Source: Candidatus Pacearchaeota archaeon
GTDB taxonomy: Archaea; Nanobdellota; Nanobdellia; Pacearchaeales; GW2011-AR1
Assembly (NCBI GenBank): GCA_019659125.1
Contig: JAIFVX010000001.1
Span: forward strand, 244,097-308,096
Direction of reading: 5' to 3'
DNA length: 64,000 bases
Program-made: the position numbers and the translations under genes
Shown here: positions 1-64,000 of the stretch, piece by piece
Layout of the letters: the number at the start of each line of letters is the position of its first letter
Numbering within the stretch: the first letter of the stretch is position 1
Notes under the pieces: model-generated
Databases searched by the model: none
What the model was told of the DNA's origin: nothing
The model's input: only the letters and a program-made list of their open reading frames with translations

Positions 1-567
1 CAGTCCTATGTGTCAGGAGAGAATATCCTTGTTGACATAACTGAAAAAAGGGATGTGGAAGATACTATCTTTAACATTTTACGAAGAATATTCAAAGAGA
101 GAGGTAACTTCCTTGACTTGTTCGACACAACAACTATGTCTCTTGACGAGATATTATTGTGGATTGAAGAAAACATTCCTCGCGAATATAAAAACGAAGC
201 ATTGACGAAAGCATACCATGCCCTGGGCAGCGCAGATGTCTTTCGAGGCAGGATTTATAGGAATCAATCATGGAGATTCCTCATCTACCAGAATATCTTC
301 CAAAGCGCAGGCGTTTCCTACTCAAAGAAGACATCCCTACAAGGATTCACCAAGTATGAAAGGCCAAAGAGAATCTTGAAGATATGGATGCACAATCAAA
401 AGACCGAGAAGAAGAAAACCATCGCACGAAAATATGCCACGTTGGTCCATTGCTCCTTCAAGCGAGCACTGAGAGACTTTGAGCTCCTCAAGCCAATCAT
501 TCGGCAGGAATCAGTTCAAAAGCAACTGAAGCTTTCCGACGAAGAGCTCGAATTTCTTAAGAAATAA
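1..567 (+). CDS. rfcL: Replication factor C large subunit, C-terminal part (5' truncated by window)
   Basis: The frame is open from base 1, so this is the 3' end of a longer gene; the GTG at 10 is internal. The remaining ~188 residues are helical and match the collar/C-terminal region of archaeal clamp-loader large subunits, with the typical stretch around AYHALGSADVFRGRI followed by WRFLIYQ. RfcL and RfcS load the PCNA clamp at primer-template junctions. The AAA+ part lies outside the window. The protein ends in EFLKK without a visible PCNA-binding motif. The next gene converges 8 nt away. Confidence 0.85.
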   Translation, partial: QSYVSGENILVDITEKRDVEDTIFNILRRIFKERGNFLDLFDTTTMSLDEILLWIEENIPREYKNEALTKAYHALGSADVFRGRIYRNQSWRFLIYQNIFQSAGVSYSKKTSLQGFTKYERPKRILKIWMHNQKTEKKKTIARKYATLVHCSFKRALRDFELLKPIIRQESVQKQLKLSDEELEFLKK

Positions 568-575
568 GAAATATT

Positions 576-971
576 TTAGTTATTGACAAGCTTCCTAAAC
601 AATCTTGGCTTAAATTTTCCGATACCTCGTTGCCCAAGAGTATAAATCGTTCCAAATTCGATATCGAAGTAATCGTGTGATGATATTCTCGCCAATTCTC
701 TACAATCTCTCATCATATTCTTATAAGTGATATAATAAGAAGATTCTGAATCTATCGCTAATTTAACATTATGGGCAGTTTCAACAATATCAACACCAAG
801 TTCTAAGGGAGAACATTCATCGGCCCTCATAATAGCCTCTTTAACACCTTTACAAACTAAGAGTGTATGAGCAACGTAGAACAATCCATCTTTTTCAATG
901 AGAGTCGAAGGATTCTTACTAAGAGGTATAATGAAATACTCTTTATCTCCAATGATTTGTGTGTCAGCCAC
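576..971 (-). CDS. Hypothetical protein, 131 aa
   Basis: Not recognised. It begins with GTG and has an ATTTAAAT TATA-like box centred 26.5 nt upstream, which supports the start. The product is soluble, with no signal peptide, membrane segment or cysteine motif. A central stretch (about residues 60-100) mixes charged and aromatic residues. The gene looks AT-richer than its neighbours rfcL and sod, as accessory genes often do. It converges with rfcL. Confidence 0.6.
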   Translation of the reverse strand: MADTQIIGDKEYFIIPLSKNPSTLIEKDGLFYVAHTLLVCKGVKEAIMRADECSPLELGVDIVETAHNVKLAIDSESSYYITYKNMMRDCRELARISSHDYFDIEFGTIYTLGQRGIGKFKPRLFRKLVNN

Positions 972-993
972 AAAAAATCAATTAAGAAACGCT

Positions 994-1001
994 ATTTAAA
1001 T
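994..1001 (-). promoter_or_regulatory. TATA box for the 131-aa hypothetical gene
   Basis: ATTTAAAT, centre 26.5 nt before the GTG start at 971. It lies immediately beyond the sod stop codon, so the gene can be transcribed separately from sod. Confidence 0.5.
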
Positions 1002-1691
1002 CTATTTGAAATGAGCCTTGAAAAGCTCATCAACCTTCTTCCAATTAATCACATTCCAGAATGCATTGATATAATCAGCTCTCTTATTTTGATACTTCAA
1101 GTAATACGCATGTTCCCACACATCGATGCCGAGGATAGGAATCTTTCCTTCTATTAAAGGAGAATCCTGATTGGCCGTGCTCATAACATACAACTGTGGC
1201 ACTTTAACTTCAGCATGCTCATATTGTGTCTCACCTCCATTCTTATGGGTAAAGTGTTTGATGCCAGGAGGATCAATGACAAGCCATGCCCAGCCGCTAC
1301 CGAATCGGCCCAAAGCGGCATCGGTAAATGCCTGCTTAAACTTATCAAAGCTCTCAAACCTTTTCTTGATTTCATCAATGACTTTCCCTTTCATTTCCTT
1401 GTCCTGGGTATTGTTCGTCATTAACTGCCAAAACAAGCTATGATTAGCATGTCCTCCGCCATGGTTTCGCACTGCAGTTCTAATTGACTCAGGGATCGAG
1501 TTAAGATTCTTCAGCAGTTCCTCTACAGGCATGTTATGGAACTTCTCACCTTCGGGCTTGTGGATAGCCTCATTCAGCTTGTCAATGTACGTCTGGTGAT
1601 GCTTAGTATAATGGATCTCCATCGTCTTGGCATCGATGTAAGGCTCTAGGGAGTCATATGCATACGGAAGTTTAGGAAGTGTATGTTGCAT
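1002..1691 (-). CDS. sodA: Superoxide dismutase, Fe/Mn family, Mn-type active site
   Basis: Dismutates superoxide to O2 and H2O2 in the cytoplasm. The 229-aa protein starts at the ATG of [10 protein letters not shown]; a longer frame exists, but a TTATAA box is centred 25.5 nt before this ATG. The four metal ligands are visible: H27 (EIHYTKHH), H84 (HANHSLFW), D190 and H194 ([10 protein letters not shown]). The GGGHANH motif and the Gln in STANQD (Q175) are typical of manganese enzymes; iron enzymes place the active-site Gln elsewhere. Family membership is certain; metal choice is inferred from those two positions. Presence suggests exposure to oxygen. Confidence 0.95.
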
Positions 1692-1713
1692 AGCAAGAAA
1701 AGGCGTTTCAATC

Positions 1714-1719
1714 TTATAA
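1714..1719 (-). promoter_or_regulatory. TATA box of sodA
   Basis: TTATAA inside ATCTTATAAATC (plus-strand reading), centre 25.5 nt upstream of the ATG at 1691. It fixes the start and implies a leaderless mRNA. Confidence 0.55.
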
Positions 1720-1784
1720 ATCTTCTTACACCTGGATATATACATCAGCGTAAAACTTAAATAAAAGCGCTACCTCTAGAAAAG

Positions 1785-2105
1785 ATGAGCTCTACACAAG
1801 GAACTCAAAAAGAGTCAATCGGACACTATCTCAGTCAAAAATTAGGAGGGAAAATTTTACCTCTTTCAGATACATGTGACCGTCTTGAATTGGAAAACAT
1901 TGACGTTCAGTCGGCGAGCCATATAGCTCCATTACTCGATAAGCACTATAGAGAGCAAGGCTTTATCCCTACTCCAATGACTCTTAATTGTCCTGATCAT
2001 CGCATCTATATAAAAGAGGGGTCATCAAGTATTGGAGTAAAAATAGAACCTAATGTTTTCCTACGAAGAGTTATTCTTGAAATTTATAAAGTTGAGTCTC
2101 GTTAA
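1785..2105 (+). CDS. Hypothetical protein, 106 aa
   Basis: Not recognised. It is soluble and mixed alpha/beta, with one cysteine pair far apart (C31, C69). A TTAAATAAAA box is centred about 25 nt before the ATG, which supports an independent leaderless transcript divergent from sodA. The 3' end overlaps the convergent ssb gene by 4 nt. Function unknown. Confidence 0.55.
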   Translation: MSSTQGTQKESIGHYLSQKLGGKILPLSDTCDRLELENIDVQSASHIAPLLDKHYREQGFIPTPMTLNCPDHRIYIKEGSSSIGVKIEPNVFLRRVILEIYKVESR

Positions 2106-2485
2106 AAAGCATCCTCGTCAGATACTTCTTCGTCTTTCTTTTTCTTATCATGCTTTTCAGATTTATCGGCCTTCTTATCAGAATGAGAATGTGAAGATCC
2201 TGAAACAACCTCGAGGCTTCCAAATTTCCCCGTGGTCAACTGTTTCTCACCATTGAATTCAGAAACATAACCATTACTGACCTTGATTTTATCTCCTGCA
2301 TTGACCTTATCAATATCATTGTTCCAGAGGCTGAACTTTATCTCTCCCGTATCATCATGAACGACAAGATTGCATACTCTAAGGTCTTTTCCATACTTGT
2401 TGAAGCTCCTGACATCTCCCTTGCTCTTTACGGTGACTTCAATGTCAACTTTTCCCTGTCCTGATTTCAATTCGCTTATCTTCAT
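2102..2485 (-). CDS. ssb: Single-stranded DNA-binding protein, single OB fold (RPA/crenarchaeal SSB-like)
   Basis: The 127-aa protein begins MKISELKSGQ and has one OB fold (about residues 1-95) with the RPA-type pattern VHDDTGEIKFSLWN and a following NAGDKIKV strand. Such proteins coat single-stranded DNA in replication and repair. After the fold comes a ~30-residue low-complexity Ser/His/Lys tail that ends in acidic residues and phenylalanine (EEVSDEDAF), resembling the protein-recruiting tip of bacterial SSB. The start overlaps the end of the upstream dsbA-like gene by 4 nt (ATGA), so the two are probably translationally coupled. Confidence 0.85.
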   Translation of the reverse strand: MKISELKSGQGKVDIEVTVKSKGDVRSFNKYGKDLRVCNLVVHDDTGEIKFSLWNNDIDKVNAGDKIKVSNGYVSEFNGEKQLTTGKFGSLEVVSGSSHSHSDKKADKSEKHDKKKKDEEVSDEDAF

Positions 2486-3420
2486 TTTGCCAGCTCCGCG
2501 TCAATGGTCTGTTTGAATGTTGAATAAGGTACAGCTCCCTCAATGATAATGCCGTTGACGAACGATGTTGGAGTGCCGCTCACGCCAAGGGTCTGACCAT
2601 AGGCTTCCTCGTCCTGGACAGCCTTTGTATATTTACCTGAATCTAAGCATGTGTCAAATTTCGATCCGTCAACTCCCAGTTCTCGAGCCCATTTCTTCTC
2701 ATTGTCAACACTTAATGTTGCCTGGTTTGAGAACATCTTGTCATGCATGGCAAAGTATCCGGTGTCTCCCTTCTGCTCTCGGACACATCGTGCTGCCTCT
2801 GCAGCTTTCTGCGCTTCAGGGTGAAGCTGAGTAAGTGGGAAATCCTTAATGACATACAACACTTTGCCCGTATCAACATAGTCCTTGATCAGTTGAGGAT
2901 AGGTATCAGTGTAATGTCTTCCACAGAATGGGCACTGATAGTCAGTAAATTCGACAAGGACTATTTTTGCATCCTTATTGCCCTTACTAGGACTATCTCC
3001 AACGTTCACATCAACAGGACCTGTTGGAGTCGTAGTGCTTGTTCCAGGGGCAGTTGCATTACCTGAAAGAGGAACAAGGTCGCTTACTAAATACTGTCCA
3101 TCAGTTGTTACATAAACAGGGATATCCTGCCCATTATAGCTGACAATAACTTGATAGAACTGTCCATTCTTTGATGAAGAGACAACTTGTGCAGTTCCCT
3201 GCCCTCGCGAGTTAATGAATGAGATAAGGTTGTTTCCAGCTGTCTTTTCACTAACGACTGTTCCACTGGTTCCACCTTTGAAAATGATGACAAGAAGTAA
3301 GGCTAGAGCTAACACGATGGTGGCAACAATCCAAGGATTTTTTCTAAAACCATCAATATACTTTCCAACAGGAATTTCAATCGTGTCGGATCGGGCTGAT
3401 TGAGCCTCTTTAGACTTCAT
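2482..3420 (-). CDS. Membrane-anchored DsbA-family thiol-disulfide oxidoreductase
   Basis: The 312-aa protein has an N-terminal transmembrane anchor (about residues 29-47), a linker region of about 85 residues with a short Thr/Pro stretch, and a thioredoxin-fold DsbA domain with the redox motif C163-P-F-C166 and a cis-Pro loop SGTPTSF. It should sit outside the membrane and introduce or shuffle disulfides. VKOR at 31018 is a plausible re-oxidising partner. Start chosen at MKSKEAQ: a TTTAAA box lies 24.5 nt upstream of it, and an in-frame extension to 3435 lacks support. It forms an operon with ssb, an odd pairing. Confidence 0.88.
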   Translation of the reverse strand: MKSKEAQSARSDTIEIPVGKYIDGFRKNPWIVATIVLALALLLVIIFKGGTSGTVVSEKTAGNNLISFINSRGQGTAQVVSSSKNGQFYQVIVSYNGQDIPVYVTTDGQYLVSDLVPLSGNATAPGTSTTTPTGPVDVNVGDSPSKGNKDAKIVLVEFTDYQCPFCGRHYTDTYPQLIKDYVDTGKVLYVIKDFPLTQLHPEAQKAAEAARCVREQKGDTGYFAMHDKMFSNQATLSVDNEKKWARELGVDGSKFDTCLDSGKYTKAVQDEEAYGQTLGVSGTPTSFVNGIIIEGAVPYSTFKQTIDAELAK

Positions 3421-3441
3421 TCTGTGTGCACACATTAAGGC

Positions 3442-3447
3442 TTTAAA
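3442..3447 (-). promoter_or_regulatory. TATA box of the dsbA-ssb operon
   Basis: TTTAAA, centre 24.5 nt before the ATG at 3420. The divergent HerA-like gene has its own AT-rich box near 3474-3486, about 25 nt from its GTG. Confidence 0.5.
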
Positions 3448-3503
3448 AATCTTTTGAAAACTGCAATAAGAACATTTAATAAATTAAAACTCTCCTGAGA
3501 AAC

Positions 3504-4814
3504 GTGGGATATGACATTATATTAGGCCGGGATGCCTCAGATAAAGAAAAGTTTGGTGATAAGGGGCTGATATACCTAGGTAAGGGCTATGTAAAGATGG
3601 GAAACTATACCTCTCTTTCCAACAAGATGTGGATGGATGTCGCACGAAGCCATGTTGTCCTTGTAGCAGGCAAGAGAGGAAGCGGAAAATCATACACTTT
3701 AGGGACCATTGCAGAGGAGCTATCAAATCTTCCCCCTGAGAACTCCCAAAATATAGCATCACTTATTTTTGACACTATGGGAATATTCTGGACTATGAAA
3801 TATCCCAATGAAAAAGACAAGCTCATGCTTGATGAGTGGGATCTTAAAACTCGGCAGCTGCCAGTAAAAGTATTTGTACCTCACGGAAAATCTGCTGAAT
3901 ACAAACAAAAAGGCATCCCGTTCGATCATACCTTTGCTCTCAAAGCCTCGGAGTTGGAGGCAGAAGACTGGATGACTCTCTTCAACGTCGATATGACCTC
4001 TCTTCCCGGAGTGCTCATTGAAACCACGATAACACATTTACGGGAGAATCGTTTATCCTTCAATCTAGAAGATATCCGAGATGCCGTTGAAAAAGACCAT
4101 AAGGCACACCATGAGACGAAAGATATTGTTACATCTCTCTTCACCGCAGCAGACAGCTGGGGAGTCTTTGCAAGAACGACAGAAGGCACAGAAGTTACTG
4201 ATCTTGTAAATGCCGGAACAACAACCGTCCTTGACATTTCAGTCTACAGTTCTATAGGATCATTCAATGTAAGGGCATTAATCATCAGCCTTATTTCAAG
4301 AAAGCTGTTCAAGCACCGATTGGATGCCCGGAAAAAAGAAGAACTTGAAGCCATCCAGCATGGGCAGGAATACTTGGCATATCAATCTCGAAGACAGGAA
4401 CCATTAGTATGGTTGTTCATTGATGAATGCCATGAATTCATGCCTCGCGAAGGAAAGACTCCAGCAACCGATGCCTTGATGCAGCTCCTTAGAGAAGGCA
4501 GGCAGCCAGGCATTTCCTTGGTGCTTGCAACCCAACAGCCTGGACAGATTCATAGCGATGTCATGACACAAGCAGATATTGTCATTGCACATCGAGTGAC
4601 TGCTAAGCCCGACATTGAGGCCCTGAATGACATCATGCAGACCTATCTGCTGTCTAACATCAAGCGACAGATGGACGACCTTCCCTCAGCAAAGGGATCC
4701 GCAATCATCCTCGATGACAATTCAGAAAGGATTTATCCTATAAAGATACGCCCTAGATTCACCTGGCACGGCGGCGAAGCCCCTGCCTCAGTCCGAGCCG
4801 AAGTCATTCTTTAA
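3504..4814 (+). CDS. HerA/FtsK-like ATPase (DUF87 type)
   Basis: A 436-aa P-loop ATPase with Walker A GKRGSGKS (residues 56-63), Walker B in VWLFIDECHEF (about 305-315) and a downstream ATQQP sensor-like motif, all typical of the HerA superfamily. HerA proteins form hexameric DNA translocases, usually with the nuclease NurA in end resection. No NurA is adjacent, so the exact role is open. The start is GTG; an A/T-rich box lies about 25 nt upstream. The short N-terminal beta region before the P-loop fits a HerA N-terminal domain. Confidence 0.82.
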   Translation: MGYDIILGRDASDKEKFGDKGLIYLGKGYVKMGNYTSLSNKMWMDVARSHVVLVAGKRGSGKSYTLGTIAEELSNLPPENSQNIASLIFDTMGIFWTMKYPNEKDKLMLDEWDLKTRQLPVKVFVPHGKSAEYKQKGIPFDHTFALKASELEAEDWMTLFNVDMTSLPGVLIETTITHLRENRLSFNLEDIRDAVEKDHKAHHETKDIVTSLFTAADSWGVFARTTEGTEVTDLVNAGTTTVLDISVYSSIGSFNVRALIISLISRKLFKHRLDARKKEELEAIQHGQEYLAYQSRRQEPLVWLFIDECHEFMPREGKTPATDALMQLLREGRQPGISLVLATQQPGQIHSDVMTQADIVIAHRVTAKPDIEALNDIMQTYLLSNIKRQMDDLPSAKGSAIILDDNSERIYPIKIRPRFTWHGGEAPASVRAEVIL

Positions 4815-4870
4815 CCCCATATAGGTAGTGAAATAGTAAGGTTTAAAAGCCAAGTTTCAGCATTTCTTGG

Positions 4871-5158
4871 ATGAATGCAATAAAGTATCAAGAATTAGTG
4901 GAGAAAGAATTCGTTTCCCTTACACAGCATGGTGACGGGGAATTCCCTGAGAGAATGAAGCGAACCTATGCCGGAACAAACGTGGTAGTGGAGCATATAT
5001 CCGATGACAGGTATGAAATTCACGCCGTCTCCAATTATAGAAATGAATGGTATCACGTGGATGATATTCCTAAGAAGTTTGGGCATCTTAATACGCTTGA
5101 TGAGCTTTTAGATGATATATCATTACCGATGAAATTGGGAGATGTTGTAAGTTCATGA
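4871..5158 (+). CDS. Hypothetical protein, 95 aa, in operon with a MaoC-like protein
   Basis: Not recognised. A small, acidic, soluble protein with a central beta-rich part (NVVVEHISDDRYEIH) and a C-terminal helix. A TTTAAA box is centred 26.5 nt before the ATG. The stop overlaps the next start by 4 nt (ATGA), so its function is probably linked to the downstream hotdog protein. Confidence 0.6.
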   Translation: MNAIKYQELVEKEFVSLTQHGDGEFPERMKRTYAGTNVVVEHISDDRYEIHAVSNYRNEWYHVDDIPKKFGHLNTLDELLDDISLPMKLGDVVSS

Positions 5159-6075
5159 CAGCATTCCCTTTAACCGGAATTACGGAAGCAGCAATGCGAT
5201 TGTTTGGTATAGTACTACGTGAAGATGACCGTGGTCTAGAACAACAAATAAACAGAGAATGGGCAGAGCAGCGAGAGAAAATTACCGCCTCATCTGAAGA
5301 TATAACCTCTGTGGGTGATATGATCAAGGACTATAACCCTATCCACCGAAGTAAAGAATTGGCAATCAAGAAAAATCTATTAGACACCCCACTCATGGGA
5401 GCCCATACAGCAATCTACGGTGCGCAATTTATACAGGGAGTTACCGATAGAATGAAGAAATTCTGGGGTGCCGACATACAAGTAGTTAGTCAAAAATCTC
5501 GATTCCCATCCCCTATATATCCAGGCGACAAAATAAAGTGGCAGATTGTAAATTTCAAAGAGATACCAGGGAAAAACATTGATCTCGCTATTACAGGATA
5601 TAGGAAAAGAGATAATGAATCAAAAGAAGCAGTCAATCTGACCGCTAGTCTAGGAAATAGGTATTTTATTCCAGAAATAAGAGGAGTCCCTATCTACTCA
5701 CAGAGCTACCTAATAACTGAAGAGTTGATAAGAAACCTTCATCAAAGAACGGGAGGAAATTCATCTGAAAAGCCATTAGCTATATTTGCAACATCATATG
5801 TACCGACCACGCTAACGAACTTACTTCTAGAGAAAGCAAATAGCCTGGAGGGGACAAATGCTTCCATGAATTTCAAATTTACTGGAGAGCTGCAACCAGG
5901 AGAACTTACAGTCGATATTTATAAGTTCGAAAAAACAAGGCCTCGAGGCGGAGCATACTGGTATAACATGGATGCCCACTGCAGACAGGGTGGAAAATCA
6001 GTGGCCTATGGTACAATGCTTGCGATAGCCGATCAAGACGTAGAGCTTCCCTTTTCACTTAATCCATTACCTTAA
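5155..6075 (+). CDS. MaoC-like hotdog-fold (hydratase 2) protein
   Basis: The 306-aa protein carries a hydratase-2 style motif, D59-Y-N-P-I-H64, followed by a glycine-containing helix start (LMGAHTAIYG), as in MaoC/R-specific enoyl hydratases where Asp and His are catalytic. The length and a second half with similar predicted strands fit a double-hotdog architecture. Known relatives hydrate or dehydrate acyl thioesters; the substrate here is unknown, and no other lipid-metabolism gene is nearby. Co-transcribed with the 95-aa gene; its 3' end overlaps trm5 by 17 nt on the other strand. Confidence 0.62.
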   Translation: MTAFPLTGITEAAMRLFGIVLREDDRGLEQQINREWAEQREKITASSEDITSVGDMIKDYNPIHRSKELAIKKNLLDTPLMGAHTAIYGAQFIQGVTDRMKKFWGADIQVVSQKSRFPSPIYPGDKIKWQIVNFKEIPGKNIDLAITGYRKRDNESKEAVNLTASLGNRYFIPEIRGVPIYSQSYLITEELIRNLHQRTGGNSSEKPLAIFATSYVPTTLTNLLLEKANSLEGTNASMNFKFTGELQPGELTVDIYKFEKTRPRGGAYWYNMDAHCRQGGKSVAYGTMLAIADQDVELPFSLNPLP

Positions 6076-6820
6076 CGTCAGCCCGATACCTGTATTTGTA
6101 AGGTCCAATATCTCCAGCCTTCTTTACTCCACGTATCTTGATCCCCTTCTTGGCAGTCATGGCCTCTTTCATCAGCAATTCCTTTAACGCTCCAACTTTA
6201 TCTTCTTCATAAAACCCATAATAATGGATAATCCCTCCATCCTTGATCTTTGGGAACGCAACATCGAGGAAGGAATCGGAAAGGTTAGGCCTCGCCATGA
6301 CAATCCTATCAAATTTCTCCTTCAATAAAGGCACTTTCTTCCGGACATCTCCCTGAATAAGCTCAACATGAGCCTTATTCCTTTTTACATTCTCGTGTGC
6401 ATATTTCACGCATTCTTTTCCCAATTCTACAGAAATTACCTTCGCAGGCTTAGCGTGTTTAGCGATAACAATGGCGAAAGGAGCAACTCCTCCAAACATG
6501 ACTAAAACCTTTTCGCCTTTTTTCACCAAGGAAGCAATTTCCTTTCGTTCACTTGCAAGCCGCGGAGAAAAGTAGCAGCTATCGACATTAAGTCGAAACT
6601 CACACCCATTTTCCCTATACAATGCCTCCTTTGTTTTCTCTCCCGCAATGTGCTTTGTAGTTAAAGTTCTCAATCTTCCCTTAAACCGATCAGTCTTTTC
6701 AAGCACTGTTCGTACATTCTTATGATCTTTCAAAAAACGAAGAGCAAACTTCTTCTTATCCTTAACTCCCCGTTTGAACTTCACAATAGCTATGTTGCCA
6801 AGAACATCATAGGTTGCCAT
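6059..6820 (-). CDS. trm5: tRNA (guanine37-N1)-methyltransferase Trm5-like
   Basis: Uses SAM to form m1G37 in tRNA, which prevents +1 frameshifting. The 253-aa protein lacks the D1 domain of longer Trm5 forms. It has the D2 start YDVLGNIAIV, the substrate/SAM segment CYFSPRLASER, a glycine-rich SAM site (MFGGVAPFA), the acidic VISVELGKE motif, the proline motif MARPNLSDSFLD (in place of NLP) and a C-terminal KYRYRADVKV. A box near 6845 lies about 25 nt upstream of the ATG. Confidence 0.85.
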   Translation of the reverse strand: MATYDVLGNIAIVKFKRGVKDKKKFALRFLKDHKNVRTVLEKTDRFKGRLRTLTTKHIAGEKTKEALYRENGCEFRLNVDSCYFSPRLASERKEIASLVKKGEKVLVMFGGVAPFAIVIAKHAKPAKVISVELGKECVKYAHENVKRNKAHVELIQGDVRKKVPLLKEKFDRIVMARPNLSDSFLDVAFPKIKDGGIIHYYGFYEEDKVGALKELLMKEAMTAKKGIKIRGVKKAGDIGPYKYRYRADVKVMD

Positions 6821-6897
6821 AATAAAATAAAGAAGTCTGGCTTAAATACCTGTTGAAAAGATTTATAAACAAATTCCCTCTCTAAAAGAAAAAGAAG

Positions 6898-7140
6898 ATG
6901 GATAAAAAAATAGGATACATTCTGCTGGTTGTTGGTGCTCTTATCGTTGTCAGTACTCTAGACTTCGTGAAGAAGACAATCCACCTTAACCTTGGCTTGA
7001 GCGACTGGATGGTGGCATTGATAGGTGGAATAATCTTTATCATAGGTGCCTATTCTGTGGGCGGTGGAAGATCAAAGCAGTCACAGGAAGTCCCTATTTA
7101 TCACGGTAAGAACATCGTCGGCTATAGACGAGTTAAGTAA
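6898..7140 (+). CDS. Small membrane protein, two transmembrane segments (80 aa)
   Basis: Two hydrophobic segments (about residues 5-22 and 36-54) are separated by a short loop, followed by a basic C-terminal tail. A TTTATAAA box is centred 32.5 nt upstream, a little farther than usual here. It ends flush against the last gene of the four-gene membrane cluster, which converges on it (7140/7141). Function unknown. Confidence 0.6.
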   Translation: MDKKIGYILLVVGALIVVSTLDFVKKTIHLNLGLSDWMVALIGGIIFIIGAYSVGGGRSKQSQEVPIYHGKNIVGYRRVK

Positions 7141-7923
7141 TTAGCTAAGTCTTGACAATTCCTTGTACCAGTATTTCTTTTCTTTCTCAAGCTTGTCAAT
7201 TTCTCTCTGCTTCGAAGCAGCATCAAGATGAGATTGGCTGATAACAGAAATTGATTGATCAAGCTGTGCAATCCTATGAAGGACTGAACTTGCTCCTGCA
7301 GCCTTATATCGTTGTGTGACCCAATATCTGCGAATAGTGCCATCAAACAGTAAGAAGAGTAAAGCAACCAGCATAGTCCAGAAGTAAATATCGCTATGAG
7401 CCGAGCTGTCTGCAGTGTTCCACAATCCAAAGTAAACCATAATGAACAATATCCATCCTATTTTCCTCACAGAGCCATATTCTCCCAAAACACTATGAAG
7501 GAAGAAGAAATAAATAACAAAGGGAAGGAATGCGGTAATGGCCACTGCCAACACCTGATACTGCAATACGATAGTATTAATCCATTCAAAATCAAGGTAT
7601 CTGACTCCAATCAACGATACAACAACAGCAACAACCCATCTCACTCCTTTCTGCTTATCAAAGGTAGGTATTCTTCCAAGGACAAGTTGAATCACTGAAA
7701 GAAGAAGAACAAAGATAAGAAGCTTCTCAAATAACAGGTATCCAGTCCAGGTATCTCCTCCTAAAACTGCCTGGAGAATAGGCTCAAGAATATCTATCCA
7801 GGCTTGTATGATGTTTTCAACAGCAAACCTGAATGAACCATAACCTATATAGGCTGAAGAAAAGCTTATAGAAACAACGAGCGCGACAAAAAGTCCAATA
7901 CTAAGGTACACGCCTCGTTTCAT
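7141..7923 (-). CDS. Paralogous multi-pass membrane protein 1 of a four-gene array
   Basis: Unknown function; about 260 aa. N-terminal signal-like segment, a short amphipathic stretch (AVENIIQAWIDILEPIL), then about five hydrophobic segments and a charged C-terminal coiled-coil-like tail of about 50 residues. It shares with the genes at 7954 and 9517 the landmarks VRYL, then ITAFLPFVIYF, then WILF, then FDGTIRR. The second of two adjacent ATGs (7923) is preferred because a TTTATAAA box is centred 25.5 nt from it. Confidence 0.65.
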   Translation of the reverse strand: MKRGVYLSIGLFVALVVSISFSSAYIGYGSFRFAVENIIQAWIDILEPILQAVLGGDTWTGYLLFEKLLIFVLLLSVIQLVLGRIPTFDKQKGVRWVVAVVVSLIGVRYLDFEWINTIVLQYQVLAVAITAFLPFVIYFFFLHSVLGEYGSVRKIGWILFIMVYFGLWNTADSSAHSDIYFWTMLVALLFLLFDGTIRRYWVTQRYKAAGASSVLHRIAQLDQSISVISQSHLDAASKQREIDKLEKEKKYWYKELSRLS

Positions 7924-7944
7924 CATCTCTGAAGAAATAAGAAG

Positions 7945-7952
7945 TTTATAAA
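7945..7952 (-). promoter_or_regulatory. TATA box of array gene 1
   Basis: TTTATAAA, centre 25.5 nt before the ATG at 7923. It sits just downstream of the stop codon of array gene 2, so the genes are separate transcription units. Confidence 0.5.
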
Positions 7953-7953
7953 T

Positions 7954-8784
7954 TTAAGTGGTAGAAAGAGACGCAAGTCTATCGCGTATCTCTTTGACAT
8001 CATGCAAATATCCAGTCCTTCCCTTCTTAGAAGGATCAAAAGCACTTACATAGTTAGCATTGTGCTGAGCGTAATTAGCAGTGACATCATTCAGCTCTTT
8101 TTGAAGTTGGATGCGATGATGTCCGGCAGCGGCAGTCTGCGCCTTGTCGAGTTGAATGTTCTCTCTAAACTTATGCAACGTACCGTCAAAAACAACCATT
8201 ACCAGAGCTGCTACGGCGGCTAATGGATAAATCCATGCTGCCTCTCCCAGCTCATCAATTCGGGCAATATAAAGTCCAAGAAAAGCGACAGCAAAAAGTA
8301 TCCATGCTAGTCGTCGCCCTGTTTTCCCGAACCCTTGGGTTAAAAAGAAGAAAATAACAAAAGGTAATAATGCTGTAATGGCAACTCCATAAGTCGTGTA
8401 GGGCAGCATGATAGTCTGAATGAAGTTTTCAGGCAAAAACCGGACACTTAACATAGATACAATAACAGAAATAATAATTATAATTGTATTATTTGAGTTT
8501 AAAGTAGGTATTGTCTTAACGACTGACCAGGTAATAACAAAAACAAGAACCAAAAGAAGCAATTTACTCATAAAGATATTTGCGGCAATGTCCTTGGCAG
8601 AAGCACTAGCGGGAACAATCTCACCTACTAAGAACTCAAGTAAAGGACGTAAAGCATTCACAACATTTTCAATAAAGTCCCCTAATGCCTGCCCGATATT
8701 AGTAGCGGCAGAGACTGGAACAACGCTCATAACAATCAAGAATAATGACAAAGAAACAAGCACGACAGGCATCCACTTTCTCAT
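7954..8784 (-). CDS. Paralogous multi-pass membrane protein 2 of a four-gene array
   Basis: A 276-aa protein of unknown function. It has a signal peptide ending near VPVSAA, an amphipathic segment (FIENVVNALRPLLEFLVGE), about five membrane segments, and a hydrophilic C-terminal tail of about 70 residues. Shared landmarks with its paralogs are SVRFLPENFIQTIMLPY, ITALLPFVIFFF, WILF and FDGTLHKF. The conserved motifs lie in and between membrane segments, which suggests a channel or scaffold, but no catalytic motif is visible. It has its own TATA box. Confidence 0.65.
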   Translation of the reverse strand: MRKWMPVVLVSLSLFLIVMSVVPVSAATNIGQALGDFIENVVNALRPLLEFLVGEIVPASASAKDIAANIFMSKLLLLVLVFVITWSVVKTIPTLNSNNTIIIIISVIVSMLSVRFLPENFIQTIMLPYTTYGVAITALLPFVIFFFLTQGFGKTGRRLAWILFAVAFLGLYIARIDELGEAAWIYPLAAVAALVMVVFDGTLHKFRENIQLDKAQTAAAGHHRIQLQKELNDVTANYAQHNANYVSAFDPSKKGRTGYLHDVKEIRDRLASLSTT

Positions 8785-8805
8785 TACTGGGAAAGCAATA
8801 AAAGG

Positions 8806-8811
8806 TATATA
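8806..8811 (-). promoter_or_regulatory. TATA box of array gene 2
   Basis: TATATA within GGTATATAAAC (plus-strand reading), centre 24.5 nt before the ATG at 8784. Confidence 0.45.
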
Positions 8812-8819
8812 AACATTTC

Positions 8820-9473
8820 TCAGCGTTTGCTTGCTTTTATCTCTATATCATGAATTCTTTCTACATCTTCTGCTTTCTCTCCCTGCCGAGCCTCAGCATC
8901 TTTCTTTTGGCTTTCCTTAAGCTGTTTGCCAATAAGCTTCATATAGGTAGAATAGAATAAGAGAAGAACAACGCCAAGGGCAATAGATAGTATAATTCTC
9001 CACAAGCCTCCAAAAAAAGGAGATGCAAGAAGTACTGCTTTGGCAAGCAAACCGTTCCGTGCCCCTAAAGCAGGAATGATAACAGCTATTCCCACGGCGA
9101 CCCATTGATTTGTTTGAAAGATTTCCTTAACAACACGATAAATAATAACAAACATGACAACCCATAACCCTAAAGAAAGAAAGAAAATCCACGATAACGA
9201 GTAATCAATTCCAATCAATACTTTGAAAACAGGGCTAAGAGCAGTAAAAAAAGAACTTATCCTAAGAAAAAACCTTCCTACTGGACTCTTACTAAGCAAG
9301 TCAACCCAGGACTGTTGCAGATATGTGGTCCGTGCATCAGCATCGGACACAGTCTGCACCGTATTAACAACTTTATTATCCTGAATACTACCAGCATCAA
9401 GAGCGTGAACGAAATGGACTGCGAATAATACCAAGGTAACAAAAACAAACAATCTGGTAACTCTTTTACTCAT
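8820..9473 (-). CDS. Membrane protein 3 of the four-gene array (divergent member)
   Basis: About 217 aa. Signal peptide, a ~60-residue extracytoplasmic stretch, three or four hydrophobic segments and a charged C-terminal tail rich in Lys/Glu. It has the same overall plan as its neighbours but lacks the FLPFVI and FDGTL landmarks, so it is either a very divergent paralog or a functional partner. Start set at MSKRVTRLF because a TTTAAA box is centred 24.5 nt upstream; the frame extends seven codons further. Confidence 0.6.
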   Translation of the reverse strand: MSKRVTRLFVFVTLVLFAVHFVHALDAGSIQDNKVVNTVQTVSDADARTTYLQQSWVDLLSKSPVGRFFLRISSFFTALSPVFKVLIGIDYSLSWIFFLSLGLWVVMFVIIYRVVKEIFQTNQWVAVGIAVIIPALGARNGLLAKAVLLASPFFGGLWRIILSIALGVVLLLFYSTYMKLIGKQLKESQKKDAEARQGEKAEDVERIHDIEIKASKR

Positions 9474-9494
9474 CGGAAAAGCAAGGAAAACCAA

Positions 9495-9500
9495 TTTAAA
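9495..9500 (-). promoter_or_regulatory. TATA box of array gene 3
   Basis: TTTAAA in CCAATTTAAAAAAC (plus-strand reading), centre 24.5 nt before the ATG at 9473. Confidence 0.45.
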
Positions 9501-9516
9501 AAACTATCCAGCCTAA

Positions 9517-10305
9517 TCAAAGAGAGTTAAGAGTGGCCCGTGCATCAGCTATCTGCTTATGTATCTTGGCTCTTTCAGCTGCATTTGCCGCAGTCCTTAA
9601 GGCATCTGTCAGTCCAGCTATACGACCAAGTAATATACTTCGTTCCTCGTTTGTTATATTCTCAATCCTTTTTCCAGAATCGGCTTTATGCATGAACCGC
9701 TGCAATGTGCCGTCGAATGCAAAGGCAACAATAATAGCTCCCAAAATGGCAGGATAAACTCCAATGGCCCACCCACTGATGTCAGTCTCACTCCACGCAT
9801 ATGCCCAAAGAACAAGAACCATAACTCCATAAATTGCCCAGAGAGCTCTTCTAATATTAATCGATTGGATCCGCTCTATAATAACTCCAGAAATAATGAA
9901 GGGTATGACAATAACAATGGTAGCAACAAACGCACTCGAAGGTATAGTCATTGCCTCCAAAATATCTGAAGGTAAGAAACGAATGCCTAAAATAGCAATG
10001 ATTGCTCCAATAAGAATATTTACCCAGGGTTTGTTGCCAAAAACGTTGACGGAAGAAAGAATCCCATATACAACAAGTGTAACAAGAAAGAAAATCAATA
10101 TTTGGGCAAATAGATCACTTCCAGCATTTATAGTAGTTCCAAGAAGCTTAGAAAAAATAGGGTCAAACGCACTAGTAATTCCATTAACAAGATTTGTTAC
10201 TGCCTGGCTAAACGTCACAGAACGAGCAGCACTTACAAAACTCATAGAAAGTAGAAGAAATGCAAAAAAGCCCAAAAAGAACAAAGATATATTCCTCTTT
10301 ATCAT
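9517..10305 (-). CDS. Paralogous multi-pass membrane protein 4 of a four-gene array
   Basis: About 262 aa. Signal peptide (cleavage near FVSAA), an amphipathic segment with VTNLVNGITSAFDPIF, about five membrane segments and a C-terminal coiled-coil-like tail. Shared landmarks with genes 1 and 2 are GIRFLPSDILEAMTIP, PFIISG, the RRALWAIYG helix and FDGTLQRF. Start set at MIKRNISLFF: a TTTATAAA box is centred 25.5 nt upstream, and the in-frame extension would run through that box. Function unknown. Confidence 0.65.
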   Translation of the reverse strand: MIKRNISLFFLGFFAFLLLSMSFVSAARSVTFSQAVTNLVNGITSAFDPIFSKLLGTTINAGSDLFAQILIFFLVTLVVYGILSSVNVFGNKPWVNILIGAIIAILGIRFLPSDILEAMTIPSSAFVATIVIVIPFIISGVIIERIQSINIRRALWAIYGVMVLVLWAYAWSETDISGWAIGVYPAILGAIIVAFAFDGTLQRFMHKADSGKRIENITNEERSILLGRIAGLTDALRTAANAAERAKIHKQIADARATLNSL

Positions 10306-10326
10306 GTCTTCTACAACTGAATTACG

Positions 10327-10334
10327 TTTATAAA
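10327..10334 (-). promoter_or_regulatory. TATA box of array gene 4
   Basis: Palindromic GTTTATAAAC, centre 25.5 nt before the ATG at 10305. Confidence 0.5.
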
Positions 10335-10370
10335 CATTTCGAGAAACATTCATCAATTACAAGTGAGAAA

Positions 10371-11378
10371 TTAGAACAGAGTCCTTTGCGCCTTCTGCTT
10401 CTTGACCTCTTTCAGCTTCGCGATCTGGTTCTCAACCCGTTCCAAAGAGAACTCATGTCGATCAACAAGGATCTCCTTGATCTTCGCCTCATCGAATGAG
10501 GGAAATTTCACTTTCTCCTTGGAAACATTGGGTTTCTTGAAAATCTCAAACACTTTCGTCCAGTCAAAATCTACTCTTCCCTCTACTTCCTTGAAGATAT
10601 CAACAGGATACCTCTTCTGCTTGACCAATGCAAGAGCCTTCTTAGGGCCTATGCCTTTGACTCCTCCAGGGTTGAAATCAGTTCCGACAAGAACAGCAAG
10701 AGATATCAATTGGTCTCCATCAATACCTAGCTCGTTCAATACTTTCTGGTATTCAATCATCTCAGGAGCAATGTACATGAATCCGCTTGCAGTCTTCCTC
10801 TTTCGAGCAAGCGTCAAGTTCTGAATCAATCGAGGGCCTCCAACAACCAACGCATCATAATCCTGGCTTGCAACAGCATACGCCTGCCCTGACTTCACAA
10901 GCTCGGCGCACTGCATCTCTCCCTCTCCCGGAGCCTGCACAACAGCAACTCCCATAGCATGAAGTAATTCCTTGCTCTCAGTAATCATTGCGTCATCCAG
11001 TTTAGTAAAACCTCGAGAATACTTTGCCATAGCCTCAATGTCTTCCTCTTCTAATGCTGTCCTGAACTTTTCCTGTGCAGCATCCTTAGCATCCTGACGA
11101 ATTTCATGTGTCTTTCCTTTTAGCACATGATATTCCCCATCAAACACATAGATGAGATGAATTCCTTCTGAGAGCAAGGCAATAGTACGATAAAAAAGTC
11201 CTGAAAGATGCGATGTAACAGTTCCTGAAGAATCCATAAGAGGAGTCCCATCAGGTTGGCGAATGGAGATTAGAAATTGATATAGTGCATTGAATGCGTC
11301 AATGGCTACCACTTTGCCTTTCAAGTCAGCAAAGGTCACTTCTCTTCTACTAACAATATCTCCTATCTGTAATCCCAT
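10371..11378 (-). CDS. fen: Flap endonuclease 1
   Basis: Structure-specific 5' nuclease that removes RNA-primed flaps in Okazaki fragment maturation and long-patch repair. The 335-aa protein has the XPG N-domain (MGLQIGDIVSRREV; metal ligand D27 in AIDAFNALY), the I-domain acidic motif GEGEMQCAEL with the downstream SQDYDALVVG, and the helix-hairpin-helix GTDFNPGGVKGIGPKKAL. It ends in QRTLF, a short clamp-binding-like tail. A TATA-like box lies about 24 nt before the ATG. Length is normal for the family. Confidence 0.95.
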   Translation of the reverse strand: MGLQIGDIVSRREVTFADLKGKVVAIDAFNALYQFLISIRQPDGTPLMDSSGTVTSHLSGLFYRTIALLSEGIHLIYVFDGEYHVLKGKTHEIRQDAKDAAQEKFRTALEEEDIEAMAKYSRGFTKLDDAMITESKELLHAMGVAVVQAPGEGEMQCAELVKSGQAYAVASQDYDALVVGGPRLIQNLTLARKRKTASGFMYIAPEMIEYQKVLNELGIDGDQLISLAVLVGTDFNPGGVKGIGPKKALALVKQKRYPVDIFKEVEGRVDFDWTKVFEIFKKPNVSKEKVKFPSFDEAKIKEILVDRHEFSLERVENQIAKLKEVKKQKAQRTLF

Positions 11379-11411
11379 TAAACTTCATAGAAAAGAAATA
11401 TAAAAAGATGT

Positions 11412-11837
11412 CTATTCAAGAACGCCTGCTTTGAAATATTCCCTAGCCCGTTCAAGATGCCACTCAAAAGGTTTTCCGTCAAATTTTTCATACAATGCAC
11501 TTGCCAGACAACCCTCTTTCAACCGTTGATAATGTTCATTAGTAACCCCTTCCGGACGAGGAATTGTAGGAACACGAACAACATACTCGTCAAAATCCCT
11601 ACGCACCTCCATCCTCTTCAAAAGATTATCACGAACAACAGGATTTCTTACAGTAAGATTCAAACGCTTGAATACTGCATCCTTCTGAGTGGCAGCACGA
11701 GCGATACGTACATCTGCGCCAGCGCCATCCATAGCAACATCTACAGGCAATGTAACAAGATATTCATGCATAGGTCCATCTACGGAAGGCGTATGCTTTG
11801 AGACATACTTTTCTAATGAACGTGTTCTTTTTATCAT
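11412..11837 (-). CDS. Hypothetical protein, 141 aa
   Basis: Not recognised. A soluble, charged protein. The central part (RLNLTVRNPVVRDNLLKRM) looks helical and basic, and the C-terminus holds a WHLERAREYF helix. It is directly upstream of fen on the same strand, and a weak FEN-1 promoter lies in the 33-nt gap, so it may or may not share a transcript. No membrane segment or cysteine motif. Confidence 0.6.
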   Translation of the reverse strand: MIKRTRSLEKYVSKHTPSVDGPMHEYLVTLPVDVAMDGAGADVRIARAATQKDAVFKRLNLTVRNPVVRDNLLKRMEVRRDFDEYVVRVPTIPRPEGVTNEHYQRLKEGCLASALYEKFDGKPFEWHLERAREYFKAGVLE

Positions 11838-11946
11838 GATTTATCACATAAAACAGTACTTTTAAACCTTTCTAAAGTATCCCCCACTGAGTGGCAACAA
11901 AAGGCCATGAAGGAAGCTATAAAAATGGAATTCGCTTCAAAGGAGG

Positions 11947-14277
11947 ATGAAAGGATTTGTTGTCTACGCTACTTACTCCACAGTGGAAGGAAGGACGCAA
12001 GTGGAACTCTATGGGAGACTGGAGAATGGAGAATCCTTTCTCACCATAAACAAAGTTGAGCCTTACTTCTTCATCAAGAAAAGCGACAGCCAGAAAGCCT
12101 CCCCTTTGCTAAAAAAGTACACGGTTGAAGAAACACACTCAAAAACATTTCAGAGCGAGCCAGTGATAAAAATATCATCCAAAACCCTTACCGAGTTGAA
12201 TCTTCTTGTAAAGGCTCTCAAGCTGAAAAACATTACTGCCTATGAAGCAGATGTAAAGCCCCAATATCAGTTCCTCATGGACTGCAATATAAAAGGAAGC
12301 ATGTCAATCGAAGGAGAGTTCAAGGAATCTGAAAGAATAAATAGAATCTATGAAAATCCAACTATAGAGCCAACAGACTTCAAGCCGGAACTGAAGATTG
12401 TGGCAATCGATACAGAATCAGGTGAAAAAGGATTGTATTGTATAGGGCTGTACTCCAAGAACTATAAGAAAAACTTTATGATCACCAATAAGAAGCTTGA
12501 AAACACAGTCTCAGTCAAGACAGAGGCAGAAGCATTACTAAAGTTCAAGGAAGCGCTTATACAACTAGATCCTGACATCATTACGGGATGGAATGTCATT
12601 GATGCCGATCTTCTCTTCCTCAAAGAGCTCTTTCAAAAGCATAGGATTCATTTCGACCTTGGAAGAACGGAAGATCAAGTCAAACTGAGGATAGAAGAAG
12701 ACTTTTTTAGAAAATCATCTGCAGATGCCACCGGAAGAGTGGTTCTCGATGGCTTGAACCTGATTAGAGACCCTTTTATTCAGGAAGCCCCTTCAATAAA
12801 AAACTCGAAGTTTGACACCTACACTCTTGAAGATGTTTCACAATCTCTTCTAGGACAAGGAAAACTGCTTAAGGGTAAAAACAGGCACGAAGAGATAGAC
12901 CAATTATATAAAAGCCAGAAAGAGAAAGATCTCCAAAGGCTTGTTGATTATAACCTGCTTGATTGCAAGTTGGCATATGACATAATAACGAAAGCTCATA
13001 TTGATGAACTATCAATTGATCGTTCACAGCTTACAGGAATGCCTCTCGATAGGCTGTTGTCGTCAATTGCGGCGTTTGATTCCGTGTACATACGAGAAGC
13101 GCGAAAACGAGGCCTTGTATCGCCAACGACGCAATATAGTGAAAAAGAAACGCCTATCAAGGGGGGATATGTCTATTCTTCAAAATCAGGGATATTCCAT
13201 AATGTCCTTATATTAGACTTTAAATCCCTGTATCCTTCAATAATAAGAACCTTCAATATAGATCCGTCATCATTCCTAGAAAAGAAGGAGTCTGGAGCAA
13301 TTGAATCCCCTAACAAGGCCTACTTCAAGAATCAAGATGGAATTCTTCCCTTGATCATTGAAAACCTTCACAAGGCGCGAGAAAAAGCAAAGAAAGAGAA
13401 GAGAGAGCTTGCAAGTTATGCGATAAAGATCATTATGAACTCGTTCTTTGGAGTTCTTGCTTCTCCTAACTGCAGATATTTCAATTTAAAGATTGCAAAT
13501 GCAATTACTCATTTTGGGCAGATGATAATTCAACTGACTGCAAAAGAGATTGAAAAGAAAGGGTATAAAGTCATCTATTCAGACACAGACTCTGTCTTTA
13601 TAGAAACAAACCTTTCTGAAGACAGGGCGAATAAAGTGGGAGAAGAGCTAGGACAGTATATAACAAAGTTTTATGAAGAGTATATTCATAAAAATTACAA
13701 TAGAAAATCCTATCTAGAGCTCCAATTTGCAAAGCAATATCTTTCCCTTATGATCCCTGGTGTAAGGAACGGTGGAGAAGAGATTGCTGCAAAAAAAAGA
13801 TACGCCGGCCTTCACAAAGTAGATGGAAAGGAAGTACTCGAAATAGTAGGTCTCGAAGCAATCAGAGGAGACTGGACAGAAGCAGCCCGTGAGTTTCAAA
13901 GAGAATTGCTCATGAAAGTTTTCCACAAAGAACCTATTGAAGCGTTCATTAAAGACTATATCAAAAAAATAAGGCAGGGAAAAGTTGATGAAAAACTAAT
14001 TTACAGGAAATCAATCAGGAAAAACCTTGATGAATACACAAAGACTACTCCCCCTCATGTAAAGGCAGCACGAATGCTTTCACATCTTGATTCAAATGTC
14101 ATTCAGTATTATATAACTGAAAATGGTCCAGAGCCCATTCAGATGCACAAAAGCAAGCTCGACTATGACCACTACATCAAGAAGCAAATAGAGCCCATTG
14201 CCAACCAAGTCCTCTCCCTTCTAGGCAAGAATTTCGAAGAAGCTGCTCAAGAATCAAAGCAGGCTAAGTTGTTTTAA
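11947..14277 (+). CDS. polB: Family B DNA polymerase, resembling bacterial DNA polymerase II
   Basis: The 776-aa protein has proofreading exonuclease motifs Exo I (A-I-D155-T-E157), Exo II (GWNVIDADL, ~214) and Exo III (YNLLDCKLA, ~334), and polymerase motifs A (DFKSLYPSII, ~424), B (KIIMNSFFG, ~494) and C (YSDTDS, ~544). The stretch from KKRYAGL through TPPHVKAARM to NGPEPI follows E. coli Pol II closely by memory, as do the length (Pol II has 783 aa) and the QAKLF end (QLGLF in Pol II). Whether this is the main replicase cannot be told from this window. A TATAAAAA box lies ~27 nt upstream, and GGAGG abuts the ATG. Confidence 0.93.
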   Translation: MKGFVVYATYSTVEGRTQVELYGRLENGESFLTINKVEPYFFIKKSDSQKASPLLKKYTVEETHSKTFQSEPVIKISSKTLTELNLLVKALKLKNITAYEADVKPQYQFLMDCNIKGSMSIEGEFKESERINRIYENPTIEPTDFKPELKIVAIDTESGEKGLYCIGLYSKNYKKNFMITNKKLENTVSVKTEAEALLKFKEALIQLDPDIITGWNVIDADLLFLKELFQKHRIHFDLGRTEDQVKLRIEEDFFRKSSADATGRVVLDGLNLIRDPFIQEAPSIKNSKFDTYTLEDVSQSLLGQGKLLKGKNRHEEIDQLYKSQKEKDLQRLVDYNLLDCKLAYDIITKAHIDELSIDRSQLTGMPLDRLLSSIAAFDSVYIREARKRGLVSPTTQYSEKETPIKGGYVYSSKSGIFHNVLILDFKSLYPSIIRTFNIDPSSFLEKKESGAIESPNKAYFKNQDGILPLIIENLHKAREKAKKEKRELASYAIKIIMNSFFGVLASPNCRYFNLKIANAITHFGQMIIQLTAKEIEKKGYKVIYSDTDSVFIETNLSEDRANKVGEELGQYITKFYEEYIHKNYNRKSYLELQFAKQYLSLMIPGVRNGGEEIAAKKRYAGLHKVDGKEVLEIVGLEAIRGDWTEAAREFQRELLMKVFHKEPIEAFIKDYIKKIRQGKVDEKLIYRKSIRKNLDEYTKTTPPHVKAARMLSHLDSNVIQYYITENGPEPIQMHKSKLDYDHYIKKQIEPIANQVLSLLGKNFEEAAQESKQAKLF

Positions 14278-14308
14278 AAAAAGAAAAATAAAAAAAGAGA
14301 ATTAAAAT
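14278..14308 (-). terminator. Oligo-T terminator region for the minus-strand gene ending at 14310
   Basis: The plus strand reads as runs of A (AAAAAAAGAAAAATAAAAAAAG), which is a U-rich tract in the minus-strand transcript immediately after its stop codon. This is the usual archaeal termination signal. Confidence 0.5.
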
Positions 14309-14309
14309 C

Positions 14310-15092
14310 TTACTTTTCCTTGTATCTATCATTCACAAGGAATGAACCGCAAAACTCTCTAATAATTCCTTCAATCGGCCTTTCTCCAGGAACATCCCAC
14401 ATATCAACTACGAAGTGGCTGCCATTATAGGAAAGAATCAAAGCAGGATCTATGGGTGGACGAACTTCCTGTATCTCAACTTCTGTAGGAGCCCATACAA
14501 TGTCATAATTAGTTCCACTACAGACCCTCGTGTTATCAGGAAGAATAATTGACTGATCTGCTTCCAATATCCTCCTTCGAAAGGGATCTTTAAATGCTCT
14601 TAAACTAATATCTGCACAAATCTTCTTAGCCTCAGAATACTTTTCTCTCACACTCGAAGGATATCCAGGAACGCAAGCCTTTACTTCAAGTTTTTGAGCA
14701 TAGCCATGCTTCATATAACTGGTTTCTACCCTAGCCATTTTAGGAGATTCATCAGATTCTTTAGGAGTTATCTCGGACTCAAATGGGAATCTAAAGATAG
14801 TTGGAATTTCCACAGGATAACCGCCATGAACTATTTTCCTTTTAAGAGAAAAGAAATCATTCGTCAGATAGGGATAAACCTGTGCCAATTGATAAGAACA
14901 CCAGTCTTTTATGAATTCTCCAGCTTGATCTTTTATTATGTCATAGTCTGCTTTAGAAGGCAAAAATTGATCCATTGCTTTTTTCAGGATGTTTCTTCCT
15001 GCACGCTCATCAAAAATTGCCTGTCTACGAGAACGTTGCAGGATGGACTTCAAGTCTCCTTCAGCAATTTCCTCTTCCAATGTTTCTACCAT
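14310..15092 (-). CDS. Hypothetical protein, 260 aa
   Basis: Not recognised. A soluble protein: an N-terminal helical third (residues 1-90), then a beta-rich remainder with several prolines (GGYPVEIPTIFRFPFE). No signal peptide. GGAGGTG lies 4 nt before the ATG, a strong Shine-Dalgarno match in a window where most genes have none. A CTATATTAAA box ~23 nt upstream raises doubt whether that site is transcribed. The gene diverges from a TrmB-like regulator across a region with two palindromes, so it may be that regulator's target. Confidence 0.6.
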   Translation of the reverse strand: MVETLEEEIAEGDLKSILQRSRRQAIFDERAGRNILKKAMDQFLPSKADYDIIKDQAGEFIKDWCSYQLAQVYPYLTNDFFSLKRKIVHGGYPVEIPTIFRFPFESEITPKESDESPKMARVETSYMKHGYAQKLEVKACVPGYPSSVREKYSEAKKICADISLRAFKDPFRRRILEADQSIILPDNTRVCSGTNYDIVWAPTEVEIQEVRPPIDPALILSYNGSHFVVDMWDVPGERPIEGIIREFCGSFLVNDRYKEK

Positions 15093-15145
15093 GTTTCACC
15101 TCCTTTCATACTATATTAAAGAGTTGTAGTAGAGATACACTTTTC

Positions 15146-15175
15146 TGACAAAAGATTGTCAATAGTGTTGTACAA
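15146..15175. promoter_or_regulatory. Candidate operator: two palindromes between divergent genes
   Basis: TGACAA-AAGA-TTGTCA (15146-15161, perfect 6-4-6 inverted repeat) is followed by TTGTACAA (15168-15175, perfect palindrome). Both share TTGT/ACAA half-sites. They lie between the promoters of the 260-aa gene and the TrmB-like regulator. Confidence 0.45.
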
Positions 15176-15213
15176 TGCAGAAATGATTAAATAATAGCAC
15201 TCCATGCAAGGGT

Positions 15214-16065
15214 ATGCTTACAGGTCCGGTAGTAAAGAAGATAGAGGAGTTTGTCTACCCTAGGCCAAGAAGTATCCAGGAGATTGCAGTACATATAAAC
15301 AAGAACTGGAGGACTGCAGATAGATATGTGGATGCCATAACAAATGAATATGGAACACTAGCGGCACGGGTATTCAGAGGAGGAACACGCGGAGCTCTGA
15401 AGATAGTCTACTGGGCCTCAGTAGAAAAAGCAAGCTCAAGCGTCTTGCAGGAAAAGCTGGAGAAAGATATCTTTCAGGGAAAGACAAAGCATGATTTCTC
15501 ACCTTTTGACATCTATCAATATGTGCCTGAAAAGAAAAAGGTTGCAACGGTGAAGGTGGGGAATGAAGAATCACTTCTCGGGCTTGCAGATCTTAAGGAT
15601 ATTCTCTTACAAGCACAAAAACAGATATTGATATTTTCAGGAAACCTATCATTCTTTAATCTTAAAGACAAGCACGTAGACATAGAGAAAGTGTTTCAAG
15701 AACTGACAAAGAAGGGCATTACCATCAAGGCCCTTTCCAGGGTAGATCTAGGGGGAATCAGCAATATAGAGAAAATGATTTCACTCAATAAGCAACAAGG
15801 AAAAGAGCTTGTTGAAATCCGTCATAATGAGCAACCCTTGCGGGCAGTAATAGTCGATAATGTTATCATGAACTTGAAGCAAGTGGAAGAGCCAATGGGA
15901 AAGAAAGGAGAGCTTTCCGAAAAAACGTTTGTCTTCTATACTATAAAAGATAAAGAGTGGATAGAATGGATGACAAAGATCTTCTGGAAAATGTTCTCCT
16001 CCTCAATAAGTGCAGAAAAAAGGCTTCATGAATTGCACACTCTAAAAAGACTTAAAGGAAGTTAA
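15214..16065 (+). CDS. TrmB-like transcriptional regulator (wHTH plus PLD-like sensor domain)
   Basis: The 283-aa protein has an N-terminal winged helix-turn-helix (about residues 5-65; RSIQEIAVHINKNWRTADRYVDAI is the recognition region) and a C-terminal domain (about 125-265) like the phospholipase-D-fold ligand or oligomerisation domain of TrmB/archaeal regulators, with strands around QILIFSGNLSFFN and LRAVIVDNVIMN. It has no catalytic HKD motif. It probably regulates itself and/or the divergent 260-aa gene through the palindromes at 15146-15175. The effector is unknown. Confidence 0.65.
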   Translation: MLTGPVVKKIEEFVYPRPRSIQEIAVHINKNWRTADRYVDAITNEYGTLAARVFRGGTRGALKIVYWASVEKASSSVLQEKLEKDIFQGKTKHDFSPFDIYQYVPEKKKVATVKVGNEESLLGLADLKDILLQAQKQILIFSGNLSFFNLKDKHVDIEKVFQELTKKGITIKALSRVDLGGISNIEKMISLNKQQGKELVEIRHNEQPLRAVIVDNVIMNLKQVEEPMGKKGELSEKTFVFYTIKDKEWIEWMTKIFWKMFSSSISAEKRLHELHTLKRLKGS

Positions 16066-16406
16066 TATTTTTTAGGCCGCTTAGGCAACTTTGACCGCAC
16101 ATAGATATAATGAGCACGAGGATCGACGCGTTCTCCAACCATTTCTGCTGGAATAATTCGATAATCCATGTTCTTTGTTTTCAAGCTATCTATAATTCCT
16201 TTCCATGCCTCTCCGCTTTCATGCTCACCCATAACAATGCCTCCAGTTGCTCCCAAACGTTGATATCCCTCTCTTTCAAGCATCTCCCTTAAGTTAAGCG
16301 CCTGTAGAAGTCGATTCTCACTGTAGTTATCAGAGTTAGGATTAGTATAATCAGCTAAGTCGCGTGAAACGCCTGCACTTGTTCCTGTTCCGCCATTCAT
16401 TCCCAT
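16062..16406 (-). CDS. Hypothetical protein, 114 aa
   Basis: Not recognised. A soluble protein with a disordered Gly/Ser/Asn-rich N-terminus (~30 residues), then a compact alpha/beta part with IVMGEHESGEAWKGI and AHYIYVRSK. Ends in a basic tail (KLPKRPKKY). A TTTTTAAG box lies ~26 nt before the first ATG. The 3' end overlaps the convergent regulator gene by 4 nt. Confidence 0.55.
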   Translation of the reverse strand: MGMNGGTGTSAGVSRDLADYTNPNSDNYSENRLLQALNLREMLEREGYQRLGATGGIVMGEHESGEAWKGIIDSLKTKNMDYRIIPAEMVGERVDPRAHYIYVRSKLPKRPKKY

Positions 16407-16473
16407 ATAAAAAAGATAGTCCGAGGCTTTTTAAGAATTGTGGTGATTCGTATAAGTGATATTAGGCGAAGTC

Positions 16474-16719
16474 TTAACGAGAATTTGATTGAATATTTTT
16501 TATTTGCTGACGTAATTCATGGTAAGTTCTATATGCATAGCTCATTGCATTAGTAACTCCACCCATGATACAAACATGAAACCCCTTCTTAGCTAAGTCA
16601 AGCCTTTCCACAGCCATCTCTAACCTTCCTTCTTCCAAGTCTTTTTTTGCATCATAGACTAAATCGAATGCATCAAGCCCGGTAATGCTTTTCTTATAGT
16701 ATTTTGATATTTTCGTCAT
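16474..16719 (-). CDS. Hypothetical helical protein, 81 aa
   Basis: Not recognised. Predicted mostly alpha-helical, with a cluster KKDLEEGRLEMAVERLDLAKK typical of a helical hairpin and no membrane segment. A TTTAAA box centred 26.5 nt before the ATG supports it as a real leaderless gene. Confidence 0.5.
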   Translation of the reverse strand: MTKISKYYKKSITGLDAFDLVYDAKKDLEEGRLEMAVERLDLAKKGFHVCIMGGVTNAMSYAYRTYHELRQQIKNIQSNSR

Positions 16720-16753
16720 GGAAATTCATCTTATTTTTGCTATTTAAAGATAT

Positions 16754-16790
16754 CGAGCGCGCTCGGCCTTCGGCCTCACTACACTAGTGT
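16754..16790. other. Cluster of three short palindromes in a GC-rich patch
   Basis: CGAGCGCGCTCG (16754-16765, perfect), GGCC-TTC-GGCC (16765-16775, hairpin) and ACACTAGTGT (16781-16790, perfect) follow each other. They sit between the end of a two-gene membrane-protein unit and the TATA box of the 81-aa gene. This could be a terminator hairpin set or a protein-binding site. It is unusual for this AT-rich genome. Confidence 0.5.
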
Positions 16791-16796
16791 GGCAAT

Positions 16797-17039
16797 TTAT
16801 TTCTTAGGAGATTTAGGCACAACACTAGGAAGTTCATAAGGCGTAAAGAAATGAGTCCAAGAATAGTAAATAAGACGATGTGGCTTAATTAATAGCGCAA
16901 TAACAGCAAACAAAAAGAAAAGAATAGAAGTAAGGTAAGCATATTGAGACTTATAATAAAAAAGAATGATTGTCGATATACAACATAATATTGCCAACAA
17001 GGAAGTGTAAACAAACCCTTTAGGACTATTCATAGTCAT
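16797..17039 (-). CDS. Small membrane protein, two transmembrane segments (80 aa)
   Basis: Two hydrophobic segments and the motif LFFLFAVIALLIKP, followed by a proline/lysine-rich tail. Start at MTMNSPKG: the frame extends upstream, but it then overlaps the preceding small gene entirely, and the stop of that gene ends 1 nt before this ATG (TGATATG). It looks like a paralog of that upstream gene (LFFVMAITALILNP). Function unknown. Confidence 0.55.
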   Translation of the reverse strand: MTMNSPKGFVYTSLLAILCCISTIILFYYKSQYAYLTSILFFLFAVIALLIKPHRLIYYSWTHFFTPYELPSVVPKSPKK

Positions 17040-17040
17040 A

Positions 17041-17223
17041 TCAGCCGAGTTGCCACCAGCGGATGGGATTGGGATTAAGGATGAGGGCAGTGATTGCCAT
17101 GACGAAGAAAAGCATCGTAGTAAAAAGAGTGTGCGGAGTGCGATAGGTGCGGAAAATAAATGAGGTGAAAGCAAGACATAGGCTTGCACTTGTCATAAGT
17201 AAGAACGCATGATCGCGATGCAT
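17041..17223 (-). CDS. Small membrane protein, two transmembrane segments (60 aa)
   Basis: Two predicted membrane segments with LFFVMAITALILNP in the second. It is similar in layout to the adjacent downstream gene, which suggests tandem duplication. A TTAAAT box ~24 nt before the ATG supports it as the first gene of the pair. Function unknown. Confidence 0.55.
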   Translation of the reverse strand: MHRDHAFLLMTSASLCLAFTSFIFRTYRTPHTLFTTMLFFVMAITALILNPNPIRWWQLG

Positions 17224-17298
17224 AACACTAGAAAGAAAAGCTCCTTAAATAACTATCGAACATACGAATAGTTAAAAAGAAAGAGAGCATGTAGAGGT

Positions 17299-17787
17299 AT
17301 GATGAAGTTGTATACTGGTTGTGTCGATGACGGCTTGGAACATAAGGAGAAAAGACTTATCCGCTACCTTACTGTTTCGCGGCTTTCAGATCGGTTTGGC
17401 TTGCATGCTAGGGAAGATCTATGGAAGGGAGTGCATACTCCACAGGGATATGTTCACTTGTTTGATGAATGGCTACCCAATATTGGCCCTGACGGCAAGG
17501 ATGTCAATGCATGGTATCGTAACGACATAAGCTGGAATGAGTTTGTCGTTAAGTATAATAAAAAACTAGCAACAGGGCCTGTCCAAAGGAAGCTTGTTGA
17601 AATCGTAAAGAACCTCCGTGAATATGACTTCTACAATCATCCAGGTATTGTACTTCAATGCGTCTGCAAAGCAGAAGGTAATGAGCCTCCTGAGGAAATC
17701 CATTGTCATCGAATAATGCTTGCCAACACGATACGAGGTCTCATGAAGACATTTCATGGAGCAGACCTCAAGATTGAGCATCTCTAA
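17299..17787 (+). CDS. DUF488-like protein
   Basis: The 162-aa protein matches the DUF488 plan: an N-terminal YTG strand, a long middle with W...YRNDISWNEFVVKYNKKL, and a C-terminal cysteine strand (VLQCVCKAEG) followed by the family's CHR motif in EIHCHRIMLANTIRG. The biochemical function of DUF488 is not established. Two adjacent ATGs exist. A TAGTTAAAAAG box lies about 25 nt upstream. Divergent from the small membrane-protein pair. Confidence 0.55.
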   Translation: MMKLYTGCVDDGLEHKEKRLIRYLTVSRLSDRFGLHAREDLWKGVHTPQGYVHLFDEWLPNIGPDGKDVNAWYRNDISWNEFVVKYNKKLATGPVQRKLVEIVKNLREYDFYNHPGIVLQCVCKAEGNEPPEEIHCHRIMLANTIRGLMKTFHGADLKIEHL

Positions 17788-17823
17788 GCAACAGCCTTAA
17801 AACCCCTCTTTCTGTCTAATTTC

Positions 17824-18786
17824 ATGGCCTATGATATGAAACCTTTGTTTAGAGAAAGAATGGAAAAACTCCTTCCAAAGAAAGAGGATTTTGAGAAATT
17901 TGAGAAGATAGTTCATACTTCACCAAGGAACTTCATCCGTTGTAACACCTTAAAGATAACTTCTCATGAATTGTATGAGCGATTGAAGAAACGCTGGAAC
18001 GTTTCACAACCTTTTCCATCAGCTCCTGAAATTATGGTCATAGAGTCAGAGCTTGGCCCAGGGGAGCTAGGAAATGCCCTTGAGCATCTGCTTGGGTACT
18101 ATTATGTCCAGGAACTTTCAAGTATGCTCTCAGTCCTTGCACTCAATCCCCAACCAGGAGAGTTTGTCTTAGATGTATGTGCATCTCCAGGATCAAAGAC
18201 AACCCAGATAGCGGCGAAAATGGAAAATCAAGGCACACTTATTGCAAATGACGTACGAACTGACAGAATCAAGATACTGTCATCAAACCTTGAGAGGTGT
18301 GGGATCTCAAATAGCATTATAACACAGAATGATGGGGTTGTCCTATGCGAGCGGCTGTCAAAGACGGACTTCAAGTTCGATAAGATACTTCTTGACGCTC
18401 CGTGCTCAGGTGAAGGGACTTTGCGAAGCTCACCGAAGACCTTTGTCATGTGGAATCCCAAGGTAATCAAGAATCTTTCACGGCAACAGAAGAAACTCTT
18501 TGCTAATGCGGTAAAATGCCTTAAAGTGGGAGGCCAGATTGTCTATTCCACCTGCACGCACGCCCCTGAAGAGAATGAGGAGGTTGTTGACTTCGCTCTT
18601 TCCAATTTCCCTCTTCATCTTGAATCCATTCATTTACCCGTGAAATGCAGGCCGGGAGTAAAGGACTGGGAAGACAAGCACTATTCAAAAGAAGTTGAAC
18701 ACACCTGTAGAATCTATCCTCAAGATAATGATTCAGAAGGCTTCTTTGTTTCCAAGTTCACGTTGAAGGAGGAAATTAAAGCATGA
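17824..18786 (+). CDS. NSUN/RsmB-family RNA 5-methylcytosine methyltransferase
   Basis: Methylates C5 of cytosine in tRNA or rRNA using SAM. The 320-aa protein has the substrate-binding FIRCNTLK motif, SAM motif VLDVCASPGSKTTQIA (~116-131), the DAPCSGEGTLR motif with Cys194, and the nucleophile motif STCTHAPEENE with Cys244. It lacks an RNA-binding PUA domain of its own; a PUA protein is encoded immediately downstream with a 4-nt overlap, so the two probably act together. Archaeal relatives modify tRNA, but the target here is inferred only. Confidence 0.9.
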   Translation: MAYDMKPLFRERMEKLLPKKEDFEKFEKIVHTSPRNFIRCNTLKITSHELYERLKKRWNVSQPFPSAPEIMVIESELGPGELGNALEHLLGYYYVQELSSMLSVLALNPQPGEFVLDVCASPGSKTTQIAAKMENQGTLIANDVRTDRIKILSSNLERCGISNSIITQNDGVVLCERLSKTDFKFDKILLDAPCSGEGTLRSSPKTFVMWNPKVIKNLSRQQKKLFANAVKCLKVGGQIVYSTCTHAPEENEEVVDFALSNFPLHLESIHLPVKCRPGVKDWEDKHYSKEVEHTCRIYPQDNDSEGFFVSKFTLKEEIKA

Positions 18787-19238
18787 ACGTACGATTCCTA
18801 GCATCAAAAGAGAAGAAAGAGATCATAGAGCAGTTGGACGAGCAGTTTGGCATTTCAGAGCTGCCGTATCTATTGATAGAGACGGGAAAGGAAAAGATAC
18901 GAGGATTTTCAGGGACGATGAGCAAGGATGAGATTATGGAGCTAGGAAGACTTGCAAGGATAGAAATTATTGGATTGTATGCAATAAAAAGGGAGCTTCA
19001 GGGAGAGATGCGATTAAGTTTCGATGCCACCCAGATTCTCAAGGATAAGATAACAAGGAATATCGTAAAAATCAACGATGAACAGCTGCATGAGTGGATA
19101 CGAGGAAGGGACTTGTTGATTAAAGGAGAAAAAGGCCTTGTAGTTATTCAGCATAATCAAGATTTCATAGGATGCGGGGCATCAAACGGAGAAAAGATAT
19201 TCAACTATATCCCTAAGGAACGAAGAATACGGAAATGA
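18783..19238 (+). CDS. PUA-domain RNA-binding protein, partner of the m5C methyltransferase
   Basis: The 151-aa protein has an N-terminal alpha/beta part and a C-terminal PUA-like domain (about 70-151) ending with the signature QDFIGCGASNGEKIFNYIPKE, close to the GxG...NYxPKERR pattern of PUA domains in archaeal RNA-modification enzymes. The start codon overlaps the methyltransferase stop (ATGA), which supports joint translation. It is likely to bring the methyltransferase to its RNA. Confidence 0.75.
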   Translation: MNVRFLASKEKKEIIEQLDEQFGISELPYLLIETGKEKIRGFSGTMSKDEIMELGRLARIEIIGLYAIKRELQGEMRLSFDATQILKDKITRNIVKINDEQLHEWIRGRDLLIKGEKGLVVIQHNQDFIGCGASNGEKIFNYIPKERRIRK

Positions 19239-19868
19239 TTACGCTGCTTGCTTCTGAGGTCTGTACAAAGAATCATTAAGAGGAAGCTTGAGGGTCTTAT
19301 GCATCTTTTCTTCAAGAGGAACATAGTTTCCATAGTCCTTAATAAAGTCAAGTTTTGTCTCGTTCATGACATTCTTTCGTACCATTCTCTCGAATGATCC
19401 GCTCTCAAGCGCAGGCCCTACAACGGGAAGTACATAACGAACGGGCTTTAGGGCAAGGTGTGTGAGAGCACCATACCAGTCATGGGATTTCTTTACATAG
19501 CTGTATAATGCAGGAAGTTCTGCAATGCTTTTGATAGCAAAGAGAGCATATCCAAGTCCTGTGACGTTTGCAAGAGGACTATTGGAAGCGTATGCAAATA
19601 CATCGTTCGCGACTGCAAGAGCCATCGACCCTTTGGAAGATACTTTTCTTCCAATGCCATCAAGTTCTCTGTCATACCTAGCGAGATGCTCATCAAGCTT
19701 TCTCTCAAGAGCACTTTCCATTCTTTGCTTGTCCTCTTCAGGCACATCGGCAGCAAAATAACTTTTTAGCTCATGCTGTTTCAGGTAGTCAAGCATTCGA
19801 GGCCTGTCTGAAGTGAAGCTTGCTCGTGTTCGGCTTGCCGCTTTTGATACATAATCTACTAAACTCAT
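19239..19868 (-). CDS. Hypothetical protein, 209 aa, with one hydrophobic central segment
   Basis: Not recognised. The N-terminal ~85 residues are charged and helical. The middle (about 85-125) has a weakly hydrophobic stretch (LANVTGLGYALFAIKSIAELPALYSYV) that may touch the membrane, and the C-terminus is basic and hydrophilic. Its start overlaps the stop of the CBS-domain gene by 4 nt, so the two form an operon. Confidence 0.55.
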   Translation of the reverse strand: MSLVDYVSKAASRTRASFTSDRPRMLDYLKQHELKSYFAADVPEEDKQRMESALERKLDEHLARYDRELDGIGRKVSSKGSMALAVANDVFAYASNSPLANVTGLGYALFAIKSIAELPALYSYVKKSHDWYGALTHLALKPVRYVLPVVGPALESGSFERMVRKNVMNETKLDFIKDYGNYVPLEEKMHKTLKLPLNDSLYRPQKQAA

Positions 19869-20254
19869 TGTTTCTCCTTTCCTATTGAGGCCAATACATG
19901 ACCTACAAGATCGTGATATGATATGATCCCAATAAGCTTTCCATGCTCGGTTACAGGGCAGGTGAATGTCTTCAGTTCGTTCATGATATCTAATGCCTTT
20001 TCCATGCCCTCGGCAACATCAACAGACTTTACATTCCTCACCATGACATCCTCTGCCTTTTGATCATGTTTTCCATCGGCCAAAGTCTTGTACACTAGAT
20101 CAGTAGTTGTAATAATTCCCAAAAGTTTGTGCTGAGCATCAACAACAAAGATCCTTCTATCCTTGTGATCCTTTAGTTTCTTTGCAATAAATGAAACGGA
20201 GTCATCTGTAGCGCAGGCAAGCGCGTTATGCAATGTTATTTTTTTGATATCCAT
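19865..20254 (-). CDS. CBS-domain pair protein
   Basis: The 129-aa protein consists of two CBS motifs (about residues 8-62 and 70-125), with the typical DHKDRRIFVVD and LLGIITTTDLV strands in the first and LIGIISYHDLV in the second. Tandem CBS units bind adenine nucleotides and act as energy or ligand sensors. No enzymatic domain is attached. It is co-transcribed with the following 209-aa gene, which may be the output partner. Confidence 0.88.
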   Translation of the reverse strand: MDIKKITLHNALACATDDSVSFIAKKLKDHKDRRIFVVDAQHKLLGIITTTDLVYKTLADGKHDQKAEDVMVRNVKSVDVAEGMEKALDIMNELKTFTCPVTEHGKLIGIISYHDLVGHVLASIGKEKQ

Positions 20255-20278
20255 GGTTAGGTGTATGCAAAGCTCTAT

Positions 20279-21427
20279 TTAACTATTTCGCGCCTTCCTC
20301 CATCGGTTTTTGATTGTAGAGATTCTCGTTTTAACATTCTTAAATCCTATAGAGATTTTTTTCCCAATTAAATATCCAGCACTCTTTGCTCCACCATATC
20401 CTCTGCCCATAACTCTTCCGGCTCCAGCAACTCCACGAACTCCATGTCTTCCTGCAGAAACTGAAAGGGGGCCAACCCATCGGAATGGTTTGGCGATCTT
20501 ATATCCTATAATTGCTGATGCAAGAAGTCCTACGCCAAGAGCGATGTCTCCTGCATGCTCTGCAGTATATGGTTTCAAACCATATTTATCTGCTTGCTGG
20601 ATAACCTGCGCGTACTGAAGATTGTTGCTTCCCTTGTAAATTGTATCGACGTTTTCCTTAGTAAGACGAGACATATCATCAATCAATTTAGAGACTCCGT
20701 TGTATTCTCTAACGAGTTTAACCAAAGTTTCTCTTCCATCCTTATCAGGGGCTCCCTGAACTGCTTCGTTTGCAGCAAGTTTACTGGACTGCTCTCCAAG
20801 CTGTATCTCGAGTTTGCCCCGTGCCTGATATGCTTCATCACGCAGCTGGACAAGATCATTATAGTTATGAGTAAATTCCTGAGTGCCTCGCTTTTGAGTA
20901 TCTTCCTTGCTTTTTCCAGTCACCAAAGGAATAGTCTTTTCAAAAATCTTCTGTTTCATACTTCGCAATCCTTGGATCGGCGCGCTCTGGGCGCCAGGAG
21001 TATGTTCGGAAGCTCGCTGGAATCCCTGGAGGGCCGTATTAGAGGCCTTCAGTGCTTTAGAGAAGTATCCCTCATTTGAATAGGCAATATAGTCCTGTCG
21101 CACATTGTCAGGTAAAGTAGAGAGGTAATGACTAGAGATACCTTTTTCAGAGCCATGGTTGAAGATGGCTGTGGCGGTCTCAAGAGCATGGAGACCTTTT
21201 CCAATCCCTGTTCCAAGACTATAAGCAGTATCTCCAAGATAATGATTAAATGCATAGGCCGCACCACTAGCAGCTGCAATCTGGACTGCTATACCAGATC
21301 TCACTGAGAGCTTCTCGCGACTTCGATCGATTCGCAACCCTCGAACTTCCCCTTCAAGAGACTTGAGCTGTAAAACAAGATCGTTATAACTAGCTGGCTT
21401 TGGTTCCAAGGATTGATTTTCATCCAT
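20279..21427 (-). CDS. Hypothetical protein, 382 aa, coiled coil with two hydrophobic regions and a basic tail
   Basis: Not recognised. An N-terminal coiled-coil-like start (residues 12-40), a small-residue hydrophobic stretch (about 46-75), a long charged helical middle (120-280), a second hydrophobic segment (about 292-312) and a Gly/Arg/Lys-rich C-terminal tail. The layout suggests a membrane-associated structural protein with a nucleic-acid- or lipid-binding basic tail. No enzyme motif seen. Confidence 0.55.
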   Translation of the reverse strand: MDENQSLEPKPASYNDLVLQLKSLEGEVRGLRIDRSREKLSVRSGIAVQIAAASGAAYAFNHYLGDTAYSLGTGIGKGLHALETATAIFNHGSEKGISSHYLSTLPDNVRQDYIAYSNEGYFSKALKASNTALQGFQRASEHTPGAQSAPIQGLRSMKQKIFEKTIPLVTGKSKEDTQKRGTQEFTHNYNDLVQLRDEAYQARGKLEIQLGEQSSKLAANEAVQGAPDKDGRETLVKLVREYNGVSKLIDDMSRLTKENVDTIYKGSNNLQYAQVIQQADKYGLKPYTAEHAGDIALGVGLLASAIIGYKIAKPFRWVGPLSVSAGRHGVRGVAGAGRVMGRGYGGAKSAGYLIGKKISIGFKNVKTRISTIKNRWRKARNS

Positions 21428-21504
21428 AAATTTTCTATAAAGAAATAGTATTTAAAACTTTCTAATGATGTAACTTAAAGGTAGTGAAAATTTATGGACA
21501 AGAA

Positions 21505-22041
21505 TTAGACAGGTCTGCGATACCACATATAACCTGCAAGCACCATAATACATGCAATCACAATGCCCACAAGGAATGCATTTCTATGCGCAGCATTTCC
21601 GCTTGCAGCTCCCGTAATAGGGGCGTTCGTTACCTCTTGGGGAGTTTCATTCACCGGTGTTGCTACTTCGGTTGTGTCTGAAGCAGTTGCAATTGCGTGA
21701 AATGAAGCCACAGTACGTGTCGTGTCATCATCATTTGAATCAGAAGGTGGATGAGAGCTTAAGGGAACAAGTTCAGTCTGATTCTCCTGAGTTTCATTAT
21801 TTCCTAGGGTGTTTGTAGAATTCTGCTGCGTAGTGTTTGTTGTAGTCTGAGTGTCATTGGTAGTAGGATTTGTTGTATTAGTAGTGTTCTGATGTGTGTT
21901 GTTCGTTAAAGGAGTGCCGCTATCATTCTGGTGAACTGTTGTAGTATCTCTGTTAGTTCCAACATCACACTGAGAGCCGCTTGCATAGACAAAACTAAGG
22001 CTTAATATTGCTAAGAGCGTAGCAAGGAGAAAGAATTTCAT
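21505..22041 (-). CDS. Secreted Thr/Asn-rich surface protein with C-terminal membrane anchor
   Basis: The 178-aa protein has a signal peptide (first ~20 residues), a low-complexity Thr/Asn/Gln stalk with many N-x-T sequons (NNTHQNTTNTT and similar) expected to be glycosylated, and a C-terminal transmembrane helix with a short basic end (YRRPV). The PITGAASG motif precedes the helix. It is probably displayed on the cell surface with the stalk exposed. No folded domain is evident. Confidence 0.65.
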   Translation of the reverse strand: MKFFLLATLLAILSLSFVYASGSQCDVGTNRDTTTVHQNDSGTPLTNNTHQNTTNTTNPTTNDTQTTTNTTQQNSTNTLGNNETQENQTELVPLSSHPPSDSNDDDTTRTVASFHAIATASDTTEVATPVNETPQEVTNAPITGAASGNAAHRNAFLVGIVIACIMVLAGYMWYRRPV

Positions 22042-22101
22042 ATTCTAAGGAATATAATATAGTATGCCGTTCAACTATATAAACATTATGCAAGGCAAGG
22101 C

Positions 22102-22109
22102 TTTTAAAA
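22102..22109 (+). promoter_or_regulatory. TATA box of map
   Basis: TTTTAAAA, centre 25.5 nt before the ATG at 22131, so the mRNA is probably leaderless. Confidence 0.5.
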
Positions 22110-22130
22110 CTCTTAATATAGTTCAGTGAT

Positions 22131-23009
22131 ATGGACATAGAAAAGTTAAAACGAGCGGGAGCGATTGCAAAGGAAGTAGTAGCATACGCTCGAGGAATGG
22201 TGAAGAAAGGCATGCCGTTGCTTGAAATTGCTGATAAAATAGAATCAAAGATCCGGGAGTTGAAGGCAAATCCAGCATTTCCAGTCAATCTCTCTATCAA
22301 TGAGATAGCTGCTCATGCAACTCCTTCCGCTAACGATGAAACTCGTGCTTCTGGATTGCTTAAGATAGACATTGGCGTCCATATTGATGGATATGTGGCC
22401 GATACAGCTTTCTCATTGGATTTAGAAGGCGATGAAGAAAATAAAAGACTGATCGCGGCTGCAGAAGAAGCGTTGAAACACGGAGTAAAGGAAATAAATA
22501 TTGGAACACCATTAAAAAAGATAGGAAAAGCCATTGAGAGTGCAATAAAATCCTATAACGTGCAACCAATACAAAACCTTTCAGGGCATTCTATAGAACA
22601 ATATGACTTGCATTCAGGAATCACCATTCCTAACTACGATAACCATCAAGAGACAGAAATAGCTCAAGGAGTGTATGCCATAGAACCATTTGCAACCTCT
22701 GGCTTAGGAGAAGTCAAGGATGGAAAACCCTCGGGAATTTACCATCTTGAAAAGCCGGGCAATGTCAGAGATTCTTTCGCGCGGGAAGTGCTAGCATTCA
22801 TAGAAGAAGAATATGCTACACTCCCTTTTTGTTCCCGCTGGATTCATCACAAATTTGGTTCCCGAGGGTTGATTGCATTAAAAAGAATTGAAGAGGCAGG
22901 CCTTCTTCATCACTATTCTCAACTAGTAGAAAAGAGCGGGAAGAAGGTTGCACAGGCCGAACATACAGTTCTGCTGACAAAAAAGGAAAAGATAGTCACG
23001 ACACTCTAA
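22131..23009 (+). CDS. map: Methionine aminopeptidase, type II
   Basis: Removes the initiator methionine co-translationally. The 292-aa protein has the five dinuclear metal ligands D80 and D91 (KIDIG...VADTAFS), H153 (SGHSIEQYDLH), E185 (YAIEPFATS) and E277 (QAEHTVLL), plus the substrate His62 (AAHATPS). The insertion between H153 and E185 and the ~290-aa length fit archaeal type II enzymes. The stop overlaps the convergent gene by 4 nt. Confidence 0.95.
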   Translation: MDIEKLKRAGAIAKEVVAYARGMVKKGMPLLEIADKIESKIRELKANPAFPVNLSINEIAAHATPSANDETRASGLLKIDIGVHIDGYVADTAFSLDLEGDEENKRLIAAAEEALKHGVKEINIGTPLKKIGKAIESAIKSYNVQPIQNLSGHSIEQYDLHSGITIPNYDNHQETEIAQGVYAIEPFATSGLGEVKDGKPSGIYHLEKPGNVRDSFAREVLAFIEEEYATLPFCSRWIHHKFGSRGLIALKRIEEAGLLHHYSQLVEKSGKKVAQAEHTVLLTKKEKIVTTL

Positions 23010-23473
23010 ATTCTTTGAGCAAGCCCATAATTTTTAGAGCATTCTCTTATATACTCAATCATAAAAACCAGACTCTCTCCAACCTTGGAAGGATTTTCGT
23101 TAGCAAAAAAAATAATACTATCGGCCAAATATTCAATGCCTCGTGATTCTTTTCTTCCCCATCTAAAGGAGTGTAGTGGAGACCCCATAGATTGAAACAT
23201 CTTATTAGGGAATAAATGAGCTATTGATACGTTATCCTTAGACAACCTTAGTCCTATGGATACATTGTATCGGCATGGGTCGGCTATAGAACTTAAAGTC
23301 ACATCAAAAAATTTCTCTCTGTTTCCCATAGCTAAAGTTTTATTCATATAGAAAAAAGAGTCGTTTATTGATGCAGGTAACGCTTCTATAGAAAGATAAC
23401 CTTTTGCGCTAAGACGTCCTTCAACTGCTTTCACTATCTCTGCTTTTGAATTAACAATAGGTCCAGCCATCAT
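23006..23473 (-). CDS. Hypothetical protein, about 155 aa
   Basis: Not recognised. A soluble protein with a helical N-terminus (NSKAEIVKAVEGRL), a beta-rich middle and a C-terminal amphipathic helix (VGESLVFMIEYIREC). The frame runs 21 codons further upstream into cdc48, but two ATGs at 23473 and 23470 are the likelier starts and leave a 34-nt gap after cdc48. It may be the last gene of the cdc48 operon. Confidence 0.5.
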   Translation of the reverse strand: MMAGPIVNSKAEIVKAVEGRLSAKGYLSIEALPASINDSFFYMNKTLAMGNREKFFDVTLSSIADPCRYNVSIGLRLSKDNVSIAHLFPNKMFQSMGSPLHSFRWGRKESRGIEYLADSIIFFANENPSKVGESLVFMIEYIRECSKNYGLAQRI

Positions 23474-23507
23474 AAAAAGAGAAAAAAAGCGATTATAAGG
23501 ATTTGTA

Positions 23508-25808
23508 TTATCCAGTATAGATAGGCCCGAGCTCAAGGCCTGCTTTTGCGTTCTTCAAGTAATACTCTTCCATCTTCTTGTAACGCTTTGCCATGTCTGC
23601 TGAAACTGAAGGCTTGACCTTCTTGAATGCGTCGTCAAAATCACTCTTAGTGACGAGTTTTGCATTCTGGTCCCTTCGCAATGCTGTCAAAGCTGCCTCT
23701 CTGATGAGTCCCTCTATGTCTGCTCCTACAAATCCCTCGCTATGTACGACCATCTCATCGACTTTCACATCGGGAGAAAGTGGTGTATTCTTCAAATGTA
23801 CATCAAAGATTTTTCTCCTGCTTTCAGCATCAGGGACATCGACAAGGATAATCCTGTCAAATCGTCCCGGTCGCAGCAATGCAGGGTCAATCATATCAGG
23901 TCTGTTGGTGGCTCCAATGATGGTAACATCTTTCAGATCTTCAAGTCCATCCATTTCAGCAAGCAATTGATTGAGCACTCGTTCAGTGACCTTCGTTCCT
24001 GCTTCAACCCCTCTTCGTCCAGCAAGAGCGTCAATCTCGTCAAAGAATACGATGCAAGGAGATACCTGTCGTGCTCTCTCGAATACCTTTCGTACTCCCT
24101 CCTCGGATTTTCCTACCCACATGGAGAGCAACGATGGACCTTTAACTTGGATGAAGTTTGCCTCGCTTTCCTTGGCAACAGCTTTTGCAAGCAAGGTCTT
24201 ACCCGTTCCAGGAGGTCCATATAATAAAATACCTCGAGGAGGTCGTATTCCCAGTCGTTTGAAGCTCTCAGGACTCTTAAGAGGAAGTTCTACTGCTTCC
24301 TTAAGAGATACCTTTGTCTTATCAAGACCTCCAATATCTTCCCACCCAACATTTGGTGTTTCAACAAGAACCTCTCTCATAGCGCTTGGCCTGACAACTT
24401 TCAAAGCCTCTTCGAAATCATCGTTCTTAATGACGATCTTGTCAAGAGACTCATTTGAAATAGGCTCATCGTCTTTTTCTTTTTCCTGCCATTCAGGAAG
24501 CCATTTTCTAAGGACATTCATAGCAGCCTCTTTTGTTAAGGCTGCCAAGTCTGCTCCTACAAATCCATGAGTCTTAGCAGCAAGGTTTTGAAGATTGACA
24601 TCCTTGAATAACGGCATGGTTCGTGTATGAATCTTAAGGATATTCAACCTTCCATTCTTGTCAGGCACAGAGATTTCGATCTCTCGATCAAATCGTCCCG
24701 GCCTTCGCAATGCCTGGTCAATAGAGTTAACTCTGTTGGTGGCTCCAATGACAATGACTCTCCCTCTCGATTTAAGGCCATCCATCATGGTCAATAACTG
24801 TGAAACCACTCTCCTCTCTACCTCTCCCTGAACATCCTCTCGCTTCGGCGCGATAGCGTCAATCTCGTCGATGAAAATGATACTGGGGGCATTCTTCTCT
24901 GCATCCTCGAAAATATCTCGGATTTTCTTTTCAGATTCTCCATAGAACTTGCTCATGATTTCAGGTCCATTAAGAAGAATAAAGTTTGCTTCAGATTCAT
25001 TGGCAACAGCTTTTGCAAGCAAGGTCTTACCCGTTCCAGGAGGTCCATGAAGCAAAACTCCCTTAGGGGGCTCAATACCTAATTTCTCGAAAACCTCTGG
25101 ATGTTTCAACGGTAGTTCAACCATCTCTCGAATCTTCTTGACCTCATCAGTTAATCCTCCAATATCCTCATACGTAACGTCGGGAACAGTTTCCTCGGCG
25201 ACATCAACCGATTTAGAATTAAGCATGATTTCAGTATCTTCGTTAATGATAGTAGGGCCTGCAGGGCTTGTAGAGGCAACTAAGAATTTTATCTGCTGGA
25301 ATCCCTGGAATCCAAAGTTCTGACCAAACAGCTCGTTCAGATCATTGAATATGTCTGGGAATCCTTCATTCATCATGTCTCTGCGTCTTTGCACTCCACC
25401 TAATGAAATGATATCCCCCTTGATGACAGCTCTGCCAAGCAATCCATTCTTGAACATCTCAGGATCTCCATGAATAGTAACTCCCTGCTGTGCAGGTGCA
25501 ATAGAAACTTTTGTCGCGGGTTTTGAAACTGCTTTCTTGACAACTACCTGCTCGCCTACACCAGTTCTTGCATTTCTTCTGATAAGACCGTCAATACGAA
25601 TGATCTTTTCGCCAACGTCGGCAGGATATGCTCTGTCAACAACAGCCACAGTCTCTCTGCCTCCCTTAATAGCAATAATATCTCCCCGAGCAAGTCCGAG
25701 CGACTTCATTAACTGAGGGTCAATCCTGGCTACGCCTTTGTAAACGTCGTCCTGAAGCGCTTCAACAACTTTTAATCGTATTTCTTTTAATGTTGGTTCA
25801 TCTTTCAT
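23508..25808 (-). CDS. cdc48: Cdc48/VCP-type AAA+ ATPase
   Basis: Double-ring unfoldase that extracts and unfolds proteins for degradation. The 766-aa protein has a Cdc48 N-domain (residues ~1-180), D1 with Walker A GPPGTGKT and Walker [11 protein letters not shown], and D2 with a second GPPGTGKT and [12 protein letters not shown], plus ATNR sensor and RRPGRFD arginine-finger motifs in both rings. The usual hydrophobic proteasome-docking tail is not obvious; it ends GPIYTG. Start at [10 protein letters not shown] with GGAGG eight nt before it; the start lies inside the end of the upstream regulator gene (11-nt overlap). Confidence 0.97.
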
Positions 25809-26160
25809 TATCAAATCCTCCGAACCGGACGCTGAGACGTCCAAAGTCCTCAAAGCACAATTTTACCATATCATCCATGTCCTTTTGTGCCTGTTTCATC
25901 TCATGGACAAAATCGACAATTTCTTTGGGAATGCTGATGGCGTGGCTATTTCCTACCACACGTAATTTAACACTGAATGTTTTTCCTTTCAAGGTATTAA
26001 AGTGCTCGAAAGAATTTAAATCTGCCGGATGAATCACAATATCATGGCATTGGGGGCATTCCACTGCCCGCAATTCCAGTCCAGAACGCTGGACTAAAGC
26101 CGGCTGCATTTCCTTCTTGCATGTCTTGCAAACAATCGTCGTATCAAATATATCAGTCAT
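25798..26160 (-). CDS. Zinc-ribbon/AbrB-like (SpoVT/MazE fold) regulator upstream of cdc48
   Basis: The 120-aa protein has an N-terminal zinc ribbon (C11, C14, C35, C38) and a swapped-hairpin AbrB-like DNA-binding segment (about 60-85: TFSVKLRVVGNSHAISIPKE). AbrB-fold proteins bind DNA as dimers, often at their own promoter. It overlaps cdc48 by 11 nt, so it is co-transcribed and probably coupled. TGTATA repeats between its TATA region and ATG could be its operator. A role in controlling cdc48 is inferred. Confidence 0.75.
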   Translation of the reverse strand: MTDIFDTTIVCKTCKKEMQPALVQRSGLELRAVECPQCHDIVIHPADLNSFEHFNTLKGKTFSVKLRVVGNSHAISIPKEIVDFVHEMKQAQKDMDDMVKLCFEDFGRLSVRFGGFDNER

Positions 26161-26169
26161 ATCCGTAAA

Positions 26170-26192
26170 TGTATATACTCAAAGGTGTATAC
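26170..26192. promoter_or_regulatory. TGTATA repeat, candidate operator of the AbrB-like/cdc48 operon
   Basis: TGTATATAC (26170-26178) and TGTATAC (26186-26192) are direct repeats 16 nt apart, located just before the ATG of the regulator gene. They contain inverted GTATAC symmetry. The divergent gene at 26227 has its own ATTTAAAT box (26197-26204) 26.5 nt from its ATG. Confidence 0.4.
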
Positions 26193-26226
26193 AAGTATTT
26201 AAATCTTATTGTCTTATAACAGTCAT

Positions 26227-27129
26227 ATGAAGAAAGTGATCGATAGATTCCCCTGGATACGTGATGCGTGGAATTATATAGCCCAGCAGAGCCCTCTCTA
26301 CCAACAAACACAACAAAGACTTCAGCACTCTCTCATAACCCGAGGAGACCTTGAGAAAACGGTTGTCGAGCAGGCAACTAAAAGCACGGAACTGGCTGAG
26401 GAACTTCAGTATCAAAAAATAATCTACGAGGCACAACTAGCTGCTGCAGCAGAACGCGAGCAACGGGATAAGCAAAGGATAGAAAGTATCGTTATTGCTG
26501 CAAAATCAGTCCATCAGTCAGCTTTAGACGTCATGAAAGCAGCTAACGAAAAAGTGAGGACCATTATGGACCATCCCCCTAGAATTGAGATTCCCCCACA
26601 TTGGGATGAAAAGAAGCTTGCGAGGGACCTCTCTGAAGAGAGAGTAAAGAACCAATCTCTTATCTATGAGAACATTCAGCTGAAAAAGTATGGACTTACT
26701 ACGGCGCTAACACTTCTTTCAAAAGGTCACGGAAACTCCAAGCTTCCGTTGGCACTCTATGTCGCGGGGGATCATGGATATGAGCTGGCATTCCAATCGA
26801 AAAAATTCGAGCAGAAGTATGGAACGATGAAAGACCTTCCCCTTGAAATGGTAAAGACAAACGTAATGATGCAACAGAGCTTAAAAGAAAACCGCCGGAT
26901 GTATATAGCCCTCGAGGGGCAGGATGTCAACCTTCATATTGAGCCTTACGAACTTAGAAAAGGAGAGACAATCGCATTTGCAGTCTACATAAAGCCGGTC
27001 AACATTCCAAAAGACCACAAGCACCGTGCAGCATATATAGAACGCGGCATAAAGTCCTTGACTGATGACGTGAGAAAGGCCTGGAACGGAATAAAGAATG
27101 CCGCCACCACTCCCAAGCCTACTCTCTAG
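26227..27129 (+). CDS. Hypothetical coiled-coil protein, 300 aa
   Basis: Not recognised. A long coiled coil (about residues 30-160, rich in Gln/Glu/Ala/Lys) precedes a globular C-terminal domain (about 170-285) with LPLALYVAGDHGYELAFQSK and MYIALEGQDVNLHIEP, possibly PAS-like, and a Pro/Thr end. The ATG at 26227 is preferred over an upstream TTG because of the TATA spacing. Could be a structural or sensory protein; no catalytic motif. Confidence 0.6.
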   Translation: MKKVIDRFPWIRDAWNYIAQQSPLYQQTQQRLQHSLITRGDLEKTVVEQATKSTELAEELQYQKIIYEAQLAAAAEREQRDKQRIESIVIAAKSVHQSALDVMKAANEKVRTIMDHPPRIEIPPHWDEKKLARDLSEERVKNQSLIYENIQLKKYGLTTALTLLSKGHGNSKLPLALYVAGDHGYELAFQSKKFEQKYGTMKDLPLEMVKTNVMMQQSLKENRRMYIALEGQDVNLHIEPYELRKGETIAFAVYIKPVNIPKDHKHRAAYIERGIKSLTDDVRKAWNGIKNAATTPKPTL

Positions 27130-27164
27130 CAAACCTTTATTAATTAATTTTATCTTCTTTTGAA

Positions 27165-28541
27165 ATGCAAAAAAAGGTCGGTGCAGATGAGGAAAAGTTA
27201 CGACAGGGGGCACTTAACGTTAGCATACAAGAAGGCTCGGCGAACAGCTTCTCGACAGGAATTTCAAGCTCGTACATCACTCCTTTTGCACTTGCACTGA
27301 AAGCAAATGCATTTCATATCGGAATTCTCAGCGCATTATCCGGTCTTGTCTCCCCTGCAGCACAACTCTGGGGAAGCAAGCTCATGGAAAGTTATGGCCG
27401 AAAAAAGATTGTCCTTGTCTGCGTATTCTGGCAAGCGCTCATGTGGCTTCCTATCGCAATCGTTGCATTATTAGCGTGGAAGAACGCTCTATCATTCACC
27501 CCCTTGATCTATGGACTCATTGCCGGATATACATTGATGGTTACTTTTGGAGGAATTGCGCATCCTCCCTGGTTTTCCTGGATGGGAGATCTTGTGCCAG
27601 AGCATGAACGTGGAAAATATTTCAGCAAAAGAAATCTTATCACTGGTATCGTAGAGTTATCCGCAGTCATCATTGCACTAATTGTTGTCGATAATCTTCA
27701 GCATTCTACAAAGCTCTTCCTGGGTTTTTCAGTATTGTTCATCCTTGCCTGCATTTTCAGGCTTCTTTCATATAAAATATTTCATCGACAATATGCTCCT
27801 CATCTTCGACCTCGGGAAAAATACAAGACTTCATTCACTCAGGTTTTGAAACAGAACAAAGACTTCTCGAAATTTATTTACTATCAGCTCTTCTTTAATA
27901 TAGCGCTGATGATTGCAAGTCCGTTCTTTGCCGTATACATGCTCCAGGAGCGTAATTTCAGTTATAATTGGTACATTTATATCACTATTTCATCCTCGTT
28001 GTTCTACCTTCTATTCACTCCACTCATCGGAAAGATCTCAGACAATAAAGGAAACAAGACACTTCTCTGGATGGCAAATATAGGATTCGTCTTCACACCA
28101 TTGCTCTGGATTGTCGATGATAATCCTGTATGGCTCATCTTCGTTCCGCAATTAGTTGCAGGACTTGCCAATGCTGCACTTACTATTGCTCTGACAAATT
28201 ACACATACAGCAATATTCCTGACGAACAACGAGGGGAGGGTGTCGCAGTCCTTAATCTCATTACAGGAGTTGGAACATTCATCGGATCTTTGATCGGGGG
28301 ATACATCTTACAGAATGTTTCAAGCACCATTCTTAATAGCAAATACTTCTTCATTTTTGTGGTCGCATCAGCATGCAGATTACTTGTTGCACTTATCTTC
28401 CTTCCAGGGCTTCACGAGACTGAGGAGAAAAAGCATAAGCACGCACCAGCTCATGTACACCTGGCTCACCCATTCAAGACTGCGCATGTTGAAGCTGGCT
28501 GGGCATCACCACCTGCCAAAAAGGTCATGCGGAAGATTTAA
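27165..28541 (+). CDS. Major facilitator superfamily transporter with His-rich tail
   Basis: The 458-aa protein has about 12 transmembrane segments. The loop between helices 2 and 3 carries the MFS signature-like GSKLMESYGRKKIV, repeated at the middle as GKISDNKGNKTLL. MFS carriers move small solutes by proton coupling or uniport; the substrate cannot be told. The C-terminal tail is unusual: KKHKHAPAHVHLAHPF with seven histidines near the end, possibly a metal-binding or sensing extension. Confidence 0.85.
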   Translation: MQKKVGADEEKLRQGALNVSIQEGSANSFSTGISSSYITPFALALKANAFHIGILSALSGLVSPAAQLWGSKLMESYGRKKIVLVCVFWQALMWLPIAIVALLAWKNALSFTPLIYGLIAGYTLMVTFGGIAHPPWFSWMGDLVPEHERGKYFSKRNLITGIVELSAVIIALIVVDNLQHSTKLFLGFSVLFILACIFRLLSYKIFHRQYAPHLRPREKYKTSFTQVLKQNKDFSKFIYYQLFFNIALMIASPFFAVYMLQERNFSYNWYIYITISSSLFYLLFTPLIGKISDNKGNKTLLWMANIGFVFTPLLWIVDDNPVWLIFVPQLVAGLANAALTIALTNYTYSNIPDEQRGEGVAVLNLITGVGTFIGSLIGGYILQNVSSTILNSKYFFIFVVASACRLLVALIFLPGLHETEEKKHKHAPAHVHLAHPFKTAHVEAGWASPPAKKVMRKI

Positions 28542-28565
28542 AAGTTCTGCCGTCGTGAAAAAACT

Positions 28566-29210
28566 ATGTTTTTTGGAAGAAAGGAAAAAGTGAAATGTGA
28601 ACAGTGCAGTTCTCATGTAGAGGACACCTTTAGCTTCTGTCCATACTGTGGGTCAAACCTTGTTAACAAAGAGGCAGACATGAGAGAGTTTGGCATGCTT
28701 GGAAAAACAGATGTTATCGACGAAGATACTACCCCCAATATGTTCGGTGGATTCAGCATAACTGAGAAGATTATTGGCTCGTTAGTGAACAATCTTGCAA
28801 AAAATCTTGACAAGCAGCTACGTGATATGGATAAGCCAGAGATACGAAGCCTTCCAAATGGCATAAAAATAAAAATTAATGGTCCATTACAGCCGGCAGA
28901 GAAAAAATCACCTCCTCAGAAGGAGATAACATCACAACAGCTTGAAAGGATGTCTTCCTTGCCAAGGGCAACAGCAAAGACTGCATCGGTAAGAAGACTA
29001 AGTGACAAAGTTGTCTATGAGTTAAGCACACCCGGAGTGGAATCAAGTCAGGACATTTTCGTCTCAAAGCTTGAGCAGGGATATGAGATAAAGGCAATTG
29101 GTGCAAAGAAAATCTATACTAAGAGCATTCCTATCAGTCTTCCTCTTAAAAAATGCACGGCTGACAAGAATAAAGTCTTGGTTGAATTCAAGCTCGAAGA
29201 AGATCAGTAA
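28566..29210 (+). CDS. Zinc-ribbon protein with C-terminal Hsp20/CS-like domain
   Basis: The 214-aa protein has an N-terminal zinc ribbon (C11, C14, C25, C28) preceded by basic residues, a flexible middle, and a C-terminal domain (about 140-210) with the beta pattern VVYELSTPGV...IFVSKLEQGYEIKAIGAKK...KSIPISLPL, as in alpha-crystallin/CS domains. A small-heat-shock-like client-binding role is plausible but not shown. A TTTAAAA box about 26 nt before the ATG lies at the end of the MFS gene. Confidence 0.6.
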   Translation: MFFGRKEKVKCEQCSSHVEDTFSFCPYCGSNLVNKEADMREFGMLGKTDVIDEDTTPNMFGGFSITEKIIGSLVNNLAKNLDKQLRDMDKPEIRSLPNGIKIKINGPLQPAEKKSPPQKEITSQQLERMSSLPRATAKTASVRRLSDKVVYELSTPGVESSQDIFVSKLEQGYEIKAIGAKKIYTKSIPISLPLKKCTADKNKVLVEFKLEEDQ

Positions 29211-29276
29211 TTCCCTTAAAAAATAAGTATATTACATCTCCCGAATTCCGAACCGTTTATGTGTAAAAAAGCCTGA

Positions 29277-30011
29277 TCACTTTATGTCATTTTCTTCAAC
29301 GTTAAATTTTACGTTAAGCCTAATAGTTTTAACTTCATAACCCTTTGATTCTAGAGTTTCCATCACCTGTTTTTGATGCTCTTTAATTTTTGAATCATTC
29401 GATTTAATCTCACAGAATGATATCTTTTTATCTTTCAAACAAATTAAATCCGGGTAACCTTTCCCAAAAGACTTAAGTAACTTCATGACTTTATTTTTCT
29501 TAGAGTATTTTTGAAGAAGACGGCCTACTCCTTTCTCGTTGAAAATAGAAGCATCTATTTCGTAATCATAATACATAGTTTTTGCAATCTTATAACCCTC
29601 ATTTCTTAATTTATTAGCAAACCACATCTCTGCAATAAACCCTCTAATCCCTCTATTATTCCAACCAGTTCTTCTTCCCTTTTCAAGAGCTTCTAATTGA
29701 GAAGGAGAAGGCATGTCTATTTCGTCTTCTATAGAATACACTTCAATATCCCTTAAAAATGTAGTCTTACACTTAGGACAGTAAAATTCTCTATTAAAAC
29801 CTGCTTCATGATCTGACATTTGTCCGTCTGACATTTCTTCAAAATTATCTTTAGCTAACTGCACTTCTATCAGAGCAGAATTACATTTCTCGCATCTATA
29901 ATGGACAATTTCGAATATCATCTTTTGTTTTAGACAGTCGGCAAAGTAAGAAGTTTTCTGTATTCTTTCAATCTTATCATAATCTTCTTTATTTAAAATA
30001 AGTTCATTCAT
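29277..30011 (-). CDS. Zinc-ribbon / VRR-NUC-like (PD-(D/E)XK) nuclease, paired with an RHH protein
   Basis: The 244-aa protein has a zinc ribbon (C40, C43, C78, C81) and a C-terminal region with PD-(D/E)XK/VRR-NUC hallmarks: E128, then GYPD188LICL, CE201IK203 and the helix Q-K-Q-V-M (~213). These residues would bind metal and cleave nucleic acid. The start overlaps the RHH gene's stop by 4 nt. The gene is AT-rich compared with its neighbours. The pair resembles a toxin-antitoxin or defence module; the target is unknown, and the fold call rests on motifs only. Confidence 0.6.
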   Translation of the reverse strand: MNELILNKEDYDKIERIQKTSYFADCLKQKMIFEIVHYRCEKCNSALIEVQLAKDNFEEMSDGQMSDHEAGFNREFYCPKCKTTFLRDIEVYSIEDEIDMPSPSQLEALEKGRRTGWNNRGIRGFIAEMWFANKLRNEGYKIAKTMYYDYEIDASIFNEKGVGRLLQKYSKKNKVMKLLKSFGKGYPDLICLKDKKISFCEIKSNDSKIKEHQKQVMETLESKGYEVKTIRLNVKFNVEENDIK

Positions 30012-30298
30012 TTTGCCTTACCTTTCTTTGAAAGATTTAGTTCTCTAGCTTTCCTTATATCTTGAGGAATTTCCTTCCACTCAAACCTATCCTTAACTTC
30101 TTCTTCTGTTGCTATAAGATTAATGTAATCTTCAATAAGTTGTTCATCAATCTCATCTTCAGTGTTATCAATATGTTCTTGTACGGCTATTTTTATAACT
30201 TGATTTCTGTCTATACCCATTCTATCAGCAAATTCATCAATCTGCTTCAACATATTCATTTCAAAACGAACTCCAACTAATTTTGTTTTATCTGCCAT
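30008..30298 (-). CDS. Ribbon-helix-helix (CopG/Arc-like) DNA-binding protein
   Basis: The 96-aa protein has an N-terminal RHH fold (TKLVGVRFEMNMLKQIDEFADRMGIDRNQVIKIAVQEHI, residues 5-45: beta strand, helix, turn, helix) and an acidic C-terminal tail with a basic end that could bind a partner. RHH proteins commonly autorepress toxin-antitoxin operons. A perfect palindrome lies 1 nt before the ATG. Translationally coupled to the downstream nuclease-like gene. Confidence 0.75.
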   Translation of the reverse strand: MADKTKLVGVRFEMNMLKQIDEFADRMGIDRNQVIKIAVQEHIDNTEDEIDEQLIEDYINLIATEEEVKDRFEWKEIPQDIRKARELNLSKKGKAK

Positions 30299-30299
30299 A

Positions 30300-30324
30300 T
30301 TAACTATAGTTAATATTAATTAAC
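30300..30324. promoter_or_regulatory. Palindromic operator of the RHH/nuclease operon
   Basis: TTAACTATAGTTAA (30300-30313) is a perfect 14-bp palindrome; a further TTAAC half-site follows at 30320-30324. It overlaps the space between the likely TATA box (TTAATTAA at 30316-30323) and the start codon, which is ideal for autorepression by the RHH protein. Confidence 0.55.
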
Positions 30325-30373
30325 ATTTGTTGTATTTAAATCTTTCGTCAAATTCGGTATACTATAAAAATAA

Positions 30374-30481
30374 TGATCGCGCCAAGATTTGAACTTGGGA
30401 CCTCTGCCTTTCTGAAATAAGATTCTTGTCAAAATCCTTGGATATCAGAGCAGCGTTCTAACCGGGCTGAACTACGCGATC
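30374..30481 (-). tRNA. tRNA-Ile(GAU) with an intron
   Basis: Minus strand: acceptor GATCGCG pairs with CGCGATC, D-arm GTTC/GAAC, anticodon stem CTGCT/GGCAG, loop start CTGATA (anticodon GAT at 34-36), T-arm CCAAG/CTTGG, discriminator A, no encoded CCA. A 33-nt insert (about 30410-30442) follows base 37, the canonical archaeal intron position; exact splice sites should be taken as approximate. A T-rich tract follows the 3' end. Confidence 0.9.
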
Positions 30482-30517
30482 TTAAAAACCCAAGAAAAAC
30501 CTCGTTTATAAAACTAA

Positions 30518-30967
30518 TTATTTGCGTTCGTAAAGGACAGAAGCATATGTTTCAATGCCTGCTTGAGGGAGCTCCCTCATACCGCGAGGCTTTTTAACTC
30601 CTTCCTGAAGTGAAGCATCAATATAAAAGGGAATTTTCATGTTATTAAGAATACTTTTGACCGTGAATAAATTAACTTGAGCCTCATACGTTCTAATAAT
30701 TCCACTATATCCCTTCATCTTTAATGTAAATTCACTATTCTTATCCTCAGGACCTCGGATAATGCCGAGTCCACCGTAGCCGATATTCTTTACTAGCTCT
30801 GTTCTCAAAATATCATCAATAGTTCCAGGATGAAGTCTGTCTACGATGATAAATGTATAACGACCAAGGTCCGGATTGTCCGGTGACTGCTGAAGCCCAA
30901 GGCGTACATGCTTGCTTGCTGACTTTGGTGCCTTTTTCAATTGATACGTTGGAGATTTCCTTGCCAT
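30518..30967 (-). CDS. Hypothetical protein, 149 aa
   Basis: Not recognised. A basic, soluble protein (N-terminus rich in Lys/Ser/Pro) with alpha/beta character (GRYTFIIVDRLHPGTIDDIL, YGGLGIIRGPEDKN). The positive charge hints at nucleic-acid or ribosome association, but no family motif was found. It shares a symmetric promoter with the divergent VKOR gene; both starts lie exactly 25.5 nt from its centre. Confidence 0.6.
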   Translation of the reverse strand: MARKSPTYQLKKAPKSASKHVRLGLQQSPDNPDLGRYTFIIVDRLHPGTIDDILRTELVKNIGYGGLGIIRGPEDKNSEFTLKMKGYSGIIRTYEAQVNLFTVKSILNNMKIPFYIDASLQEGVKKPRGMRELPQAGIETYASVLYERK

Positions 30968-30988
30968 AATCTTTCCTCTTCGGTGAAG

Positions 30989-30996
30989 TTTATAAA
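30989..30996. promoter_or_regulatory. Symmetric bidirectional TATA box
   Basis: TTTATAAA is a perfect palindrome whose centre (30992.5) is exactly 25.5 nt from the minus-strand ATG (30967) and 25.5 nt from the plus-strand ATG (31018). One TATA site would fix both leaderless starts. Confidence 0.6.
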
Positions 30997-31017
30997 TATT
31001 CCTTTCCCCCTAAGGAG

Positions 31018-31428
31018 ATGAGATATACCCAGGGATTGATAGGCCTCTTGATTCTAGCTGAACTTGTTCTTGCAGGCTCTGTGTTGTGGGGAGACTATCA
31101 CCAGGAAACAGTATGCGTATTCGGTTCTGGATGCAGTGAAGTGCAGCATTCAATCTATAGCACAATCCTTGGTATAAAGGTAAGTATGTTTGGATTCATA
31201 TCATTCATCCTTCTCGCCATACTCTATGTCCTTTCCCACACTAAAACGATAAAACCAATTGTATTCGTCAGCGTGGCAAAGCTAGGAGCATTCTTCTCTT
31301 TGTACTTCCTCATCATCCAATTCTTTGTCCTCAAGAAAATATGCTCAACCTGCCTTGTGATTGATATAATGATGATTCTTATTGCATCACTTGCAATCTA
31401 CGACCTTTTGAAGAACAAGAATTATTAA
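31018..31428 (+). CDS. Vitamin K epoxide reductase (VKOR) family protein
   Basis: The 136-aa protein has four transmembrane helices, the loop cysteine pair C33 and C39, the conserved serine S46 in SIYSTILGI and the redox C109-S-T-C112 motif in the last helix. VKOR homologs re-oxidise DsbA-like proteins by passing electrons to quinone. The membrane-anchored DsbA at 2482 is a probable partner, so the organism seems to make extracytoplasmic disulfides. No thioredoxin domain is fused. Confidence 0.88.
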   Translation: MRYTQGLIGLLILAELVLAGSVLWGDYHQETVCVFGSGCSEVQHSIYSTILGIKVSMFGFISFILLAILYVLSHTKTIKPIVFVSVAKLGAFFSLYFLIIQFFVLKKICSTCLVIDIMMILIASLAIYDLLKNKNY

Positions 31429-31451
31429 CCCTTGTTTGCACAGAATTTTAC

Positions 31452-31522
31452 GCGGCGTTAGTATATCGGTAGTATGTAAGCTTCCCAAGCTTAAGAGACG
31501 GGTTCAATTCCCGTACGCCGCA
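31452..31522 (+). tRNA. tRNA-Gly(CCC)
   Basis: Acceptor GCGGCGT/ACGCCGC, D-arm GTAT/GTAT, anticodon stem TAAGC/GCTTA around loop TTCCCAA (anticodon CCC), variable AGAG, T-arm ACGGG/CCCGT with loop TTCAATT, discriminator A. Length 71 nt, no intron, no encoded CCA. Confidence 0.95.
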
Positions 31523-31559
31523 TAATAGCATTTAAAAAACACATTCGCTATACAGAATA

Positions 31560-32123
31560 ATGAATGGATTTAAAAAATTCTGGAACTTTCTGAAGCAGGA
31601 CACCTGGAGCTCATGGATTGTGTCGTTTGCCTTGATCATTGTCTTCATCAAGTTCATTTTCTTTCCCGTACTTTCCTTTGCTACAGGAACCTCGCTTCCA
31701 TTAGTTGTTGTAGAATCATGCTCAATGTATCATGAATCAGGATTTGAAGATTGGTGGAGCAGGAATGCTGCATGGTATGAATCTAAAGGCATTGACAAGA
31801 CAGCATTTGAATCATTCACCCTGAAAAATGGACTCAATAAAGGAGACATTGTCTTTGTATGGGGAAGAACTTCTTATAAACAAGGAGACATCATCATTTT
31901 CAATGCTGGAACGCAATATCCTTTGATCCATAGAATCGTATCAGAATCGCCTCTAGGAACGAAAGGAGACCATAATGGGGGCCAAATCCAAGGATTGGAA
32001 GAGAATATCCCTTCAGAAAACATCATAGGAAAGGCAGTAGGAAAGATACCTCTTCTTGGCTGGATAAAGCTCATTTTCTTCGAACCTTTTAAGTCCCCAG
32101 ACCAACAGGGCTTCTGTTCCTAG
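31560..32123 (+). CDS. Type I signal peptidase, archaeal/ER (Sec11-like) type
   Basis: Cleaves signal peptides of exported proteins on the outer face of the membrane. The 187-aa protein has one N-terminal transmembrane segment (~17-38), catalytic Ser55 (ESCSMYH), His124 (LIHRIV, replacing bacterial Lys) and Asp137 (KGDHN), the archaeal Ser-His-Asp set. An insert (about 60-90) between the serine and the GD box is longer than in minimal Sec11. A TTTAAA box is centred 26.5 nt before the ATG. Confidence 0.9.
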   Translation: MNGFKKFWNFLKQDTWSSWIVSFALIIVFIKFIFFPVLSFATGTSLPLVVVESCSMYHESGFEDWWSRNAAWYESKGIDKTAFESFTLKNGLNKGDIVFVWGRTSYKQGDIIIFNAGTQYPLIHRIVSESPLGTKGDHNGGQIQGLEENIPSENIIGKAVGKIPLLGWIKLIFFEPFKSPDQQGFCS

Positions 32124-32186
32124 TTATTTATATACTTTATAAACCAAAAGTTTAAAAAACTCCAAATACCCACTCACAACAACAGT

Positions 32187-32495
32187 ATGGACTTTTGTGA
32201 GAGATGTGGAGGCGTCATTCTTCTTCAGGAAGATAAGGCAGCATGTGCCAGCTGCGGTTACAGGCCTAAAAAGAAAATCAAGCTTGAAGCATCTGAAAAG
32301 ATAGAGAAAAGAGAAACTATTGCAGTCATTAAAGAAGGGCAGAGCAACATCTATCCTATCGTACAGATAAAATGCCCCAAGTGTGACAGTAATAAGGCCT
32401 ATTTCTGGACTACGCAGACTCGATCAAGCGATGAATCAGAGACAAAGTTCTACAAATGCGTTAAGTGTAACCACACCTGGCGTGTCTACCGGTAA
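32187..32495 (+). CDS. tfs: Transcription factor S (TFIIS/RPB9-like)
   Basis: Stimulates RNA cleavage by backtracked RNA polymerase. The 102-aa protein has an N-terminal zinc ribbon (CERCGG...CASCGY) and a C-terminal one (CPKC...CVKC) with the catalytic loop R-S-S-D-E-S-E-T-K-F-Y-K, in which the Asp-Glu pair enters the polymerase active site. Length and layout match archaeal TFS. Confidence 0.95.
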   Translation: MDFCERCGGVILLQEDKAACASCGYRPKKKIKLEASEKIEKRETIAVIKEGQSNIYPIVQIKCPKCDSNKAYFWTTQTRSSDESETKFYKCVKCNHTWRVYR

Positions 32496-32535
32496 GCACT
32501 AAGCTTTTTAAACCATGCAGAACTTTCACAATTAC

Positions 32536-32610
32536 GGCCTCGTAGCTCAGCCTGGTTAGAGCACTGGACTCTTAATCCAGGTGTCGAGGGTTCAAATCCC
32601 TTCGGGGCCA
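32536..32610 (+). tRNA. tRNA-Lys(CUU)
   Basis: Acceptor GGCCTCG/CGGGGCC (one T-G pair), D-arm GCTC/GAGC, anticodon stem CTGGA/TCCAG with loop CTCTTAA (anticodon CTT), T-arm GAGGG/CCCTT (one G-T pair) with loop TTCAAAT, discriminator A. 75 nt, no intron, no CCA. A CTTTTTAA box lies about 22 nt upstream. Confidence 0.93.
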
Positions 32611-32648
32611 TTCAAAAATATTAAATAGGAAAGAGGCTTTGTATAGGG

Positions 32649-33008
32649 GTGATTTCTGTTCAAGTATTGAAGCACGAATTTCAGCCATACCTTCATAACC
32701 TGGTTATTGTTGAGGGGAAAAATGATGTCGCCGCCTTAGTGCATCTTGGCTTTACTAGAGTGTATACCATCCATGAAACATCAGTGCCTCTACGAGAGCG
32801 GATACTTCATATCTCTCGAGAGATATCAAAAAAAGATAAAGTGTGTATTTTAACCGATTTTGACAAAAAGGGAAAACAGCTCTTCGATATCATAAAAACA
32901 GAGTTACAAGCACTTGGAGTAAAAATTGATTCAACTCTAAGAAGTATCCTACTTAAAACGGGGATCTCGCATATAGAAGGATTAGATGCATTCTTAGAAA
33001 AGGATTAA
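32649..33008 (+). CDS. Small stand-alone Toprim-domain protein
   Basis: The 119-aa protein is essentially one Toprim domain: E22 in LVIVEGKNDVAAL and the D-x-D pair D70/D72 in CILTDFDKKGKQLF. It starts with GTG. Short Toprim proteins of this type include RNase M5-like maturases and DnaG-related enzymes; the catalytic partner domain is missing here, so the activity is uncertain. It follows tRNA-Lys by 38 nt. The stop overlaps a convergent regulator gene. Confidence 0.75.
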   Translation: MISVQVLKHEFQPYLHNLVIVEGKNDVAALVHLGFTRVYTIHETSVPLRERILHISREISKKDKVCILTDFDKKGKQLFDIIKTELQALGVKIDSTLRSILLKTGISHIEGLDAFLEKD

Positions 33009-33271
33009 ACAATCAGCTTTTTGATGTTTTCTATATTGTCTGCAATCTCTTGACCTTTCTTCGTAAGCTTGATCAATTTTATTCTTCCCTTTTTCTCGAA
33101 AGCAACAAGGTTAAGCCTTTCAAGACTCTGAAGAATTTTAACTGCATGACTGTAGGTGCAATCAACTTCTTTTGCAAGTAGGCTTCCGTATCTCGCCCGT
33201 GCCATCTTCTTGAGGGCAACCAGCATTAAGGCCGGTTTCCTTCTGAAGAAGATATCAAAGTTATCCTTCAT
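33005..33271 (-). CDS. Winged-helix transcriptional regulator (88 aa)
   Basis: A small single-domain wHTH: helices KPALMLVALKKMA and HAVKILQSLERLNLV with a basic wing (KKGRIKLIKLTKKGQ), similar to MarR/ArsR-type or archaeal PadR-like regulators. Start at MKDNFDIFF: a TATATA box is centred 24.5 nt upstream, which disfavours two earlier start codons. A target is not evident. Confidence 0.72.
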   Translation of the reverse strand: MKDNFDIFFRRKPALMLVALKKMARARYGSLLAKEVDCTYSHAVKILQSLERLNLVAFEKKGRIKLIKLTKKGQEIADNIENIKKLIV

Positions 33272-33292
33272 ATTATCTCCCATATGTCTCAA

Positions 33293-33298
33293 TATATA
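33293..33298 (-). promoter_or_regulatory. TATA box of the wHTH regulator
   Basis: TATATA in AATATATACTATAC (plus-strand reading), centre 24.5 nt before the ATG at 33271. A second TATATAT copy lies ~17 nt further upstream. Confidence 0.4.
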
Positions 33299-33408
33299 CT
33301 ATACAACCTATATATTACATCCCCATATCGCTTTTAAATTTTTCCCTGGCTTTGTTATCTCCAGCAGTAGCAAAATGAAAAGAAAAGGACACGAAAAAGT
33401 GACAACGT

Positions 33409-33963
33409 CTAGCTCGAGGAGATCCTAACGACGCTGCCAGTGAGGGTTTTTCCTGTGAGCTCTTGGTAGAGCTTCAAATAGCCTTTAGAGAACAAGGTGG
33501 TCTTGTCAGCCAGAAGCTCAAACGTGGAATCTCCCGACTGAAAGGATTCCTGGATATGATTCCGATTCTTAAGCATGAGTACTGCTTCCCGCGGGCTGGT
33601 TATAACTTTGATGTCTTTTCCAACAATATCCCCTTTTTCAACACGTATGTTCCCGTTCTCGATGACACTGTAGTAATGAGCAGCCCCAATGACAAACTGT
33701 AGCTTCGGCGTGTCATTGCTCAACGGAGGATTATGGAGTTCATACGCCTTAACACTGTAAAGAAAATAATAAATGAATGACTCATTGAGTTGACCGATCG
33801 CTTGATCAACAGTCAAACCTTCTATCGGGTTGGCAATCGATTCAGGAGGTTGGACATACGCTTCTGGAGGTGTATAAAGGGCAAAGTAAAAGAACAAAGT
33901 TCCCACCAAAACAAGATTCAGCAACACAGAGAGAGCTAACGCCAATTTACCTCTTTTTTCCAT
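33409..33963 (-). CDS. Membrane-anchored extracytoplasmic protein, 184 aa, unknown
   Basis: Not recognised. A single N-terminal transmembrane segment (about 7-29) followed by an exposed domain of ~150 residues with two N-glycosylation sequons (NES, NDT). It ends with KTLTGSVVRISSS. No catalytic motif. A TTTAAA box lies 26.5 nt before the ATG; the metallophosphoesterase gene diverges from it. Confidence 0.55.
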   Translation of the reverse strand: MEKRGKLALALSVLLNLVLVGTLFFYFALYTPPEAYVQPPESIANPIEGLTVDQAIGQLNESFIYYFLYSVKAYELHNPPLSNDTPKLQFVIGAAHYYSVIENGNIRVEKGDIVGKDIKVITSPREAVLMLKNRNHIQESFQSGDSTFELLADKTTLFSKGYLKLYQELTGKTLTGSVVRISSS

Positions 33964-34036
33964 CGTTCACCCAATTGTCAGGTATTTTTAAAATGTTCGA
34001 TAAAAAGGCTTATAATGCATAAAGATATCAAATGCT

Positions 34037-34639
34037 ATGAAAAAATTCAAGATTCTTGCAGCATCAGACTTGCATGGAGAGTCGAAGCAGGCAAAGAAGC
34101 TTGCAGATAAGGCTGAGAAGGAAAAGGTCGATCTTGTTGTCCTTTGTGGAGACTTGCTTGGCTGGACAGAGACAAAGAACATCATAAAGCCTTTCAAAGA
34201 CAAACATCAAAGGGTTTTATTGATACCAGGCAATCATGAATCCTTTGCAACGGCAGACTTCTTAGCCTCATTGTATGGGGTAAAGAACATTCATGGATAT
34301 GCAGTCAAATACGAAGATATAGGGTTCTTTGGGGCAGGGGGAGCTGACATAGGTCCTGGAATAATCTCTGAGAAGGAACTATTCAAGACACTCAAGAAGG
34401 CCCATGATGGCCTCAAGGGTATAGAAAAGAAGATTATGGTGACTCATATGCATCCTGCAGGCAGTCTCTCTGAATTCTCAGGTTTTCGAGGAAGCGACTC
34501 CATTACTAAGGCAATCAAGCAGTTCAAGCCCAACATCCTCTTGCACGGACACATTCATGAAGCCGCAGGTATGGAACAGATCATCGGTGGCACGCGAGTC
34601 ATTAACGTAGGAAAAGAAGGCAAGATTATTGAGATTTAA
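34037..34639 (+). CDS. Calcineurin-like metallophosphoesterase
   Basis: The 200-aa enzyme has the full metal-binding series: D11-x-H13 (ASDLHGES), GD (VVLCGDLLG), GNHE (IPGNHES), the H in VTHMH and the GHIH motif (LHGHIHEAAG). It hydrolyses phosphoesters; the substrate is unknown, though family members act on nucleotides or nucleic acids. A TATAAT box is centred about 24.5 nt upstream. The stop overlaps the convergent gene by 4 nt. Confidence 0.92.
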   Translation: MKKFKILAASDLHGESKQAKKLADKAEKEKVDLVVLCGDLLGWTETKNIIKPFKDKHQRVLLIPGNHESFATADFLASLYGVKNIHGYAVKYEDIGFFGAGGADIGPGIISEKELFKTLKKAHDGLKGIEKKIMVTHMHPAGSLSEFSGFRGSDSITKAIKQFKPNILLHGHIHEAAGMEQIIGGTRVINVGKEGKIIEI

Positions 34640-35049
34640 AACTCAACATCTCGAGCGGAAGATGGTTCACTCTTCTCATGATAGCTTCCAAGTAGTCCAT
34701 CCCCTCTGAGTATGAAACTATTCCCATTTTCAATATTAAAAATTTGATATCCAATTCTGCTTGTATTTCTGTATCCGTCTGCTGGAATAACATACGCTAC
34801 ATGATTATCGAATGAAGGCAATCCTGAACCTACTGAAAATCTTTCATGTTTTCCTCCCTTAACTACTTCAGCAAGAGAAGTTATAACTAATTTGGAACAT
34901 ATCTTTCTTTGCAAATCAAGAGCTAGATGAGAAAGCATAAGAGGAAGTTCTCCTTCAGTTGCTATTCCATAGATAACATAGTTATCTTTAGTAAGTTTAT
35001 CATGTAATGTTTGAGGTTCCTGAGCAATATCTGTTTTCACTCCACTCAT
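34636..35049 (-). CDS. Hypothetical protein, 137 aa
   Basis: Not recognised. A soluble alpha/beta protein with TKDNYVIYGIATEGELPLML and a helix DLQRKICSKLVITSLAEVV. Several beta segments follow. The AT-rich composition resembles the other small accessory genes here. No motif was identified. Confidence 0.5.
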   Translation of the reverse strand: MSGVKTDIAQEPQTLHDKLTKDNYVIYGIATEGELPLMLSHLALDLQRKICSKLVITSLAEVVKGGKHERFSVGSGLPSFDNHVAYVIPADGYRNTSRIGYQIFNIENGNSFILRGDGLLGSYHEKSEPSSARDVEF

Positions 35050-35140
35050 TTATCAATAATAAAAAACCTCTATATAAACATCTATATCCTCGAGAACATA
35101 AAATCTATATAGTTTAAGAGTACCCTATTTTTAACACATC

Positions 35141-37342
35141 ATGGCAGTAAATGACTTTCTACCCTTGACAGATGTCAAGATGACTACTGAAAAAGAAGTT
35201 AGGCAGAAGCCGTCTCTAGCTGAGCTTACGACCATTGAATCCCCGGGAAAGCCAATGCCTGCAGATTCTCTGGAAGGAGAAAAAGAGAAAAAGAAGGCGA
35301 GGAAAGCAAAGAAAGAGACCTCTGAAGCCAAAGAGGAAAAGGTAAAGAAGGACGGGATTATGATCATTACAGAGAAGCCACAGGCAGCCATGAAGATCGC
35401 CTTTGCACTTGGGGATGCACGGAAATATACTGAAGAGGGAGCATCATATTATGAAGTTGAAAGGAATGGGAAAAAGATCATTGTTGCCTCTGCTGTCGGC
35501 CATCTCTTCAATCTAACCTATGTAAAAGGGCAAAAAGGATGGCCTATATTCAATGTAGAATGGGAGCCATCGTTTGAAAGCAAGGCAGGAGCATTCACGA
35601 GACGATATTATAATCTCTTGAAAAAACTTGCACGGACATCAAAAGAGTTTATGGTTGCCACTGATTTCGATGTCGAAGGAGAGGTCATAGGCTGGAACGT
35701 TTTGCGTTTCATATGCAAGGAGAAGACTGCGAAGAGAATGAAATATTCAACATTAACTGCCCCAGAATTGGAAAAGGCATTTGAGAACCCTATGAAAGAG
35801 CTTGCTTGGGGAAATGCCTATGCTGGGGAGACTCGTCATGTACTTGATTGGATGTATGGAATAAATCTTTCCAGGGCATTGATGTCATCTATAAAGAAGG
35901 CAGGATCGTTCAAAATTCTCTCTATTGGCAGAGTGCAAGGCCCCGCATTAAAGATTATCGTGGATAGGGATCATGAGATAGATAATTTCAAGGTCGAGCC
36001 ATTCTGGAGAGTGTTTGCGGATGCTCAAGGAGTTTCATTCCAACACCCTGAAGATATTTTTAATAAAGATGATTTAAAGAAGTTCGATGGGATAAAGCAG
36101 GGAATTGCAGAGACAAGGACTAAAGATGAAAAGACTCCCCCTCCTGTGCCGTTTGATTTGACAACCTTACAAAGAGAGGCCTATCGTTTGTATAAGATGA
36201 ATCCTTCAGAGACGCTTAAGATTGCCCAAAAGTTATACCTTGATGGAATTATTTCATATCCAAGAACTTCCTCTCAAAAAATTCCTGATGAGATAGAGCC
36301 AAAAAAGATACTTAAAAAGCTTGAGAAGCAATTTCCTGAAGCGAAGAACGCGACGAGAAGTAGACCTATTGAAGGGAAGAAATCAGATCCGGCCCATCCG
36401 TCTATCTATCCAACAGGAGAATTCAGGAAGCTTGACGAACGGGAAGAAAAGATTTACAAGATTATTGCAAAGCGATTCATTGCTGCATTCTCTCCGGATG
36501 CTCTAACGGTCGATAAGAAAATAACACTGACCGCAGGAGATGTAAAGTTTATCGCCAATGGATTAACCATTACTGAAAAAGGGTGGACAGCATTCTATCC
36601 AGTCATCATGGAGGAGATCCATCTCCCCGATATGCAAGGAGTTATCAAGATCGACGAGATAAAAAAGGATGAGCGAGAAACACAGCCTCCTAAACGATAC
36701 ACCCCAACATCTCTGGTTTCTATTTTGGAGAAAAAGAATCTCGGAACAAAGGCAACACGTTCCATGATTGTAGACACTCTCTTTGAGCGAGGATATCTTG
36801 AAGGGACAAGCATTAAAGCGACTCCCCTTGGCGTGCGTCTTGTGAACACTCTCAATAAATATTCTCCCATTATTGTGGATGAGAATCTCACGAGACAATT
36901 GGAGGAGGAACTGGAAAAGATCCAGCTAGGGGGTTCAAACTTGGAGGAAAAAGAAAAAGAAGTTATTGAGAAGGCGAAGAGACTCATTACCGACATATCG
37001 AAGGAATTTAAAGTTCAGGAATTGAACATTGGCCAAGAGCTTTCGAAGGGAATTGCCGATGTTCGAGAACAGCAAAAGGAAGCATCAATCATCATGCCCT
37101 GTCCAACCTGCAAGCAAGGGAACTTAAGAATTATGTTTTCAAAGAAAACGCGGCGATACTTCGCTGCGTGTTCAAATTATCCAAACTGCAAGCAGACCTA
37201 TACTCTTCCTCCCAATGCACTGATAAAGAAGACTGAGAAAGTCTCCGATAAAGGACTTCCTATCCTAATAGCCATACGAAAAGGCAAGCGACCATGGGAA
37301 TTCCCCTTTGATCCTTTCTGGAAAAAAGAAGCTACGAATTGA
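35141..37342 (+). CDS. topA: DNA topoisomerase I (type IA), archaeal
   Basis: Relaxes negative supercoils via a 5'-phosphotyrosine. The 733-aa protein has a Toprim domain (MIITEKPQAAMKIAF; ATDFDVEGEVIGW), the IGRVQGPAL motif, the catalytic tyrosine (~373) in GIISYPRTSSQ and a C-terminal zinc finger CPTC...CSNYPNC (~653-690). A ~70-residue Lys/Glu-rich extension precedes the conserved start; a TATA-like box ~26 nt before the upstream ATG supports it as translated. No reverse-gyrase helicase domain. Confidence 0.94.
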   Translation: MAVNDFLPLTDVKMTTEKEVRQKPSLAELTTIESPGKPMPADSLEGEKEKKKARKAKKETSEAKEEKVKKDGIMIITEKPQAAMKIAFALGDARKYTEEGASYYEVERNGKKIIVASAVGHLFNLTYVKGQKGWPIFNVEWEPSFESKAGAFTRRYYNLLKKLARTSKEFMVATDFDVEGEVIGWNVLRFICKEKTAKRMKYSTLTAPELEKAFENPMKELAWGNAYAGETRHVLDWMYGINLSRALMSSIKKAGSFKILSIGRVQGPALKIIVDRDHEIDNFKVEPFWRVFADAQGVSFQHPEDIFNKDDLKKFDGIKQGIAETRTKDEKTPPPVPFDLTTLQREAYRLYKMNPSETLKIAQKLYLDGIISYPRTSSQKIPDEIEPKKILKKLEKQFPEAKNATRSRPIEGKKSDPAHPSIYPTGEFRKLDEREEKIYKIIAKRFIAAFSPDALTVDKKITLTAGDVKFIANGLTITEKGWTAFYPVIMEEIHLPDMQGVIKIDEIKKDERETQPPKRYTPTSLVSILEKKNLGTKATRSMIVDTLFERGYLEGTSIKATPLGVRLVNTLNKYSPIIVDENLTRQLEEELEKIQLGGSNLEEKEKEVIEKAKRLITDISKEFKVQELNIGQELSKGIADVREQQKEASIIMPCPTCKQGNLRIMFSKKTRRYFAACSNYPNCKQTYTLPPNALIKKTEKVSDKGLPILIAIRKGKRPWEFPFDPFWKKEATN

Positions 37343-37718
37343 CGAATACAGAGCCATTCACTTTTTGGATGATGTTCTTTCCAGGCACTGGTTTTCCTGT
37401 AACATTAAGTACTTTTAACGCAAGTGCCCTCTTGTTATCAAGGGTGATGACGTAAGCATACCCATCAACAAATGATACATTATAAGGGGTATCAAAAACA
37501 GAGTCTGGAAGCGAAAATTGTCTGTAATATCCATCAGTCGATTCTGATGCAAGTGCAACCTCGCCCTGAAGGGTGACTGCAACATCCTTCAATACCCTTC
37601 CTCTCTTTTCTTCCAAGCTATTTCCAATGTTGACCTGTACAGCAACAGTAAATGCTATAAGAAAAAACAATGCAGCACCTACAAGAATAACAAACTCGAT
37701 AGCAGATTGTCCTTTCAT
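37332..37718 (-). CDS. Class III prepilin-like protein (pseudopilin), 128 aa
   Basis: Short basic leader MKG, then Q-S-A-I-E and a hydrophobic helix (FVILVGAALFFLIAFTVAV), the archaeal type IV pilin class III signal in which prepilin peptidase cuts after Gly. The rest is a small beta-rich head. It overlaps the upstream prepilin gene by 4 nt and the topA end by 11 nt. A minor pilin or assembly pseudopilin of the locus on the other strand is likely. Confidence 0.75.
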   Translation of the reverse strand: MKGQSAIEFVILVGAALFFLIAFTVAVQVNIGNSLEEKRGRVLKDVAVTLQGEVALASESTDGYYRQFSLPDSVFDTPYNVSFVDGYAYVITLDNKRALALKVLNVTGKPVPGKNIIQKVNGSVFVNS

Positions 37719-38146
37719 CCTTCCACCAATTGGACACTGTTTGCCTGTGCGATCACGATAATCTTTTTCAATCCGTCTGAAGGCGATAAACTGCCCTCCA
37801 AGGGCACAGAACTGGTATAAGAAATGGTGCTAACACCACCACTTCCTGAGACATTGAAGATCATGTCAGTACCGGAAAGCGTGATGCCCTGAACTCCTTG
37901 TGGAAGGTAGGCCGTGATCGTTGCCCTGGATGGTTGCCCTGCATAAAACACAGTCTCTGCAGAGTTAATGACCTTCTGTGAAAACCTCTCAAGCTGATTG
38001 AACTTTATCTTATCCTTTATCTGAGAGCTATAGAATAATGCGCTCCCCAAACTGACAATAATAAGGAAGCTAATGAATCCTACCAAGATCATGTATTCCA
38101 TGCTGATCTGCCCTCTCTTTCTGTCGGTAAAGTTTATAAAACGCAT
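37715..38146 (-). CDS. Class III prepilin-like protein, 143 aa
   Basis: Leader of 12 residues (MRFINFTDRKRG), then Q-I-S-M-E and a long hydrophobic helix (YMILVGFISFLIIVSLG), then an extracellular domain of ~100 residues rich in Ser/Gly/Thr. The QxSxE start is the classic archaeal type IV pilin and archaellin signature. First gene of a two-gene unit, with a TATATA box about 28 nt upstream. Confidence 0.8.
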   Translation of the reverse strand: MRFINFTDRKRGQISMEYMILVGFISFLIIVSLGSALFYSSQIKDKIKFNQLERFSQKVINSAETVFYAGQPSRATITAYLPQGVQGITLSGTDMIFNVSGSGGVSTISYTSSVPLEGSLSPSDGLKKIIVIAQANSVQLVEG

Positions 38147-38193
38147 TGCTATAGAAAGAGGAGAAAAAAGATATATAAACTTATCACTTTAGA

Positions 38194-38751
38194 ATGGAAT
38201 TTAAAAGAGGGAGACCCACAGTCTTGGCAGGCATTGTCATGTGTTTAGCGTTCGTAGCTGTTCTTCATACCGTTGTCGTTATTATACGATATGGTACGGG
38301 AATTTCGGGAGTGTATGAGCACGGAGTTTCAGGATTTTCCGTGGGGAAAACAGACTTAGGAGAGGAGATCACGAGCGCAAATCCATCTATACCTCTAAGA
38401 TCAAAAATAATTCTTGCGACGGAATGGGCCGCTCTTGTTGCGATTATCCTCTTCATCCTTGTGAGGGAGAAGACTGATCAGACGGAAGAGCCTATCACAT
38501 TTAATCTTGAAGAGGCCTATGGTAAATCACGGACAAAAACCGATCTTGACGTGTTGTATGATATCTTACGTGAAAGAAAACATCTCCGCCTTTCAACTAT
38601 TTGCAAGCTCTTTAAGGTAAAGAAAGAGCTCGTCATCGAATGGGCAGAGATACTCGAGCGAGCAGAGCTTGCTATCATTGATTATCCTAAACTGGGGGAG
38701 CCAGTCATAAAAATAAATGAAACACCATCACAGCCAGCCAGCCAAGCATAA
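38194..38751 (+). CDS. Membrane-anchored winged-helix protein
   Basis: The 185-aa protein has two transmembrane segments (about 9-30 and 72-92) and a cytoplasmic C-terminal wHTH-like domain (about 115-170; HLRLSTICKLFKVKKELVIEWAEILERAEL). Membrane-bound one-component regulators of this form exist in archaea; here it heads the pilus gene cluster and overlaps the secretion ATPase gene by 35 nt, so it may regulate the cluster or join the assembly machine. Function inferred from layout only. Confidence 0.6.
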   Translation: MEFKRGRPTVLAGIVMCLAFVAVLHTVVVIIRYGTGISGVYEHGVSGFSVGKTDLGEEITSANPSIPLRSKIILATEWAALVAIILFILVREKTDQTEEPITFNLEEAYGKSRTKTDLDVLYDILRERKHLRLSTICKLFKVKKELVIEWAEILERAELAIIDYPKLGEPVIKINETPSQPASQA

Positions 38752-40372
38752 GTCTAAGCATCCAGCAATAAGACATGTAGCACATCACAAGCTAGTGCAC
38801 ACCATAGTGAACAAGCTTGTTCAGCCGATTCAGCCAGTGATGCACAAGCCCGAGGCCATAGTAGAGCGAAAACCTGAAAAGGAAGAATCTAAGATCGCAG
38901 ACAAATATGAGATCAGCATTGATGGCGCCAAGGTCACTATTGAAGTAAGGAAAGAAAAGCTGGGCTATGTCTATTATCTTAACGTACCAAGTGTCAACAT
39001 TGCCACCGCAACGCTCATGAAAGAGATACGTGACGAATTGATTACCGTCACCACCATCAGTATGAAAGAGCTTGCAGACCCAGAATCTTTTTTCGTCATT
39101 AAGCAAAGATTCATCAGAGATGCTGTAAAAATCATACGAGAAAAGCTCCCTCATCTGAATGAGGAAACAGAGAAATTCCTGATAGGAAAGCTGATTCAGG
39201 ATATGCTTGGTCTGGGGGAGATAGAATTCCTTATCAATGATCCTATTCTTGAGGAGATTGTCATTCCTTCGTCGAAAGAGCCTATACGAGTGTATAATAA
39301 AAAGTTTGGATGGCTTGAGACAAACCTCACCATCAGGAGAGAGGAAGACATCATCAACTATGCAAATATTATTGCCCGAAGAGTAGGTAGACAGATCACC
39401 GTATTAAGCCCATTGCTTGACGCGCACCTGGTAACGGGCGATAGAGTTAACGCAGTTCTCTACCCCGTGAATACGAAGGGAAACACCATTACCATAAGAA
39501 AATTCGCTCGTGATCCATATACAATCATTGACATGATTAATAACAAGACGTGTGACTCTGAAACTGCCGCCTTGCTCTGGCTTGCGATGGAATATGAAAT
39601 GAACATTCTCATCTCGGGAGGTACAGGAAGTGGAAAAACATCGTTCCTGAATGCATGCCTTCCATTCATTCCCCCTAACCAGCGAATCATTAGTATTGAA
39701 GACACTCGTGAGTTGATGCTTCCTGAATTCCTTTACTGGACACCTCTGGTTACACGAACACCAAACCCTGAAGGGAAGGGAGAGGTGAGCATGCTTGATC
39801 TTCTTATCAACTCTCTGAGAATGAGGCCTGACAGAATTATTCTTGGGGAAATGAGAAAACAGCAGGAAGCAATGGTTCTCTTTGAGGCCATGCATACCGG
39901 TCACTCAGTCTATGCTACAGTGCACGCAGATTCTGCATCAGAAACTATTGCACGACTCGTGAATCCTCCTATCAGTGTCCCTCCCAATCTGCTTCGATCC
40001 GTCCATCTTAATGTAGTCATGTTTAGAGATAGAAGAAAAGGAATTCGAAGAATACTACAGATCGCTGAATTTGAGGCAGAGAAGAATACTGCGCGATCGA
40101 ACATCCTCTACCGATGGGTTCCTGAGGAGGATAAGATGGTATTGCACAGTGAAAGCTCTCGGTTCTTTGAATCAATCTTCAGGAACACGGGAATGTCTGA
40201 GACTGAAATAAACAAAGTTCTTGCTGACAAGAAACAGATACTTGAATGGCTTATAAAAAACAACATCAGAAGCCTTGAGGAATTCGGAAGGGTCATGAAC
40301 CTATACTACAAGAGCAAAGACACCCTGTTGAAGGCAATGAAGGAAAACTCCATAGCCTGGATACGGGGATGA
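38717..40372 (+). CDS. Type II/IV secretion (GspE/TadA/ArlI-type) ATPase
   Basis: The 551-aa hexameric ATPase powers pilus assembly. A His/Lys-rich N-terminus (~40 residues) is followed by an N-terminal domain, then the C-terminal RecA-like domain with Walker A GGTGSGKTS (~301), an Asp box (IISIEDTREL), Walker B (RMRPDRIILGEMR) and His box (THADS-like TVHADSASETIARL). The start lies inside the end of the preceding gene; a later in-frame ATG (about residue 43) is an alternative. Confidence 0.92.
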   Translation: MKHHHSQPAKHKSKHPAIRHVAHHKLVHTIVNKLVQPIQPVMHKPEAIVERKPEKEESKIADKYEISIDGAKVTIEVRKEKLGYVYYLNVPSVNIATATLMKEIRDELITVTTISMKELADPESFFVIKQRFIRDAVKIIREKLPHLNEETEKFLIGKLIQDMLGLGEIEFLINDPILEEIVIPSSKEPIRVYNKKFGWLETNLTIRREEDIINYANIIARRVGRQITVLSPLLDAHLVTGDRVNAVLYPVNTKGNTITIRKFARDPYTIIDMINNKTCDSETAALLWLAMEYEMNILISGGTGSGKTSFLNACLPFIPPNQRIISIEDTRELMLPEFLYWTPLVTRTPNPEGKGEVSMLDLLINSLRMRPDRIILGEMRKQQEAMVLFEAMHTGHSVYATVHADSASETIARLVNPPISVPPNLLRSVHLNVVMFRDRRKGIRRILQIAEFEAEKNTARSNILYRWVPEEDKMVLHSESSRFFESIFRNTGMSETEINKVLADKKQILEWLIKNNIRSLEEFGRVMNLYYKSKDTLLKAMKENSIAWIRG

Positions 40373-41256
40373 CGATGAAGTTTAGGATACCTTTTACGGT
40401 AGCCTCTCTCGATAAGCTGAAGAAAAGGGCTGACTACCTTCGAAAATATGTAAAATACAAGAAAAATGCATCACTCCATCTCTATCTTGAAAACTGTGAT
40501 GTTACTATATCGAGAGAAGAGTATCTTTCGATTGTCCTTAACAAATTTATAGTCGCCTTCGTCATAGTGCTCCTTGTTTTGACTCCGACCTTGACATTGG
40601 TGGGTGCAACCTCTCCTTACCTTATGTCCTTGGGCATCACGGTGCTTTTTTCAGGATTCATGGCCTTCAGTCAGCTGCTGTACCCTAAGATATATGTGGG
40701 AAGGAAACAGAAGAACATAGAAAGAAACCTTATCCCGGCGCTTGAAGACATGCTTGTCCAGCTCAACTCAGGCATCCCTCTTTTTTCAATCCTCGTGAAT
40801 GTCGCAACATCAGATTACGGGGAACTCAGTAAAGAATTCAAGAAGGCAGTAAGAAAAATTAATGCTGGACTTCCCGAAACCGATGTGCTTGAGGAGCTAG
40901 GAGAAAAGAACATATCAGTCTTCTTCAGGAGAACACTTTGGCAATTAAGTAATGGAATGAGGACAGGAAGCGATATCTCAGTTGTCATCAAAGATAGCGT
41001 AAAATCTCTAGCAGAAGAACAGCTTATCCAGATACAGAATTATGGAAACAAGCTGAACCCTCTTATCATGTTCTACATGCTTATTTCAGTCATTCTGCCA
41101 GCACTTTCAATCACGTTCCTCACTATAATATCATCGATGGTCAACCTTCCTAAGCAGGCAACGACGCTCATGTTCGTTGGCCTGTTTGTCGTTGTCATAA
41201 TCGTCCAGCTCATGTTCCTTGGTACCGTCCGTTCGTTGCGGCCAAGCCTCCTATGA
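40369..41256 (+). CDS. TadC/GspF-family pilus assembly membrane protein (first of two)
   Basis: The 295-aa platform protein has about four transmembrane segments: two near residues 55-95 and two near 235-290, with a cytoplasmic helical domain in between (LVQLNSGIPLFSILVNVATSD, MRTGSDISVVIKDSV), as in T2SSF domains. Overlaps the ATPase stop by 4 nt; a second ATG lies two codons in. Together with the next gene it resembles a split archaellum ArlJ. Confidence 0.88.
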   Translation: MTMKFRIPFTVASLDKLKKRADYLRKYVKYKKNASLHLYLENCDVTISREEYLSIVLNKFIVAFVIVLLVLTPTLTLVGATSPYLMSLGITVLFSGFMAFSQLLYPKIYVGRKQKNIERNLIPALEDMLVQLNSGIPLFSILVNVATSDYGELSKEFKKAVRKINAGLPETDVLEELGEKNISVFFRRTLWQLSNGMRTGSDISVVIKDSVKSLAEEQLIQIQNYGNKLNPLIMFYMLISVILPALSITFLTIISSMVNLPKQATTLMFVGLFVVVIIVQLMFLGTVRSLRPSLL

Positions 41257-42158
41257 AAAGAATAGAAGAAATGAAGAGAAAGAAGGCGCGAGAAAGAAAT
41301 CTCATCATAGTAAGCGGAATAAGCGTTGTGATAGGATTGATTGCCTTCTACTATGGTGGAGCACTAGCGTCAATAGCTGCAATTGTATTGAGTGCAGGGG
41401 CAATCTTAGGCTATCAGTACATGAGGAACCTCATGCAGGAGTCTATAAAGATAAAGAAGATGGAAGAGGTCTTCCCTGATTTCATCGACCTCATGGCCTC
41501 CAATCTTCGGGCGGGAATCACGATAGATAAGGCAATCCTCTTGAGCGCCAGAAAGGAGTTTGCCCCCTTAGATAAAGAGATAATGAATCTCGGAAAGGAC
41601 ATAGTAACAGGAAAAGAAATAAGTCAGGCATTACTCGATCTTAATTCTCGAGTGAATTCAGACAAGATACGAAAGACTATCGAGCTGATCATTTCAGGAA
41701 TCCGGGCGGGAGGCAATCTGTCCACATTGCTTGAGCAGACTGCTGCAAATATGCGGGATAAGCAGTTCGTTGAAAAGAGAGCGGCATCCAATGTCCTTAT
41801 GTATGTCATATTCATATTCTTCGCCGTTGCGGTAGGAGCTCCTGTCCTGTTCGCACTCTCCTCAGTCCTTGTGGAAGTGCTGACAAAGATCCTCTCCAAC
41901 CTTCCAGTGCAGGACACAGGACGCTTCAGCATTGGCTTCACTCTCACAAAGATAAATATTTCGGTGAATTTCATCATATGGTTTTCCGTGTTCTTCATTA
42001 TTGCAACGGATGTGCTTGCATCATTCGTCCTTGGACTGGTAAGCAAAGGTGAGGAGAAAGCAGGCACTAGGTATATCATTCCTCTCTGCCTTACGAGCGT
42101 CGCCGTCTTCTTTATAGTAAGGACAGTACTCATCAAGTACTTTTCAGGACTATTTTAA
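41253..42158 (+). CDS. TadC/GspF-family pilus assembly membrane protein (second of two)
   Basis: 301 aa with two N-terminal and two or three C-terminal membrane segments flanking the T2SSF helical domain (FPDFIDLMASNLRAGITIDKAIL, SGIRAGGNLSTLLEQT). Overlaps the first TadC gene by 4 nt. Two adjacent single-domain platform proteins replace the single larger ArlJ-type protein. Confidence 0.88.
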   Translation: MKRIEEMKRKKARERNLIIVSGISVVIGLIAFYYGGALASIAAIVLSAGAILGYQYMRNLMQESIKIKKMEEVFPDFIDLMASNLRAGITIDKAILLSARKEFAPLDKEIMNLGKDIVTGKEISQALLDLNSRVNSDKIRKTIELIISGIRAGGNLSTLLEQTAANMRDKQFVEKRAASNVLMYVIFIFFAVAVGAPVLFALSSVLVEVLTKILSNLPVQDTGRFSIGFTLTKINISVNFIIWFSVFFIIATDVLASFVLGLVSKGEEKAGTRYIIPLCLTSVAVFFIVRTVLIKYFSGLF

Positions 42159-42195
42159 CGGGTAGGATAAGTTTTTATAGAGTCGATGACTGGGA

Positions 42196-43122
42196 ATGAA
42201 AATGAAGAAAAAGGGGAAGAAAGTAGTAAAAAAAGTGTTGAAGTGGCCAACAAAGCCAATGGCTAGGAAGGTAAAAAGGATGGCGAAGAAAGTCGCTAAA
42301 AAGTCTGCAGTGACTGTGCATAGGCCAAAGGTCGCTCATGCAAAGCACATTCTAAAGCACGCTAGAAAACACGCAAGAAGACCAATAGGAATACCGAAAA
42401 AACCCCATACACGTATGCAATATCTTGGAAGGGTTCCCACCTATATTCCTAATTTTGATGTCCTGGTGCAGGGGGGATTTGAAAAAAACTCAACAAACCT
42501 TGTCGTAGGAGGCTCAGGTAATGGAAAATCCATCTTTGCAACCCAATTCCTAATAGGTGGGATGAATAAGGGGGAAAAGGCGCTCTATGTGACTTTCGAG
42601 GAAAAGAAAGACCAGTTCTATGCGAACATGAAAGAGTTCGGCTGGGACCTTGTGGAATATGAGAAAAAAGAGCTCTTTACATTCCTTGAATATACTCCAG
42701 GAAAAGTTCAAACCATGCTTGAGGAAGGGGGAGGGGCTATCGAAAGTATCATTCTTAAGAAAAAGATATCACGAGTGGTGATTGACAGTATAACATCTTT
42801 TGCGCTCCTCTTTGAAGATGAGCTATCAAAGCGTGAAGCTGCGCTTTCCCTGTTCAATATGATCCACAAGTGGAATTGCACATCCGTTCTTACTTTGGAA
42901 GAAGATCCGAAGGCAGGAAAGCTTGGGCCCCAGACGTTGCAGTTTGAATCTGACTCTATTGTCATTCTTTATTACCAGCTTAATAGAAGAGAGCGAGAAC
43001 GTTACCTTGAAATTCTAAAAATGAGGGGTACAAAGCACTCGAAGAAAATCTATAAGTTTGGCATTGATAAGAGAGGCATTGTGATCGACAGAAGGCCGTG
43101 CGCAAACCCACTCGTCGAATAA
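42196..43122 (+). CDS. KaiC/ArlH(FlaH)-like RecA-fold ATPase with a basic N-terminal tail
   Basis: 308 aa. The RecA/KaiC domain (about 75-305) has Walker A VGGSGNGKS (~104-112) and Walker B RVVIDSITSF (~198). ArlH-type proteins work with the secretion ATPase in archaellum or pilus assembly, as expected from the position behind the GspE and TadC genes. The first ~60 residues are extremely Lys/Arg/His rich (e.g. KKKGKKVVKKVLKWPTKPM), histone-H1-like, and not part of the known ArlH fold. Confidence 0.85.
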   Translation: MKMKKKGKKVVKKVLKWPTKPMARKVKRMAKKVAKKSAVTVHRPKVAHAKHILKHARKHARRPIGIPKKPHTRMQYLGRVPTYIPNFDVLVQGGFEKNSTNLVVGGSGNGKSIFATQFLIGGMNKGEKALYVTFEEKKDQFYANMKEFGWDLVEYEKKELFTFLEYTPGKVQTMLEEGGGAIESIILKKKISRVVIDSITSFALLFEDELSKREAALSLFNMIHKWNCTSVLTLEEDPKAGKLGPQTLQFESDSIVILYYQLNRRERERYLEILKMRGTKHSKKIYKFGIDKRGIVIDRRPCANPLVE

Positions 43123-43598
43123 TGAAAAAAGCTCAGGCCTGGGGGATGGATTTGATGATAGCAGGAATTATTTTTATCACGGCCATTATAGCGCTCTACC
43201 TCTACTCGCTTAATTACTCGAATGAAGGAGAAGAGATTCTCAAGGAGCTTCAATCAGATGGAGAGACGATGGCTTCCCTCTTGCTTTCAGAAGGAGCCCC
43301 TGTTGACTGGAATATCACTTCAGTTATAGTCCCAGGGATTTCAAGCGCGAATAAAATCAATGACACAAAGTTAGGCTACCTGTACACGCTTTCAGTAAAT
43401 AACTATACAAGGACACAGCTCATGCTCAATACAAAATACAACTATTTCATATTCTTTTCGACGCCGATGGTAATCCAAGGCAATACCGTCTCAGGGATAG
43501 GGATGAATACATCATCGCCCAGCAATCTTATAACGATCACTCACTATACGAGTTATCAGAACAAGCTTGCCACTATGTACGTGCAACTATGGAATTAA
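43122..43598 (+). CDS. Pilus-locus pseudopilin-like protein, 158 aa
   Basis: Starts at MKKAQAWGMDLMIAGIIF; the ATG shares one base with the previous stop (TAATG). A short basic start leads directly into a hydrophobic helix, as in pilins, though without the canonical Glu5. The rest is an extracellular domain with several N-x-S/T sites. Its position between the ATPase and the large surface protein suggests a minor pilin or pseudopilin. Confidence 0.7.
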   Translation: MKKAQAWGMDLMIAGIIFITAIIALYLYSLNYSNEGEEILKELQSDGETMASLLLSEGAPVDWNITSVIVPGISSANKINDTKLGYLYTLSVNNYTRTQLMLNTKYNYFIFFSTPMVIQGNTVSGIGMNTSSPSNLITITHYTSYQNKLATMYVQLWN

Positions 43599-46021
43599 AA
43601 AAAAGAGGCATTTTCTTCAGTGTTGACGCGCTTATAGCAGTCAGTATCGTGCTCCTCGTCATAGCGATAGCATATCCTATCATCCACTATCAAAAGCCAA
43701 AGACTGAAGTCCATTATGACATCATCACAACCCTTTCGGCGTTAAAGGTTGGAGAGATTGACAATCTCTATGTACAATCATTGATAGCGAACGGTACTAT
43801 TACCGATATGAACAAGTCCTTGCTTGAGCAGATAGGAGAGTTCTATGCAACCGACATCAATCAGGCACGAGCGTTAGGTGACAGCGTGCTCTCAACCCTT
43901 GACACAAAATACAATGTAGGGCTTTGGTATGGGGGGACCCTCGTTGCATCAAAAAACTCAACACCGTTTGAAAATGCAAAGGACGTTGACATTGCCACAC
44001 AGCTCATAAGCGGTCTTAAGGAAGGGGGTAGTGCAAAGGGCTACTCTGCCCGAGGATACTTATCAAACCAATTTAAGAGCGACTATTATTACTTCGGAGG
44101 ATACGTAGGAGATGGCAACATCAGCAGAATCGTTAATTATTCCGGAAATATTTCATCTGTTTCTATGGAGATGGTCGCAAGCACCAATTTCACAGTATAT
44201 GTGAATGGAAATCTTGAGGGGAGCTTTTCAGGCGCCGTATCAGAGACAACCCCGATGGCATACACTGTCCCTCTTACTCACTTTGTCAGTGGAGCAAACA
44301 CGATAGAATTGGGAGGAAGCAATCTCCATATAACTGGGGGATATATAAAAATCTCCTACCAGAGCTCTGCCCAATACCAGCAGCCAAAATATAATTTTCC
44401 AGGTATCGATGGAATCATCAATATCTATGATGGTTTGTATGTGCCCAGCACTCTTAACAGCATGAGTGTCTACCTCCATTACAACAGCAGCTACCAGACA
44501 TTTCTCATAATAGGAAATGTCACTGTCTTTAGCAATGCAACACCATCAGAAACATCTATCACTCTCAGCAACGCACAGTTATCTGCTCTTCTCAACTATA
44601 ATGATCTTTCGAACAAGACAATTCCTATAAGGCTTGGATTGCTGAATGTAACATATCTGCCTGGTAACAATGCGTATGTAATCTCAGTTGCTGATTTATC
44701 GGGAGGGGTCAGTTCAGCGAGGGCTGCTGGCTGTGGAAACGATGGGCTATGCGCAGTGCAGAAAGCAAACTATCTTCTGGTCAATTCCCTCCTTGGTCTT
44801 AACAATACTGCACTTGGACTCGTAGGAAATCACCAAGGAACGGTTAATCCTCTTTATTCACATCCTCTCTCGACCAATAAAACATCCCTTAACAATACGA
44901 TAAAGACCTGGAGCAACAATGGAAACCTTGACCTATGCTATGGCATAAAAAACGCAACTGACACCTTGAAAGTCATATCAGGAGATACCATTAAATCAAT
45001 AATTCTTTTGGGTACAAAGTTTCCCAACAGTTGTCTAGGAGCAAGCGGGAATGTATGGCAAGATACGTACAATCTGGCATGTCAAGCATGGACAAATTAC
45101 AGTATAAGGATAAACACGATAGGAGTAATAGGCAACTCGCAATCAGACGCAAACCTCGGCACGTTGTTGTATAATATTTCCCGATGCACGAATGCAACAT
45201 ATTACAACCAAAGCGTTAGTAATGACCTTGTAGATCTCTATAATAAAACATTGAATGACATTCTTAATTTGACATATTACCTCCAAACGGCCAGTTCAAC
45301 AGGAAATTTTATGACAAGGCTCTATCCTGATTCATATATAGACATAAGTTATGATGCAGTGACTCCTTACGGACTTATTGTCACAGGAGAGAAAATGTTT
45401 TCAAACACCACCTCAGGGTCTTTTGATCTTCCGCAGAATTCAAGTATTGTTGAGACGCGCGTGATATCATACTCTGGGCCCAAATGGACAGCCTTTGTAA
45501 AAGCAAACACAACCACGGTCTATAATCTCACCAGATATGGAAGCAACTACATCCAGCTAGGAGATCCCTATGCTATTAACATTCCGAACGCTAATATCAA
45601 GCAGAACAACACATTTTCACTACAGACAGGAGTAACTACAACAAACCTTTCCGCTGGTTCTGATTACAACAAAATCATCTACACAGTCAAGAAAAATGCC
45701 TCAAGCTACACTCCGATTGTTGCTGCAGCCCAAGGATGTTCATGGACGCTGCAGCATGAAGATGGAACGAACGTCACAATCCATATACCTATGGGGTATG
45801 CAGGCCCCAACACCTGCTTCTACACTGCCTTACAGCAAGCATACAATGAGAATGATGCATTGCAGGCAGCAGCATATTCAGTCGTCAAAGCTCTTGACTT
45901 TGATGGCAATAACAAGATTGACATAAGGCTTTCTCAAAATGATATTCAAATCAGCTCGTCTGAAGTTCAAGGAATCCCATTCATATGGTCCACAGAGGTG
46001 CAGGCGCGAGTATGGGTATAG
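43589..46021 (+). CDS. Large pilus-associated surface protein with vWA-like region
   Basis: The 810-aa protein has a pilin-like N-terminus (MELKKRGIFFSVDALIAVSIVLLVI) and is otherwise extracytoplasmic, with many N-glycosylation sequons. The stretch ~440-560 resembles a von Willebrand A-like fold (IKSIILLGTKFPN, a conserved strand RINTIGVIG and SDANLGTLLYNISRCTNATYY), though the metal-site Ser/Thr residues are not certain. A tip adhesin is plausible, in the manner of PilC/PilY1, but this is inference. Overlaps the previous gene by 10 nt. Confidence 0.68.
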   Translation: MELKKRGIFFSVDALIAVSIVLLVIAIAYPIIHYQKPKTEVHYDIITTLSALKVGEIDNLYVQSLIANGTITDMNKSLLEQIGEFYATDINQARALGDSVLSTLDTKYNVGLWYGGTLVASKNSTPFENAKDVDIATQLISGLKEGGSAKGYSARGYLSNQFKSDYYYFGGYVGDGNISRIVNYSGNISSVSMEMVASTNFTVYVNGNLEGSFSGAVSETTPMAYTVPLTHFVSGANTIELGGSNLHITGGYIKISYQSSAQYQQPKYNFPGIDGIINIYDGLYVPSTLNSMSVYLHYNSSYQTFLIIGNVTVFSNATPSETSITLSNAQLSALLNYNDLSNKTIPIRLGLLNVTYLPGNNAYVISVADLSGGVSSARAAGCGNDGLCAVQKANYLLVNSLLGLNNTALGLVGNHQGTVNPLYSHPLSTNKTSLNNTIKTWSNNGNLDLCYGIKNATDTLKVISGDTIKSIILLGTKFPNSCLGASGNVWQDTYNLACQAWTNYSIRINTIGVIGNSQSDANLGTLLYNISRCTNATYYNQSVSNDLVDLYNKTLNDILNLTYYLQTASSTGNFMTRLYPDSYIDISYDAVTPYGLIVTGEKMFSNTTSGSFDLPQNSSIVETRVISYSGPKWTAFVKANTTTVYNLTRYGSNYIQLGDPYAINIPNANIKQNNTFSLQTGVTTTNLSAGSDYNKIIYTVKKNASSYTPIVAAAQGCSWTLQHEDGTNVTIHIPMGYAGPNTCFYTALQQAYNENDALQAAAYSVVKALDFDGNNKIDIRLSQNDIQISSSEVQGIPFIWSTEVQARVWV

Positions 46022-46938
46022 GAAAAAAAGGCATTTTCTTCACGAGCATGGTGATCATCTTGCTTTCGTTGTTCTTCATTTCGTATGCCGCGTACTCCGA
46101 GTACACTGACAGAAGGCCTGTGGAAAAGAGAATTGAGACTATGAACAAGTTCCTTTTCTCTTTAGAAACAGATTTGTCACGACAGATGTACATTGCAGGA
46201 TTCTATTCTATTTTTATCATGGAAAAGGAGATCGTAGAGACGGGCACATACAATCCGAATGTCACCCAATCTTTTCAAGAGCTGTTTCTCAATGGCACGA
46301 TGCAAGGAAAGGATGAGCCATTTATCCTCGGCGCTAAGCTTCCTGATGTCCAAGCAACAATCAGTGCCAAGGCAGAAAAGATAAATGTCATTGTCAACAT
46401 GCAAAGTTCTACTCCACTCATTGATCAAGTCGATCCCTGGCATGTCCGCATCCGGCTTCCCATTAATCTTTCAGTCAGAGACGCGTCAAATCTTGCATCA
46501 TGGAATAAGAGCTATGAAGTGACTGCATTTGTTCCAGTCCAAGGTTTTGAAGATCCCCTCTATCTCGTTAACACCCATGGTCTTGTCAGTAATAACATAA
46601 CGAAAACTTCCTACACTCCATTCGTATCGGGGAGTAATGTCGCAAATCTTTTGCTGCATCTTCAGCAATCAGCATACTACGAGAATACATTAGCTCCTAG
46701 TTTTCTTGATCGATTGCAAGGAAAAACCTCAGCGAATACAAATGGCATCGAATCCTTTATCTATCTTCCAAAGCTTTCCGGCCAGGGTCTTACAGTGCAA
46801 GACAAAGCTGCAGTAGACTGGATTTACTTCTCATCAGCATCTCCAAGCGCATCGCACATACAAGGTATGCCATCATGGTTCAGGCTCGCCGACACACATC
46901 TCTCCACCTACAACGTTTCCAGCCTTACAGCTCCATGA
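46012..46938 (+). CDS. Pilus-locus membrane-anchored protein, 308 aa
   Basis: Begins MGIGKKGIFFTSMVIILLSLFF, very similar in its KKGIFF start to the previous protein, so both may use the same export or processing route. After the helix comes a long extracytoplasmic domain with N-x-S/T sites. Function unknown; possibly a PilX-like minor component. It overlaps the 810-aa gene by 10 nt and ends the operon before the pilin promoter. Confidence 0.65.
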   Translation: MGIGKKGIFFTSMVIILLSLFFISYAAYSEYTDRRPVEKRIETMNKFLFSLETDLSRQMYIAGFYSIFIMEKEIVETGTYNPNVTQSFQELFLNGTMQGKDEPFILGAKLPDVQATISAKAEKINVIVNMQSSTPLIDQVDPWHVRIRLPINLSVRDASNLASWNKSYEVTAFVPVQGFEDPLYLVNTHGLVSNNITKTSYTPFVSGSNVANLLLHLQQSAYYENTLAPSFLDRLQGKTSANTNGIESFIYLPKLSGQGLTVQDKAAVDWIYFSSASPSASHIQGMPSWFRLADTHLSTYNVSSLTAP

Positions 46939-46943
46939 CAATA

Positions 46944-46951
46944 TTTATAAA
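46944..46951 (+). promoter_or_regulatory. TATA box of the first major pilin gene
   Basis: TTTATAAA centred at 46947.5. The expected transcription start near 46973 gives a leader of about 50 nt before the ATG at 47025, unlike most genes here, which look leaderless. Confidence 0.45.
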
Positions 46952-46975
46952 CAGCCTATATGTAATATAGAGAAC

Positions 46976-46990
46976 CTAGTCATCGACTAG
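46976..46990 (+). promoter_or_regulatory. 5' leader hairpin of the first major pilin gene
   Basis: CTAGT-CATCG-ACTAG can fold into a 5-bp hairpin near the expected 5' end of the transcript. Downstream, GGAGGT (47013-47018) lies 6 nt before the ATG at 47025, a strong Shine-Dalgarno site. Confidence 0.45.
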
Positions 46991-47024
46991 ATTGATAGTA
47001 CAATAGGTAAAAGGAGGTTATAAC

Positions 47025-47477
47025 ATGCACGAAAGAAAAGGTCAAGCAGCTATGGAGTTCTTGATGACCTATGGTTGGGCAATTCTTGCCGCAATCATCG
47101 CTATTGGAGTCTTGGCATACTTTGGTGTGTTCAGTCCTGGTAAATACACGACAGGATCAACCGTAGTAAACCCCCCATTCTATGCAAACGCATGGAACGT
47201 TAAAGGAAATGGGATTAATATTGAGATCAAGAACAATGGTGGAGAGTTGTATAATATTACAAGTCTCAGTATCACTCCAGACATAGGATCCTGTACAGCT
47301 AATGATACTCAAATACTAATTGATGCGGGCGATGCGGTAGAACGTCATATACCATGCAGTGGATTGCCAGCAGTTGGAAGCAGTGTCAAGGGAGATATCT
47401 CGATTTCCTACCATAAGTCAGGAAGTACAATCGATCTCACATCTACAGGAACAATAGCCGAGAAAGTCACGGCTTAA
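47025..47477 (+). CDS. Type IV pilin, major-pilin-like (copy 1)
   Basis: 150 aa. Leader MHERKG, cleavage before Q-A-A-M-E, then the hydrophobic helix FLMTYGWAILAAIIAIGVLAY and a head domain with one cysteine pair (SCTAND...IPCSG) that could form a disulfide, and several N-x-T sites. A paralog lies 1.3 kb downstream with an identical 45-bp stretch. The TATA box, ~50-nt leader and strong ribosome-binding site suggest high expression. Processed by the archaeal prepilin peptidase. Confidence 0.88.
   Translation: MHERKGQAAMEFLMTYGWAILAAIIAIGVLAYFGVFSPGKYTTGSTVVNPPFYANAWNVKGNGINIEIKNNGGELYNITSLSITPDIGSCTANDTQILIDAGDAVERHIPCSGLPAVGSSVKGDISISYHKSGSTIDLTSTGTIAEKVTA
47040..47084 (+). repeat. 45-bp exact repeat, copy 1 (pilin coding region)
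   Basis: Identical to 48794-48838; it encodes the cleavage site and start of the pilin helix. It marks a duplicated gene pair and could be a recombination or gene-conversion substrate. Confidence 0.85.
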
Positions 47478-47512
47478 ATTTTTATTTTATTTTTCTCTCT
47501 TCTTATTTTTTA
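47478..47512 (+). terminator. T-rich terminator after pilin copy 1
   Basis: The stretch ATTTTTATTTTATTTTTC directly follows the pilin stop, followed by a CTCTTCTTATTTTTT tract: a U-rich archaeal termination signal. Confidence 0.6.
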
Positions 47513-47590
47513 TTGCCTAATGGCAATTATACGTCTTTTAGAAAAGTGTGAATAACCATAATTTTATATAATTCCATGAAATGAGGATTT

Positions 47591-48721
47591 ATGCCAGAAA
47601 TATGGGATTATGAAACAGAAGTAATAGATTATCTTAATCAAATTGATTCATTAGTAGAATCTGAGGAAAAGCAGAAGTTAGTTAAAGAATTAGCTGACAA
47701 GTTAGCTGGAGAGTTCAGTAGTAAAACCGATTCTATGATGGAAAGAATTAGGGAAATAAAATCAGACGTAAAGGCGCTAGGTATTCCAAAAAATCTTATG
47801 GATGTGCTTAAAGAAGCAATTTTTTGTTACGTTAATGGACAGTACTTATCTGCAATAGCATCTATAGGAATTACTTCAGAGCTCTTTTGTAGCCACATTT
47901 TTAGATTATATCTAGAAGGCCTTGGAATTGAGGAGTTTAAAATTAGAAGAAGAATTGATAGTTTTAACAAGATTAGTCAAGTTGAAAAAATAGAAACTCT
48001 ATATTCTATAGTGAATGTAAATGATGAAATATGTTCCATGCTTAAAGAAATCAGAAAGAAAAGAAATAATAGTATTCATCCAAATCAATCAAGAGATTAT
48101 AAAGAAGACTCGCTGGATTGTCTACAATGCATGATTCATATGTTAAATACATATTCTGAAAGTGTCTTAGACATACAGAAGGTTCCTAAAACTAATATAC
48201 TCCCGATCTTAAAAGAAACTGATGTTGCAATAGGAAACTTAAATGCTCCAGTGGTCATGTTCTGGTATTTTGACTATCAATGTCCTTTTTGTAAAAAGTT
48301 TTGGAAAGAAACGCTCCCCAGAATAAAATCAGAATACATTGATACTGGAAAATTAAGATTAGTGTATAAAGATTTTCCTTTGGAAAGCATACATCCTCTT
48401 GCGGAGGAATCTGCAGAGGTTACAAGATGTATTCAGCACAATATAAACAACGAAGAATATCTTACAATTCATAATAAAATATTTGAAAATCAAGAGTATA
48501 TTAATTCTGAAAATCTTCGCGCATGGGTCAACGAAATAGGATGCAACGTCGATTTTTGCATGCAACATCATGCTTACAGAGATGAAATTAAACAAAGTCG
48601 AATTGAGGCCATAAATGTTGGTGCTCTGGGAACGCCACACTTTGTTATAGGAGATTCTTCTATTCCAGGAACGCAGCAATATGAAGTTTTCAAACGAGTG
48701 ATAGAAAATGAATTAGCTTGA
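47591..48721 (+). CDS. HEPN-like domain fused to a DsbA-family thioredoxin domain
   Basis: A 376-aa fusion. Residues ~60-195 are helical with the HEPN ribonuclease-type motif R158-N-N-S-I-H163 (R-x4-H with polar N after R). Residues ~205-376 form a DsbA-like fold with redox C231-P-F-C234 and a cis-Pro loop GTPHFVIG, akin to the membrane DsbA at 2482. No signal peptide or membrane anchor, so it is probably cytoplasmic. AT-rich and wedged between two pilin paralogs. HEPN assignment is from motif and helical pattern only. A TTATATAA box lies ~23.5 nt before the ATG. Confidence 0.68.
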   Translation: MPEIWDYETEVIDYLNQIDSLVESEEKQKLVKELADKLAGEFSSKTDSMMERIREIKSDVKALGIPKNLMDVLKEAIFCYVNGQYLSAIASIGITSELFCSHIFRLYLEGLGIEEFKIRRRIDSFNKISQVEKIETLYSIVNVNDEICSMLKEIRKKRNNSIHPNQSRDYKEDSLDCLQCMIHMLNTYSESVLDIQKVPKTNILPILKETDVAIGNLNAPVVMFWYFDYQCPFCKKFWKETLPRIKSEYIDTGKLRLVYKDFPLESIHPLAEESAEVTRCIQHNINNEEYLTIHNKIFENQEYINSENLRAWVNEIGCNVDFCMQHHAYRDEIKQSRIEAINVGALGTPHFVIGDSSIPGTQQYEVFKRVIENELA

Positions 48722-48784
48722 TGATATCCGTAAAGTCACAATTATAAAAATCTTTATAAAGTATATAAGCCACATTTTGATACG

Positions 48785-49246
48785 ATGAAAAAGGGTCAAG
48801 CAGCTATGGAGTTCTTGATGACCTATGGTTGGGCAATTATGGTGGCGATTATTGTTGTTGGTGTTCTCGGTTATTATGGAGTGTTCAGTCCTGGTAAATA
48901 CATCACTGGATCTGCCATTCTCAATCCTCCATTCTATATGAATGCATGGAGTGTTGTGTCTGACGCTGATACAATCACACCAGGAGACCAAAGCGAGGTT
49001 AATATTGAGATCAAGAATAATGGTGGATCCAATTATGATGTCCGAAGTGTTGCTGTCGTAGGCTGCGGTCTTAACGACACGCAAACAACAATCTTGACGG
49101 GAAAGACACAAGCATTTAACATTCCATGCACTTCTCCCTTAGTGAATGGAGAAAACTTCAAGGGTGATGTGACTGTTGTCTACACAAAATCAGGAAGCAG
49201 CATAGAATCCACTTCTACAGGAACTATTGCTGAAAAGATTGCTTAA
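48785..49246 (+). CDS. Type IV pilin, major-pilin-like (copy 2)
   Basis: 153 aa. Leader MKKG, cleavage before Q-A-A-M-E, same helix start FLMTYGWAI and the same FSPGKYITGSAILNPPFY motif as copy 1, with a conserved cysteine pair (GCGLN...IPCTS) that could form a disulfide. Similar to copy 1 along its length but diverged in the head. TTTATAAA is centred 28.5 nt upstream and a second box 20 nt upstream, so it has little or no leader, unlike copy 1. Confidence 0.88.
   Translation: MKKGQAAMEFLMTYGWAIMVAIIVVGVLGYYGVFSPGKYITGSAILNPPFYMNAWSVVSDADTITPGDQSEVNIEIKNNGGSNYDVRSVAVVGCGLNDTQTTILTGKTQAFNIPCTSPLVNGENFKGDVTVVYTKSGSSIESTSTGTIAEKIA
48794..48838 (+). repeat. 45-bp exact repeat, copy 2 (pilin coding region)
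   Basis: Identical to 47040-47084. The two copies flank the HEPN-DsbA gene in the same orientation, so recombination between them would delete that gene and fuse the pilins. Confidence 0.85.
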
Positions 49247-49260
49247 AGCAATAAGAAAAA

Positions 49261-49824
49261 TTACTTACCCTGTCTATTCCATGCCCTAAGACTTGGTCGA
49301 ACTTTCAGTGTTGGGCTTCGGGAACGTAATCCTCGAGATTTCCTGGCAGCAGAGGTTAATCCTCGCTCAGCCCTCTTTTTATGATTAATAATCCATGCAA
49401 GCTCCTTGTCGCTCTGGATCTCAGCTTTGTGAGGGTCTACCATAATAACTTCAAAGAAGTAATACTTTCCGTCTTTTCCTACCGGATATGAATTCAAAAC
49501 CTCAAGATTCAAAAATCTCTTTGATGCCCGAATCTCGGCAACCCACTGATAATTCATCTTCAGCACTTTTCGTACATACTGCTTCCGTGATTTTCTTCCG
49601 TGTGTATGTCGTGATCTCTTCCTTCCACCCCTCTTAAGTCTAACACGGACAACAACAATGCCCTTCTTGGCCTTATAACCAAGCATGCGGGCCTTGTCTA
49701 ATCGAAGCGGCTTGTCAACGACGGTAAATGCGTCGCCTGCTCTCCATTGTATTAAGCGCTCCTGCATAAGTTCCCTACTTGGGTTTCTCCATGCTTGTTT
49801 AAGATAATGATACATTCCTGTCAT
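49261..49824 (-). CDS. rpl15e: Large ribosomal subunit protein eL15
   Basis: The 187-aa very basic protein starts MTGMYHYLKQAWR and has the eL15 pattern GYKAKKGIVVVRVRLKRGGR, SGRKSRKQYV-like GRKSRKQY and the C-terminal GLTSAARKSRGLR stretch. It binds 23S rRNA. The second ATG (MYHYLK) may be the true start. It is the only ribosomal protein in the window. Divergent from metS. Confidence 0.95.
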   Translation of the reverse strand: MTGMYHYLKQAWRNPSRELMQERLIQWRAGDAFTVVDKPLRLDKARMLGYKAKKGIVVVRVRLKRGGRKRSRHTHGRKSRKQYVRKVLKMNYQWVAEIRASKRFLNLEVLNSYPVGKDGKYYFFEVIMVDPHKAEIQSDKELAWIINHKKRAERGLTSAARKSRGLRSRSPTLKVRPSLRAWNRQGK

Positions 49825-49907
49825 CCCACAACCTACAAAAACCGCTTTTTAAATCTTATCACCTCTTAAAAACATAGCTTTTTATACAATATTCAACAAA
49901 CACCGGG

Positions 49908-51365
49908 ATGACAGACACATACTATGTTACAACACCCATTTACTACCCGAACGACGTCCCTCATATAGGGCATGCCTACACAACCCTAGCTGGAGATGTC
50001 TTAGCTCGATGGCACAAGTTACAAGGGAAAGAAGTCTTTTTCCTGACAGGGACTGACGAGCATGGAAAGAAGATAGAGGAAGCGGCAAAGAAGGCGAAGC
50101 TTTCACCAAAAACATTCACCGATCATCTTGTGCCAAAGTTCAAGGAGGCCTGGAAGAAGCTCAACATACATCCAGATAGATTTATTCGAACAACTGACAC
50201 TGATCATGAGCAAGTCGTGCAAGTCATCCTTTCGGAAGTTCATAAGAAAGGAGACATCTATGAAGGCCACTATGAAGGATACTACTGCACTGCCTGCGAA
50301 GCATACTATACTGAAAAGGATCTTGTCGATGGCTGCTGCCCTATCCACAAAACAAAGATAGAGAAATTGAAAGAGGAATCATACTTCTTCAAGCTCTCAA
50401 AATATCAAAAACTGTTGCTTGCCCATTACAAAAAGAATCCTGACTTTATTTCACCAGACCATAGAAGACAGGAAATAATCAATCGTGTAAAAGAAGGGTT
50501 ACAGGATCTTTCCATCTCTCGAACTTCATTTTCATGGGGTATCCCTTTGCCGTTTGACAAAGACCATATTACCTATGTCTGGTTTGACGCGTTGGTCAAT
50601 TATCTCTCGGGAATAGGCTATCTGGAAAACACACAACGATTCAAGAAATTCTGGCCTGCTAATGTTCATCTCATAGGAAAAGACATTCTCTGGTTCCATG
50701 CAGTCATCTGGCCAGCGATACTACTTTCAGCAGATATCCCATTACCAAAAAAGATATTTGCCCATGGATGGTGGACATTCAACAATGAAAAGATATCAAA
50801 GTCCAGAGGAAAAGTCATCAACGTCGATGATCTCATAAATATAGCAGGTGCAGACTCTGCACGATATTTCCTTATTAGGGAAACTCCCTTCGGAGAGGAC
50901 GGGGACTTCTCAGAAGATGCCTTGATCGAGAGACATAATAATGAGCTCGCAAACAAGCTGGGGAACCTCGTCAGCCGAGTTTCCACGCTTGCAGAAATCT
51001 ACGGCCTAGAAAAAACCACTTCAACCTTATCTAAAAAACTAAAAATCAAGGAGATAGAAAAGCACATGGAATCTCTAGCGCTTGACAAGGCCCTCACTGA
51101 AATCTTCTCGTTCATTGACGCCTCAAATGAATACATCCAAGCAAAGAAACCATGGGAGACCAAGGATAAGAAAGTGCTCTATGAGCTCGTAAATGCAATC
51201 AAAGACATAGCAATCCTGCTTTCCCCATTCGTCCCCGAGACTGCAGAGAAGATAGCTAAGACCTTTCATGCTACTATTTCCTGGGAATCCTTGCAGAAAC
51301 CTATTTCACCCGTTAAGATTAAAAAGGCCTCCATCCTCTTTAATAAGGTAAAAAAAGATGGCTAA
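49908..51365 (+). CDS. metG: Methionyl-tRNA synthetase, catalytic subunit
   Basis: The 485-aa class I enzyme has the HIGH motif H19-I-G-H22, a zinc-knuckle region CTACEAYY...CCPIH (~125-145), the KISKS motif (~295) and an anticodon-binding helical C-terminus. It lacks its own tRNA-binding OB domain, which is encoded by the next gene (8-nt overlap). Charges initiator and elongator tRNA-Met. Confidence 0.94.
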   Translation: MTDTYYVTTPIYYPNDVPHIGHAYTTLAGDVLARWHKLQGKEVFFLTGTDEHGKKIEEAAKKAKLSPKTFTDHLVPKFKEAWKKLNIHPDRFIRTTDTDHEQVVQVILSEVHKKGDIYEGHYEGYYCTACEAYYTEKDLVDGCCPIHKTKIEKLKEESYFFKLSKYQKLLLAHYKKNPDFISPDHRRQEIINRVKEGLQDLSISRTSFSWGIPLPFDKDHITYVWFDALVNYLSGIGYLENTQRFKKFWPANVHLIGKDILWFHAVIWPAILLSADIPLPKKIFAHGWWTFNNEKISKSRGKVINVDDLINIAGADSARYFLIRETPFGEDGDFSEDALIERHNNELANKLGNLVSRVSTLAEIYGLEKTTSTLSKKLKIKEIEKHMESLALDKALTEIFSFIDASNEYIQAKKPWETKDKKVLYELVNAIKDIAILLSPFVPETAEKIAKTFHATISWESLQKPISPVKIKKASILFNKVKKDG

Positions 51366-51987
51366 AAAAGCAAAGAAACCTGAAAAAGAGAACAAGAAAA
51401 ATCCTCTGAAAGATGTTGAAAAGACTGTTGTAAAAGAGGCTAAAATGGTAGCTAAAGAAGCAAAAAAGAAGTTCATGCAGGTAGAAGGTGCTGTTGAGAA
51501 TATCGCAAAAGACGTTGCAAAGAGCGTTTCTAAGACTGTTTCACAAGCAGTCACGTCAACACGACAGGCCCTAGAAGGCAAGCATCCTCAAGCACAACAA
51601 CACCATAAGCAGGCACAGCATATGCAAGCATCATCTGGAATGATGTCCTCAGATGGCAAGATCCCTTTCAAAGAATTCTCAAAGATAGAGATGCGAGTAG
51701 GTAAAATTATAGATGTCAAGGATCATCCTAACGCAGACAAGTTATTTGTACTCACTATCAATGTAGGAGATGGCAAGTCAAGAACTATTGTTGCAGGCCT
51801 TAAAGAGCACTATAAGAAAGAGCAGCTAAAAGGCAAGAAAGTCATTGTTGTCTGCAATCTAGCGCACGCAAACCTCCGAGGAGTAGACAGCGAAGGCATG
51901 TTGCTCGCGGCAGTCTCCGACGGCGAAGAAGATGTCGTTTTCCTTTCCCCTGAATCTGATATCAGAGAAGGCTCAAGAGTCCGATAA
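51358..51987 (+). CDS. MetRS-associated tRNA-binding (EMAPII/MetG-beta) protein
   Basis: 209 aa. A Lys/Ala-rich helical N-terminus (~90 residues, likely to bind RNA and form a coiled coil) precedes an OB-fold tRNA-binding domain with MRVGKIIDVKDHPNADKLFV, GKSRTIVAGLKEHYK, VVCNLAHANLRG and SEGMLLA. It is translationally coupled to metG and most likely assembles with it. Such a separate subunit replaces the C-terminal extension of longer MetRS. Confidence 0.9.
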   Translation: MAKKAKKPEKENKKNPLKDVEKTVVKEAKMVAKEAKKKFMQVEGAVENIAKDVAKSVSKTVSQAVTSTRQALEGKHPQAQQHHKQAQHMQASSGMMSSDGKIPFKEFSKIEMRVGKIIDVKDHPNADKLFVLTINVGDGKSRTIVAGLKEHYKKEQLKGKKVIVVCNLAHANLRGVDSEGMLLAAVSDGEEDVVFLSPESDIREGSRVR

Positions 51988-52310
51988 TGGGCTGGAAAAA
52001 TAAGCCAACATGGCTTAAAGGAGGGATTATCGCCGCCACGATATTCATTCTATCTCTCTTCATAATCTATGTTCTATCCCTTATCAATGATCAATTAGAT
52101 GACTTATTTTTAATACCTGCTATCCCTATTGCAATAGTAGAAGGGATTTTAATGCCAGGGTGTGGATTTGGAGGTTCTATTCTTTCGGGCAGTCCGTATT
52201 ATTGTATCGAGAGTCAAAGCTACTTTATTCAAGTAATGGCTGGTTTGATTGTATATTTCATCCTTGGAGCACTAATAGGTTGGATATACGGAAAGATAAA
52301 GAATAAATAA
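51987..52310 (+). CDS. Small membrane protein, three transmembrane segments (107 aa)
   Basis: Three hydrophobic segments (about 11-31, 41-56, 78-98) with an exposed loop containing two cysteines (PGCGFGG...YYCIES). The ATG shares one base with the previous stop (TAATG). Unknown function; it shows no link to tRNA charging apart from transcription. Confidence 0.55.
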   Translation: MGWKNKPTWLKGGIIAATIFILSLFIIYVLSLINDQLDDLFLIPAIPIAIVEGILMPGCGFGGSILSGSPYYCIESQSYFIQVMAGLIVYFILGALIGWIYGKIKNK

Positions 52311-52327
52311 ATCTAAATTCTAGAAAT

Positions 52328-53086
52328 TTACCAGCGACCGAACAATCTGTCCCAAAACGAATAACTTTCTTTGTAGTCATTGTTCCCAATGATCTTAGCA
52401 GCTATCTTCCTATAGGCTCGGGCAGCAGAGCTCTTAGGATACGTATGGACTAATGCATCCTTCTGTACAAGAGACTTCTGGACGCTTGAATCTTCAGGTA
52501 CAACTCCAAGCAATGGCAGTTCAAGCATGTCTCGGATATTGCTGATGGGCATCTCTGTCCTAATACCCTTGACTCGAGTCACAATAACTCCTCTGATAGG
52601 CTTTCCCAACTCTTCAATGACCTTACTTGTCTTCAGAGCATCAGTGACTGCAGGGATCTCAGGATTGGTGACAATGATAGCTTCATCAGCAGCCTCAATG
52701 GCTGCAAGAGCTTCCTCACCTAAACCAGCGGCAGAATCGTAAATAATGTAATCAGCCATCCTTCTCAATTTCTTCCCTACATCTTTCAGTCTACCATGGT
52801 TCAATCTTCGCAGCTCTTTTACAGAAAGTGAACTAGGAACGATCTTAGTTCCTGACTCATGCTCATAGATAGCATCAGAAATCTTTGCCTTTCCGAGCAA
52901 AACATGGTTTAAGCTCACAGGAACAATAGGAGCTCCCAGATGAAGGCCAATGTTAGGGGTAGAAAGATTTGCATCAACAATAATCACATCTTTTCCAAAC
53001 GCGTTAAGTGCTGCTCCAAGATTAATGGCAGTCGTTGTTTTGCCAACCCCTCCTTTTCCAGAGGTTATCGTAATAAGTTTTGTCAT
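52328..53086 (-). CDS. minD: MinD/ParA-family ATPase
   Basis: The 252-aa deviant Walker ATPase has the P-loop TSGKGGVGKTT, the switch region DAAAGLGEEALAA (Asp-rich motif) and AIIVTNPEIPAVTDA. MinD-type proteins cycle on membranes to position cell division or, in archaea, pili/archaella and chemoreceptors. A C-terminal membrane helix (DRLFGRW) is hinted at. ATG chosen at MTKLITITS; the frame extends eight codons to a TTG. Confidence 0.9.
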   Translation of the reverse strand: MTKLITITSGKGGVGKTTTAINLGAALNAFGKDVIIVDANLSTPNIGLHLGAPIVPVSLNHVLLGKAKISDAIYEHESGTKIVPSSLSVKELRRLNHGRLKDVGKKLRRMADYIIYDSAAGLGEEALAAIEAADEAIIVTNPEIPAVTDALKTSKVIEELGKPIRGVIVTRVKGIRTEMPISNIRDMLELPLLGVVPEDSSVQKSLVQKDALVHTYPKSSAARAYRKIAAKIIGNNDYKESYSFWDRLFGRW

Positions 53087-53134
53087 CAGTTCGTGTCTCA
53101 CAACCTCCAATTGAGGAGTGAAAAGTATAAGAAG

Positions 53135-53560
53135 TTATTTCAAGGCACTTATAAACCTTTCTAACAGCGAGGAATATTCCTTGAGTTTGTCCAAGTCAAT
53201 GTTAATGGTCTCGCCCCGATAGCTTACCTTCAGGTTGACTCCCTTTCTGAACTCATTCTCTCTGACCTTCTCAAGCTGCTCAATGTCCCTGAACAGTTCA
53301 TAGAGCTGTAGGGTCTCACTGACCACAGCATCATCCTCATAGATCTTCTTTAACTGTACAAGTTTTGCTCGGGGAGCATCAGGAACTGGCTTCCACTTCT
53401 TTAGCTTCTTTGCTTTCTCAACAAGAATGTCCATTCCTAGGTCAATCATGATTTTCCATCGCAAGAGAAGATTGATAATAACATCGCACGTCTTTGTATA
53501 CTTAAGACTCACATACAACAGATGATCTGCGCTAATTTTTTCTTTAATGATTCTTTCCAT
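53135..53560 (-). CDS. Hypothetical helical protein, 141 aa
   Basis: Not recognised. A Lys-rich helical protein; after the first ~40 residues lies a beta hairpin (VNLKVSYRGETINIDLDKLKEY) followed by a helix. Start set at MERIIKEK. A TATAAATA box (minus strand, about 53618-53628) lies ~60 nt upstream. Adjacent to minD on the same strand with a 48-nt gap. Confidence 0.55.
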   Translation of the reverse strand: MERIIKEKISADHLLYVSLKYTKTCDVIINLLLRWKIMIDLGMDILVEKAKKLKKWKPVPDAPRAKLVQLKKIYEDDAVVSETLQLYELFRDIEQLEKVRENEFRKGVNLKVSYRGETINIDLDKLKEYSSLLERFISALK

Positions 53561-53566
53561 CCACAC

Positions 53567-53736
53567 CCAAGGCTCACCTGAGACCTGTAAAAAACGGACC
53601 TCACATATTAGTGCTTGAGCCTATTTATACCTTTTCTTCACATAAAGGCCCTAAAAAAGATATTTAAGCAACAAACCAGGTTAAGGGGCAGAGTGGATTG
53701 CAGGGTGACTTTATCTAGAGGCTTCTAGGTTCGTAA
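53567..53736 (+). other. Intergenic region with divergent promoters; possible small RNA
   Basis: 170 bp without an ORF. It has a minus-strand TATA box (GGTATAAATAGGC, ~53617-53629) and a plus-strand one (ATATTTAAG, ~53659). Downstream of the latter is a GC-richer block with a TCTAG/CTAGA inverted repeat around GTTCGTAA (~53726-53743), tRNA T-arm-like, but no full tRNA can be folded. It could be a non-coding or antisense RNA; evidence is weak. Confidence 0.3.
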
Positions 53737-55548
53737 CTAGATCTTCTTTAGCTTCTTAGCGAGGTTTTCAGTCTCATTCAGTAACTCATCAATCTCATCC
53801 AACCCTTTGTTCCAGAATTCCTTCTTAGTGATATCAATGCCAAGCTTCATGAAAATGTTCTTAGGAGAGTCTGAAAGCCCTGCAGAAAGGAAATCCTTAA
53901 CAATCTTAATCTTAGAATGATCTCTATGTACCAGGTTCTGAAGAGATTTTGAAATCAGCAACCCAGAAGCATATGAATAAACATAGAAATACCTACGTAT
54001 GTGTGGCCAATGAACCCACCAATTCTCCGATCCAGGGGATTGCTCCACACTCTCACCCATATATGCCTCCATATTCTTTCTGAATAGCTTGCCTATTTCT
54101 TCTTTGGATAAGTACCCCTTAACTCTAAATTCCTTATGTAATTCCTGCTCAAACTTATAGCATGCAACCTGTCGTATAATGGTTGAGATAACATCGGCAA
54201 GGTTTGTCATATTGATTGAAAGGCGAAGCTCATCATCGGCTCCTTTCATCAACTCCTTTAATACAAAATCTTCCATGAATGTGCTAGCAACCTCAGCAGT
54301 CGCAAGGCCAGTGCCAAAATAAACCGAAGGCTGCCTCTTCATAAGCTCATAATTAATTCCATGGCCAAGCTCATGGGCTAGAGTTGTTACATCTCTAAGT
54401 CTTCCGGTATGATTGACTAGAACATAAATAGGATGTAAAAGCAGCTCATGCGAGCAGAATGCTCCACTTCTCTTGCCCACTTTCGGTGCAACATCAATCC
54501 TTCCCTCTTCAGCAAATTTTCTTACAATCTCTCCAAACTGGGGGTCAAGTTCGCGAAAGACTTTGTAAATCAGATGCATAGAATCTTCATAACTATATTG
54601 CTTATCAAAAGATCCATACTCTGCATTGCGTTCATGATAGGCAAGTTTATCGACTTTGAATAAGCCTGCCTTCATTTTATAGAATCTCTTGGCAATATCA
54701 AATCGCTTCGAAACAGCGTCAATAAGAGTATCAACCACGCTGCTGTCAATATCATCAGCAACATGCCGTGCAGTATCTGGCCTTTCTCTTTGCCGTAATT
54801 CATCGTCAATTTTCTTATTAAGAAGAATCGCATTCAATTCCGCTTCGGCGATATCTGCATTCTTTGTCGAAATATCATGGAGTGCTGCTCCCGCAGAATC
54901 CCTCACTTTTTTGTTCTTACTCATAATCAAATTTGAAATTTCACTGAAGTTCTTAATAGACCTCTTCCCATCTTCTCCCAGAACCTCTCGTTGCTCTTTA
55001 GATATAAATCCTGAAACCATCTCAACCCACTTCGCATATGAAGGAGGTCCCTTCAAGTTAAGGATTTTTTCTTCAGGCTCGCTCAATGTATACTTGCCTA
55101 TGGTAAACAAGCGCTCAATAAAATGATGATATAGTTGTAGCTCTTTAGACTCTAAAAAATTTTTCTGCATTTCCTGGGGAATTTTTGAAAGGCGAATCTT
55201 AAAAAATCGGATATCATTCTGGATTTTCTTTGAAAAATCATCAATCTTTGTATATCTGGCCTTCAACTCTGGATTATTCTGATCCTGCGATGTCCTTAAT
55301 GAGAAATAAAAGCCTTCATTTCCTCCACTACCAAAGTTCCTGCCCCATTGCTCATATTCATCCAGTGCTTCTTTCAATACTTTTGGATCTTTTAGATAAT
55401 CTTCCCTATCTTTCCATTTATTGATAAACGCGTAACTCGCATGTTCAATCTTCTCCCTCATACCTTTTATGGCAGGATCATCATCGCTTTTAAGCAGAGG
55501 ACTTAAATCCCATTCAGTTTTTTTCAGATTAAATTCCATATTATTCAC
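53737..55548 (-). CDS. pepF: Oligoendopeptidase F-like (M3 family) metallopeptidase
   Basis: The 603-aa zinc peptidase has the HExxH-type active site HELGHGINYE in an otherwise helical chain, followed downstream by the conserved AEVASTFMED glutamate. M3 peptidases degrade short peptides in the cytosol. Two ATGs exist (MNNMEFNLKK). The end overlaps nothing; the start overlaps NAC by 8 nt, so it is in an operon with NAC. Confidence 0.9.
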   Translation of the reverse strand: MNNMEFNLKKTEWDLSPLLKSDDDPAIKGMREKIEHASYAFINKWKDREDYLKDPKVLKEALDEYEQWGRNFGSGGNEGFYFSLRTSQDQNNPELKARYTKIDDFSKKIQNDIRFFKIRLSKIPQEMQKNFLESKELQLYHHFIERLFTIGKYTLSEPEEKILNLKGPPSYAKWVEMVSGFISKEQREVLGEDGKRSIKNFSEISNLIMSKNKKVRDSAGAALHDISTKNADIAEAELNAILLNKKIDDELRQRERPDTARHVADDIDSSVVDTLIDAVSKRFDIAKRFYKMKAGLFKVDKLAYHERNAEYGSFDKQYSYEDSMHLIYKVFRELDPQFGEIVRKFAEEGRIDVAPKVGKRSGAFCSHELLLHPIYVLVNHTGRLRDVTTLAHELGHGINYELMKRQPSVYFGTGLATAEVASTFMEDFVLKELMKGADDELRLSINMTNLADVISTIIRQVACYKFEQELHKEFRVKGYLSKEEIGKLFRKNMEAYMGESVEQSPGSENWWVHWPHIRRYFYVYSYASGLLISKSLQNLVHRDHSKIKIVKDFLSAGLSDSPKNIFMKLGIDITKKEFWNKGLDEIDELLNETENLAKKLKKI

Positions 55549-55864
55549 TCAATTTCATGATTGCTTCAGCAATGTCATTCGTTTCCTCAAGTGCTTTTTT
55601 AGCCTGATGCATACTTTTCCCTGTCTTTTCAGCAACAAGCTTAATATCTTCCTCGCGTATCCCTGCAGATTCCTCCCGGGCTTCCCCAGTAATCTGCCAG
55701 CTTGCCTGTCCCTGCATGATGATCTTCTGAACATTTGGATTATCGATAACTATACGACCGTCAGCTTTCTCTATGATGACTCGTTCCGCAGGAATCTCCT
55801 GCTGGTTAATTCCCATCTGCTTCATCATTGCCTGAATCTTCTTAGGATCTACGTTTCCAAACAT
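55541..55864 (-). CDS. nac: Nascent polypeptide-associated complex protein
   Basis: The 107-aa archaeal NAC binds at the ribosomal exit tunnel. NAC domain (about residues 22-65; RVIIEKADGRIVIDNPNVQKI) and a C-terminal UBA domain (~70-107; EDIKLVAEKTGKSMHQAKKALEETNDIAEAIM). Start at MFGNVDPKKI, centred 25.5 nt from the symmetric TATA box; an upstream frame is not used. Confidence 0.95.
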   Translation of the reverse strand: MFGNVDPKKIQAMMKQMGINQQEIPAERVIIEKADGRIVIDNPNVQKIIMQGQASWQITGEAREESAGIREEDIKLVAEKTGKSMHQAKKALEETNDIAEAIMKLSE

Positions 55865-55885
55865 ATATGTCCCTCTAAAGATAAT

Positions 55886-55893
55886 TATATATA
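55886..55893. promoter_or_regulatory. Symmetric bidirectional TATA box (nac / nudix)
   Basis: TATATATA is a perfect palindrome whose centre (55889.5) is exactly 25.5 nt from the NAC ATG (55864, minus) and 25.5 nt from the Nudix ATG (55915, plus). Same geometry as 30989-30996. Confidence 0.6.
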
Positions 55894-55914
55894 GTTTTCT
55901 ACCGGGAAAGGTCA

Positions 55915-56325
55915 ATGGAAAAGGTTCCTAGAGTAGGAGTAGGTGTCTTTCTTGTAAAAGATAACAAAATACTGCTCCTCAAAAGAAAAGGTGCTCATGG
56001 AGAAGGAAGCTGGTCGCTTGCCGGGGGACACCTTGAATTCAATGAAAGTTGGGAAGAAGCAGCAATCAGAGAGGTATTTGAAGAGACAGGAGTTACTATA
56101 ACGAATCCCCAATTCGTAACAGCAACCAATGACATTTTCCCTGTTGAAGGGAAACATTATATTACTTTATTCATGAAAGCGGAAATAGGCAACCAGGAGC
56201 CAATAAATAAAGAGCCTGAAAAATGTGACAAGCTCGAATGGTTTACATGGGATTCTCTTCCTAGGCCATTATTTGTACCTGTAGAAAACCTTGTTAAAAG
56301 AAATTTTAAGCTCTTCAACCAATAG
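55915..56325 (+). CDS. Nudix hydrolase
   Basis: The 136-aa protein has the full Nudix box G-x5-E-x7-R-E-V-F-E-E-T-G-V (GHLEFNE...AIREVFEETGV) after a hydrophobic start with KDNKILLLKRKG. It hydrolyses nucleoside diphosphates linked to another moiety; a MutT/Ap4A-type house-cleaning role is possible. The last 11 nt overlap the convergent secG gene. Confidence 0.9.
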   Translation: MEKVPRVGVGVFLVKDNKILLLKRKGAHGEGSWSLAGGHLEFNESWEEAAIREVFEETGVTITNPQFVTATNDIFPVEGKHYITLFMKAEIGNQEPINKEPEKCDKLEWFTWDSLPRPLFVPVENLVKRNFKLFNQ

Positions 56326-56482
56326 GCCAGAATATCTTCAGTGCAAGAACAAACACAATGAACCCAATAATAAATGCGACTACATGAGCTGGCTTAAGCA
56401 TAAAACGGCTGCTATACTCCTCATCATATCGCATGAGGCCTCCAAATGGTCCTGGTACTGATACTCCTGATTGTTGTGCCAT
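56315..56482 (-). CDS. secG: Preprotein translocase subunit Sec61-beta (SecG), 55 aa
   Basis: A short gene, translated by hand. It begins MAQQSGVSVPGPFGGLMRYD, has a basic-flanked middle ending in LKPAHVV and a single transmembrane helix (AFIIGFIVFVLALKIFW). The GGLMRY...E motif followed by one helix is the signature of archaeal/eukaryotic Sec61-beta of the SecYE-beta channel. A TATAAA box is centred 24.5 nt before the ATG. Convergent with the Nudix gene (11-nt overlap). Confidence 0.85.
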   Translation of the reverse strand: MAQQSGVSVPGPFGGLMRYDEEYSSRFMLKPAHVVAFIIGFIVFVLALKIFWPIG

Positions 56483-56503
56483 ATCCAAACAACAAATTCG
56501 TGA

Positions 56504-56509
56504 TATAAA
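56504..56509 (-). promoter_or_regulatory. TATA box of secG
   Basis: TATAAA read on the plus strand (TGATATAAAAAGC), centre 24.5 nt before the ATG at 56482. Lies in the 30-nt gap after nth. Confidence 0.5.
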
Positions 56510-56512
56510 AAG

Positions 56513-57124
56513 CTATCGAACGGCTTTGATTTTCTCAAGCAGCTCGTCCTTTTTCTTTCTACTAGTATACTCCTTGCCAAATCGCACTAAGTACAAGTTA
56601 AGCTTTCCCCAATAGCTACTAGGAAACAATTGCTTCAACTCCTGCTCAATCTTATGAGGATGACTGCTCTTGACCCATCCAAGTTTTTGAGATATATATG
56701 AAACATGGGTGTCGACACCAATAGCATCATGATCAAATTCGGCAAGGAAGACGTTGGCAGTCTTTCTTCCCACTCCAGGAAGATCGATGAGTTTCTCAAA
56801 GTCATGAGGAACACTTCCCCCATAATCTTGAAAGATAATTCGAGAACAGTTGATGATGCTCTTCGTCTTATTCCTATAAAAGTTGACAGACTTAATCATG
56901 CTTTCAATCTGGGAAACAGAAGCAGAAGCTAAAGACTTTGCATCAGGATACTGGGCGAAAAGCTTCTTACATACCTCAATAGTAACTTCATCCCGTGTCC
57001 GTGCTGATAAGATGATTGCAATGAGTGTTTGCCATGGACTCTTCCATTCCTCAGCAGCCAACCTCATGTCTCCCCCTAACTTTTTTATCTCTGTTAATTG
57101 CTTAAGTGCTCTTTGAATGTCCAT
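56513..57124 (-). CDS. nth: Endonuclease III (Nth), lacking the Fe-S cluster
   Basis: Removes oxidised pyrimidines from DNA and nicks the strand. The 203-aa protein has the helix-hairpin-helix LPGVGRKTANVF with catalytic Lys121 and the GVDTHV motif with Asp138. The C-terminal four-cysteine 4Fe-4S loop of typical enzymes is absent: the region reads LVRFGKEYTSRKKKDELL without cysteines. Start at ATG 57124 rather than a TTG two codons earlier. Confidence 0.9.
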   Translation of the reverse strand: MDIQRALKQLTEIKKLGGDMRLAAEEWKSPWQTLIAIILSARTRDEVTIEVCKKLFAQYPDAKSLASASVSQIESMIKSVNFYRNKTKSIINCSRIIFQDYGGSVPHDFEKLIDLPGVGRKTANVFLAEFDHDAIGVDTHVSYISQKLGWVKSSHPHKIEQELKQLFPSSYWGKLNLYLVRFGKEYTSRKKKDELLEKIKAVR

Positions 57125-57195
57125 ACACAATAAAGAAGGATACTTCTTTTATATCTTTTCAAAAGAGTTAAAAAGACACAACGAGATAAGGAGAG

Positions 57196-57564
57196 GTGAA
57201 AAGGCCAATAGAGCGACTAGGACTCATCCTTGTTATTGTGGGAGTCATACTTCTTATAAGCTCATATTCTCTCACTGGCGCAGTCATCGGGGCAGCCGAT
57301 GCACAATCTCGTGAAGTCCTTGGCCTGGTAGCAGTTTTTGTAGGGATACTACTTCTTTCGTTAGGAGAACCCTATGCGTTCCGCTCACGTAACAGCTTAC
57401 GTACCCATAATAATCAAGCACATTACCATACCCGAAAAGAATTTGTAGAAACCTATGGAAGAAATCCAACTCCCCAAGAGCATCGGGAATATATGCGATC
57501 TATACATGAGAAAAATGACTTGCATTCCATGGTAGAAGAGAAAAAGAGACACAAAGCTGCCTAA
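57196..57564 (+). CDS. Membrane protein, two transmembrane segments with a basic cytoplasmic tail (122 aa)
   Basis: Not recognised. GTG start. Two hydrophobic segments (about 7-25 and 40-58) joined by SYSLTGAVIGA, then a hydrophilic tail rich in His/Arg/Lys (HTRKEFVETYGRNPTPQEHREYMR). The TGAVIG motif recurs in other envelope proteins here. The tail could bind nucleic acid or another protein; no family recognised. Confidence 0.55.
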   Translation: MKRPIERLGLILVIVGVILLISSYSLTGAVIGAADAQSREVLGLVAVFVGILLLSLGEPYAFRSRNSLRTHNNQAHYHTRKEFVETYGRNPTPQEHREYMRSIHEKNDLHSMVEEKKRHKAA

Positions 57565-57603
57565 TACCCTAAGCTTTTTAATCCCCCTCATCCTTGAGAA
57601 ACA

Positions 57604-59997
57604 ATGAAGCTTGCTGACATCAAGAACTGGTCTCCTGAAATAGAATCAAAGATTACCGAACAATGGAAAAAGGAAGAGAAATTTAATTTTAATCCTAAGA
57701 CGAAGAAGAAGATCTATTCCATTGACACACCGCCCCCTTACATCAACTCTCCCATCCATATCGGCCATGCAGCAACGTATTCCTATATGGACTTCTTTGC
57801 TCGCTATAGAAGGATGAAAGGATATGAAGTTCTTTTCCCGTTAGGGTTAGACAGGAACGGCCTGCCTATCGAGATGGCGGCAGAGAAGAAATTTGATATC
57901 ACTCCCTGGAAAGTTGGCAGGGAAAAGTTCATAGAGTATTGTGAAAAACTCCTGCAAGAAACGTCTGCAGAATCCATAGATAGTTTTGCCAAGCTGGGGA
58001 TCTCATTCAGCTCCTACAAGAAAAGTGATAAAATAGGATCGATCTACCATACAGACGCACCAGAGTATAGGGCATTGACACAGGCAACATTCATCGACCT
58101 CTACAAGAAAGAATTGATCTATGAAGATGCGAGAATTAACAATTGGGATCCTAAACTAAGGACAACCATTGCAGATTCTGAGATAGAATACAAAGACCTG
58201 CCTTCAACCTTTAATGACATTAAATTCAAGGTTAAGGAAACAGGGGAAGAGATTGTTATTGGAACAACAAGGCCTGAACTGATATGTACCTGCGGCATGA
58301 TCATATACAATCCGGAAGACAAGCGTTATCAAAAACTTGAAGGAAAGACTGCAATCACCCCTCTCTTTGGAGAGGAAGTCCCTATTCAGGAGCATCCACT
58401 TGCAAAGATGGACAAAGGAACAGGATTAGTGATGATGTGTTCAGCAGGAGATATCTCAGACATACAATTCTTCAGGGAAATGAATCTCAAGCCACGAATC
58501 GCAATAGAAAAAGATGGTACCATGAATGAATATGCTGGTTTCCTAAAAGGATTGAAAGTAAGAGAAGCTAGAGAAAAAGTCATAGAAGAACTGAAGAAAG
58601 AAAAGCTCCTTGTCAAACAACAAAAAATCACTCATAGTACTCCCGTCTCTGAAAGATCCGGCGCGGAAATAGAGTTTATAGAAATGCCTGAGTTCTATCT
58701 TAAACAGATTGAGTTTAAAGACGATCTAAGATCAACAATAAATAAAATTAATTTCTATCCGCAAGAGTCAAAGAAGATTCTTGATTCATGGGTTGACTCT
58801 GTTTCCATAGACTGGCCAATATCAAGAAGAAGATATTACGCAACGCCCATCCCTCTATGGCATTCTGATAATCTTGTTGCCCTTCCAGCTCCTGGAAAAT
58901 ACCATCAACCTTGGAAAGAAGATGTTCCAAAGGATGCAGAAGTGTTTGAGAATGGTAAGTACATTGGAAAGATTAAAGATTTTAAAGGTAAAAAATGGAA
59001 AGGCGAAGAACGGGTTTTCGACACATGGTTTGACTCTTCCATATCTGAGCTTTTCATGCTTAAGTATAAAGAAGATGGCTCATTCTTCAAAAAAGCATTC
59101 CCTGCCTCTCTGCGACCGCAAGGAAAGGAGATTGTAAGAACATGGCTCTATTACACCATTCTTAGAGGATACTTAGCGACAGAAAAGAAATGCTTTGAAG
59201 ATGTCTGGATACACCAGCATATAACTGATGAAAAAGGAAGAAAAATGTCAAAATCCCTTGGAAATGTCATCGATCCTCAAGAAATATTAAAGGAATATGG
59301 GGCAGAAGCATTTAGATTATGGGCTGCAACGGAAGGAGATCTCGCCAAGCAAGACTTGAGCTGTTCTAAAGAGAAAATAAGAGGGGAATGTAAGACGATA
59401 AACAAGCTCCTGAATATGACTCGATTTGTCACGCAATTCAAAAAGCCCAAAAAACCAAAAACTATAGAAAAAACCGACAAAGTATTTATCGACTTCTTAG
59501 ATTATGAAATTAATCAAGCTCAGTGGCACTTTGACAGATATAGTTTCTGGAAACCAATGTTAACATTCAGAAATTTCTTATGGGAGGTATTTGCGTCCCA
59601 CTACATTGAGTTAATCAAGCCACGAGTATACAATGAAGAAGGAAAATTCAAAAAAGAAGCGTCGGATTCTGCGAAGTATACATTATATGCTCTGCTGGAA
59701 AAATTAACAATGGTTTTATATCCTATTATCCCTCAAGTAACGTCCATTATAGCAGATAAACTAAAGATTTCATTAGATGAATTCCCCATAGTGATTGAGG
59801 AAGAAATAAAAAAGCGTGTAAATGAAATAGATTCTCTAGCCCAAGTCAACGCAATTATGGATTTCAATAGAGAAGTTTGGAAAGCTAAAAAAGATGAAGG
59901 CTTAGGGTTAAGAGATTCTCTAAAAGGCTGGAAAATAGACAACAAGTTTAGATTATTCGAAAAAGATCTCATCGCCTGTCATAATCTGAAGGTATAA
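57604..59997 (+). CDS. valS: Valyl-tRNA synthetase
   Basis: The 797-aa class I enzyme has the HIGH motif H52-I-G-H55 in PPPYINSPIHIGHA, the ARYRRMKGY and LDRNGLPIE segments, the WPISRRRYYATPIPLW signature, the editing domain (TTRPEL), and KMSKS (~548). Features match archaeal ValRS more than IleRS or LeuRS. A CTTTTTAA box is centred ~25 nt before the ATG. The C-terminal coiled coil is short. Confidence 0.92.
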   Translation: MKLADIKNWSPEIESKITEQWKKEEKFNFNPKTKKKIYSIDTPPPYINSPIHIGHAATYSYMDFFARYRRMKGYEVLFPLGLDRNGLPIEMAAEKKFDITPWKVGREKFIEYCEKLLQETSAESIDSFAKLGISFSSYKKSDKIGSIYHTDAPEYRALTQATFIDLYKKELIYEDARINNWDPKLRTTIADSEIEYKDLPSTFNDIKFKVKETGEEIVIGTTRPELICTCGMIIYNPEDKRYQKLEGKTAITPLFGEEVPIQEHPLAKMDKGTGLVMMCSAGDISDIQFFREMNLKPRIAIEKDGTMNEYAGFLKGLKVREAREKVIEELKKEKLLVKQQKITHSTPVSERSGAEIEFIEMPEFYLKQIEFKDDLRSTINKINFYPQESKKILDSWVDSVSIDWPISRRRYYATPIPLWHSDNLVALPAPGKYHQPWKEDVPKDAEVFENGKYIGKIKDFKGKKWKGEERVFDTWFDSSISELFMLKYKEDGSFFKKAFPASLRPQGKEIVRTWLYYTILRGYLATEKKCFEDVWIHQHITDEKGRKMSKSLGNVIDPQEILKEYGAEAFRLWAATEGDLAKQDLSCSKEKIRGECKTINKLLNMTRFVTQFKKPKKPKTIEKTDKVFIDFLDYEINQAQWHFDRYSFWKPMLTFRNFLWEVFASHYIELIKPRVYNEEGKFKKEASDSAKYTLYALLEKLTMVLYPIIPQVTSIIADKLKISLDEFPIVIEEEIKKRVNEIDSLAQVNAIMDFNREVWKAKKDEGLGLRDSLKGWKIDNKFRLFEKDLIACHNLKV

Positions 59998-60000
59998 ATA

Positions 60001-60348
60001 GTGAAAAGCATACAAAAAAACATGTGGATAAGCCAACCGTGGATTATCGGGGGAATAGGTGGAGCGTTAGTAGCATTAGTTCTTGTCTTAACAATCAATA
60101 TGAACATCAAATGGCCTTTTGTTGGAGGGATTGTTGTTCCTTATTGGTTTACCGCATCTGCTGTTGCAAAGCTTCTGGGAGGCCATTACAATATATTGAG
60201 TGGATGGACTCTGCCAGAAGTATATGGAAAAATCACGCCCTTAATAGAAAAGTGCGGTCAAGTGATAGCAGGAACATTAGTGCTTGCAATCTATGTTAGT
60301 ATAGGGACGGCTGTTGGTTGGATTGTTGGATTATTCCTGAGAAAATAA
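60001..60348 (+). CDS. Membrane protein, about three transmembrane segments (115 aa)
   Basis: Starts with GTG 3 nt after the valS stop, so it is co-transcribed with it. Hydrophobic segments about 14-33, 40-60 and 87-112. Function unknown; no motif. Confidence 0.5.
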   Translation: MKSIQKNMWISQPWIIGGIGGALVALVLVLTINMNIKWPFVGGIVVPYWFTASAVAKLLGGHYNILSGWTLPEVYGKITPLIEKCGQVIAGTLVLAIYVSIGTAVGWIVGLFLRK

Positions 60349-60576
60349 TTATTGTCGCCAATTCCTGAGACTTGTGAAGTAATACAAAAGACTTGGAGAT
60401 AATGGTTTACTCATAATATGATCATACGGCAATCTCTCAAGATGGAAAATAGAAACGACAACTCCGGGAGAGATTTCTTTAGCCTCATGGAAGTCGCGAG
60501 GAAGCGAAGTCTCAGAATAGATCCTGCGATGCATGTCATCAGCAGAGTCCAATGCCTCCTGCATCTCTTCTCTCAT
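60349..60576 (-). CDS. Hypothetical protein, 75 aa
   Basis: Not recognised. Acidic/helical N-terminus (MREEMQEALDSADDMHRR) with a C-terminal region of mixed residues (HIMSKPLSPSLLYYF). A TTAATAAA box is centred ~24 nt before the ATG and GAGGTG lies 2 nt before it. Divergent from aRF1, convergent to the flush end of the previous membrane gene. Confidence 0.5.
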   Translation of the reverse strand: MREEMQEALDSADDMHRRIYSETSLPRDFHEAKEISPGVVVSIFHLERLPYDHIMSKPLSPSLLYYFTSLRNWRQ

Positions 60577-60649
60577 TCACCTCTAGAGAAACATGCTTAA
60601 TAAAGATTATTATCCTAAGCTTTATTAACCCTCTCGTGATTCTTTGCAT

Positions 60650-61750
60650 ATGGAAATCGATGACAAGAAAAGGCAAGAACTGGAAGAACTGGTAGCTTTA
60701 CTGAGAGGTATAAAGGGAACTCATACAGAACTAGTCACTGTCTATATCCCTGCAGGAACAAATATTCATCAGGTATCCAATCAGATTTCAGCGGAAAGAT
60801 CTACTGCAGAAAACATAAAGTCAAAGCAGACACGGACAGCAGTAGTTACTGCCTTGGAAACCATTGTAAGGAAACTGAAAGAGTATCGTCAAACTCCCCC
60901 TAATGGTCTCGCACTTTTTTCTGGAAATGTATCCGAAAGAGAAGGCGGTCAGGATGTCAAGATATGGGCCTTTGAGCCTCCAAAACCGTTAGGTATTCGT
61001 CTCTATCGATGCGATAAGGAGTTTGTTATAGATCCATTACAGGAAATGCTTGACGTGGATGAAGTCTATGGTCTCCTGGTGATTGACAGGCAGCAAGCAA
61101 CAATCGGTGTGTTGGAGGGAAAGCAAATTAAGGTCATCAGGACATTAACGTCAGGGATTCCTGGAAAAATACGGGCAGGAGGGCAATCAGCGCAGAGATT
61201 CGCAAGAATCACTGAAGGTCTGGCTGTGGAGTTCTTCAGAAGGGTTGCAGAAGCTATGAAAGAGATATTCTTTGACATGCCAAAGCTGAAAGGGTTCCTT
61301 GTAGGAGGGCCCATACCAACAAAAGAGGATTTCCTTGATGAAGGCAACCTTGTGACAAAACTGAAAGAAAAAGTTATTGCGGTCAAGGATATAGGGTATG
61401 TCGATGAACATGGTCTGGAATTGCTCGTTGAAGCCTCTGAAGAGGATATCATGCAGCAGGAACTGATAAAGGAGAAAAATATTCTTACCAAATTCTTCGA
61501 GACGCTAGGAAAGCATAGGGAGAAAGCAGCCTATGGATTAGAACAGGTCAGGCTTGGTTTACAGAGAGGCGCTGTCGATACATTATTACTCTCAAAGAAG
61601 CTTCCTAAGAAGGAAATGGAAGAGCTGGAGCAAGCAGCAGAAAACATAGGGGCAAAAGTCATCATTATTTCAGTGGAAAACCAAGATGGAGAGCAATTCC
61701 TCAATCTTACCAAGGGAGCAGGAGCTATCCTTCGGTTTGCCCTCCAGTAA
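60650..61750 (+). CDS. prf1: Peptide chain release factor aRF1 (eRF1 family)
   Basis: The 366-aa factor recognises all three stop codons and triggers peptide release. NIKS-type stop recognition motif (TAENIKSKQTR, ~53-63), the GGQ motif in RAGGQSAQRFAR (~177) and a C-terminal domain. ATG at MEIDDKKRQ; a TTTATTAA box is centred ~26.5 nt upstream. Confidence 0.96.
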   Translation: MEIDDKKRQELEELVALLRGIKGTHTELVTVYIPAGTNIHQVSNQISAERSTAENIKSKQTRTAVVTALETIVRKLKEYRQTPPNGLALFSGNVSEREGGQDVKIWAFEPPKPLGIRLYRCDKEFVIDPLQEMLDVDEVYGLLVIDRQQATIGVLEGKQIKVIRTLTSGIPGKIRAGGQSAQRFARITEGLAVEFFRRVAEAMKEIFFDMPKLKGFLVGGPIPTKEDFLDEGNLVTKLKEKVIAVKDIGYVDEHGLELLVEASEEDIMQQELIKEKNILTKFFETLGKHREKAAYGLEQVRLGLQRGAVDTLLLSKKLPKKEMEELEQAAENIGAKVIIISVENQDGEQFLNLTKGAGAILRFALQ

Positions 61751-61797
61751 CAAACCAAAATCAAAGGATTCTAATAGTTCTTCTCCCTAATACCTCT

Positions 61798-62202
61798 ATG
61801 GACGACTCTATTCACTCTTCCAGCAAAAAGCCTCGAGACGGGATGCTAAAAGACCTTGTAGAGATAATCATGGGAAAAATACGGGCAATAGATGCTCAAG
61901 AAGAAGAAACAATCATTCATTTTTCCCTATTCGATCCATCTTATTCCCGTGATAATAGTCCAACACGAGGAGTGAAGGAGCTAAAGCTCCAAGGAAAGGT
62001 CACCACCCTCAAGCCAGGCGATGAAATAAGGGCATATATACTAGCCGGAGACCCTCTTTCCATCCACAATACAGATATCCCATACTTCCGTAAAAGACCA
62101 GTTCGAGAAAGCGAGCCTGCAGTCTATATTGAACGGGGACAAAAAGGACGAAAAGTCTATGGCAACCCTCCAAAAAACACCCCTATAAAGATAGTTGAGT
62201 AA
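61798..62202 (+). CDS. Hypothetical protein, 134 aa, beta-rich (possible OB fold)
   Basis: Not recognised. After a helical N-terminus the pattern GVKELKLQGKVTTLKPGDEIRAYILAGDPL could be a small beta barrel, and the end is Lys/Pro rich with YGNPPKNTPIKIVE. Sits between aRF1 and mcm; function cannot be inferred. Confidence 0.5.
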   Translation: MDDSIHSSSKKPRDGMLKDLVEIIMGKIRAIDAQEEETIIHFSLFDPSYSRDNSPTRGVKELKLQGKVTTLKPGDEIRAYILAGDPLSIHNTDIPYFRKRPVRESEPAVYIERGQKGRKVYGNPPKNTPIKIVE

Positions 62203-62228
62203 GAATTTCTTCTAACCACAATAAACCA

Positions 62229-62234
62229 TATAAA
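62229..62234 (+). promoter_or_regulatory. TATA box of mcm
   Basis: TATAAA in CCATATAAAG, centre 24.5 nt before the ATG at 62256. Confidence 0.5.
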
Positions 62235-62255
62235 GACTTCCTCGCTTCAATCAGT

Positions 62256-64000
62256 ATGCCTGAAAACAAGAAAAAACAGGAAGAGCTGCTTTTGGAGTCT
62301 AAGAAATTCTTTAATTCCTACAAGAATGAAATAGGAGAGTCCTTGAGGTCAGGGGAAAGAGTAGTCAAACTTATGTTCCCCCATCTTCTTGAATTTTCTC
62401 CAGATTTGGCTGAAGCAGTCCTTCAATTCCCTGAAGACACCACAGCTATCTTAGAAACAGCGCTTGAAGAATCGAATCTAGGGAAAAGCCCGAGAATTAG
62501 ATTCCATGAGCTTCCTAAGACCTCAGCAGTCAGAATCAGGGAAATAAGAGCAAAACATCTTGATAGATTCTTAACGATAGAAGGAATTGTCAGACAGGCT
62601 TCTGATGTACGCCCTCAAGTAATAAATGCTCGATTTGAATGCCCGAATTGCGGTGCAATCCTTTCAGTGTTACAGATAGACAAGAAATTCAGGGAACCAT
62701 CAAGATGTTCATGTCAATGGAAAGGTGCTTTCAAATTGCTCTCAAAGGAGATGGTAGACGTTCAAAGACTGATGATTGAAGAATCTCCCGATTCACTTGA
62801 AGGAGGAGAGCAGCCACGGAGAATTTCTGTATTTCTCAAAGAAGACCTTGTAGAGCCAAAAATGGAGGAAAGAACCACCCCTGGAAGCAAAATCAAAGTC
62901 CATGGAGTCCTAAAGGAAGTTCCTGTCCCTCTGCAAACAGGTTCTATCTCAACACGGTTTGACATTGCAGTAGAAGCTAATAACATAATACCTATGGAAG
63001 AGTCATTTGAAAACCTTAATATATCAGATGATGAGATAAAGGATATTCTTGAGCTTGCAGCAGACCCGAATGTATACAAACGTCTTGCCCAAAGCATTGC
63101 TCCGACTGTCTACGGATTTGACAATATTAAGGAAGCAATCCTTCTCGAGCTTCTGGGAGGCGTAAGGAAAACTAAATCTGATGGTGGAAGTACGCGAGGA
63201 GATATTCATATTCTCCTTGTAGGGGATCCTGGAGTAGCAAAATCAGTCATGTTGAAATTTACTTCCACGATTGCTCCCAAGGGAAGGTATGTTTCAGGAA
63301 AAGCAGCAACGTCTGCCGGATTGACAGCCGCAGTTGTCAAGGACGAATTTTTACGAGGATGGTCGCTTGAGGCAGGTGCCATGGTCCTAGCAAATAAGGG
63401 AATGGTCTGCATTGATGAAATAGAGAAGATGACTGAACAGGATAGAAGCGCCATGCATGAAGCCTTAGAGCAACAAACGGTCAGCATCTCGAAGGCAAAC
63501 ATCCATGCAACGTTACGAGCAGAAACGACGGTGCTTGCAGCAGGAAACCCTAAGTTAGGAAGATTTGATCCTTATACCCCTATTCCCCAACAAATTGACA
63601 TCTCCCCCGCATTGTTGAGTAGGTTTGATGTTATCTTTGTCATTAGAGATTTACCGAATAAAGCACAGGATGAGGCAATCGCTTCTCACGTCCTTCAAGA
63701 GCACCAGCAGCCAGGAGAGCAAGAGGCTCTTGTTGATCCAAAGCTCTTGCGGAAGTATATCGCATACGCAAAACAGACCATCAAGCCACGACTAAGTGAT
63801 GAAGCAGTAGAGGAAATAAAGGAATTCTATGTACGTCTAAGGAATCAATCAGTAAATTCAGATTCGGCCATAAAGCCAATACCGATAACAGCCCGACAAC
63901 TAGAAGGGATCATACGACTTTCAGAAGCTCACGCAAAGATACGGTTAAGTAAAGAAGTGAAGAGAGAGGATGCAAAAAAGGCAATTGAGCTATTGAGAAT
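62256..64000 (+). CDS. mcm: MCM replicative helicase (3' truncated by window)
   Basis: Open to the end of the window with no stop. The first 581 residues show the MCM N-terminal domain with a zinc-binding site (CPNCG ~129, CSC ~151), the AAA+ domain with Walker A GDPGVAKS (~323), Walker B in MVCIDEIEKM (~384), sensor/arginine finger LLSRFDVIFV (~454), and the start of the C-terminal wHTH region. Acts as the replicative DNA helicase hexamer. ATG at MPENKKKQEEL follows a good TATA spacing. Confidence 0.96.
   Translation, partial: MPENKKKQEELLLESKKFFNSYKNEIGESLRSGERVVKLMFPHLLEFSPDLAEAVLQFPEDTTAILETALEESNLGKSPRIRFHELPKTSAVRIREIRAKHLDRFLTIEGIVRQASDVRPQVINARFECPNCGAILSVLQIDKKFREPSRCSCQWKGAFKLLSKEMVDVQRLMIEESPDSLEGGEQPRRISVFLKEDLVEPKMEERTTPGSKIKVHGVLKEVPVPLQTGSISTRFDIAVEANNIIPMEESFENLNISDDEIKDILELAADPNVYKRLAQSIAPTVYGFDNIKEAILLELLGGVRKTKSDGGSTRGDIHILLVGDPGVAKSVMLKFTSTIAPKGRYVSGKAATSAGLTAAVVKDEFLRGWSLEAGAMVLANKGMVCIDEIEKMTEQDRSAMHEALEQQTVSISKANIHATLRAETTVLAAGNPKLGRFDPYTPIPQQIDISPALLSRFDVIFVIRDLPNKAQDEAIASHVLQEHQQPGEQEALVDPKLLRKYIAYAKQTIKPRLSDEAVEEIKEFYVRLRNQSVNSDSAIKPIPITARQLEGIIRLSEAHAKIRLSKEVKREDAKKAIELLR

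What the first reader, a model, noticed from the sequence alone, without database searches (positions are those of the whole stretch)
7141..10336. Four consecutive multi-pass membrane proteins, three clearly paralogous, each with its own promoter
Seen: signal peptide, about five hydrophobic segments, coiled-coil-like cytosolic tail, and shared landmarks (VRFLP, PFVI, WILF, FDGTL). Each has a TATA box 24.5-25.5 nt before its ATG rather than one operon promoter. No known family was recognised. Inference: subunits of a heteromeric membrane structure, perhaps expressed independently to vary stoichiometry.
Basis: partly seen in the sequence, partly recalled or inferred. Interest (0 to 1): 0.7.

Follow-up and report, generated by a model that had tools for sequence, protein, structure and literature searches.

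The report
Tandem pilus-linked archaeal membrane protein paralogues
Four neighbouring genes in a tiny symbiotic-type archaeon encode sister membrane proteins that probably assemble together; they belong to an undescribed family of DPANN archaea whose simplest members sit beside the genes of a pilus or secretion motor, which gives a first testable idea of what they do.

Summary
Four minus-strand genes (7141-10305) encode signal-peptide, ~5-TM proteins with cytosolic coiled-coil tails. All four are homologous, including the third. No tested Pfam, NCBIfam, PHROGs, PADLOC, PDB or BFVD search gave a convincing match. The host is a Pacearchaeota (DPANN). Orthologues lie in the same place in many Pacearchaeota, between a Trm5-like gene plus an 80-aa "EVPIYxGxxIVGYR" protein and FEN1. 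There are 1-6 copies, in ordered, anciently separated subtypes, which supports a hetero-oligomer. Longer homologues, also usually tandem, occur across Woesearchaeales.

The key new result is outside the window. The family shares its 5-TM core with a short trio found in 25 of 25 relatives, including this genome (C1:460632-462154). The trio sits beside a TadA/FlaI-type ATPase, a probable T2SSF platform and a UBA-like coiled-coil gene. The profile match is E 4e-10; reversed controls fail.

Best reading: elaborated paralogues of a membrane module of a type-IV-pilus-like machine. Homology and heteromer are well supported; the mechanism is inferred. Each gene having its own promoter is ordinary in this genome, so the stoichiometry idea is not supported. 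The family is undescribed as far as the searches here reach.

The parts
7141..7926 (-). Gene 1 (P0001, 261 aa): signal peptide, 5-TM core, cytosolic coiled coil; subtype alpha, next to the 80-aa gene
7954..8784 (-). Gene 2 (P0002, 276 aa): same architecture; subtype alpha-prime; AF2 model mean pLDDT 85.5
8820..9473 (-). Gene 3 (P0003, 217 aa): shorter, divergent subtype ('MS'), long C-terminal helix 157-216; homologous by iterated HMM and hhalign
9517..10305 (-). Gene 4 (P0004, 262 aa): signal peptide, 5-TM core, coiled coil; a third MB subtype grouping with L051 p3, L041 p1 and L056 p2
6898..7140 (+). P0005 (80 aa): convergent 2-TM protein with a conserved C-terminal tail EVPIYxGxxIVGYRR; co-occurs with the cluster at the Trm5-FEN1 interval (Fisher p 7e-6, not phylogeny-corrected)
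7945..7952 (-). TATA-like box TTTATAAA of gene 1
8806..8813 (-). TATA-like box TTTATATA of gene 2
9495..9502 (-). TATA-like box TTTTTAAA of gene 3
10327..10334 (-). TATA-like box TTTATAAA of gene 4
   Evidence: read directly from the sequence (the caller used an upstream start)
10371..11378 (-). FEN1-like flap endonuclease: conserved flank of the cluster, not part of the complex
6059..6820 (-). Trm5-like tRNA methyltransferase (named from its sequence): conserved flank on the other side, not part of the complex

Best explanation
The four genes encode paralogous subunits of one hetero-oligomeric membrane complex. Each MB-type subunit has a Sec signal peptide, an extracellular amphipathic helix, a 5-TM core and a cytosolic coiled-coil tail; the third gene is a shorter subtype. 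The 5-TM core is homologous to, and probably derived from, a short trio of membrane proteins encoded in DPANN archaea beside a TadA/FlaI-type ATPase, a T2SSF platform and a UBA-like coiled-coil protein. The likeliest function is therefore as a membrane ring, anchor or stator-like scaffold of a type-IV-pilus-like surface machine, or a second specialised version of that module. Coiled-coil tails would join the subunits and couple them to cytosolic partners; the 80-aa protein may be an accessory subunit. Shown: homology of all four, conserved locus and subtype order, homology to the trio, and the trio's linkage to the motor genes. Inferred: that they assemble together, that they act with a pilus-like machine, and the stator or scaffold role.
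For: Homology of all four. Conserved locus and order (Trm5 - 80-aa gene - MB MB MB MS MS - FEN1 - PolB), with subtypes corresponding to position and older than the sampled species. A distant family (G194, f39) has two longer homologues between FEN1 and Trm5 as well. Class-wide, usually tandem longer homologues with soluble or 1-TM coiled-coil neighbours: (hhalign A1-A8 P 99.4, E 6e-21). Trio in 25/25 relatives, usually three copies. A1 to trio hhalign P 96.7, E 4e-10, controls P <= 4; closest to the middle trio member. The trio HMM, run over the FEN1-locus gene sets, hits almost only MB proteins. Trio beside a T2SSE ATPase in 13/18 loci within about 3 kb, T2SSF-like platform 14/18, UBA-like coiled coil 15/18, PRC barrel 15/18.
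Against: The window cluster itself is not next to pilus genes; its neighbours are replication and tRNA genes, and the longer relatives sit beside ribosomal or PAC2-type genes. So the pilus link is by homology only. The cluster is patchy (57 of 138 genomes of the family at E<=0.001), unlike the trio. Gene 3's subtype shows little direct similarity to the trio (P 3-25 against single trio members, 65 against all). No multimer was modelled. The platform protein's T2SSF match (E 0.0023) is below Pfam's cut-off.
Confidence: 0.45

Rival explanations
1. A VirB6/CedA-like pore of a type IV secretion or DNA-import system. The polytopic paralogues would form the pore, the 80-aa 2-TM protein would be the pilin-like partner (as CedA1), and the HerA-like ATPase at 3504-4814 the motor.
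For: Resemblance of parts only. CedA has 6-7 TM, CedA1 is a small 2-TM pilin, and CedB is a VirB4/HerA-like ATPase (PMC9905601). A HerA/DUF87 ATPase lies a few genes away and a 2-TM protein is adjacent.
Against: TrbL PF04610 and TrbL_3 PF19590 are absent from the genome. No TrbL, VirB6 or CedA model matched any member tested. The HerA-like gene is next to Trm5 in relatives that lack the cluster too, so it does not track it. The VPIY profile finds no pilin in the PDB.
Confidence: 0.12
2. A stand-alone hetero-oligomeric channel or transporter, not tied to pili, that recruited an old 5-TM core.
For: Five TM segments, nearly invariant residues in the core (P141, W161, Y186; R115 and D200 in about three quarters of members), tandem paralogues with ordered subtypes, loci unlinked to pilus genes.
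Against: No match to a channel or transporter family. The homologous trio is syntenic with a secretion-type ATPase.
Confidence: 0.25
3. A membrane scaffold or shape/attachment complex held together by coiled coils, without transport or pilus role (for example organising the envelope of an ultra-small cell).
For: Long coiled-coil tails in Woesearchaeal homologues (proteins up to 998 aa) and soluble coiled-coil genes next to them.
Against: The polytopic core is the most conserved part while the tails vary freely.
Confidence: 0.15

Closest known systems
Archaeal type IV pilus / TadA-FlaI-TadC machines (Makarova et al. 2016, PMC4858521)
   Same: The homologous short trio is encoded beside a T2SSE ATPase (Pfam E 3e-11; TIGR03819 E 2.5e-38, below its equivalog cut-off) and a T2SSF-like platform protein. 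[quoted passage not shown]
   Different: The window cluster is at another locus, has added signal peptides and coiled-coil tails, and no family there was found to correspond to it (text searched, not all arCOGs checked).
VirB6 / TrbL / CedA-TedA polytopic pore proteins
   Same: Polytopic membrane proteins of similar size class, with a small 2-TM neighbour and a HerA-like ATPase in the region.
   Different: No TrbL, TrbL_3, VirB6 or CedA profile match; ATPase linkage not specific to the cluster.
DPANN lineage-specific hypothetical families (Castelle et al. 2021, PMC8204110)
   Same: That study reports Pacearchaeota/Woesearchaeota-specific modules of families of unknown function, many predicted membrane-bound or extracellular; this family may be among them.
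   Different: Its supplementary tables could not be read here, so identity is untested. The passages read mention no tandem arrays, conserved locus or pilus-linked trio.

Membership tests
VirB6/TrbL (PF04610, PF19590) | Match to the family profile | tested here: not met
   No match in own genome at E<=1; none among 67 family members by hmmscan at E<=0.1 in the rows shown. Profile-profile comparison not run.
VirB6/TrbL (PF04610, PF19590) | Encoded with VirB4/VirD4-type ATPase | tested here: not met
   The nearby HerA-like ATPase is equally present beside Trm5 in relatives without the cluster.
Ced/Ted DNA import (CedA, CedA1, CedB) | CedA/TedA homology | tested here: inconclusive
   No NCBIfam match in window proteins; CedA alignments were not available for profile-profile comparison.
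Ced/Ted DNA import (CedA, CedA1, CedB) | Small 2-TM pilin (CedA1/TedC) | tested here: inconclusive
   The VPIY profile finds no pilin among PDB chains.
Type IV pilus machine component | Homology to a protein family encoded in T4P-type loci | tested here: met
   hhalign to the trio P 96.7, E 4e-10; trio beside T2SSE/T2SSF genes in 13-14 of 18 loci.
Type IV pilus machine component | Own locus contains ATPase, platform and pilins | tested here: not met
   Neighbours are Trm5, FEN1, PolB, RFC, HerA-like, DsbA-like.
Type IV pilus machine component | Physical association with the pilus machine | not testable with these tools
   Needs biochemistry or imaging.
The tandem 5-TM/coiled-coil family defined here (MB/MS) | Signal peptide, 5-TM core, C-terminal coiled coil, tandem paralogues | tested here: met
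   gene 3 is a shorter divergent subtype.

The most novel reading that the evidence does not exclude
DPANN archaea have a superfamily of 5-TM subunits forming hetero-oligomeric rings: an apparently universal trio serving a minimal type-IV-pilus-like machine, and expanded coiled-coil versions (this cluster and its Woesearchaeal relatives) forming a second, lineage-specific envelope complex, possibly the membrane base of a host-contact or uptake apparatus.
Probability: 0.25. Interest if true: 0.85.

Novelty: new variant of a known kind. Interest (0 to 1): 0.58.

Why it matters
How DPANN archaea attach to and draw from their hosts is largely unknown, and most of their lineage-specific membrane proteins have no assigned function. 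This work links a large unannotated membrane family to a pilus/secretion motor locus by homology and synteny. It shows that the core trio is present in all 25 relatives searched, and names concrete subunits (trio, UBA-like coiled coil, small coiled coil, ATPase, platform) that can be expressed and tested together.

Tried and rejected
Family libraries: Pfam, NCBIfam, PHROGs, PADLOC gave only chance-level or coiled-coil hits. PDB sequences: nothing meaningful. Foldseek with the gene 2 model against PDB and BFVD gave no match at E<=0.001. VIA second looks gave best Z 7.8 (gene 2) and 5.9 (gene 3), within the range of common helical arrangements; the aligned part was often the coiled coil. Viral contigs: no relatives, so no sign of a virus. 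HerA-like ATPase as partner: rejected because it also flanks loci without the cluster. TrbL/VirB6 in the genome: absent. Fused enzymatic domains in longer homologues: Pfam found none convincing in the proteins scanned; a papain-like motif suspected by eye at the contig-cut end of L150 was not confirmed. 'One promoter per gene' as special: rejected. Distribution: no A8 match in the 14 genomes behind loci of other tools (that set has no positive control). 10 of 115 genomes in the phylum of G450 (Aenigmatarchaeota) gave weak matches in reading frames of about 155-190 aa, which look like trio members, not the long type. Trio profile: 0 of 101 genomes in the phylum of a Methanomethyliaceae MAG.
Full report
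What is there. The window is from a 0.81 Mb genome whose closest named relatives by FEN1 are Candidatus Pacearchaeota. Four minus-strand genes lie at 7141-7926, 7954-8784, 8820-9473 and 9517-10305. Proteins 1, 2 and 4 have a signal peptide, an amphipathic helix, five membrane helices and a charged helical tail. For protein 2, AlphaFold2 (mean pLDDT 85.5, pTM 0.59) gives helices 5-25, 29-53, 64-90, 99-115, 119-149, 154-198, 200-244 and 253-275. Positive residues in loops 1 and 3 and in the tail put the N-terminus outside and the coiled coil inside (inference from the positive-inside rule). Protein 3 is shorter (217 aa) with a 60-residue final helix.

All four are related. Protein 2 finds proteins 1 and 4 in its own genome at 7e-26 and 3e-15. 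An iterated profile started only from 1, 2 and 4 recruits protein 3 at 7e-25. The two subtypes, called MB (1, 2, 4) and MS (3) here, match by hhalign at P 97.7, E 1.7e-12; reversed and column-shuffled versions and unrelated polytopic families give P 18 or less. Part of that alignment is the signal peptide, so the link rests on the first two membrane helices.

Promoters. Each gene has a TATA-like box 22-25 nt before its ATG. In the window 26 of 77 genes have a strong box 20-32 nt upstream, against a background of 4.75% of random positions (wider 18-45 nt range), so this is common practice with probably leaderless transcripts, not a special device.

Conserved locus. In 20 relatives from the same family, and in named Pacearchaeota contigs fetched through FEN1, the cluster lies between Trm5 plus an 80-aa gene and FEN1-PolB. 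Copy number between FEN1 and Trm5 ranges from 1 to 6 where present. Typical order is 80-aa gene, two MB, often an inverted MB, then one or two MS, then FEN1. A tree of 116 members separates MB from MS, apart from one long-branch row, and groups members largely by position, not by genome; many deep branches are weak. Subtypes therefore probably predate the sampled species, as expected of distinct subunits. Gene 1, gene 2 and gene 4 of the window fall in three different MB groups. Loci without the cluster usually have Trm5 close to FEN1. The closest relative by FEN1 (L053, 79%) lacks it at this locus, although it has the 80-aa gene, and its genome gives only one weak hit, to a trio member.

The 80-aa neighbour (P0005) has two hydrophobic segments and a nearly invariant tail, EVPIYxGxxIVGYR. 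At complete FEN1-Trm5 intervals it is present in 9 of 13 loci with the cluster and 1 of 32 without (Fisher p 7e-6, not corrected for phylogeny).

Wider family. With the MB profile, 154 of 371 phylum genomes have a match at E 1e-4 or better, including weak ones. Fetched Woesearchaeales matches are proteins of mostly 300-1000 aa with the same N-terminal core and long coiled-coil tails, usually two or more in tandem and often beside soluble or one-TM coiled-coil genes. The MB to Woesearchaeal profile match is P 99.4, E 6e-21, and controls fail. In one distant family (L176) two such genes also lie between FEN1 and Trm5, which suggests the location is old. Elsewhere the neighbours are ribosomal protein genes or PAC2-like genes, varying by lineage (names read from sequence).

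Link to a pilus-type machine. Weak hits led to a second, shorter family (154-192 aa, no signal peptide). Its six-sequence profile matches all 25 relatives searched, often as three tandem genes, including three in this genome at C1:460632-462154, outside the window. In 18 fetched loci the trio is accompanied by a T2SSE ATPase within about 3 kb (13), a T2SSF-like platform (14), a UBA-like coiled-coil protein (15, often a few bases away), a small coiled coil (13) and a PRC-barrel protein (15). In this genome the ATPase matches Pfam T2SSE at 3e-11 and TadA/FlaI-type NCBIfam models below their cut-offs; the platform matches T2SSF at 0.0023, below the Pfam cut-off. The 48-member trio profile matches MB at P 96.7, E 4e-10 and the Woesearchaeal set at P 96.8, with reversed controls P 4.3 or less. 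Run over the FEN1-locus gene sets, the trio HMM hits almost only MB proteins. MB is closest to the middle trio member. MS is linked to MB, not convincingly to the trio directly. The trio was not found in 101 genomes of the phylum of a Methanomethyliaceae MAG; trio members were found in two loci from the phylum of an Aenigmatarchaeota MAG.

How it most likely works. The MB/MS proteins are best seen as subunits of a hetero-oligomeric membrane complex whose 5-TM core came from a trio serving a type-IV-pilus-like machine. The coiled-coil tails would hold the subunits together or bind cytosolic partners. Whether the window complex works with the same machine, or is a separate derivative, is open, because its own locus has no pilus genes. 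Confidence is about 0.85 in the homology, about 0.7 in a heteromer, and about 0.45 in the pilus-machine role.

Rivals. A VirB6/CedA-like DNA pore is the most interesting alternative: a HerA-like ATPase is a few genes away and a 2-TM protein is adjacent, as in the Ced system (PMC9905601). But TrbL models are absent from the genome, no member matches such models, and the HerA-like gene does not track the cluster. A stand-alone channel and a pure scaffold remain possible.

Known or new. No family name fits. Castelle et al. 2021 (PMC8204110) report modules of unannotated Pacearchaeota/Woesearchaeota families, many predicted membrane-bound; this family may be listed there, which could not be checked. 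Makarova et al. 2016 (PMC4858521) surveyed archaeal pilus loci and note nanoarchaeal ATPases without identified pilins. The single-cell Nanoarchaeota study PMC6142677 points to a FlaJ/TadC homologue as a symbiosis candidate. In the papers searched, no description of this family or its link to the trio was found; the search was limited to open-access text.

Noticed in passing
G000:C1:460632-462154 (L194:8614-10154, outside the window): Tandem trio of ~165-175-aa 5-TM proteins beside a UBA-like coiled-coil gene, a T2SSE ATPase and a T2SSF-like platform; trio profile matches in 25 of 25 relatives. Possibly core, undescribed parts of the DPANN pilus-type machine.
   Followed up: partly
window 6898-7140 and relatives: 80-aa 2-TM protein with a nearly invariant cytosolic tail EVPIYxGxxIVGYR, also present in L053 without the cluster; function unknown.
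   Followed up: partly
L165:2011-2643 and L165:2687-4540: A trio-like 210-aa membrane protein is encoded directly upstream of a 617-aa Lon-like ATPase with two TM segments in a Woesearchaeales genome.
   Followed up: no
L148, L149, L151, L152, L154, L159, L174: PAC2-like genes (proteasome-assembly-chaperone type, judged by sequence) lie within a few genes of the long homologues in several Woesearchaeales.
   Followed up: no
L168-L181: Recurrent three-gene module in one Woesearchaeales family: long 5-6-TM coiled-coil protein, short ~180-aa 5-TM relative, and 1-TM coiled-coil protein, beside ribosomal protein genes.
   Followed up: partly
L156:8079-10836: Three tandem family members share an identical first 40 residues, which suggests recent duplication or gene conversion.
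   Followed up: no
L150:11119-12120: Contig-truncated homologue ends in a sequence that looks by eye like the start of a papain-like peptidase domain; Pfam did not confirm it.
   Followed up: partly

Follow-up and report, generated by a model that had tools for sequence, protein, structure and literature searches.

A gene in the 64,000-nucleotide stretch of Candidatus Pacearchaeota DNA analysed here (hereafter the window) joins a HEPN domain to a DsbA-like thioredoxin domain in one chain. It occupies positions 47591–48721 on the + strand and encodes a protein of 376 aa from an ATG start, a call that rests on the open reading frame and on a full-length homolog in the Pacearchaeota contig PFDB01000019 (genome G004). 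The N-terminal, DUF4145-like HEPN domain (residues 1–197; 47591–48181, +) carries R158-N159-x-x-x-H163 and an acidic residue, E97, in helix 2, while the C-terminal DsbA-like thioredoxin domain (residues 209–372; 48215–48706, +) carries C231-P-F-C234 and a cis-Pro, P349. A further dithiol motif, C177-L-Q-C180, lies in HEPN helix 4 (48119–48130, +) and, by a column check against six stand-alone relatives, occurs in the two fusions only. There is, in our estimate, an even chance that the protein is a cytosolic HEPN RNase, carried as defence or toxin cargo and gated by the attached dithiol/disulfide domain; we infer both the RNase activity and the redox gating.

The HEPN family is already known, including fusions of DUF4145, and the DsbA-attached HEPN is a new variant of it. 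The main text of a survey of the HEPN superfamily (PMC3710099) uses none of the terms thioredoxin, DsbA, disulfide or redox, and a literature search returned no paper joining HEPN with DsbA, nor HEPN with thioredoxin, fusion and disulfide. HEPN RNases act as effectors in CRISPR, restriction-modification-linked and abortive-infection systems, where the trigger is often the open question. If the proposed reading is true, this single-chain pairing of HEPN with a thiol-disulfide domain would be a direct and testable example of an immune RNase triggered by redox state, in very small archaea whose defence systems have received little study.

The N-terminal domain is a DUF4145-like HEPN domain

Taken alone, the window N-terminal domain scores 18.4 bits against DUF4145, under the Pfam cut-off of 23.1. 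A profile built from the two fusion copies recovered, from six further genomes of the class, stand-alone relatives of ~200 aa, and all eight family members (two fusions and six stand-alone proteins) match DUF4145, with a best E of 3.2e-5. The aligned relatives are 20–73% identical to the window domain, with the six stand-alone proteins at just 20–26%, and only ten columns of the eight-sequence alignment are invariant, including R158, N159, H163 and E97. Four weak HEPN matches in the order (G043, G075, G109 and G111) were rejected as chance hits to unrelated genes.

An AF2 model of the domain, predicted from the eight-sequence alignment (pLDDT 83, pTM 0.74), contains eight helices (residues 2–19, 25–55, 67–81, 85–110, 115–127, 130–139, 145–161 and 170–196). 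In this model R158 sits at the end of helix 3 of the four-helix HEPN fold (145–161), with H163 just beyond it and helix 170–196 next, and E97 falls within helix 85–110, a placement of arginine, histidine and acid that matches the description of the superfamily (PMC3710099). HEPN proteins lead the Foldseek search of the model against the PDB, with 2hsb on top (prob 1.00) and the HEPN toxins 7bxo and 5yep (HepT toxins), 1wwp and 2q00 among the other leading matches, at E-values that are weak, 0.017 at best. When the HEPN profile was searched against PDB sequences, only chance matches came back.

The motif R-x4-6-H alone is poor evidence for a HEPN domain and was rejected in that role, since more than half of the long window ORFs (18 of 33) have it; the stricter RN-x-x-[IVLA]-H occurs in one of the 33. 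The R158/H163 motif counts in the fusion because even divergent relatives all retain it and because it lies at the position expected in a HEPN fold. About 20% of DUF4145 domains are without the motif, and some HEPN domains function non-catalytically (PMC3710099). Together, the invariant residues, the DUF4145 matches in eight of eight members and the fold search make it secure that the N-terminal domain is a HEPN domain, of a DUF4145-like type. This agrees with the first-pass annotation of the DNA, which had called the domain HEPN-like and all-helical and had proposed a structure prediction, a fold search and a test of R/H conservation in homologs as checks: the predicted fold is HEPN, and both residues are invariant in all eight sequences.

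The DsbA domain lacks the membrane anchor of its relatives

Residues 209–372 match the Pfam families Thioredoxin_4 (E 6.3e-26; 92 bits against a cut-off of 23.2) and DSBA (E 2.9e-16), and a Foldseek search matched the DsbA structure 4pwo (E 9e-9), in keeping with a thioredoxin fold that carries a helical insert. ScsC and BcfH were also matched in the fold search, and both carry N-terminal segments; in DsbA-like proteins such as these, the N-terminal segments serve oligomerisation. The motifs R158-N-N-S-I-H163 and C231-P-F-C234 and the cis-Pro, which the earlier annotation had pointed out, are all present in the ORF, the cis-Pro within G347-T-P349, and are conserved in the sole close homolog.

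Searching the order for the DsbA half found matches in 54 of 180 genomes. All 28 further DsbA loci examined in the order (L057–L084) have an N-terminal hydrophobic anchor, with a hydropathy of at least 2.07, whereas the two fusions reach only 1.38. The window protein contains no signal or transmembrane segment (maximum 19-aa hydropathy 1.38), in keeping with the lack of a signal peptide noted in the first pass, and the extracytoplasmic signal or anchor that is a feature of DsbA/Thioredoxin_4 proteins is thus missing from the fusions. In a tree, the DsbA domain of the fusion falls within the anchored DsbAs, beside L057 (98/88, where the bootstrap is rough), on a long branch of 1.2. Since the sampled DsbAs of the order are anchored and the fusion DsbA is nested among anchored ones, the fusion probably arose by swapping the membrane anchor for the HEPN domain. 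With the HEPN domain in place of the anchor of its relatives, the DsbA domain is therefore predicted to be cytosolic; an extracytoplasmic oxidoreductase domain has apparently been re-used in the cytosol via anchor loss.

Separately from the fusion, the window encodes an anchored DsbA (2482–3435) and a VKOR homolog (31018–31428; E 6e-17), the latter a likely oxidant partner of anchored DsbAs such as the one at 2482–3435. An ordinary export pathway therefore exists apart from the fusion.

HEPN cysteines specific to the fusion

The HEPN part of the fusion contains five cysteines, a content of 2.5% compared with 0.67% in the window ORFs. C100, C148, C177 and C180 are found in both fusions and are missing from all six stand-alone relatives, while C79 is common to some of them. 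The PFDB01000019 copy retains each of the ten cysteines present in the window protein. The C-x-x-C of HEPN helix 4, exclusive to the DsbA-attached HEPN, is the best hint in the sequences of a plausible intramolecular redox control, within a cysteine pattern that rests on one related pair because just two fusion sequences are known. The full-length model has a pTM of 0.48 and does not support a domain-domain contact.

The window copy is a foreign-looking insertion between tandem pilin genes

Alignment by blastn with a genome of the same genus (G127) revealed that homology on the left stops at ~47514 and resumes on the right at ~48744, which delimits an inserted segment of ~1.23 kb (47515–48743, +) in place of ~21 bp at the empty site. 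The flanking pilin-like genes on the left (47025–47477, +) and right (48785–49246, +) stand adjacent to each other in G127, with the same L15e-like and MetG-like genes after them. The composition of the fusion ORF is also distinct, with a GC of 0.324 compared with 0.41 for the window, in line with the AT-richness already remarked upon, and a GC3 of 0.244 compared with 0.37–0.50 in four other genes checked. Because of the empty site in G127 and the low GC and GC3, the fusion is best described as foreign cargo and not as a pilus gene: on these comparisons it is a recent, one-gene, foreign-looking insertion for which the pilin locus is merely the landing site. The first-pass annotation had placed the gene between paralogous pilins with a 45-bp identical stretch, which we recovered at 47040 and 48794; its description of the gene as lying "inside a pilin locus", with the pilus link that this implies, proved misleading, since the comparison with G127 shows the gene to have entered later, on its own, between the tandem pilins.

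The two pilin-like genes are near-identical at their N-terminal coding ends (47036–47201 and 48790–48955, including the 45 bp exact match), which suggests a recent duplication or gene conversion, and the gap between them is where the insert landed. They belong to an archaeal type IV pilus/archaellum-like locus (38717–49246) that includes a secretion ATPase, a T2SSF protein, a KaiC-like ATPase and large surface proteins; no Pfam model recognises the tandem pilin-like genes of this locus. Elsewhere in the window, at 29277–30298, a VRR-NUC nuclease gene overlaps a weak ribbon-helix-helix (CopG-type) gene, possibly a toxin-antitoxin or mobile-element pair.

A second copy lies in a candidate integrative element

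In profile searches that covered several hundred genomes from the order, class and phylum, the fusion turned up only in the window genome and in PFDB01000019, so that the search for the same fusion in other genomes suggested in the first pass yielded one instance. The two proteins are 72% identical over their full length, and their divergence (pN ~0.15 and pS ~0.78, at which synonymous change is near-saturated) indicates purifying selection on both domains.

In PFDB01000019 the fusion starts 86 bp past a tRNA-Glu gene, an integrase (PHROG 216, E 7e-11) follows 72 bp after the fusion, and a queuosine-salvage gene and an MNT/HepT pair are encoded beyond it. A general direct-repeat search (5700–9300) found no att pair around the fusion, while matching the tRNA end specifically across a longer stretch gave one: a 16-nt copy of the 3′ end of tRNA-Glu at 12586–12601 of the locus (0.00 expected). 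As the tRNA 3′ end recurs there, an integrated element of ~6.7 kb fits the locus. This candidate tRNA-Glu integrative element (L001 5841–12601) comprises the fusion, the integrase, a TrmB-type regulator, the queuosine-salvage gene, the MNT/HepT pair and the 16-nt repeat; within it, a GC-rich stretch at ~11564–11860 looks foreign or mis-assembled. A PHROG match annotated as "DNA binding protein" (phrog_1305, E 1e-4) was also recorded.

Stand-alone relatives occur in restriction-modification operons

Coupling of DUF4145 to restriction-modification was noted earlier (PMC3506569). In genome G466 (L046 9353–17627), a stand-alone HEPN relative follows the type I genes HsdR, HsdM and HsdS and is itself followed by a second, different HEPN gene and a DUF2779/Cas4-like nuclease. 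The same region encodes a small protein whose C-terminus is hydrophobic over a stretch, and may represent a restriction-modification plus suicide cassette. In G240 (L048 257–4781) the relative is the last gene of a type III Mod-Res operon, and in G239 a YoeB/ParE-like gene lies near it. Such restriction-modification operons were seen only for the stand-alone relatives in G466 and G240, with none around either fusion. The defence link drawn in the first pass thus gains from relatives in restriction-modification operons and from a homolog that neighbours an integrase, with a HepT pair in the vicinity.

No antitoxin gene adjoins the window fusion, the insert being a single gene between two pilins, and PADLOC returned no match. 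The HEPN domain was not found in phages or plasmids by tblastn, nor by pattern matching in viral contigs. A viral or plasmid origin was considered and rejected: plasmid matches of the full protein are mostly annotated "DsbA family", and the two examined (L053 and L054) are short genes, no longer than usual for a DsbA.

Proposed mechanism and alternative readings

In the proposed mechanism, the fusion would be a one-gene defence or toxin cargo, horizontally moved among small (Pacearchaeota-type) archaea. Its HEPN domain would cut RNA, as motif-bearing HEPN domains generally do, and its DsbA domain would exchange disulfides with the HEPN cysteines C100, C148 and C177-x-x-C180. The RNase might be kept off in the normally reducing cytosol and turned on once the thiol balance is altered by infection or oxidative stress, or the reverse, and the outcome could be translation arrest, dormancy or cell death. 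More tentatively, and in our view somewhat improbably, the pair may represent a class of mobile, single-gene, redox-gated immune RNases, in which a cytosolic DsbA senses the thiol change brought by infection or oxidation and toggles the HEPN RNase via the helix-4 dithiol.

Other divisions of labour between the two domains were weighed. A HEPN RNase toxin or defence effector could carry the DsbA domain for something other than switching, as a dimerisation, substrate-binding or folding module or as a cis-acting brake. HEPN domains are fused to many different partners (PMC3710099), and the N-terminal segments of ScsC and BcfH give DsbA-like precedents; however, both CPFC and the cis-Pro loop are fully intact, the HEPN partner has its own fusion-specific cysteines, and we give this reading roughly one chance in four. 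The roles might also be inverted, with DsbA as the effector on host or viral protein cysteines and HEPN as an aiming part that binds RNA, ribosomes or a partner protein. Some HEPN domains, such as MtlR, are probably non-catalytic RNA binders (PMC3710099), and the long fusion DsbA branch is consistent with a changed function, but both fusions retain the RNase-motif residues R, N and H, and so do all the stand-alone relatives, which have no DsbA domain; the inversion is unlikely.

Least probable by far is a housekeeping fusion for pilus assembly, in which DsbA would oxidise pilins and the helical domain would be structural. The gene does lie between two pilin-like genes whose products each have two cysteines. 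Yet a protein without a signal or anchor would sit on the wrong membrane face, the pilin locus of the sister genome G127 is without the fusion, the other fusion is not near pilins, and anchored DsbAs and a VKOR are separately encoded in the genome. A pilus-linked function was rejected on the insertion evident from the empty site.

Comparison with known systems

The N-terminal domain of the putative redox-gated RNase shares with the DUF4145-like HEPN family (PF13643) the RN-x-x-x-H motif, the helix-2 acid, the helical fold and the association with restriction-modification and defence (PMC3710099; PMC3506569). It differs in scoring below the Pfam cut-off and in its DsbA partner, the surveyed DUF4145 fusions being to REase/helicase, TIR, AbiJ-NTD, DpnII-NTD, TM and other modules (PMC3710099). 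BxaP, a BREX-associated DUF4145 plus HEAT protein with demonstrated anti-phage activity (PMC10799925), likewise combines an N-terminal DUF4145 with an unrelated C-terminal module, although that module is HEAT-like and the protein is bacterial and BREX-linked. MNT-HepT toxin-antitoxin systems have the HEPN fold in common with the fusion, and the candidate island that holds the PFDB01000019 homolog includes one such pair, but HepT belongs to another HEPN family and the window gene is without an adjoining nucleotidyltransferase antitoxin. On the DsbA side, the anchored DsbA/Thioredoxin_4 proteins of the same archaeal family (such as L057 and L004), among which the fusion is nested, share Thioredoxin_4 with CPFC and the cis-Pro; they have an N-terminal transmembrane anchor of their own, where the fusion has a HEPN domain instead.
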